DNA of 25,772 nucleotides, from positions 1 to 25,772 of IMG/VR virus record IMGVR_UViG_3300042143_000011. One strand, given 5' to 3'. The position numbers and the translations under genes are program-made. The DNA is from a virus. How positions within the stretch are numbered: position 1 is the first letter of the stretch; each line of letters opens with the position of its first letter. The notes under the pieces were generated by a model. The model saw only the letters and a program-made list of their open reading frames with translations. It ran no database searches and was not told where the DNA came from. This document shows, piece by piece, positions 1-25,772 of the stretch.

Positions 1-84
1 GTAGTGTTTCCACGCAACATCTATTGAAACAGTACAAAGTAATATTAAGATAACAACAGCTATTCTAGCACTACTGTACTTCAT
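1..84 (-). CDS. N-terminus of a small membrane protein, cut by the window edge
   Basis: The reading frame opens with ATG at 84 and stays open to the left edge, giving 28 residues. After a short basic start (MKYSSAR) there is one hydrophobic segment at about residues 7-23 (IAVVILILLCTVSIDVA), which looks like a membrane anchor or signal anchor. The start overlaps the end of the upstream lipoprotein gene by 14 bases, which suggests translational coupling; the nearest SD-like GAGGA is rather far upstream. A membrane-anchored protein next to two lipoproteins at the end of a tail module could be a lysis component such as a spanin subunit or holin, but that is inference from position. The rest of the protein lies outside the window. 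Confidence 0.5.
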   Translation of the reverse strand, partial: MKYSSARIAVVILILLCTVSIDVAWKHY

Positions 85-325
85 GCTTTGCACTGTTATC
101 CTCTTTTTCTATTGCCTTTTTAATAACAGTTCTTGTTTCATCGTAGCGTGTTGCGAGTTCATCTACTTTCTCAAGTTTATCTAAAGTATCTTGCGGTAAT
201 AAATCTGCGTTAGCAATAACAACAGCCTTTCCCCCAATATACACCACTTTACTTACATTATAAGCACTGTCTGTTACACACCCACTAAGTCCTAGAAGAA
301 CTAAAAGAATTAAAAAGTATTTCAT
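71..325 (-). CDS. Small lipoprotein (84 aa), possible outer-membrane spanin-like protein
   Basis: The protein begins with a lipoprotein signal peptide: MKYFLILLVLLGLSGC with a classical LSGC lipobox, so lipidation is expected at Cys16. The mature part is about 68 residues and ends in a charged stretch (LEKVDELATRYDETRT) likely to be helical. Its ATG overlaps the stop of the preceding gene as ATGA, so it is probably translationally coupled. The size and lipobox would fit an o-spanin, and the next gene starts with a membrane segment, but the usual spanin gene order (membrane subunit first) is not seen. I do not recognise the family; lipoprotein status is the firm part. Confidence 0.75.
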   Translation of the reverse strand: MKYFLILLVLLGLSGCVTDSAYNVSKVVYIGGKAVVIANADLLPQDTLDKLEKVDELATRYDETRTVIKKAIEKEDNSAKHEVQ

Positions 326-945
326 TGGTTTATTACCGTCCCATTAGAGTCTACAGACACACTAGGTATTGTTGTACTTGTTGTGTTTGTAGTATTGGTT
401 ATAGTACTTGCTGTACTTGCTGTGCTACTTGTGTCACTAGTATTTGTTGTGCTTGTAGTATTCTCAAAGTTGTCTGTGTAGTTTGCCCACATACTAGACT
501 GTGCGTTATTGTCAGACTGTCTTACAGCTATGTTAGCTGCTTGGTTGTCTTTATTAGTTTTATACCCAAAGTATATTGAGGATACAGGCACTACAAGGTT
601 TGTTGCCTTCATAGCAAAATCACCAACACTATCAAGAATATCTTTAACTTGTTGTGGTTTAATAATCTCAACTTTATCAACAGAGGCTAATACATCAGCA
701 GGGCGGATGCACTCTCTTACTGTAGTGACAGGTACCCCATTAATAACTTCTACTTTTACCCCACAACCTTTATTGGCTTCTGTTAGGTAAACTAACATAG
801 CCTCTGCTATTCTAGTTTTAGCTGTATAACCGGCATCTGCTCTTTTAGTACCCTCTGTAGCGTACTGAAGAGCTGAATCTGAGTAGCTACAACCACTAAA
901 CCATAATAGGCTTATACTCAACACTAATAAATTTTTTATACTCAT
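322..945 (-). CDS. Phage lipoprotein with Ser/Thr/Asn-rich C-terminal tail
   Basis: The 207-aa product starts at an ATG preceded by AAGGATGAGG. Its signal peptide ends in WFSGC, a workable lipobox, so the mature N-terminus would be Cys19. The middle contains two cysteines around residues 60-80 (GCGVKVEV and RECIRPAD) that could form a disulfide outside the cytoplasm, and a moderately hydrophobic segment near residue 120 (NLVVPVSSIYFGYK). About 30 residues near the C-terminus are almost only Thr, Ser and Asn with a few Ala, Asp and Ile, encoded by degenerate short repeats. It overlaps the 3' end of the DUF1353-like gene by 50 bases in another frame. Function unknown; the position suggests a late gene acting at the envelope. 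Confidence 0.75.
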   Translation of the reverse strand: MSIKNLLVLSISLLWFSGCSYSDSALQYATEGTKRADAGYTAKTRIAEAMLVYLTEANKGCGVKVEVINGVPVTTVRECIRPADVLASVDKVEIIKPQQVKDILDSVGDFAMKATNLVVPVSSIYFGYKTNKDNQAANIAVRQSDNNAQSSMWANYTDNFENTTSTTNTSDTSSTASTASTITNTTNTTSTTIPSVSVDSNGTVINQ

Positions 946-1312
946 TTACCTCATCCTTTACGTGTTTGCTCCAAACGAAGCCACCAAACAGCCTTACAGC
1001 ACCATACATAGCGTATCTTTTGAATTTAGATACATTATTAGCTTTCATCACCTCTAAAAATATATCATCACACTGTTTTCTATTAAAATACTCTGAACTA
1101 TATAGAGCATCGTGCACCGTAGCAGGCTCTACATAGTTCCCTGTAAATGGGGAGCCTATAATACTCCAAAATATTTTAGGAATACTTGCGGCATCAAAAT
1201 CAAACCCACTCTTAACACGTATAATTACAAGTGCATCCTCATACACTAAATCTGCTAAGAGTATATAGGTCTGTTTCCCCTCTTTCGCCACCTTAAGTTT
1301 ATTTCTAAACAT
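896..1312 (-). CDS. DUF1353-like phage protein
   Basis: I place the start at the ATG at 1312 (MFRNKLKV), which overlaps the stop of the upstream gene by eight bases and has GTGGAG seven bases upstream; a longer in-frame extension to 1366 lacks a comparable ribosome binding site. The 138-aa product contains the pattern GFDFDAASIPKIFWSIIGSPFTG followed by ATVHDALY and later DDIFLEVMKANNV, which I recognise as the layout of the DUF1353 family. These small proteins are common in tailed phages, often near tail fibre or lysis genes; their role is not known. The conserved Asp and His residues (DFDAASIP, VHDALY) suggest a metal or catalytic site, which is inference. Confidence 0.8.
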   Translation of the reverse strand: MFRNKLKVAKEGKQTYILLADLVYEDALVIIRVKSGFDFDAASIPKIFWSIIGSPFTGNYVEPATVHDALYSSEYFNRKQCDDIFLEVMKANNVSKFKRYAMYGAVRLFGGFVWSKHVKDEVNEYKKFISVEYKPIMV

Positions 1313-1802
1313 TTGGGAACTCCACTGCATCAATTTCTTCTTTAGTGGTACACGCATTAATAACATCTCTTGTAGTTAAGACATACATCTCTGCTTGTGC
1401 CGCCGCATCTATTTTGGCAAGGATAGCGTTTAAAAGTGCCACCCTAGCTTCTTCTACACCACCCACCATAGCCGAGATATAAGGGGTAGGCGAGGTATTA
1501 TCAGTTTTCCACGCTAGTGCTTCTTTACGTTTATCTACAAAGGCTTCAATTTCAGCACTGGTGTATTTTGCTTTCATAGAAGTCGCCATCGCCTCGTGCC
1601 ATCGGTTAAGTTCTCTTTGCTTATTTGCTTTGTAAACAGCTAAGTCAAAGGGTGGTTCTATCCAAAGGGGTACACCATCTTTAATTGCATTAAAGGGGTA
1701 GTCAATCCCTTCAACTGATACGTATGGATGTGGTGCTTCTTGACACTCAAAATCGCATGTTGCGACTAGCTCTCCGTTTTGGTTAAATTGTGCTAATTTC
1801 AT
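1305..1802 (-). CDS. Probable tail fibre-associated or fibre assembly protein
   Basis: The 165-aa product starts at ATG 1802 after AAGGAG. It directly follows the tail fibre gene, the usual place for a fibre chaperone or accessory protein. The first 60 residues look like a small beta-rich domain (FNQNGELVATCDFECQEAPHPYV, then GVPLWIEPPFDL). The middle is helical and charged (NKQRELNRWHEAMATSMKAKYTS), and the C-terminal part (ARVALLNAILAKIDAAAQAEMY, then TTKEEIDAVEFP) resembles the helical domain seen in DUF4376-type and tail fibre assembly proteins. The family call is by general resemblance only; the position is the better evidence. Confidence 0.5.
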   Translation of the reverse strand: MKLAQFNQNGELVATCDFECQEAPHPYVSVEGIDYPFNAIKDGVPLWIEPPFDLAVYKANKQRELNRWHEAMATSMKAKYTSAEIEAFVDKRKEALAWKTDNTSPTPYISAMVGGVEEARVALLNAILAKIDAAAQAEMYVLTTRDVINACTTKEEIDAVEFPNV

Positions 1803-1817
1803 TTTTTCTCCTTATCT

Positions 1818-3410
1818 TTATTCATACTCTATTATGGTTACATTCCCCACCGCACCAGCGGCAGAAGTTGAATTTACGTGTAAAAAATGCGTACTATCCG
1901 TAAATTTTATATATTGCGCCCAAGATGTATAACCCTCATACCCCTCCATGCCTGTGACAGGTATTAGACTATTGTAACTATGGGCGGGCAAAAAGCCATT
2001 GCTTCTCAGGTCAACCGAGTCTGAAGTAGCGCACACCTGTACTTTTGCTATACTAGAAATCGTAAAAGGTAGAGTTATACTAGTGTTGTGTGCTGGTGTA
2101 AATGTTGCTATATTTTTTACCCTCATTCCTGTCGCTCCTATTGATGTGAGCCATGCTTTAATAGCATCGGCGTTCATAAATCTTATATAATTATCTGTTG
2201 TATCATTTCTAAACGGTATATGTGCCGTGGTTGCTGGTGTTCCCTCATTAGGATAAGTAGACTTAAACAATCTTGATGTTATGTCCCCGCTACCATCCCT
2301 AACAGCAACTGTGACCGCAGTACTATCAAATGATGCAGAGTAACCATCTAATAAATCTGCATCAAGCCCACTCCCAGTGCCGTCAACTGTTTTAAGTTTT
2401 GTTAGAACATCTGCTGCGGTGTAAGCTGTGCTATCTAGCTTTAAGTTTAGTGCAGTTTGTTGAGCTGTAGATACTGGCTTATTTGCATCACTTGTGTTGT
2501 CAACATTTGCCAAACCCACATCACTTTTGGTTAAAACAACATCCCCAACACGTCCAGCCACACTCCCTACAGCAGAAGCAACGTCTGTCCAAAGCAATGA
2601 GCCAGCTGTTCCACCAGCAGTTAAGACTTTACCGCCATTGGTTGTGCCTGTTGCAGGTACATGTAAGTTTCCATCGGTTGATGGGTGTGTGTAAATAGTA
2701 TCGGTAAAGAGTGCACTTAAAGGAACATCGGTTAAGACTCTAGCATTGCTTACTTTACCATCAATGGCTGATTGTTGAGCAGTGCTAATTGGTTTTGCTA
2801 AATCTGAAGTATTATCCACGCTTCCTAACCCAACATCTGCTTTATTTAAAGTAACATCCCCAGCCCTGGCATTTACAGAAGATACTCCCGCAATTACCCC
2901 AACACCGTAGTCTTGCCATGTTGTACTATTCCAAACTCTTAAGTTGTGGTCAGATACTGAAGTATCCCAGTATATTGCCCCAACTATTAAAGCATTACCA
3001 TCGTTATCAACTGTCGGGGGTACTGCCTTAGACCCAAGGTACCTGTCATCAAAATAGTCTAAGGAGGCAGCCGCTGAGTTTGCTGCTTCTTCTGCTGCGT
3101 TCTTAGCCGCTAAAGCGTCAGTTAAAGCTTGGGAGGCATTTGTAGCACTTATACTAGCCTCAGCGGCTTTTGTAGTAGCTAAAGTAGCACTTGTACTAGC
3201 CTCTGAGGCTTTTGTAGTTGCAATACTCTCTTTGTTATTTACGTTAGTTTCTACTTCATTTATTTGTGTAAATGCAGTATTTAGTTCGGTTACTGTTACA
3301 TCATGCAGAGCATCAAAAAACTGCTCACCCTTAGTTACAAATTCCTCTCTAGCATCCACACCCCTTTTGGGAGGTGTGGGCAACGAGGTAATAGTTTGAA
3401 TTATTGCCAT
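1818..3410 (-). CDS. Tail fibre protein with repeated collar-type modules
   Basis: This 530-aa protein begins at ATG 3410 behind AAAGGAG. Residues about 60-115 are an Ala/Ser/Thr-rich heptad-like stretch (TKASEASTSATLATTKAAEAS), typical of the trimeric coiled-coil shaft of side tail fibres. Two similar modules follow at about 177-225 and 283-325, each with the signature GDVxLxKxDVGLxxVDNTSDxxKPxSTAQQ, widespread in phage fibres. The C-terminal part from about residue 400 (IRFMNADAIKAWLTSIG, then a beta-rich segment ending in VTIIEYE) is probably the receptor-binding tip. The protein should form a homotrimer on the tail and determine adsorption; the next gene downstream may assist its folding or attachment. 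Confidence 0.9.
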   Translation of the reverse strand: MAIIQTITSLPTPPKRGVDAREEFVTKGEQFFDALHDVTVTELNTAFTQINEVETNVNNKESIATTKASEASTSATLATTKAAEASISATNASQALTDALAAKNAAEEAANSAAASLDYFDDRYLGSKAVPPTVDNDGNALIVGAIYWDTSVSDHNLRVWNSTTWQDYGVGVIAGVSSVNARAGDVTLNKADVGLGSVDNTSDLAKPISTAQQSAIDGKVSNARVLTDVPLSALFTDTIYTHPSTDGNLHVPATGTTNGGKVLTAGGTAGSLLWTDVASAVGSVAGRVGDVVLTKSDVGLANVDNTSDANKPVSTAQQTALNLKLDSTAYTAADVLTKLKTVDGTGSGLDADLLDGYSASFDSTAVTVAVRDGSGDITSRLFKSTYPNEGTPATTAHIPFRNDTTDNYIRFMNADAIKAWLTSIGATGMRVKNIATFTPAHNTSITLPFTISSIAKVQVCATSDSVDLRSNGFLPAHSYNSLIPVTGMEGYEGYTSWAQYIKFTDSTHFLHVNSTSAAGAVGNVTIIEYE

Positions 3411-3421
3411 TAATATCTCCT

Positions 3422-4345
3422 TTAAATTGCCTCAAACACTGACCATGATACAGTGCTAACTTTATTATTTGAAAGTATTTCTGAGGCACTTTCAATAACA
3501 CCAAGTGTTAATAAATTTTCGTATTGTGAGTCTGTACTTTCATCTAGTATAAATAATACAATATCATTATAGATACTTTTAATTTTTCTACGTGTTGTTG
3601 CAAATTCTGTAGCATCTATAGATGTCTCAAAGTCTATAAGGTCTTGTATACCTCTTTTAACAATAGTTAATGTACCAAAATCATCAAATTCTTTAACTGC
3701 AAAAGAGTTAAAAGATAGTTTTACACCGTATAAAGTTTCCCCCATACTGATAGCCTCACCAGCAATCAAAAATCCACAAGCGGTTCTTGTAGCCTCTGAG
3801 GACTTGTTAAATACCACCCGTACTTTAGTACCTAAAGTTTCTGGTAGTTTTATAATAGTCGCTCTATCCACCTCATAATTATAATCTGTGTAAATATACG
3901 TCCACCAATCAGCAACATTACTGTTTACAGAGGATTCTGTAGTGTATTCCCAAAGTATAGCATCTGTGCTATCTAATATTTGTACTGTTATAGTTTCTGC
4001 CTCATAGTAACCAATACCTATAGTATCTATACCTTTTACAAGGCTAAAGGTAACATCAATGTTCCCCGCATCTTTGTATGATTTTGTACCAGAATGTAGG
4101 TCTATCATAGCATAAGTATTTGAGACTTCCCACTTTACCCATTTTATATTTAAGTATTCTTCTGGATTAAAGTTGATGTTAGTACCTACTAAACTTCTAT
4201 AAAAGTAATTATTATAAAAAACAATACTAGCTGAAGTTGGGGAACCCGGTTCAAATATATAAGTTGTTGTAGATGACCAATCTGGAAACTCTTGTGTTAA
4301 ATTTGTGACTAAAAAATCACTTATTTGCTGTGTTACGTACTGCAC
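3422..4345 (-). CDS. Hypothetical virion or tail-tip protein, beta-rich
   Basis: The 307-aa product lies between the tape measure side and the tail fibre, where baseplate or tail-tip proteins are encoded. The start is a GTG at 4345 that overlaps the upstream stop as TAGTG, with only a weak SD (TAGGTGGT), so coupled translation is likely. Residues 20-65 have a short aromatic-rich module (FPDWSSTTTYIFEPGSP, then NNYFYRSLVGTN) like those in fibre or carbohydrate-binding segments. Residues 75-220 are beta-strand rich (TYAMIDLHSGTKSY, ETITVQILDSTDAILWEY), resembling a jelly-roll module. The C-terminal 90 residues are more helical. I do not recognise the family; a structural role is inferred from position. 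Confidence 0.6.
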   Translation of the reverse strand: MQYVTQQISDFLVTNLTQEFPDWSSTTTYIFEPGSPTSASIVFYNNYFYRSLVGTNINFNPEEYLNIKWVKWEVSNTYAMIDLHSGTKSYKDAGNIDVTFSLVKGIDTIGIGYYEAETITVQILDSTDAILWEYTTESSVNSNVADWWTYIYTDYNYEVDRATIIKLPETLGTKVRVVFNKSSEATRTACGFLIAGEAISMGETLYGVKLSFNSFAVKEFDDFGTLTIVKRGIQDLIDFETSIDATEFATTRRKIKSIYNDIVLFILDESTDSQYENLLTLGVIESASEILSNNKVSTVSWSVFEAI

Positions 4346-4602
4346 TATGCACCACCTACAGGCACTATTACACCATAAGCTATAGTACAGTCCTTTGTAA
4401 ATACATATGTTGATGCGTTATCTGTATATCCTACTTCATCATATGTTAGTGGAAAAGCATCAGTACCACTAACAGATACACTTACCCCATGGGTTTTCAT
4501 AATCATAATGTTGTTTGTACCAAATACCCCAGTTATGGGGGTATTAGCTTTCACACTAATACCCCCCTTAAACTGGATAGTAAAACTTGTTGGTTGCGCC
4601 AT
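4345..4602 (-). CDS. Small hypothetical virion protein (85 aa)
   Basis: The start ATG at 4602 follows a strong GGAGG whose bases overlap the stop codon of the tape measure gene, so the two genes are tightly linked. The 85-aa product has no cysteine pair, signal peptide or membrane segment; it looks all-beta (TSFTIQFKGGISVKANTP, THGVSVSVSGTDAFP, STYVFTKDCTIAYGV). The next gene overlaps it by one base. Position just after the tape measure suggests a small tail-tip component or fibre attachment factor. No family recognised. Confidence 0.6.
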   Translation of the reverse strand: MAQPTSFTIQFKGGISVKANTPITGVFGTNNIMIMKTHGVSVSVSGTDAFPLTYDEVGYTDNASTYVFTKDCTIAYGVIVPVGGA

Positions 4603-4610
4603 GTAGCCTC

Positions 4611-7600
4611 CTAACTTGCTTGAGCTAGTAAAGCTCTTTGCGTAGATAATTGTTTAGTGTTATCTGCTGTTAACTTAATTAATAAAGATTTCATATCTGT
4701 ATTCTCTCTCTTAAGTGCCCTAAGTTCCCCAAGGATGTCTTTGAATATCCCAACGGAGTTGTTTAGCCCAAGGTCTTTTGTAGTCTTAGAGTTCACTACA
4801 TACTCGCCTTTATGTACTACTCCTGCTATATCGTACTTTCCGCCATCACCGGTGTAACCACCTGTTGCGTATACTGGAAGCCCCCTACCTATTGCCCACT
4901 CTTTCCATTGGTCGTATATACTAGTATACGCGGTAGTTTCACTACGGGTATCCCCCAACCCTACCATATTTGTAGCAAGCATGTCCATCTGACCAACTAT
5001 ACTCATAAGTTGTTTCCACTCTGTGGGGTTGGCTCTGTAATATTCACTACCGTGAAGTTGATTGTTTGAGATAATATCAAACGAGTTTTTGTAATGCTCA
5101 AGTTGTTGTCGAAGAGTTTCTATGCCTGTTTCGTTTGATACACTAGGACTAAATGAAACACTACCCCCTGAAGATACCGTACCTCCGTTTTGTATAATGT
5201 TATTAGTCACAAAAGTCTTTACACCTTCAAAATTATCAAATGAGGCGACTAAGTCTTTTGTATTTGTAGCTATTTCGGTAAGCTTCCCGCTAGCATCATA
5301 CTTTAACACGGTATCTATAATTCCATCTTCATTAGGGTCAAGCAATAGAAGGTTTTCCCCTTGTGCGTTAATCCCTCTAATTATTTCATAGATGCCATTA
5401 CTATTAGTGTCCAGTGCCCCAACAACACCATTTACAATATCAAAAATACCATCTTGTAGTTGTTTCGCAGAAACAGACTCAAAACCTTTTAAGTCCTCAA
5501 ATATATCAAATAATGTAGCTTCTGCACTAGCCCCAAGTATTATAGTATATGTAGAGGTTTTTATAGCCTGTATAGCACTATTAAGTGTTAACACTTGTGC
5601 ATCAGCACCTGCAATAACCGCGGTAGTTAGCTGCCAAATTTTAGTACCTAATGACTGGGTGTTATCTGCAGTATACCCAGTATTATTAGCGGTACTAGCA
5701 GTATTAGCATTAGATATTTTTAATTCATCTACAACGTCTTGTAACAAGTCACGCTCAGTAACTGTTTGTACTTGAAGTTCTGAAAGTTCTTTAATTGCTA
5801 TAGCTTTTGCAAAAACATAATCCCTCTCTGAGGAGTAATTGGAGGTTTTTAAGTGGTTTGATAGACTACTAATAACTTTAGCTACTGCATCTTCATACGC
5901 TTCCATACTCTCTATATTTTCATAAGATAGTGCTAGCTCCGCTTGTTTAGCCTCGTATAGTGCTCTATTATAGTATGTAGTACCATCCACCATCTCACTT
6001 TGTAAGTCTTCTATAGCACCAGCTAATGCAGTAATCACATTGTCAAATATCCCAATACTAGCCTCTAGTGTATTTACATAGTCATTAGCTGCCTCTGTCA
6101 TACTATTTACAGCATTTGTAGCACTTGAAGTAGCATTGGTGTTTGTTACTGTTGTTGCGGTTGCAGTCTCTATTAACGCATTCCAAGTTAATTGATTTGC
6201 GTAATCTTTATTAAATTTTGTAGCGGTATCTTGTCTCAGGGCATTTGCTAACTTATCTGCAGCATCTGTATCAGCTATAATAGCCGCGCCAAGCGCGTTC
6301 CACCTTTCTATAGTAGTAGGGTCTAAAGACTTTTTAATAGCTTCTGAGTACCTTTCGGAGAAATTTTCTACTGTAACCCCAGTGATACCAAAAGAATCTG
6401 CTAGTTTCTCTACGTCGTCTTTGGCATATTGTGCTTCTAGTCCTAACTGACCTATTGGGTCAGTTCTACCTGTTTTCCAAAGCTCAAAATCCCGTTTCGT
6501 CTCTTTCATAGAGCCCAGTGCCTGTGCCAATGCCTCAGATACAGTAATGTCTAGGTCTTTTGCATAAGTTTCCCATATTTTATAAAAATTAGGGGTATCA
6601 AACAAACTACCGTCTAGTACTGTTTCTAAGAGTGCTTCATTTCCTTTTTCAGCATAGGCGTTAAATAGAGTAAGCCAGTCTTTATCTGCACCCTCTAGTA
6701 ATGATGGGGCATCACTGAAGATATCTTTATATATTCCTGTTGCTGCGGCTATAACATCCTGTTTTATACCATCATTAATAATAATATCTGCTATCTCTTG
6801 TGCAGTAGTAGAACCTGTAAATTTGTACCTATCATCCTCACCTAGTTCCCCACTAGCATAATTCCCTATAGAGCTATTTATTGCAGCTAGCGTTGCATCA
6901 GTATTGCTACTGTATGAGGTACCCCCAACGGAGACGGTAGCCTCCTCATCTGCTGACTTCCCTATTGATACACCACCAATTGTTGTAGTGGCACCCCCGT
7001 CTATTGCCGTACCAAGAGCCCCACCAAGAGCCCCACCAAGAGCAGCCCCTAGTGGTCCTAGTGCTAGTCCTCCTAGTATTGCACCCCCTGCTTTACCTAG
7101 TATTGCTGTACCATCAATAGTAAAACCATTAGGTGGTTGTCCTGGGGTGTTTGTAGTAACGCCAAACAAGCCGCCAACCCCAATAGGATTCCCGTCAGTG
7201 TTCATACCGCTTCCACCAATGGAGGTAGTAGCACCCCCGTCTATTGCCATACCAATACCCTTACCAAGAGCCCCGCCAATAGCAGCCCCTAGTGGACCCC
7301 CCAATACCCCCCCTAGTACTGCACCAATTACATTACCTATTATTGATGTGCCATCAAAAGTAAAGCCAGTAGCTGTCTCTTGGAACCCTGTAGAAATCTC
7401 ACCAAACCCATCGTAGTTACCAGGTATACCGCCACCAGTATCGTTCCCATCAGCGTTCAAAGCATGGCTACTACCACCATAACCACCATCATCACCATAA
7501 CCGCCATAACCACCATAACCACCATCATCATCACTATTTTCATCACTGGTATCCCCCCCGGTCATAAAGCCCCGAAACCCTCTTCTTTCCGCCTCTAAGC

Positions 7601-10600
7601 CTTGAACTAAGGATGGGTGTCTTCTAACCATATCTGCAGGAATAACGTACTCATTAGCATGAACTACACCTACAGGTGTAGTATCCCTAGGGGAAGAGTA
7701 GGTATACCCACCACCACTCCAACCTGAAAATATACTGTCAAAAAAAGAACTAGCGGCACTACTAACTAGTCCTGATGCTACACTTGCTATAGGATTTACT
7801 ACAAGTGTTTTAAGCATCTCTCTAGCTATAGAGTTAGCTACATTTTTAGCTAATTTCTCTAAGTCTAAATAGCCATCGGAAGTAGCATCAAAGAAGTCCA
7901 TAAACCCATCAGTCATAGCATCCGTCATAGCTGCATGAATAGACATTGCGGCTTCAGCAACTGTCTGTTGGTTACGTAAGAACTCTGAGTTCGCTAATTT
8001 CCACCCAGCCACAAAGTCATCTGAGTTTTTAATTCTATCTTCTTCTAGTTTTCTTAAAGCTCGTAGTCTTTGTTCCTCTAACTGTAGCTGTTTTAGCTTT
8101 TCGTCCTCTAGGTTATTCTCTTGTTCTTTAAGTTTATTTGTAAGCTCTTGTTCCTTACCCTCGTTTAATTTCCCCTTTAGTAAAAGTTGCTTTGCTTTAA
8201 TATCTACAATATTCTCTTCTATTTTGGAAATAGCAGTAGTGGTAACTACAATATCCCCTAAGACATTTGCGTAAGCATTTTCAGACTCTAAAAGGTCTGT
8301 ACGGAGCCCTTGGTAATATTGCGTAGCCTCATTTATAGCCCTGTGTGCTTTTTCTTTATCCTGTTCAAGCCTTAAGGATTCTACCTCATTTTTATTTTTT
8401 GCAATTACAGCATCCACTTGGGCTAAAATATCTTTTGTAGTTGCCCTAACAATAGCGGCTTTTTGGTCTGCAATTTTCTTATCTAGCTCAGCTTGAGCTG
8501 TGATAGTAGTTAAAGCACCCCTTTGTTGTTCATAATACTCTAATATTTTCTTTTGGGTTACTAGGGTGTCCCCATCCGCTTTCATGCTAGAAACAGCTAG
8601 CTCTATTTTTTTAAGTTGTGTATCATCAATTTTATCTTGTAGTGTAGCTTTCTTTTGCATAATATCTAATTCAATATTTTGTTTTTCTGATAAGCTACTT
8701 GTTAGTTTCTTTTTCTCTTCTAATAACGCTATGTTCTTAGTGAGTCTGCCTACTTCATCACCACGAGATATAATATCATTCTTAGCCTGCTCTATAGCTA
8801 TACCTTGTCTTTGTACTTCTAGGTTTGCCTCACTAAGTTTTTTACGGTACTCTGCTTGTTGTGCTTCAAATGTGGATATATCTTTGAATTTATGTTTTGC
8901 CTCATCCAAAGCCGTTAGTAATGTAGAGTATACTGATACCTTATCCCCAATAAATGTATCAGATAACATAGTCTCTTGTTTAGTAAAAGAGTTTAGAATC
9001 TTTTTATCGTTTTCATCTATGTTCTTAGCTACTGCGTTATTTGCTTGTACAACTTTAGTTGCATACTCTTGGAATGCCTCCTTACTTAGGGCTACTTGTC
9101 TTCTTACAGAAGCAAATTTAGCGTCCTCTGGTAGGCTATTCTCTATTTTCTGAAAAATAGTAGTAATTTTAGCAATATCCGTAGTATCAATAGTTTGTAG
9201 TTCTTTTAGCCCCTCTACAATAGGTGTAAGACCACCACCACTATTTTCTTGGGAGGTATACTTTATTAAGTCATCTAGTCCTTTAGTTAACTTATCCTTT
9301 TGTTTATCAAAGCTTCCTTGAACTAAGGAAAGGTCCATAAAGTTACCTAGGTCTACTGCAGATACTAGCCGGGACATAGACTCTTTTAGTCCCTTAATAG
9401 CTTCTTCTTTTATTAAATTCTTAAATGTACTAACAATAGTATCGCTTACAATCACCCCTTGTTCTACAACAACACCAGTAATTCTACTAAATACTTCCTT
9501 AAACGCCTCAGGTGCTCCCTCTAGTTGGTCTGTAGGCATCATACGCTCGTATGCTTTATCAATAGGGAGATTAGCAGCATTAGCAAACTCTTGAGCACTA
9601 TTTTTAATAGTTGTGGCTATTTGTACAAGTACATCCTCTGTAAGCTCCCCTGTTTTCTGTAGGTTGTACGCATCTTGTACTAATTGGGTTGTAAGTTCTT
9701 TATTTAATACAATTTTATTATACTTCTCTGTGGACACCTTTAGACGTTCTTGTGCCTCAGTGAGGGTATTAGTAGCTACTACTGCCCCCACAAGACTGGG
9801 GGCTACTATAGCCAATGCTGCCCCTAGCGCGACAATTACTGGGGTAGCTGCTGCTATAGCTGCAGAAATAGCAGCTATAGCTGCTGCACCCCCTATAGCT
9901 GCAACCACCCCCACTATTATTTGTGCAACAGCTTTAACAGCAGCCCCATTCTCTAACAGGAATTGTGTTAATTTTTGTACAGAGTCTGCTAAGGGTTCTA
10001 CCCCCTCTCTTCCTGTCTCTAATAACGCTACCTTAGCTCTCTGCCATGTTGCCTCATAAGATTCCACTACAGCTTTAGATTTGTCTAATGTACCTGCTGA
10101 CTTAGTAACCATCCCATCAAGCTCCCGGATTACTACAGAGGCATTAGCACGTAAAGCTACAAGGATATTTCTCTCTAGTAGGTCCATACCAGAAATCATT
10201 GTATTAAATTCGGTATTTGAGATTTTAGTCATTTGTTGTAATAACCCAACAAATGCCTCGTTAGAAGCAGTACCGCCCTTTGATATAGCATCCGCCAAAG
10301 AACTTTGGGATACCCCAAGTGCGTCAAAGAAATCTTTCACCTCGCCAGAACTGGAGGTAAGTAGTGTGGAGAATTTCCTTACTTGTGTACCAGCGGTACT
10401 TGCATTAAACCCTGCGTTACTTAGTCCTATCGCCATAGCACCAATAGCATCTACAGTGAAGCCTACAGCTGTTGCGGTTGCTAATGCATAGTTAGAGAAA
10501 GTACCAATATCCTGTACTGACATTCTTGATTGGTTAGCCATATACGCCAACTTATCCCCAAGCTCTTGTGCACTATAGCTCGTCTTACCTTGTGCTAAAG

Positions 10601-12128
10601 CTAACTCACCAAATACTTGCAAATACGTAGCCATTGCATTAGACGCGGTAGCTACAGACTCCCCTGTTAGTTTTGCTAATAACATAGTGGCTTTAGTAGC
10701 TTGTTCAATATCTTTAGAATTTGTGCCAGCTCTTGTTAACTCCAAGGCTGCACTATTTACTTCTCTTAACTCTCCACCATATTGTTTTGTTAGGTTTATA
10801 AGTTGTCTCTCAATCACCATACCTGCTTCTAGTCTTTCGTTATAGTTACCACGAACATCAGAAACAGCAGAAAGCATACGTGCAGATTTATCTACCTCAA
10901 CAAGGTATCGAAGTTCTTCACGAAAAGCCCCAGTAACTAATTGTTGCATTTGGTATAAACCAAAATATGCAGAGGCTCTAGCAGCAATATTCTTAAACCA
11001 CTGAAGTCTATCAAGTTTTGTTAATTCATCTTTCATACTAGCTACTACTTTACCTTGTTGTGCAAAGGCAAGAGTAGACGCAGTCATTGTTTGTTTTAGT
11101 TGTACTTCTTGAGCCCCCATAGTATTTAAAAGTTTTTTAGCTCTACTAGAGTTAGCTTCCCCTTTTTGAACTAATTCTTGGTACTCCGCCCCAGTAGCTC
11201 TTAGGTTTTCCCTAAGTCTTGTAATTAAAGCTATTGTTGCTTGGGTGTCTACTTTCATTTTTTCTAGCTCTGTGTTAGCAGTAGCTTTAGCTGTTGGAGA
11301 GGCAAGCTTAGCTGAATTTATACTTCTTTGTAGCTCATGAATATTCTTATCATACTTTAAAATTGCCATATCGGCGGCATCTATAGCCTTCATAGAAGAT
11401 TTTATTTGCGCTACCATACCTGTAGTATTAAAAGAGGAGGTAGTATCCATTATAGACTTTACAGTATTTTTAAGTGTTATAAATTTTACATTTGTTTTAT
11501 CCATCTCTATACTAAAATTCCGTAACCCACTAGTACTAAGACTAGATACTAAATTTGTACCTGGGAAAGCCTCAATACTTGCTTTCATTGAATTTAGCTT
11601 ACCTAAGTACGCAGTAAGATTTGATATTTCAGTAGTAGAAATAAATGCCTTTTTATTTGTAAGAATGTTGTTAACTTTAACTATCTCACTTGTAATAGTA
11701 GACTGTATAGCTTGTTCTTTTCTTAGGGCACTGAGCCTTTCAGCAGAAGACACTCTTTGGTATTTATCTAACTTAGTTGTTTGTTCCATCTGTTTTGTTA
11801 TTGTTTTACTCATAACAGACATAGCACTATTAACACTAGCAATACTTACAGCAACCTCAGAGAATATACTAGCCATATCTGAGCCAGTACCACTTTTTAA
11901 TTTATCCCCCAAAGTACTAACTAAAGATAACATATCAAGTATAGTTTTTTTAAAATTTTTACCTATACTTTTATCTGGGAAAAGGTTGCCCCCTACACTA
12001 CTTAATTCCATAAGTGCAGTGGTAGTTTTTGCTATATCCCCCTGTAGTTCTTTTAGTACTTTTTTTGCCTGTACATCATCTAATGTTACGTCTATGTTAG
12101 CTTCAAATTTTTCTTCTCTATAGCCCAT
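4611..12128 (-). CDS. Tail tape measure protein, unusually long (2505 aa)
   Basis: The best start is ATG at 12128 with AAGGA six bases upstream; a TTG two codons earlier is less likely. The protein sets tail length and is ejected during infection. Residues about 400-640 match the TP901-type tape measure core (LINLTKQYGGELREVNSAALELTRAGTNSKDIEQA, read here as key blocks LTRAG, MANQSRMS, GLSNAGFNASTAGTQ). Residues 730-785 are a long hydrophobic Ala/Ile/Val segment, likely the membrane-active part. Residues 1040-1350 are charged and coiled-coil-like. A GVVHANEYVIP motif near 1490, normally close to the C-terminus of tape measures, is followed by a Gly/Asp/Tyr-rich stretch, two glycine-zipper repeats (about 1586-1642 and 1668-1722), about 700 further residues, and a second GVVHKGEYVV motif near 2435. 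Confidence 0.95.
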   Translation of the reverse strand: MGYREEKFEANIDVTLDDVQAKKVLKELQGDIAKTTTALMELSSVGGNLFPDKSIGKNFKKTILDMLSLVSTLGDKLKSGTGSDMASIFSEVAVSIASVNSAMSVMSKTITKQMEQTTKLDKYQRVSSAERLSALRKEQAIQSTITSEIVKVNNILTNKKAFISTTEISNLTAYLGKLNSMKASIEAFPGTNLVSSLSTSGLRNFSIEMDKTNVKFITLKNTVKSIMDTTSSFNTTGMVAQIKSSMKAIDAADMAILKYDKNIHELQRSINSAKLASPTAKATANTELEKMKVDTQATIALITRLRENLRATGAEYQELVQKGEANSSRAKKLLNTMGAQEVQLKQTMTASTLAFAQQGKVVASMKDELTKLDRLQWFKNIAARASAYFGLYQMQQLVTGAFREELRYLVEVDKSARMLSAVSDVRGNYNERLEAGMVIERQLINLTKQYGGELREVNSAALELTRAGTNSKDIEQATKATMLLAKLTGESVATASNAMATYLQVFGELALAQGKTSYSAQELGDKLAYMANQSRMSVQDIGTFSNYALATATAVGFTVDAIGAMAIGLSNAGFNASTAGTQVRKFSTLLTSSSGEVKDFFDALGVSQSSLADAISKGGTASNEAFVGLLQQMTKISNTEFNTMISGMDLLERNILVALRANASVVIRELDGMVTKSAGTLDKSKAVVESYEATWQRAKVALLETGREGVEPLADSVQKLTQFLLENGAAVKAVAQIIVGVVAAIGGAAAIAAISAAIAAATPVIVALGAALAIVAPSLVGAVVATNTLTEAQERLKVSTEKYNKIVLNKELTTQLVQDAYNLQKTGELTEDVLVQIATTIKNSAQEFANAANLPIDKAYERMMPTDQLEGAPEAFKEVFSRITGVVVEQGVIVSDTIVSTFKNLIKEEAIKGLKESMSRLVSAVDLGNFMDLSLVQGSFDKQKDKLTKGLDDLIKYTSQENSGGGLTPIVEGLKELQTIDTTDIAKITTIFQKIENSLPEDAKFASVRRQVALSKEAFQEYATKVVQANNAVAKNIDENDKKILNSFTKQETMLSDTFIGDKVSVYSTLLTALDEAKHKFKDISTFEAQQAEYRKKLSEANLEVQRQGIAIEQAKNDIISRGDEVGRLTKNIALLEEKKKLTSSLSEKQNIELDIMQKKATLQDKIDDTQLKKIELAVSSMKADGDTLVTQKKILEYYEQQRGALTTITAQAELDKKIADQKAAIVRATTKDILAQVDAVIAKNKNEVESLRLEQDKEKAHRAINEATQYYQGLRTDLLESENAYANVLGDIVVTTTAISKIEENIVDIKAKQLLLKGKLNEGKEQELTNKLKEQENNLEDEKLKQLQLEEQRLRALRKLEEDRIKNSDDFVAGWKLANSEFLRNQQTVAEAAMSIHAAMTDAMTDGFMDFFDATSDGYLDLEKLAKNVANSIAREMLKTLVVNPIASVASGLVSSAASSFFDSIFSGWSGGGYTYSSPRDTTPVGVVHANEYVIPADMVRRHPSLVQGLEAERRGFRGFMTGGDTSDENSDDDGGYGGYGGYGDDGGYGGSSHALNADGNDTGGGIPGNYDGFGEISTGFQETATGFTFDGTSIIGNVIGAVLGGVLGGPLGAAIGGALGKGIGMAIDGGATTSIGGSGMNTDGNPIGVGGLFGVTTNTPGQPPNGFTIDGTAILGKAGGAILGGLALGPLGAALGGALGGALGTAIDGGATTTIGGVSIGKSADEEATVSVGGTSYSSNTDATLAAINSSIGNYASGELGEDDRYKFTGSTTAQEIADIIINDGIKQDVIAAATGIYKDIFSDAPSLLEGADKDWLTLFNAYAEKGNEALLETVLDGSLFDTPNFYKIWETYAKDLDITVSEALAQALGSMKETKRDFELWKTGRTDPIGQLGLEAQYAKDDVEKLADSFGITGVTVENFSERYSEAIKKSLDPTTIERWNALGAAIIADTDAADKLANALRQDTATKFNKDYANQLTWNALIETATATTVTNTNATSSATNAVNSMTEAANDYVNTLEASIGIFDNVITALAGAIEDLQSEMVDGTTYYNRALYEAKQAELALSYENIESMEAYEDAVAKVISSLSNHLKTSNYSSERDYVFAKAIAIKELSELQVQTVTERDLLQDVVDELKISNANTASTANNTGYTADNTQSLGTKIWQLTTAVIAGADAQVLTLNSAIQAIKTSTYTIILGASAEATLFDIFEDLKGFESVSAKQLQDGIFDIVNGVVGALDTNSNGIYEIIRGINAQGENLLLLDPNEDGIIDTVLKYDASGKLTEIATNTKDLVASFDNFEGVKTFVTNNIIQNGGTVSSGGSVSFSPSVSNETGIETLRQQLEHYKNSFDIISNNQLHGSEYYRANPTEWKQLMSIVGQMDMLATNMVGLGDTRSETTAYTSIYDQWKEWAIGRGLPVYATGGYTGDGGKYDIAGVVHKGEYVVNSKTTKDLGLNNSVGIFKDILGELRALKRENTDMKSLLIKLTADNTKQLSTQRALLAQAS
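6960..7125 (-). repeat. Second copy of an internal duplication in the tape measure gene
   Basis: This segment encodes FTIDGTAILG, then a glycine zipper (GGAILGGLALGPLGAALGG) and AIDGGATTTIGG. It is a diverged direct repeat of the segment at about 7202-7370, which encodes FTFDGTSIIG, a similar zipper and AIDGGATTSIGG. The DNA shares runs such as the one encoding the AIDGGAT block. Glycine zippers of this kind insert in or span membranes in other proteins; here that is inference. Confidence 0.75.
7202..7370 (-). repeat. First copy of an internal duplication in the tape measure gene
   Basis: This encodes residues of about 1586-1642: FTFDGTSIIGNVIGAVLGG, a continuing Gly/Ala/Leu zipper, and AIDGGATTSIGG. 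It repeats, with divergence, at 6960-7125. The spacing between copies is about 240 bases, so the duplicated unit probably includes the intervening GFT-leading segment as well. Confidence 0.75.
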
Positions 12129-12137
12129 ACTCAATCC

Positions 12138-12827
12138 TTACTTGTGTTGACTTGCCTCCAAATCACTTATAAATTTCTTAACAACATTCACGGCTACCCC
12201 AAAAAACTCAGTCTGCTCGGGGACACCCCCAAGTTCTGGAAGTACCCCCTTATCCCAAGAATAGTAAGCGTTAAATATGTCCGAAACTAACTCATTATCT
12301 TTATAATACATAGGGCAATGGTCATAGGTTATGTTACCTAAAATCACCTTAAAATCTTTATCAAAAATCTTATCGTAGTCCTCTCGGAACTTACAGTTTC
12401 TTGCAGTGTCTATTCCTCTTTCTTTACACACGGAGCATTTCCATGTATCTGTAGAAAACTTAGAGTCCATAGCCAAAGTTACATTCATATTAATCTTGGA
12501 TATAACCTCGTTAGTTATGGTAGATACTTCATAAATTGTTTGTGCTATTTCTGTACGTGTTTGTATTGGGAGTATGTTTAAGTCTGTAGGGGGTACAATA
12601 GTACCGTCTGTGTAGTACGCATTAACATACCGCAGTACGCCACGCTCTAGTAATATGAGGTTAATTTGATTAGCACTTTGCGTGTCTAGTGCCCGTATAA
12701 AGTCTAAATCTCTTACAGATAGTGCCCTGAACACTACTTGGAAAGGGTTTAAGTTCTCTGGGTCTTGGTCTATAGTAAATAAGTACTCTCTGCGATAGAG
12801 AGTACTTAAAGATACCTTACTGTTCAT
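12138..12827 (-). CDS. Tail assembly chaperone, second (T-like) component with a Cys cluster
   Basis: This 229-aa gene lies directly upstream of the tape measure gene and after another small tail gene, the standard place for the tail assembly chaperone pair (lambda G and T analogues). Its ATG overlaps the preceding stop as TAATG, and the upstream sequence AAAAAGAAATA has no GGAG core, so it is either translationally coupled or reached by a -1 frameshift. Residues 1-120 are mostly helical (FRALSVRDLDFIRALDTQS). A cluster Cys131-x2-Cys134, Cys145, His170 and Cys171 could bind zinc. The chaperone role is inferred from position and size; the cysteine cluster is not part of the textbook lambda proteins, so a separate tail or hub function is possible. 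Confidence 0.65.
   Translation of the reverse strand: MNSKVSLSTLYRREYLFTIDQDPENLNPFQVVFRALSVRDLDFIRALDTQSANQINLILLERGVLRYVNAYYTDGTIVPPTDLNILPIQTRTEIAQTIYEVSTITNEVISKINMNVTLAMDSKFSTDTWKCSVCKERGIDTARNCKFREDYDKIFDKDFKVILGNITYDHCPMYYKDNELVSDIFNAYYSWDKGVLPELGGVPEQTEFFGVAVNVVKKFISDLEASQHK
12780..12808 (-). other. Strong hairpin within the 5' coding region of chaperone 2
   Basis: A perfect 12-bp inverted repeat (TAAGTACTCTCT paired with AGAGAGTACTTA) encloses a 5-base loop. It encodes residues 7-16 of the second chaperone gene and starts 24 bases downstream of the AAAAAG run described at 12833-12838. It could stall ribosomes and stimulate frameshifting or limit initiation at the TAATG start. No U-tract follows, so it is not a terminator. 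Confidence 0.6.
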
Positions 12828-13270
12828 TATTTCTTTTTAGTAGCGGTAGTTTCTTCTGAAACTTCTGGCGCTTCTGTCTTTTTAATATTACCTAAAATAG
12901 TGTCAGCATTCTCAGGGAATTTTGATACTGCTACAATAGCGTTTGCAATCTCAGCAATTACTGCGGGCGGTAACAACGCTAAACACTCATCAAGTACTTC
13001 GCCTTTTGCGTTCTTCTTGATAGGGTAGTCTGTTTCACCATCTGTAAGGTTACTCCAAGATTTGATACCATACTTAAGTGCCTTAAGGTTGTAAGTACCT
13101 TGTTTTAACGTGATAGACTCTTCACCACCAAAAATTACATAACCATCATCCAGTAATGCGAGTACTTTGGAATCTAGCGATGAGATAACAACTGTAAAAG
13201 CGTCATCTTTACCTCTCTCTGAGAAAGGAACAAAAGTGTATTCTTTGCTTCGTGAAACAAATAATGCCAT
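12827..13270 (-). CDS. Tail assembly chaperone, first (G-like) component
   Basis: The start is the ATG at 13270, seven bases after GGAGG; an in-frame upstream extension to 13345 runs through a hairpin and has no ribosome site. The 147-aa product opens with MALFVSRSKEYTFVPFSERGK and is acidic, with a helical centre (LDECLALLPPAVIAEIANAIVAVS) and a charged tail ending in ATKKK. Small acidic proteins upstream of the tape measure gene, overlapping a second frame, are usually the G-type tail chaperone. The gene ends in AAA AAG AAA TAA, where a -1 slip would join it to the next gene. Its SD is complementary to the loop of an upstream hairpin (13302-13339), unlike all other structural genes here. 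Confidence 0.7.
   Translation of the reverse strand: MALFVSRSKEYTFVPFSERGKDDAFTVVISSLDSKVLALLDDGYVIFGGEESITLKQGTYNLKALKYGIKSWSNLTDGETDYPIKKNAKGEVLDECLALLPPAVIAEIANAIVAVSKFPENADTILGNIKKTEAPEVSEETTATKKK
12833..12838 (-). other. Candidate -1 frameshift slip site joining the two chaperones
   Basis: The minus strand reads ACT AAA AAG AAA TAA TG at the end of the first chaperone gene. A -1 slip on AAA AAG would read GAA ATA ATG and enter the second chaperone frame without meeting a stop. The seven bases are TAAAAAG, so the A site can slip perfectly while the P site pairing is imperfect. A 12-bp hairpin starts 24 bases downstream, farther than the usual 5-9. The arrangement matches the lambda G/G-T layout; the slip itself is inference. 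Confidence 0.4.
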
Positions 13271-13301
13271 GGTAAAACCTCCGTAAAATATAAAAGTGTA
13301 A

Positions 13302-13339
13302 CTACTACAACCCAAGGGAGGCAACTTGGGCTGTAGTAG
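13302..13339 (-). promoter_or_regulatory. SD-complementary hairpin upstream of the first tail chaperone
   Basis: In minus-strand sense a 15-bp stem (CTACTACAGCCCAAG with CTTGGGTTGTAGTAG, one G-U pair) closes an 8-base loop TTGCCTCC. The loop CCTCC is complementary to the GGAGG of the chaperone gene at 13278-13282, 19 bases downstream of the stem. It is the same design as the hairpins ahead of the three HEG genes. The outer 5 bases of the 5' arm can alternatively pair in a competing 7-bp hairpin at 13335-13353 (AGTAGGA, loop CGTGT, TCCTACT), so two mutually exclusive folds are possible. Confidence 0.65.
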
Positions 13340-13351
13340 GAACACGTCCTA

Positions 13352-13828
13352 CTAGTTATATGGGGAAATTTTATATTCCTCAAATAACTCTGATAATCTT
13401 TTAGTTAATTTACTCGACTTTGGGTACTCTGGGAAGTTACTAACTGTACATATACTTTTTAACTTATTGTAATTACGTTTAGAGACAGTAGGTGCTTTAG
13501 GTTTTTCGTTTGGATGTATATAGTCTGTTGGTGGTGCTTTATGGTATTCAATCAAGCTTAGTAACCATTGCTCTAAATTAGGTATACCAAACCTCTTAGC
13601 TGCGTTAACTACCTTACCCTCCATACAGTTACAACTAGCACAACATAACCCCCTAATCAACCCTGCACCATTTTCACCAATAACTTCTTTAGATGTCATA
13701 TGCTTGTGGTCTATATGTGTACGAATACCCCCTAAGGCACCCCCACATATAGCACACCGCCCGTTTTGTTTACTGTATAATAACAGCCTAATACTTGGTA
13801 GGTCTTTACTTGTTGTTTGTATTAACAT
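13352..13828 (-). CDS. Recombination endonuclease VII-like (T4 gp49-type) nuclease
   Basis: The 158-aa product has the endonuclease VII layout: zinc ligands Cys25-x2-Cys28 and Cys63-x2-Cys66, the catalytic HIDHKH block with Asp40 and His41, and RGLCCASCN ending in Asn67. The spacing and total length are close to those of T4 gp49, a 157-aa enzyme that cuts Holliday junctions and branched DNA before packaging. The ATG at 13828 overlaps the end of HEG2 by seven bases, so the two are co-translated. Placement inside a tail operon, next to homing-type genes, is odd for a resolvase; the family also supplies free-standing mobile nucleases. The domain call is firm, the role (resolvase or mobile nuclease) is open. 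Confidence 0.85.
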   Translation of the reverse strand: MLIQTTSKDLPSIRLLLYSKQNGRCAICGGALGGIRTHIDHKHMTSKEVIGENGAGLIRGLCCASCNCMEGKVVNAAKRFGIPNLEQWLLSLIEYHKAPPTDYIHPNEKPKAPTVSKRNYNKLKSICTVSNFPEYPKSSKLTKRLSELFEEYKISPYN

Positions 13829-15438
13829 TTAAGACTCCACTTGACCTTACCTGCATCAAATACTTGATACAGCCCATTATTAGCACAGTTCTGTTTTTCC
13901 GTCAGGGTGTTATCATACACCTTTAGTTTTGTTTTTAGTATACTATGTCTAAACCTAAATTTATGTTGTAACACCCCTCTTGTGTAATACTTATAATCTG
14001 GGTAAAGTGTTGATTCTTTTTTAAACCCTAAAGTTTCATAAAGCCCCCCGTTACTATACATATTATCACTAAATGATGTAATTTCTGTAGGTGTATACAC
14101 ACGTATAAAGTGCATAAGAAGTTTAGACGCACCCCCAACAACAGTAACCCCGCCCAAAGTACAAAACCTAGTAAGGTCATATACAGTATCTGTAGTCTTC
14201 TTAAAACACATAACTGCTTGTAGAGTATCATTGTAAGATAGCCCTATATACACACTAGCCCCGGTTCCGTACCCATAAATATGGTGGGTATTTAAAAATT
14301 CCTTAGCCTGTGGTGGGCTAAGTAATACAGTATTACATTTTCTTGCATACACTTTAATATTATTTTTTGTAAGTTTAGTGTGTATTATGTTTTGTATAAT
14401 ATGCTTTTTAGCTACCCAATCTTCTGCCCAGAACTGTAGTAGCTGTATACCCTTATCTCTGCATAAGATATACTTTTGGTAGTGAAGGTTCTTATTCTTT
14501 TGAAACTTGCTTGAGTGCCAATATGTACCATGTACCTCAATAGCCATATTATACTCAGGTAGGTATATATCTAATTCTTTAGGGGGGATAATGCTTCTTA
14601 TATTTGTTACTATTTCCCCGGGGTATACACTTTTTATGTAGTCTACAATCTCAATTTCTTGAGAGGATACACTCACAGAACAGGAACTACAAAAATGGTT
14701 TTTTACTGCTTTATCTGAGAGTACTGCGTAACTAGATGTAAAGGTAGTACCACACTTATCACATGGGTACTTCATATTTTTTTCAGAATTATTTATATAA
14801 TCCTCTGGGTTTAAAATACCAGATGCAGTAATATCCGCGTGTTTAGCTCTGTTGCAATTACCAACCATTGTGTATATACAGGAGGTACACATGCCTGTAC
14901 TATTTTTTACTGTTTGGGCGTTGAGTGACCGTATGTACTCTTTCCCACACCCAGTACATACCCACCTAAGATTAGGGGTACTGTTGTTAGTGTACTCTTC
15001 TGGGTTTAAACAACCAAGCCCAGCAAGAGCATCAATGCTAATTTTACGTCTTTTACCTAAATTAGATATAGTACAGGCATTACATAGCCCTAAACTACTA
15101 GGTGCGGTTTGGGTAGTAAATGACCGTATGTACTCTTTCCCACACCCAGTACATACCCACCTAAGATTAGGGGTACTGTTGTTAGTGTACTCTTCTGGGT
15201 TTAAACAACCAAAAAGTGCTAATTTTTCTTTTTGATGGCGTTTAGGGTTGTTATTTATTTCCTTGTAACAATTAGTACAACACCCTGTACCCTTCTTCTG
15301 GTGCATTAGGCTTCTTTGATACGCCTTGCCACAATCTTTACAATACCACTTAAGGTTATGTGTACGTACATCTATATACTCTTCTGGGTTTAAGCACCCT
15401 AGCTCTTCTAGCTGACTTAATACATTTTTTCTAACCAC
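13822..15438 (-). CDS. HEG2: free-standing homing-endonuclease-like protein with zinc-ribbon array
   Basis: The start is GTG at 15438, five bases after TCTGGAGG, giving 538 aa that align at once with HEG1 (MVRKNVLSQLEELGCLNPEEY). An apparent extension to 15480 runs into a hairpin and is rejected. The N-terminal 230 residues hold four repeats, each with a G(C/I)LNPE(E/D)Y lead, CxxC, and a second CxxC about 24 residues later: likely zinc ribbons for DNA recognition. Around residues 288-307 is ELDIYLPEYNMAIEVHGTYWHS-type sequence (key residues E, D, E, H), which I assign to the Vsr-like EDxHD nuclease fold. The C-terminal domain has RFC, GGASKLL and SFSDNMYSNGGLYETLGF blocks shared with HEG1 and HEG3. 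Cutting specificity cannot be read from sequence. Confidence 0.85.
   Translation of the reverse strand: MVRKNVLSQLEELGCLNPEEYIDVRTHNLKWYCKDCGKAYQRSLMHQKKGTGCCTNCYKEINNNPKRHQKEKLALFGCLNPEEYTNNSTPNLRWVCTGCGKEYIRSFTTQTAPSSLGLCNACTISNLGKRRKISIDALAGLGCLNPEEYTNNSTPNLRWVCTGCGKEYIRSLNAQTVKNSTGMCTSCIYTMVGNCNRAKHADITASGILNPEDYINNSEKNMKYPCDKCGTTFTSSYAVLSDKAVKNHFCSSCSVSVSSQEIEIVDYIKSVYPGEIVTNIRSIIPPKELDIYLPEYNMAIEVHGTYWHSSKFQKNKNLHYQKYILCRDKGIQLLQFWAEDWVAKKHIIQNIIHTKLTKNNIKVYARKCNTVLLSPPQAKEFLNTHHIYGYGTGASVYIGLSYNDTLQAVMCFKKTTDTVYDLTRFCTLGGVTVVGGASKLLMHFIRVYTPTEITSFSDNMYSNGGLYETLGFKKESTLYPDYKYYTRGVLQHKFRFRHSILKTKLKVYDNTLTEKQNCANNGLYQVFDAGKVKWSLKC
14158..14220 (-). repeat. 63-bp exact repeat shared with HEG1 (3' part)
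   Basis: These 63 bases are identical to 15986-16048 in HEG1. They encode part of the C-terminal domain (QAVMCFKKTTDTVYDLTRFCT). Flanking DNA is clearly diverged, so the identity is patchy. Confidence 0.85.
14926..15017 (-). repeat. 92-bp exact direct repeat in HEG2, copy B
   Basis: This segment is identical base for base to 15121-15212, with a period of 195 bp (65 codons). It encodes a zinc-ribbon core (LNPEEYTNNSTPNLRWVC, then CGKEYIRS). The exact match points to a recent tandem duplication or conversion of one zinc-ribbon unit. Confidence 0.9.
15121..15212 (-). repeat. 92-bp exact direct repeat in HEG2, copy A
   Basis: Identical to 14926-15017. The two copies form the second and third zinc-ribbon units of HEG2, whereas the units around them are diverged. 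Confidence 0.9.
15268..15393 (-). repeat. 126-bp exact repeat shared with HEG1 (first zinc ribbon), HEG2 copy
   Basis: Identical to 17081-17206. It encodes the first zinc ribbon (EEYIDVRTHNLKWYCKDCGK, then QKKGTGCCTNC). The neighbouring DNA on both sides differs, so exchange between the two genes has been local and recent. Confidence 0.9.
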
Positions 15439-15467
15439 TATTTCCTCCAGAGAAATATTTAGTATTT

Positions 15468-15516
15468 TGTAACATAACAAGACGGTAGTCTGGAGTTACC
15501 GTCTTGTTATGTTACA
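15468..15516 (-). promoter_or_regulatory. SD-complementary hairpin upstream of HEG2
   Basis: A perfect 20-bp stem (15468-15487 with 15497-15516) closes a 9-base loop, ACTCCAGAC in minus sense. CTCCAGA in the loop is complementary to TCTGGAG of the HEG2 ribosome site (15444-15451), seven bases including the three bases upstream of GGAG. The linker from stem to SD region is 16 bases, long enough to allow a pseudoknot. No U-tract follows, so a terminator is unlikely. Confidence 0.75.
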
Positions 15517-15569
15517 TAGTTTTTAGTTTATTAGGGGGTTTATGTTTGGTAAGTACAACTCCTTTTCCT

Positions 15570-15609
15570 AAGAGTTATACGAAATTCGTGAGGAATATTC
15601 GCACTTTTT
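15570..15609 (-). promoter_or_regulatory. Promoter-like 40-bp element, copy upstream of HEG2
   Basis: In minus sense it reads AAAAAGTGCGAA, ten variable bases, then GAATTTCGTATAACTCTT. The same two blocks with the same 10-base gap occur at 25561-25600 ahead of the portal gene. TATAAC may act as a -10 box; TGCGAA and TTCGTA form an imperfect inverted repeat that could be a protein site. It lies just after the HEG1 terminator, so it would restart transcription for HEG2, the endonuclease VII-like gene and the tail genes. Confidence 0.65.
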
Positions 15610-15625
15610 ACGAATAATTTAGAAG

Positions 15626-15657
15626 AAATATAGAAAGTTTTTACCCTTTCTATATTT
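15626..15657 (-). terminator. Intrinsic terminator at the end of HEG1
   Basis: In minus sense a 12-bp stem (AAATATAGAAAG with CTTTCTATATTT) closes an 8-base loop GGTAAAAA and is followed by CTTCT. The stem includes the HEG1 stop codon. It separates HEG1 from the promoter-like element at 15570-15609. Confidence 0.65.
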
Positions 15658-17251
15658 TGAGTGACCATTTGATTTTACCAGAGTCATAAACTCTTTGTAT
15701 TCCATGGTTTAAGCAGTTTTGATACTCAGATAAAGTACTGTTATACGCTTCAAGTTTATTAACAAGCTTAGAGTGTCTATAGCCAAACTTATGGTTTAGT
15801 GTACTGTTATCTAAGTACTTGTAGTCTACAGGTACTTCTTGTACTTTAGAGAACCCTAAAGTTTTATATAAGCCACCATCACTATACATATTATCACTAA
15901 AAGATGTAATCTCCTCGTGTGTATGAGTAACTATAAAGTGCTTCAATAACCTAGACGCACCCCCAACAACTGTAATACCTTGAAGAGTACAAAACCTAGT
16001 AAGGTCATATACAGTATCTGTAGTCTTCTTAAAACACATAACTGCTTGAAGTTCTTCATTAATATAAAGACCTAAAGTAATAGTAGGTGCACTACCAAAA
16101 CCCTGTATATGGTTTTTATTTAAAAAAGGTATAGCATCACTTAAAGACACTTCGAGTATCTTACAATTCCTTGCAAAAACCTTTTTGTTTCTTTTAACAA
16201 TTTGAGTACTTAACATTGACTTTATAAGCTCTGAGTTATTTATCCAATCTATGTCCCAGAACTGTAGTAACTTTATACCTTGAGCCCTACAAGCATTATA
16301 TTTTATCCTGTGGTACTGTGGGGATTTGAACTGGGCAGAGTGCCAATAAACACCATTAAGCTCTATAGCCAACTTTAAGTCGGGAAGGTATATATCAAGT
16401 TCTAACGGTGGGATAATATCTCTAGTGTTTTGTTCTACTTCTTTACTATAGATACTTTTTATAAACTCTACAATCTCAAGTTCATGAGATGATGTTGAAA
16501 CACTACAAGTCTCACAGAAATGCTTTGAGTTCCTCTTATTTGCTAAGGTATCAATGTTAGTTATATACTCATTACCACATTTATCACACAAGTATTTCAT
16601 ATTTTTAGTTTTAATATTTATATACTCTTCTGGGTTCAACACGTTAAATGTACTTATAGTAGTTTGTGTGTGTTTTGTTTTATTTGCAATTAGTTGGTAT
16701 GTACACTTTTTACAAAGCTTAGTACTTCGTTCATACTTATAAAGAGAAGTATTAAACCTCTTATTGCAATTTGTACATTTCCATATTAAGTTATCTACAT
16801 TAGTGTCAATGTACTCTTCTGTATTTAAACAACCTAAAGAAGATATATAGTCTGCACTATGTTTATGGGGTCTACGTGTTTCCTTAATCGTACAATAATA
16901 GCATAATTGTTTTGATATTTTCCGAGAAGCATAACTTGCTAAGAAATGGGTATCACAACCATTACATACCCATAGTAAATTTTTTGTTTTAGTATTAATA
17001 TACTCTTCTGGGTTTAAACAACCTAACGTTAATAGTTGGGTTACTGTAATCTTTTGTGTTGTACTATTTATTTTTTTAGCACAATTAGTACAACACCCTG
17101 TACCCTTCTTCTGGTGCATTAGGCTTCTTTGATACGCCTTGCCACAATCTTTACAATACCACTTAAGGTTATGTGTACGTACATCTATATACTCTTCTGG
17201 GTTTAAACACCCCAGCTCTTTTAACTGACTTAAAATCTTTTGGTGTACCAT
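15650..17251 (-). CDS. HEG1: free-standing homing-endonuclease-like protein with zinc-ribbon array
   Basis: The 533-aa product starts at ATG 17251, five bases after CTGGGAGG. It has four N-terminal zinc-ribbon repeats of about 55 residues (lead (C/V)LNxEEY, CxxC, second CxxC), a Vsr-like/EDxHD nuclease segment at about residues 283-305 (ELDIYLPDLKLAIELNGVYW, then HS), and a C-terminal domain with RFCTLQG, GGASRLLKHF and SFSDNMYSDGGLYKTLGF. HEG2 is its close paralogue; the two share exact 126-bp and 63-bp blocks. It sits between the tail tube gene, which ends in a terminator, and its own terminator, so it forms an insulated unit. Such genes spread by cutting alleles that lack them. The nuclease family is assigned from motif memory and activity is unproven. 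Confidence 0.85.
   Translation of the reverse strand: MVHQKILSQLKELGCLNPEEYIDVRTHNLKWYCKDCGKAYQRSLMHQKKGTGCCTNCAKKINSTTQKITVTQLLTLGCLNPEEYINTKTKNLLWVCNGCDTHFLASYASRKISKQLCYYCTIKETRRPHKHSADYISSLGCLNTEEYIDTNVDNLIWKCTNCNKRFNTSLYKYERSTKLCKKCTYQLIANKTKHTQTTISTFNVLNPEEYINIKTKNMKYLCDKCGNEYITNIDTLANKRNSKHFCETCSVSTSSHELEIVEFIKSIYSKEVEQNTRDIIPPLELDIYLPDLKLAIELNGVYWHSAQFKSPQYHRIKYNACRAQGIKLLQFWDIDWINNSELIKSMLSTQIVKRNKKVFARNCKILEVSLSDAIPFLNKNHIQGFGSAPTITLGLYINEELQAVMCFKKTTDTVYDLTRFCTLQGITVVGGASRLLKHFIVTHTHEEITSFSDNMYSDGGLYKTLGFSKVQEVPVDYKYLDNSTLNHKFGYRHSKLVNKLEAYNSTLSEYQNCLNHGIQRVYDSGKIKWSLKI
17081..17206 (-). repeat. 126-bp exact repeat shared with HEG2 (first zinc ribbon), HEG1 copy
   Basis: Identical to 15268-15393. 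Outside this block the two genes differ, including in the codons just before and after it. Confidence 0.9.
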
Positions 17252-17269
17252 AATTTCCTCCCAGAAATC

Positions 17270-17319
17270 TATAATTTATTTAAGGTAAGCTGGGAGGTTC
17301 TTACCTTAAATAAATTATA
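17270..17319 (-). promoter_or_regulatory. SD-complementary hairpin upstream of HEG1
   Basis: A perfect 20-bp stem (17270-17289 with 17300-17319) closes a 10-base loop, AACCTCCCAG in minus sense. CCTCCCAG is complementary over all eight bases to CTGGGAGG, the HEG1 SD at 17257-17264. Only five bases separate stem and SD, so an intramolecular pseudoknot would need partial opening of the stem base, or pairing could occur between molecules. No U-tract follows. Confidence 0.75.
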
Positions 17320-17349
17320 TAATGATATAATACCACAAGTAAGCTTAAA

Positions 17350-17375
17350 AGCCTCTTAAATTTCTTCAAGAGGCT
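17350..17375 (-). terminator. Terminator after the major tail protein gene
   Basis: Eight bases after the tail protein stop, the minus strand reads AGCCTCTT, a 10-base loop, AAGAGGCT and then TTTAA. An 8-bp GC-containing stem followed by T residues fits an intrinsic terminator, though the T-tract is short. It would shield HEG1 from full read-through of the highly expressed tail gene. Confidence 0.65.
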
Positions 17376-17382
17376 AAAATAA

Positions 17383-18411
17383 TTAAGCTGTAAAGTTAGC
17401 TACGATAATTGGTTGTACTCCGGCTACGCAAGTACTTGGTACTTGGAAGTCGACAGATACTGATTGTACACCGTTGCTATCAGATTTTGCAAAACTTGTA
17501 AGGCGTAGTGCTGGCACGTACACAGCAAACTTACTAACTCCTTGGGTAAGTTGAATATACAATTCACCATCTTGTGAGTTTTGAAACTTAGTTAATAAAC
17601 TGTAATCTTCAAATAGTACTGTGAAAGAACCTGTTACAGTTTTTCCAGTAATTACTTTGCTAGAATAACCATCACTAGCTAGGGACTCTTCACTATATAT
17701 CTCGTTAGAAATTGTAATAGATACATCAGTTGCATTAACTGTGCTGCCATCAAATTTAAAGACTGCAGACTTCCCAAGGTATGGAAGGGTATTTACACAG
17801 CTTGGAGTTAACTTAGTGTCCGCTTCATTTGCAAGGAAACCACAACCAGACAAGGAGAAACTAACATTCGCTACATCTGCTGTTGGTAAATTCAATGTAA
17901 TTGACTCTACAACGTTACCTGTAGTTGTCATAGACTTATTAGTACCCACGAATTCTTTAACTGTAATAGACTTTGTTGGGTCTGTAACACCACCAAGAAT
18001 ATATGCAGTAGCAGTACCTGTCTCTGTAGTACCAGCAAGATAGATTTCATCAGCAACAGTTGTACCTGCATCGCTATAACCGATATATGCCCCTGACCCA
18101 AGAGTATCTGAAGCTTTCTTCAAGCCCATACCAGCTTCCCAGAATACATCACCAAGTAGTGCATCTGTTGCACCACCCAAAGGGATAAGTTCAAAATCCA
18201 TGTTACCTGAAGCATTTTCACGAACTGGGATTGGTGCAAGACCTAACATAGAGTTGCGAATTACATCTCTCTCTACTGTGTCAAGTGTGGCTGTGATAGC
18301 TGAGCTAGCCTTGATTTCAAATGTCTCTGCATTTGTTAAAACTGGGGCAACGTTGAAGGTTGCTTCAAGTTTTGCAGCCATTACTTTTGATTTACTTGTT
18401 ATTAAAGCCAT
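17383..18411 (-). CDS. Major tail tube protein
   Basis: The 342-aa product starts at ATG 18411 after TTAGGAG. It has the pattern of siphovirus tail tube proteins: a short N-terminal arm (ALITSKSKVMAAKLEATFNVAP), then alternating strands with IKASSAITATLDTVERDVIRNS and VRENASGNMDFELIPLGG, and a C-terminal region with GKTVTGSFTVLFEDYSLLTKF. This resembles the Phage_tube_2 type. It lies between the tail terminator-like gene and the chaperone and tape measure genes, as expected, and ends in a terminator, consistent with a high-copy product. Homohexameric rings stack to form the tail tube. Absence of a sheath gene nearby supports a non-contractile tail. Confidence 0.85.
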   Translation of the reverse strand: MALITSKSKVMAAKLEATFNVAPVLTNAETFEIKASSAITATLDTVERDVIRNSMLGLAPIPVRENASGNMDFELIPLGGATDALLGDVFWEAGMGLKKASDTLGSGAYIGYSDAGTTVADEIYLAGTTETGTATAYILGGVTDPTKSITVKEFVGTNKSMTTTGNVVESITLNLPTADVANVSFSLSGCGFLANEADTKLTPSCVNTLPYLGKSAVFKFDGSTVNATDVSITISNEIYSEESLASDGYSSKVITGKTVTGSFTVLFEDYSLLTKFQNSQDGELYIQLTQGVSKFAVYVPALRLTSFAKSDSNGVQSVSVDFQVPSTCVAGVQPIIVANFTA

Positions 18412-18431
18412 TTTTTCTCCTAATTAAAATT

Positions 18432-18863
18432 TTATGAAACTGTACATCTCTCCATGTACTTACAGGTTACTGTAAGCCTATGAAGAGCCCTACCACCTTG
18501 GGCATGTAAAATACCACCATCAGACATTACGTCTGAAATATAACACGAAATGCACAACTCTCTTAACGTTGCATCTTTTTGTATAGCACTATCTATAGTA
18601 TCACCAAGAGGTGTCATAATGTCCTCAAATGTGTTAGCTTTTTGTTGGTGATATACATATAAATCTATTTCTTCAACAGTATCCATAGTATTTAAAACTC
18701 TACCCTCTTTTCTAGTTTTACTTGCGTAGTCTACCGCGATACTAGGGTACATTTTAACATCAGATACTGGGGGTACTACACCCGCAAAAACAGTTTTTAT
18801 ACCACTTACTGCTCTTAAAACTACTAAAAGCCTCTCATGAATATCTTTAGAAGGGCTTGCCAT
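18432..18863 (-). CDS. Tail terminator / tail completion-like protein
   Basis: The 143-aa product starts at ATG 18863, just after the stop of the preceding gene, with AAGAGG within that gene's last codons. The layout is an N-terminal helix (SPSKDIHERLLVVLRAVSGI), beta strands (YPSIAVDYASKTRKEG, EIDLYVYHQQ), a helix (FEDIMTPLGDTIDSAIQKD) and a final strand (RALHRLTVTCKYMER). That fold order and the place immediately before the tail tube gene match tail terminator proteins of siphoviruses, which cap the tail tube at the head-proximal end. The family call is from layout and synteny, not from a diagnostic motif. Confidence 0.65.
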   Translation of the reverse strand: MASPSKDIHERLLVVLRAVSGIKTVFAGVVPPVSDVKMYPSIAVDYASKTRKEGRVLNTMDTVEEIDLYVYHQQKANTFEDIMTPLGDTIDSAIQKDATLRELCISCYISDVMSDGGILHAQGGRALHRLTVTCKYMERCTVS

Positions 18864-18865
18864 CT

Positions 18866-19336
18866 TTAACCTCTTCGCATTTGTTTAATCTCTGTAAATA
18901 CTTCTCTTAAGCTCTTTACGTTACCTCGACCATCCCCAGAAAGCACAGAGGCTCTCCACCCCATCCAACCAGCATCACCACCGCTGTTTACACCATCATT
19001 AGTAAGTGCCCCATGTTTATGGGGAATTTTACCAGATAGGTAAACAGTAAAAGAACCTTCACGACCTTTTCTTTGTCGTAGAGATACCTCAACCGATTCT
19101 TGTAACTTTCCTGTTCTTAAGTACGGGAAAAGCCTATCTCTAGGTGTTGTACGCTCTTTAATCATACTTTTAGGGATAGGGATAGAAAGTGCACTTTGTA
19201 CAGAACCCCGCCAAGCATCTACACCACCCTCTAAGGTAGACCACACTAAGTCGGTGTACCTCTGTATCTGCTCAGTGGTGTACTTATGGGTACTTAAGGA
19301 TAGTTGTTGTCCTAAAGAGTGTACCCCTACTCTCAT
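18866..19336 (-). CDS. HK97 gp10-like head-tail or neck protein
   Basis: The 156-aa product starts at an ATG that overlaps the connector stop as ATGA. It has an N-terminal helical part (SLSTHKYTTEQIQRYTDLVWSTLEGG) and a central arginine-rich loop (RTTPRDRLFPYLRTGKLQESV). A beta segment (FTVYLSGKIPHKHGALTNDG) follows before the C-terminal helix. The RTGKLQES pattern and the Gly/His loop are typical of HK97 gp10-like minor tail or completion proteins. The order connector, gp10-like, terminator, tube is the usual neck order. Confidence 0.65.
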   Translation of the reverse strand: MRVGVHSLGQQLSLSTHKYTTEQIQRYTDLVWSTLEGGVDAWRGSVQSALSIPIPKSMIKERTTPRDRLFPYLRTGKLQESVEVSLRQRKGREGSFTVYLSGKIPHKHGALTNDGVNSGGDAGWMGWRASVLSGDGRGNVKSLREVFTEIKQMRRG

Positions 19337-19875
19337 ATAAACATCTTCTTATAAGGTTGTACTAGAAACTCAAAGGTGTCTGGTAGGTGTTTAGCTATAT
19401 AGTCAGTACCAACTTTTGTTCCAGTGGTGTAGTTACTTATACCATCTCTTGATTCATCAGTATCAGAAAATAACTTATTTGCTAGTTTAAACAACGCCAT
19501 TTTAAGATTCTCAGGTAAATCTGCATCTGCATACCCTACTGAGTAAACTAAAGTACAGTTTTGGATACCAGAAGTTATTGTTCCGGTCTTTAGTTTCAGA
19601 TAACCATTCTTTATATACAAATCTGTTAACTCTAGGGCTACTGCGTCTACTGTCAGACTTAAAATACTTGAAGCCCCCTCACCCAATAAGTAATAAGAAG
19701 TGCCTTCACCATCAAAAACTTCTGTTTTGTTCTTAACTTCTAATTCAATACCGTAAACACTATACAAAGCACTTTCAGATGCGCCAAGTGCTAAAGATAA
19801 CGCATCATCTTTAGTTGAGTCACTTAAATCATAACTTATAAAAACCTTAAAATCATCTAATAATCTGTGGGACAT
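19333..19875 (-). CDS. Head-tail connector protein (gp6-like)
   Basis: The 180-aa product (MSHRLLDDFKVFISYD...) begins with a helical, acidic part containing DDALSLALGASESALYSVYGIE, followed by beta strands (VKNKTEVFDGEGTSYYLLGEG) and a helical C-terminal part (LPENLKMALFKLANKLFSDTD). These features fit the gp6/phage_connect family, which forms the ring between portal and neck and usually follows the capsid gene. It is separated from the capsid gene here only by HEG3 and a 64-aa gene. Downstream overlap with the gp10-like gene implies coupled expression. Confidence 0.75.
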   Translation of the reverse strand: MSHRLLDDFKVFISYDLSDSTKDDALSLALGASESALYSVYGIELEVKNKTEVFDGEGTSYYLLGEGASSILSLTVDAVALELTDLYIKNGYLKLKTGTITSGIQNCTLVYSVGYADADLPENLKMALFKLANKLFSDTDESRDGISNYTTGTKVGTDYIAKHLPDTFEFLVQPYKKMFI

Positions 19876-19885
19876 TTAATACCCC

Positions 19886-20080
19886 TTACTTTTTTACGGT
19901 CTTTGGCTTCTCTTCTTTAATTTCAGGGGCTACTTCTACGTCACCTTCAAATATAAAAACAGTACCAAAAGTGTCTTTTAAATACTTTGCCTCATCTTTA
20001 GTAACCTCAACGGGTACACCGGTTATAAAACTTTTATCAAGGGAATTCAAAGCCCCATCAGTTGTCTTAATTGCTTTCAA
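19886..20080 (-). CDS. Small hypothetical protein in the capsid-connector gap (64 aa)
   Basis: The start is a TTG at 20080 (TTG AAA GCA ATT AAG) with AAAGGAG eight bases upstream; no ATG is available in frame. The product has a short beta-type core (FITGVPVEVTKDEAKYLKDTF, then GTVFIFEGDVEV) and a Lys/Glu/Pro-rich tail. Small proteins of this size between the capsid and connector genes are common in siphoviruses and may be minor head proteins. Its ribosome site lies just after the HEG3 stop, so HEG3 probably entered between the capsid gene and this gene. Confidence 0.65.
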   Translation of the reverse strand: MKAIKTTDGALNSLDKSFITGVPVEVTKDEAKYLKDTFGTVFIFEGDVEVAPEIKEEKPKTVKK

Positions 20081-20098
20081 TTTCTTGTCTCCTTTAGG

Positions 20099-21898
20099 TT
20101 AATTGTACTCTTTTATGAACACTGCGTTACCACAGTCCCAAATTCTATCATATCCATTTGCTAGCATATTTTCATATTCTGTTTTTGTAACATCAAAATT
20201 CTTAAGTAATTTAGGTAGTTTATGTTTCTGGTATTTTACCCTAGACTCTAGTAGTAAACTTCTATTTTTAAAGTACCAATAATTTGGTGCGGAGTTATGT
20301 GAGAAATTAAAACCTAGTTGGGTATATACCCCACCAACACTATACCGTAAGTCTGCATATGAAACTAAGCTAGATACTTTATAGTTCTTTTCAAAAAAAC
20401 TCAATAATTTACTAGCACCCCCAACTACAGTAGTATTTAATATATTACAGAAACGTAAAAGCTCGTACTGTTGTTGTCCGTATCTCGACTTACTAAAAGT
20501 CATTAAAGATACTAGTATATCGTTGTGGTACAGCCCCAAATTAATACTGCTTACCACATACCCCTGCCTATGGTTCTTCTGTAAAAACTCTTTAACATCT
20601 GAGGTAGTTACCTCCTGTACTAAAGTAGCTCTTGCAAATATCTTATCTGTTTTTCCTAGCTTACTTAATAGAATAGATTCTATAATTTCTCTTTTATTAA
20701 CCCACTCATTCTCAAATATGTGAAATAAGGTTATACCTTTTTCTTTTGCTATATTAGTTTTATTTAAGTGGTACATTCTATCTTTACCCCTTGACTCTGA
20801 GTGCCAATATACACCATCAAACTCTACCCCAAAATTATACTCTGGGAGGTACGCATCTATTTCATACCTACCTTGTAACACTCTTTGTCGTTCTAAAACT
20901 GTAGTATGCTCTTTTAGAAAATCAATAACCCCTTGTTCTGCTTTAGAAGAGGATGCAGAGCATCGTTCACATAGTGTACTGTGCCCAAAACGTACAGAGG
21001 GCATAGTTACAATTTTTGTACCGTGCCCACACCTAGGAATTATACTAATCTTACTTGTATTCTTACTATGTACACCTAAGAATGTACAACCATTTGCCTC
21101 TACTTCTTTTTTAACTGATTCATCAGTTACTCTTCTTTTACTATTACATTCATCACATAAAATATTTTTTTTCTTTCTTAAAAGCTCAGCCCTACTAATA
21201 GTAGTAGTATGCCCACATGGGGATATATATGTAAGGGGGTCTTTCATTGCTGTATACTTTACTACTTTACATCCCCTACTTGTACATAATTTCTCTATAT
21301 ATGCTACATCTTTTATCCTACGGTCATTAGCAACACCTCTGGCACAATTACTACACACATTATACTTTGAAGTAACAAAAGCATTTAACCCATTTAAAGT
21401 ATTTTCATGCCCACAAGATGCTATATAGGTTATAGGTGCTTTAGCTTTTGTAAATTTTAATAAGGTGCACCCTCTTTCTGCAAAGATATGGTCAATATCA
21501 TCAAAATACTTTATATTTGTGCTAGCAGAAGTCATAGCGCAACTTCTACACAAACCTAAGCCCTCAGTTATTGCCTTTAAACAGGAAAATGTATACTCAT
21601 GCCCACAAGAAGCAATTACTGTGACTGGGGAGGTTACATTAATATATGAAAGTAGCTTACACCCTTTATTTTCTATAATACCCTCTACATCATTAAAAGT
21701 ATATTTAGTTGCTCTAGCACTATGTGCACACTTTGTACATATACCACTAGACTTAATAAAACTAGAAAAAGAGCTTAAAGTATTTTCATGCCCACAAGAT
21801 GCTATGTAAGTTACAGGCTCTTTAGTTTTTGTATACTGTAGTAATTTACAGTTTCTATCCGAGAATATCTTCTCAACTTCTTCATAGCTATATGTCAT
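20099..21898 (-). CDS. HEG3: homing-endonuclease-like protein with CxH/CxxC repeat array
   Basis: The 599-aa product starts at ATG 21898, seven bases after GTGGAGG. Five repeats of about 60 residues fill the N-terminal 310 residues; each has a GC or NC start, then CGH, then CxxC (for example IASCGHENTL ... CTKC), a different zinc-binding spacing from HEG1/HEG2. The nuclease segment at about 344-366 (EIDAYLPEYNFGVEFDGVYW, then HSES) matches theirs, as does the C-terminal domain (RFCNILN, GGASKLLSFF, SYADLRYSVGGVYTQLGF). Thus the effector half is shared while the recognition array differs. It sits directly after the major capsid gene. I infer a free-standing homing endonuclease; target site and activity are unknown. 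Confidence 0.85.
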   Translation of the reverse strand: MTYSYEEVEKIFSDRNCKLLQYTKTKEPVTYIASCGHENTLSSFSSFIKSSGICTKCAHSARATKYTFNDVEGIIENKGCKLLSYINVTSPVTVIASCGHEYTFSCLKAITEGLGLCRSCAMTSASTNIKYFDDIDHIFAERGCTLLKFTKAKAPITYIASCGHENTLNGLNAFVTSKYNVCSNCARGVANDRRIKDVAYIEKLCTSRGCKVVKYTAMKDPLTYISPCGHTTTISRAELLRKKKNILCDECNSKRRVTDESVKKEVEANGCTFLGVHSKNTSKISIIPRCGHGTKIVTMPSVRFGHSTLCERCSASSSKAEQGVIDFLKEHTTVLERQRVLQGRYEIDAYLPEYNFGVEFDGVYWHSESRGKDRMYHLNKTNIAKEKGITLFHIFENEWVNKREIIESILLSKLGKTDKIFARATLVQEVTTSDVKEFLQKNHRQGYVVSSINLGLYHNDILVSLMTFSKSRYGQQQYELLRFCNILNTTVVGGASKLLSFFEKNYKVSSLVSYADLRYSVGGVYTQLGFNFSHNSAPNYWYFKNRSLLLESRVKYQKHKLPKLLKNFDVTKTEYENMLANGYDRIWDCGNAVFIKEYN

Positions 21899-21916
21899 AT
21901 TTTATCCTCCACGATA

Positions 21917-21968
21917 AAAGTTTAAATAAGGGGTAAGTAGTGGAGTAAATACCCCTTATTTAAACTTT
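21917..21968 (-). promoter_or_regulatory. SD-complementary hairpin upstream of HEG3
   Basis: A perfect 19-bp stem (21917-21935 with 21950-21968) closes a 14-base loop, TTTACTCCACTACT in minus sense. CTCCAC is complementary to GTGGAG of the HEG3 SD (21906-21912), including two bases outside the GGAG core. Only four bases lie between stem and SD. The stem sequence is unrelated to the stems ahead of HEG1, HEG2 and the chaperone. Confidence 0.75.
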
Positions 21969-21992
21969 ATATGATATTATATAACAATAGAC

Positions 21993-22065
21993 CTTAAAGT
22001 CTCCTTAAATTATACAAGGTTTTCTAAATCTTAGTTAGTTATGTATAATTTAAGGAGACTTTAAG
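21993..22065 (-). other. Long 24-bp perfect inverted repeat between capsid gene and HEG3
   Basis: Arms 21993-22016 and 22042-22065 are perfect complements, with a 25-base loop. No U-tract follows on the minus strand (the arm is followed by GTCTATTG), so it is not a standard terminator, although it lies after the capsid gene. It may stabilise the capsid mRNA 3' end, serve as an RNase III-type processing site, or be a trace of element insertion. Confidence 0.65.
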
Positions 22066-22067
22066 TA

Positions 22068-22089
22068 TTAGGGGAACTAAGTCCCCTAA
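22068..22089 (-). other. Small hairpin just after the capsid stop
   Basis: TTAGGGGA and TCCCCTAA form an 8-bp stem with a 6-base loop two bases beyond the capsid stop codon. The following bases (TACTTAAAG) do not form a U-tract. It may act with the adjacent 24-bp inverted repeat as an mRNA 3' end or weak termination signal. Confidence 0.5.
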
Positions 22090-22091
22090 AA

Positions 22092-23276
22092 TTATGGTAA
22101 TACGTTTACTAAAGCTGCGATTGGTGTTCCACCAACATACATAGCTTTAAAGTCTAAGTATCTTGACGCCACTAATTGATTAACTTGGCTTGTGATTAAT
22201 CTGTCTTTTTCAAGCAAGATTCCACCACGTGTAGAGTACCCAAAGTATCCTTTGTTAACAAGTAATGCTTCAGTAGTTGTACCAGCACCATCTGCACCAG
22301 CAGTTGTGAGGGTGTTTGCAATATATGAAGTTACATATACATCAATACCAAAGATTTTACCTACAACACCAGTATGAATTGTAGCTTGTGGTCCAAATTT
22401 ATCAACTGTCAAGAACTCAGTAAGACCTACAAGTTGGAAATATACTTCAGGGTTTACAATTAACGCCAAGTCCATAGGATTAACACCCCACTTACCCATA
22501 GCTTTTCTTGTAGCATTGATTTTAGCAACAGTAATACCTACACCACCCATATCAACTGAGTTAGCATTACCGATTTTTCTAAGACCATTAAACATTTTCT
22601 TAGGGCTGTTTGCAGTTGCAAACGCGGTATCACCATTGATAGTTGCATCTTCTTGGGCACGAGCCAATGAACGAGTCAATTCAGCTTTAGTCAAGTCAGT
22701 AACAGCAGCTACGATTTCAGCATCAGCTTCATCAGAGATTGCTGAGTAAGCCATCAATTTTTGAACTTGGAAAGTTACTTTACCATCATTGATGCTAGAA
22801 GCAACTGCTTCAGCACTTGGAGCGATTAAGTAGGCTGTTAGGTCTGCAGTTCTTGCAGGAATACTAAATGTCTGGCGGTTAGCTGGCATTTGCACTGTTT
22901 TGAACATACTAGGGATTGTTAACTCAAGCTCAAGACCTTCGATAACTGAATTTGAAAACTCTTCTGCCACCCATGAAGTAAGGTCAGCAGGTACTACAGC
23001 TTTCTCAACGATGTTAGCGAAATCTTTAAACCCTTTAAGGTCTTTCATATCTGCACCAAGCATTTTAGACTGTAGGTAAAGACCTTCAAGTCCTTTTTTA
23101 GCTTTTGCTAAATCTGCATCTGATACTTTTACTTCTTGCTCAAAAGATTTTTTGCGCTCTGTAAGAGCTTCTTTCATTTCTGCACGAATTTCTTCTGCAA
23201 CAGTTGCAGACGCTGCTAAAGCACCCTTTAGCTCTGTAACTTCTGCTTGTAAATTCTTAATAACTTCTAAACTCAT
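22092..23276 (-). CDS. Major capsid protein, HK97 fold
   Basis: The 394-aa product starts at ATG 23276 after TAGGAG. Residues 1-90 are charged and coiled-coil-like (NLQAEVTELKGALAASATVAEE, then RKKSFEQEVKVSDADLAKAKK), typical of the delta scaffold domain that the prohead protease removes; a boundary near residues 90-100 (EKAVVPADLT) is likely. The rest has the HK97-fold pattern: an early strand region with IPSMFKTVQMPANRQTFSIPA, an alpha spine with SDEADAEIVAAVTDLTKAELTRSLARAQED, and the late KIFGIDVYVTSYIANT and RGGILLEKDRLI strands. It follows the protease gene directly, the standard order. Copies form the icosahedral shell. Confidence 0.93.
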   Translation of the reverse strand: MSLEVIKNLQAEVTELKGALAASATVAEEIRAEMKEALTERKKSFEQEVKVSDADLAKAKKGLEGLYLQSKMLGADMKDLKGFKDFANIVEKAVVPADLTSWVAEEFSNSVIEGLELELTIPSMFKTVQMPANRQTFSIPARTADLTAYLIAPSAEAVASSINDGKVTFQVQKLMAYSAISDEADAEIVAAVTDLTKAELTRSLARAQEDATINGDTAFATANSPKKMFNGLRKIGNANSVDMGGVGITVAKINATRKAMGKWGVNPMDLALIVNPEVYFQLVGLTEFLTVDKFGPQATIHTGVVGKIFGIDVYVTSYIANTLTTAGADGAGTTTEALLVNKGYFGYSTRGGILLEKDRLITSQVNQLVASRYLDFKAMYVGGTPIAALVNVLP

Positions 23277-23294
23277 TTGTTCTCCTATTTTAAA

Positions 23295-24140
23295 TTATAA
23301 ATTTTCTTGTAAAAAACTATCCAATTTATCTGTCAGTGTCTGTTGAACTATTAAAAGTTCATCAAAGTTATCTGCAGAAACCATAGCACTAGTAGCCAAC
23401 TCAGTGATTGTTGGGATAACCACTTGTTCTTTAGTGGGCACAACATCAACCTCTGGGGGTTCAACCTTAGCTTCTTCTTTTCCTTCGTCAGTAGGCTCTT
23501 CTTTAACTAATATATTATCAATCTTAGCTTCAAGGTCTTTTAAAGTTCTCATAAGGTCTGAATTAACCTCATCAGGCATTTCCTTAACTAAGTAATCTGC
23601 TGTGCACCCTTTGATGCACTTAAGGTTACCGTCAGGGGTGTGAACTTCCTCAACTAAGGATAGTTGATTACTAGGGATACTAACTAGTGAATTCTCTAAT
23701 AGTACAGTAGAGGATAATATAAATACGTCATGTACTTCATCATATTTTAAATCCTTAACTATAAACCCGATAGAAAATGCCTTAAGCACGCCAAGACGTA
23801 CTGCATGGTAGGCTTTCTCGTTGAGTGCCTTGTACACGTGCATTTTCATCCACAACCCATCTTCTCTAAGTTGTACCTCTACTGCTTTACCAATCATATG
23901 GTTTCGGTCATGTTGTAATAGAATAATTGGATTTTTTAAATAATCATTTACATCTATTCCCATTGAGGGGACGGAGTCCCCATCTCTGTCTACTGTAACA
24001 GTAGGACCTACTTTGTATCGGTTAGCGTACCCAGAAACTACTAAGTATTCATCAGATGACTCCGAGTCTACTTCGGTAACTTCAACAGGTTCATAGAAGG
24101 TTTTTTGCTTAATTGCTTTAATACGTTGCTCTAAGCTCAT
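23295..24140 (-). CDS. Prohead protease, HK97 type
   Basis: The 281-aa product starts at ATG 24140 after AAAGGAGAGG. The N-terminal 190 residues fit the HK97 prohead protease (U35) family: VVSGYANRYKVG, then NPIILLQHDRNH with the probable catalytic His77, and LGVLKAFSIGF with the probable nucleophile Ser123. It should cleave the delta domain from the capsid protein and itself during maturation. The C-terminal 80 residues are Glu/Pro/Val-rich and then helical (FDELLIVQQTLTDKLDSFLQ), an extension that may bind the capsid or portal. It lies between portal and capsid genes as in HK97. Confidence 0.92.
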   Translation of the reverse strand: MSLEQRIKAIKQKTFYEPVEVTEVDSESSDEYLVVSGYANRYKVGPTVTVDRDGDSVPSMGIDVNDYLKNPIILLQHDRNHMIGKAVEVQLREDGLWMKMHVYKALNEKAYHAVRLGVLKAFSIGFIVKDLKYDEVHDVFILSSTVLLENSLVSIPSNQLSLVEEVHTPDGNLKCIKGCTADYLVKEMPDEVNSDLMRTLKDLEAKIDNILVKEEPTDEGKEEAKVEPPEVDVVPTKEQVVIPTITELATSAMVSADNFDELLIVQQTLTDKLDSFLQENL

Positions 24141-24158
24141 ACCTCTCCTTTATAAAGT

Positions 24159-25499
24159 TTATCTAGCACTTGGTGTTGCATTATTACCTCCATTAGGGTC
24201 TACTGTTGTAGGTTCAGGAGTAATACCATTCACAGGGCTTACAACCATTCCTGGTTTGTAGTCGTCAATAGCTATTGGGTTACTTCCCAATAAATAGGAA
24301 GGCACAAAGCGTAAATTATAGTTAGTGTTTTCTAGTTGTGGCATTCCAAGAATATCACGCCCCTCATTCCAAGAGATTGTACCACTTGCAATAAGTTTTG
24401 TAATATGCTCTGCTTTCTCTGCGATAGTATCACTAATATAAGGCAGCCTATCATAGTCTGTAAGGACAAATAGGTTCTGTGTATTTAAAAATCTTCTAAA
24501 GAATAACTGTAATTGTGAGGCAATTTTTTCAGTTATTGGCTTTATTGCTGTGTTGAAACATAGCTTAGCTACATCCTCTGTTTTAGTAGAGTAGCTAGGA
24601 ACATCCCCACCAAGTAGCATTTTATGCAACCTAAATACTCTTAATACTCTATCATCGGATATTTTAAGACTATCAAGTAACATAGAATCTTTTGGGGATA
24701 ATTTAACACTTGTATAGCTCATCTTATTTGGTAAGATAATAGCTGCATGTCGTTTCCCACCAGTACCATAGGCTTTTTCAAATTGCTCACGGACACTATC
24801 TATTTGTGCTTTAGTTAAAGGAAACTCTGAACTCAGTACACCACTTCCTACTGATGAGTTTTCATAAAAACTCTTTAGGTCTGTAATACCATAGGCTTCT
24901 AACAATAACGGGTCAACAAGACAATCCATAACTGCTGAGGTTCCGTAATATTGATTTGATGAACTAGCACGTCTTAAGTGTAATACATCCACTGGGTCAA
25001 ATGCAACCTTATCGTTGTATAAATAACCTTTTAAGTAATCTTTAGAATCTGGTACGACTTGCATCTTCTCAGTTTCTAATTGCCATAACTCATAGCTCTC
25101 TATAGGCTCAAAGGATAAGTAGGAGTTTCCTGTGAGTAAATAAGACTGCACCATCTGTTCAATAAGCTCTTGCCAAGTAAAATACTGGTTAGGGGCGTTA
25201 TCAAACAACTCTCGAACTTTCTTATTCTTTAAAGGCACTAAGCGTCCGCTAGTATCCTTCTGTCCTATAACAAACTTAGTCATACCAGCTGTCTCTGCAA
25301 TATAATTAACACAACTGTTAACTAAGTCAGAGGTACCATACGTAGTGTAATACGAGCTAACTGATGGCTTCTTACCGCCACTTTCATAATTCGATACGTA
25401 TTCAGGTAGTGCTATTGATGATTTGGTTACATATGAGTCTGCAAGTGTTTCTTTTTGAACTTCTGGGTTAGAGAAGTATCTTTTAATTCCGTTGAACAC
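24159..25499 (-). CDS. Portal protein, HK97 family
   Basis: The start is a GTG at 25499 (GTG TTC AAC GGA) after AAAAGGAG. The 446-aa length and motifs fit the HK97-type portal: SYYTTYGTSDLVNSCVNYIAETA near the N-terminus, FTWQELIEQMVQSYLLTGNSYL, the VLHLRRAS segment, KDSMLLDSLKISDDRVLRVFRL, and a C-terminal ASGTISWNEGRDILGMPQLE clip/crown region. The last 30 residues are Pro/Asn/Thr-rich and probably flexible. Twelve copies form the DNA gate at one capsid vertex and bind the terminase. It is the first gene of the head operon in this window; a promoter-like element lies 62-101 bases upstream. Confidence 0.93.
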   Translation of the reverse strand: MFNGIKRYFSNPEVQKETLADSYVTKSSIALPEYVSNYESGGKKPSVSSYYTTYGTSDLVNSCVNYIAETAGMTKFVIGQKDTSGRLVPLKNKKVRELFDNAPNQYFTWQELIEQMVQSYLLTGNSYLSFEPIESYELWQLETEKMQVVPDSKDYLKGYLYNDKVAFDPVDVLHLRRASSSNQYYGTSAVMDCLVDPLLLEAYGITDLKSFYENSSVGSGVLSSEFPLTKAQIDSVREQFEKAYGTGGKRHAAIILPNKMSYTSVKLSPKDSMLLDSLKISDDRVLRVFRLHKMLLGGDVPSYSTKTEDVAKLCFNTAIKPITEKIASQLQLFFRRFLNTQNLFVLTDYDRLPYISDTIAEKAEHITKLIASGTISWNEGRDILGMPQLENTNYNLRFVPSYLLGSNPIAIDDYKPGMVVSPVNGITPEPTTVDPNGGNNATPSAR

Positions 25500-25560
25500 T
25501 TAAAGCTCCTTTTGGGTATTTTTGACTTTCTGGGGCTTGGAAAGCGAAATCCCTTTCTAC

Positions 25561-25600
25561 AAGAGTTATACGAAATTCATTTAAAGTTTTCGCACTTTTT
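25561..25600 (-). promoter_or_regulatory. Promoter-like 40-bp element, copy upstream of the portal gene
   Basis: In minus sense it reads AAAAAGTGCGAA, ten variable bases (AACTTTAAAT), then GAATTTCGTATAACTCTT. The two blocks and their spacing match 15570-15609 exactly, while the ten bases between them and the surrounding DNA differ, as expected for two protein-contacted boxes. A probable -10 (TATAAC) lies about 65 bases before the portal GTG. It is the best candidate for the start of the head transcript. Confidence 0.65.
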
Positions 25601-25772
25601 GTGTAAATTTGTTAAAAATATTTGTAATTTGTGTAATATAGCTAAGCAAAGCACACTACAGGGGTATAATATTTTTAATTTACTGTACTTTTATACACTA
25701 AAATATAAATAACTAATAAGTAAACTCTAGGTTTATATATGCCGGAGGTATACTTTCTGTATAGATAAAATA
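25601..25772. other. AT-rich end of window without a supported gene
   Basis: All six frames are interrupted here. On the minus strand the three frames entering from the right edge close after about 13 to 31 codons, so the tail of an upstream gene (a terminase would be expected) could be present, but no motif identifies it. A GGAGG on the plus strand at about 25744-25748 has no start codon after it within the window. Confidence 0.4.

Follow-up and report, generated by a model that had tools for sequence, protein, structure and literature searches.

The nuclease cassette and the tail genes

The DNA analysed here, referred to as the window, is the 25,772-nucleotide stretch that makes up positions 1 to 25,772 of the IMG/VR virus record IMGVR_UViG_3300042143_000011. 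Its minus strand carries every annotated-looking gene and RNA is therefore read as the minus strand throughout. The genes relevant to this report are the following:

12827-13270, minus strand: presumed first tail assembly chaperone (147 aa), ATG at 13270-13268, assigned from its location between tail tube and tape measure
13352-13828, minus strand: endonuclease VII-like HNH gene (Pfam PF02945, E 1e-12), stop at 13352-13354
13822-15438, minus strand: HEG2, Hef/VSR-like homing endonuclease gene (HEG), GTG start at 15438 likely
15650-17251, minus strand: HEG1, Hef/VSR-like homing endonuclease gene
20099-21898, minus strand: third HEG, Hef-like homing endonuclease gene

The chaperone gene thus comes after a HEG1-HEG2-endonuclease VII cassette, and its product is without a match in either Pfam or PHROGs. 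No homologues of the chaperone or of the tail tube were found in named phages and none that were usable in genomes, while the second chaperone gave two weak genome matches (26% identity, E 6e-4 and 8e-4). No usable relative of the window phage was found among viral contigs, named phages and about 400 genomes of the phylum of G001, a MAG titled Epsilonproteobacteria. A single close relative was found, IMG/VR contig 3300042114_000027; its sequence shows no difference where the two overlap and therefore brings no comparative information. Part of the tape measure protein (window 4611-12134) is weakly similar to Helicobacter and Nitratiruptor phage proteins, which hints at a Campylobacterota host. 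HEG1 (start 17251) is near-identical to HEG2 (start 15438) over about 150 bases of 5′ coding sequence, while the leaders and the later coding sequence diverge, a pattern such as a duplication or a gene conversion might leave.

A stable hairpin precedes the first tail chaperone

Between the endonuclease VII-like gene and the chaperone start codon, the leader contains the following elements:

13302-13339, minus strand: H1, hairpin of 15 bp with one G.U
13325-13339, minus strand: 5′ arm of H1, CTACTACAGCCCAAG
13317-13324, minus strand: loop of H1 (8 bases), TTGCCTCC
13302-13316, minus strand: 3′ arm of H1, CTTGGGTTGTAGTAG
13317-13321, minus strand: CCTCC within the H1 loop, complementary to the chaperone Shine-Dalgarno (SD) sequence
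13278-13282, minus strand: chaperone SD, GGAGG, outside H1 and 19 bases 3′ of the hairpin
13296-13345, minus strand: extension of the H1 base in the minimum-energy fold, GUGU (13342-13345) with ACAC (13296-13299)

A prior sequence-only reading had described two hairpins here, H1 and a second one (H2, see below); both are present and their coordinates are correct. It had also proposed that the H1 loop can mask the SD, and this is borne out by the complementarity of CCTCC to GGAGG: hairpin and anti-SD loop together occurred in none of 6000 shuffles. Folding of the leader is more stable than expected by chance (z = -4.1), with an equally stable fold in 0 of 200 shuffles. Paired with its own SD, the H1 loop forms five Watson-Crick pairs and one G.U.

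H1 was rejected as an intrinsic terminator, since it has no T run and no minus-strand terminator was called at 13302-13339. A search with the Rfam covariance models gave no gathering-score match in the window and none at the leader at E <= 1. Sigma-70-like sites are no commoner than in shuffles, although sigma-70 may not be the phage's own promoter type.

Four leaders of the window carry loops that match their own SD

The window was scanned, at a loose setting, for hairpins with a loop able to pair with an SD that precedes a start codon. Exactly four leaders were found, all at gene starts and on the coding strand, namely those of HEG1, HEG2, the third HEG and the chaperone, against 0 to 2 matches in each dinucleotide shuffle at the same setting. 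As for the chaperone leader, none of 6000 shuffles combined a hairpin with an anti-SD loop for any of the HEG leaders. Two further claims of the prior reading hold: the chaperone leader resembles those of the nuclease genes in type, being likewise a hairpin with a loop complementary to its own SD, and the chaperone is the sole non-nuclease gene of the window to have one. The endonuclease VII-like gene, which overlaps the end of HEG2, has no such leader of its own. The hairpins of the three HEGs are as follows:

17270-17319, minus strand: hairpin of the HEG1 leader, perfect stem of 20 bp; loop AACCTCCCAG, 8-bp match to CTGGGAGG at 17257-17264
15468-15516, minus strand: hairpin of the HEG2 leader, perfect stem of 20 bp; loop ACTCCAGAC, 7-bp match to TCTGGAG at 15445-15451
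21917-21968, minus strand: hairpin of the third HEG leader, perfect stem of 19 bp; loop containing CTCCAC, 6-bp match to GTGGAG at 21907-21912

At these three genes as at the chaperone, where the match is 5 bp long, the SD lies outside the hairpin. Only 4-5 nt separate the stem from the SD at HEG1 and the third HEG, and from a helix-geometry estimate about 3-4 A-U pairs at the base of the stem must therefore fray for the loop to contact the SD. When every loop was paired with every SD, each loop bound its own SD best (-11.0, -15.7, -12.1 and, for the chaperone, -9.8 kcal/mol, against -7.6, -10.8, -8.3 and -8.3 kcal/mol for the best non-own SD of the same loops). The idea that the loops merely mimic the 3′ end of 16S rRNA was rejected, as the matches run past the core and the own SD is the preferred partner of every loop. 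At the three HEGs, loop:SD pairing is stronger than SD:16S pairing (-11.0/-9.3, -15.7/-10.2 and -12.1/-9.3 kcal/mol), whereas at the chaperone it is slightly weaker (-9.8/-10.7 kcal/mol).

The paralogues HEG1 and HEG2 share 86% identity over their first 200 coding bases, and yet their leaders are no more alike than shuffled sequences (49% vs 50% identity) while each keeps a 20-bp hairpin and a loop for its own SD. Such leaders, unlike in sequence and alike in design, argue for selection on structure. Masking of the SD by the loop is thus well supported as a sequence design, because each loop prefers its own SD and the HEG1 and HEG2 leaders have diverged while retaining the same layout.

Another inverted repeat (21993-22065; 24 bp, perfect, with a 25-base spacer) lies between the capsid gene and the third HEG leader. 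Its two arms contain AAGGAG and CTCCTT respectively, no gene is evident directly after it, and it is possibly the leader of a lost gene.

Loop:SD hairpins at homing endonuclease genes of other phages

For comparison, about 2 Mb of sequence was collected, mostly around Hef-type HEGs, and submitted to an anchored test in which starts with an SD were scored for a hairpin with loop:SD complementarity at a shuffle p <= 0.01, the HEG class being fixed by BLAST. A first pass found such leaders at 7 of 127 HEG genes and at 9 of 860 others (Fisher 2.1e-3). With a relaxed overlap rule, the counts became 9 of 138 HEG starts and 11 of 1153 others (Fisher 8.5e-5), a P value that is somewhat optimistic because the rule was loosened after locus L177 had been seen. 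The HNH gene of L121, which falls outside the Hef class, was counted among the non-HEG starts. The clear cases are L218, L189, L177, L137, and L009.

Loop:SD leaders are enriched at HEGs without being a general property of Hef genes, an idea that was rejected: when the first IMG/VR and genome loci were scanned strictly and without regard to genes, matches were about as many as in shuffles, enrichment appears only when the search is anchored on starts, and about 93% of Hef-type HEGs elsewhere have no such leader by these criteria. None was seen at the Hef genes of Campylobacter phage NCTC12673, Tenacibaculum phage PTm1, and Aeromonas phage Ah1. The first test likewise gave none at twelve additional loci to which the L009 HEG had led, and the relaxed rule later gave one, that of L177.

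In two of these leaders all six loop bases are complementary to the SD hexamer, CTTGCT:AGCAAG in L189 (ORF 3440-4906) and CTTACC:GGTAAG in L177 (ORF 3791-5158). Both hairpins sit inside a closing stem and are without the GACAG motif described below. At L036 (minus strand, ORF 304-2214), a tail-sheath-like gene of a Campylobacter phage follows an AT-rich hairpin with a loop that matches the SD by up to 10 bases; it may be a second structural-gene case, or possibly a chance match. No paper describing loop:SD leaders at HEGs was found in the literature searched, most subscription journals lying outside its scope.

A three-way-junction element ahead of nuclease genes

Six leaders (L121, L218, L009, L197, L106, and L137) have GACAG and a closing stem in common, and a descriptor search, which requires the stems P0 and P2 and not the loop match, added L117 and L120 to give eight nuclease-gene leaders. 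The element, P0-GACAG-P1-P2-TAA-P0′, consists of the P0 stem, GACAG, the P1 hairpin, the P2 hairpin, a TAA-like junction and P0′, and lies at the following positions:

L121: 1152-1220
L218: 2794-2857
L009: 3080-3138
L197: 262-324
L106: 3069-3130
L137: 2640-2703
L117: 8231-8298, minus strand
L120: 1913-1981

The pairs of P0 covary, with 6-8 Watson-Crick pairs of 8 in each of the eight leaders. For six of them P0 is independent evidence, because the loop:SD test had found them before P0 was noticed. The P2 loop is complementary over 6-9 bp to the SD, except at L117 and L120, where it matches the start codon. The genes downstream encode Hef-like, DUF7487-containing or HNH-like nucleases; by our own reading of the sequences, the L121 gene would be of the HNH type and the L117 gene a nuclease. 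Rfam gave no credible match for the element (six members searched, and two at looser settings). Group I introns (Rfam RF00028) occur near HEGs and the GACAG element at L121:2285-2530 and at L106:716-1051 and 1855-2089.

A covariance model of P0 and the junction only (R1) recovered the eight leaders used to build it and, on whole genomes, three further sites at E < 0.01. The first, L273, precedes a truncated HEG, and its loop CCTTAGC pairs with GTTAAGG with one G.U. The second, L274, stands before a non-HEG ORF and has little loop:start complementarity (a 4-base match to the start codon), and no gene is evident directly downstream of the third, L275. The HEG remnant at L273, in which an N-terminal zinc finger is joined to the C-terminal end, looks internally deleted, with the GACAG leader and its loop:SD match kept. 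The weak model matches L271, L276, and L279 were judged chance or unclear, and L276 and L279, from wider searches, look like chance. No junction-model match was found at L265 and L266, relatives of the L218 HEG, and R1 found none at the window leaders up to E 5. What the window leaders have in common with the element is the complementarity of a loop to the start region, not family membership.

A putative damper of chaperone translation

The chaperone leader is best explained as a cis-acting translation damper, and it probably works through a loop:SD pseudoknot. On the minus-strand transcript, H1 would fold first and the emerging SD would then pair with the pyrimidine-rich H1 loop (CCUCC:GGAGG), the resulting pseudoknot competing with the 3′ end of 16S rRNA for the SD. 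The same device at the three HEGs, with stronger helices (6-8 bp), would keep a tight hold, and the chaperone would only be damped. This prediction of tight control for the nucleases and mild control for the chaperone follows from the strength of loop:SD relative to SD:16S pairing, stronger at the former and weaker at the latter. The pseudoknot would most likely be opened by nothing specific, merely by competition from ribosomes. We infer from the sequence features that it forms in the cell, lowers initiation and so limits synthesis of the nucleases and, here, of the chaperone. The enrichment at HEGs elsewhere, the P2 loops of the GACAG element and the loop pseudoknot of the type III preQ1-I riboswitch speak for this model; the weak pairing at the chaperone, the short linkers at HEG1 and the third HEG, and the scarcity of such leaders among Hef-type HEGs elsewhere speak against it.

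A separate proposal concerns the origin of the chaperone leader and not its action. It could be a relic of the leader of a lost or rearranged HEG, with the loop:SD pairing weakened so that the structural gene can be expressed. The leader is the only non-HEG one of the window, has the weakest loop:SD pairing and belongs to a gene that follows the nuclease cassette; L274, the GACAG-junction member in front of a non-HEG ORF, is a possible parallel. However, the chaperone stem has no evident sequence in common with the HEG stems, and no cassette-free relative was found. Such an origin is thus a tentative suggestion, and it does not exclude a damping function. Equally tentative is the idea of the prior reading that the leader may have come in together with the nuclease cassette.

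As to action, the hairpins might instead serve as sites of processing by RNase III or RNase E, or as stems that stabilize the mRNA, the SD match being secondary. Their stems are long (15-20 bp) and nearly perfect, and RNase E processes some HEG transcripts of T4-like phages (PMC2988022), but processing or stability would leave unexplained both the match of each loop to its own SD beyond the GGAGG core and the short stems with fully complementary loops at HEG leaders elsewhere, which makes this explanation improbable.

The prior reading had proposed a switch built from competing stems, in which H1 and H2 are mutually exclusive and ribosomes ending endonuclease VII, or some factor, set the balance that decides whether the SD is masked. 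The second stem is as follows:

13335-13353, minus strand: H2, competing hairpin, 7 bp (AGTAGGA / CGTGT / TCCTACT), extendable to 8 bp (13334-13354)

H2 is real and its overlap with the H1 arm is above chance (P = 0.0015 with the 40 upstream bases shuffled). The two hairpins share bases 13335-13339, and H2 does cost H1 its five outer pairs as had been stated. H2 also runs into the 3′ end of the endonuclease VII gene, where it overlaps the stop codon at 13352-13354. In simulated transcript growth it is the first to form; a shortened H1 then stands alongside it, until completion of the 3′ arm of H1 displaces it. At equilibrium H2 is practically absent (pair probability <= 1e-4), because H1 folds at -24.6 kcal/mol, or -30.5 kcal/mol with the GUGU/ACAC extension, vs -23.1 kcal/mol for H2 with the shortened H1, a difference of 7.4 kcal/mol in favour of the extended H1. 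Moreover, H2 with the shortened H1 keeps the same loop on offer and would therefore not unmask the SD by itself. An H2-like competitor is marginal at HEG1 (P 0.03) and at the third HEG (P 0.07), and there is none at HEG2, the leader of which is nonetheless among the strongest. A working switch did not stand up to these results and is unlikely; within the damping model, H2 would be a transient folding intermediate and not the second state of a switch. Least probable of all, and to be considered only remotely, are DNA-level palindromes such as endonuclease operator or recognition sites, for which the perfect 19-20 bp inverted repeats at the three HEGs and the T4 precedent of an I-TevI operator upstream of its own gene (PMC2988022) would speak, against the lack of an evident common sequence among the repeats, the chance-level identity of the HEG1 and HEG2 leaders, and loops complementary to the SD, which DNA sites do not need.

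Implications for selfish nuclease genes

How selfish nuclease genes are kept harmless within essential phage operons is an open question, translational silencing being established for a few T-even examples only. Since a loop complementary to its own SD can be read from sequence alone, the question of silencing becomes testable across metagenomic phages. On balance, we lean towards regarding loop:SD leaders as a recurrent, partly convergent low-translation device of phage HEGs, realized in several unrelated RNA architectures, including the undescribed P0-GACAG-P1-P2-TAA-P0′ family, which is associated with HEGs of different nuclease types. Such a device could end up controlling a structural gene, as the tail chaperone would illustrate, and this case raises the possibility that phages inherit these leaders for genes of their own.

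Comparison with known systems

Leader hairpins are established as translational silencers of the HEGs I-TevI and mobE, and one is implicated at segB; in these cases the structure encloses the SD (PMC2988022, PMC3014915). The translational hairpins of these T-even HEGs (I-TevI, segB, and mobE of phage Aeh1; PMC2988022, PMC3014915) resemble the window leaders in that an RNA structure hides, or in the window would hide, the ribosome-binding site of a phage HEG. They differ in that their SD lies within the helix, whereas in the window the loop matches an SD that is not part of the hairpin. Transcripts of I-TevI that start at a late promoter lack too much of the 5′ part for the hairpin to form (PMC2988022, PMC3014915). 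The T-even hairpins precede HEGs, which in the window is true of three leaders, whereas the chaperone is a structural gene. The leader of seg43 in Aeromonas phage 25 (PMC2988022; DQ529280) is similar to those of the window in that a hairpin of very high stability immediately precedes the ribosome-binding site of a free-standing HEG, that site not being in the stem; unlike the window loops, the seg43 loop is not complementary to the SD.

Pseudoknots offer a second line of comparison. The T4 gene 32 leader (PMC3014915) provides a phage mRNA pseudoknot involved in translational control, as is proposed here, but it lies 67 nt upstream of the start codon, nucleates gp32 binding and is not described as a loop:SD pairing (PMC3014915). 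In the type III preQ1-I riboswitch, the RNA of which has been solved, the SD is sequestered by a loop pseudoknot (PMC10622847). That riboswitch is a metabolite-sensing aptamer, whereas the window leaders have long stems and an association with HEGs, match no Rfam family and show no sign of a ligand. What the two share is a pyrimidine-rich hairpin loop for the SD, within an H-type pseudoknot that is seen in the riboswitch and predicted for the leaders of the window (PMC10622847).
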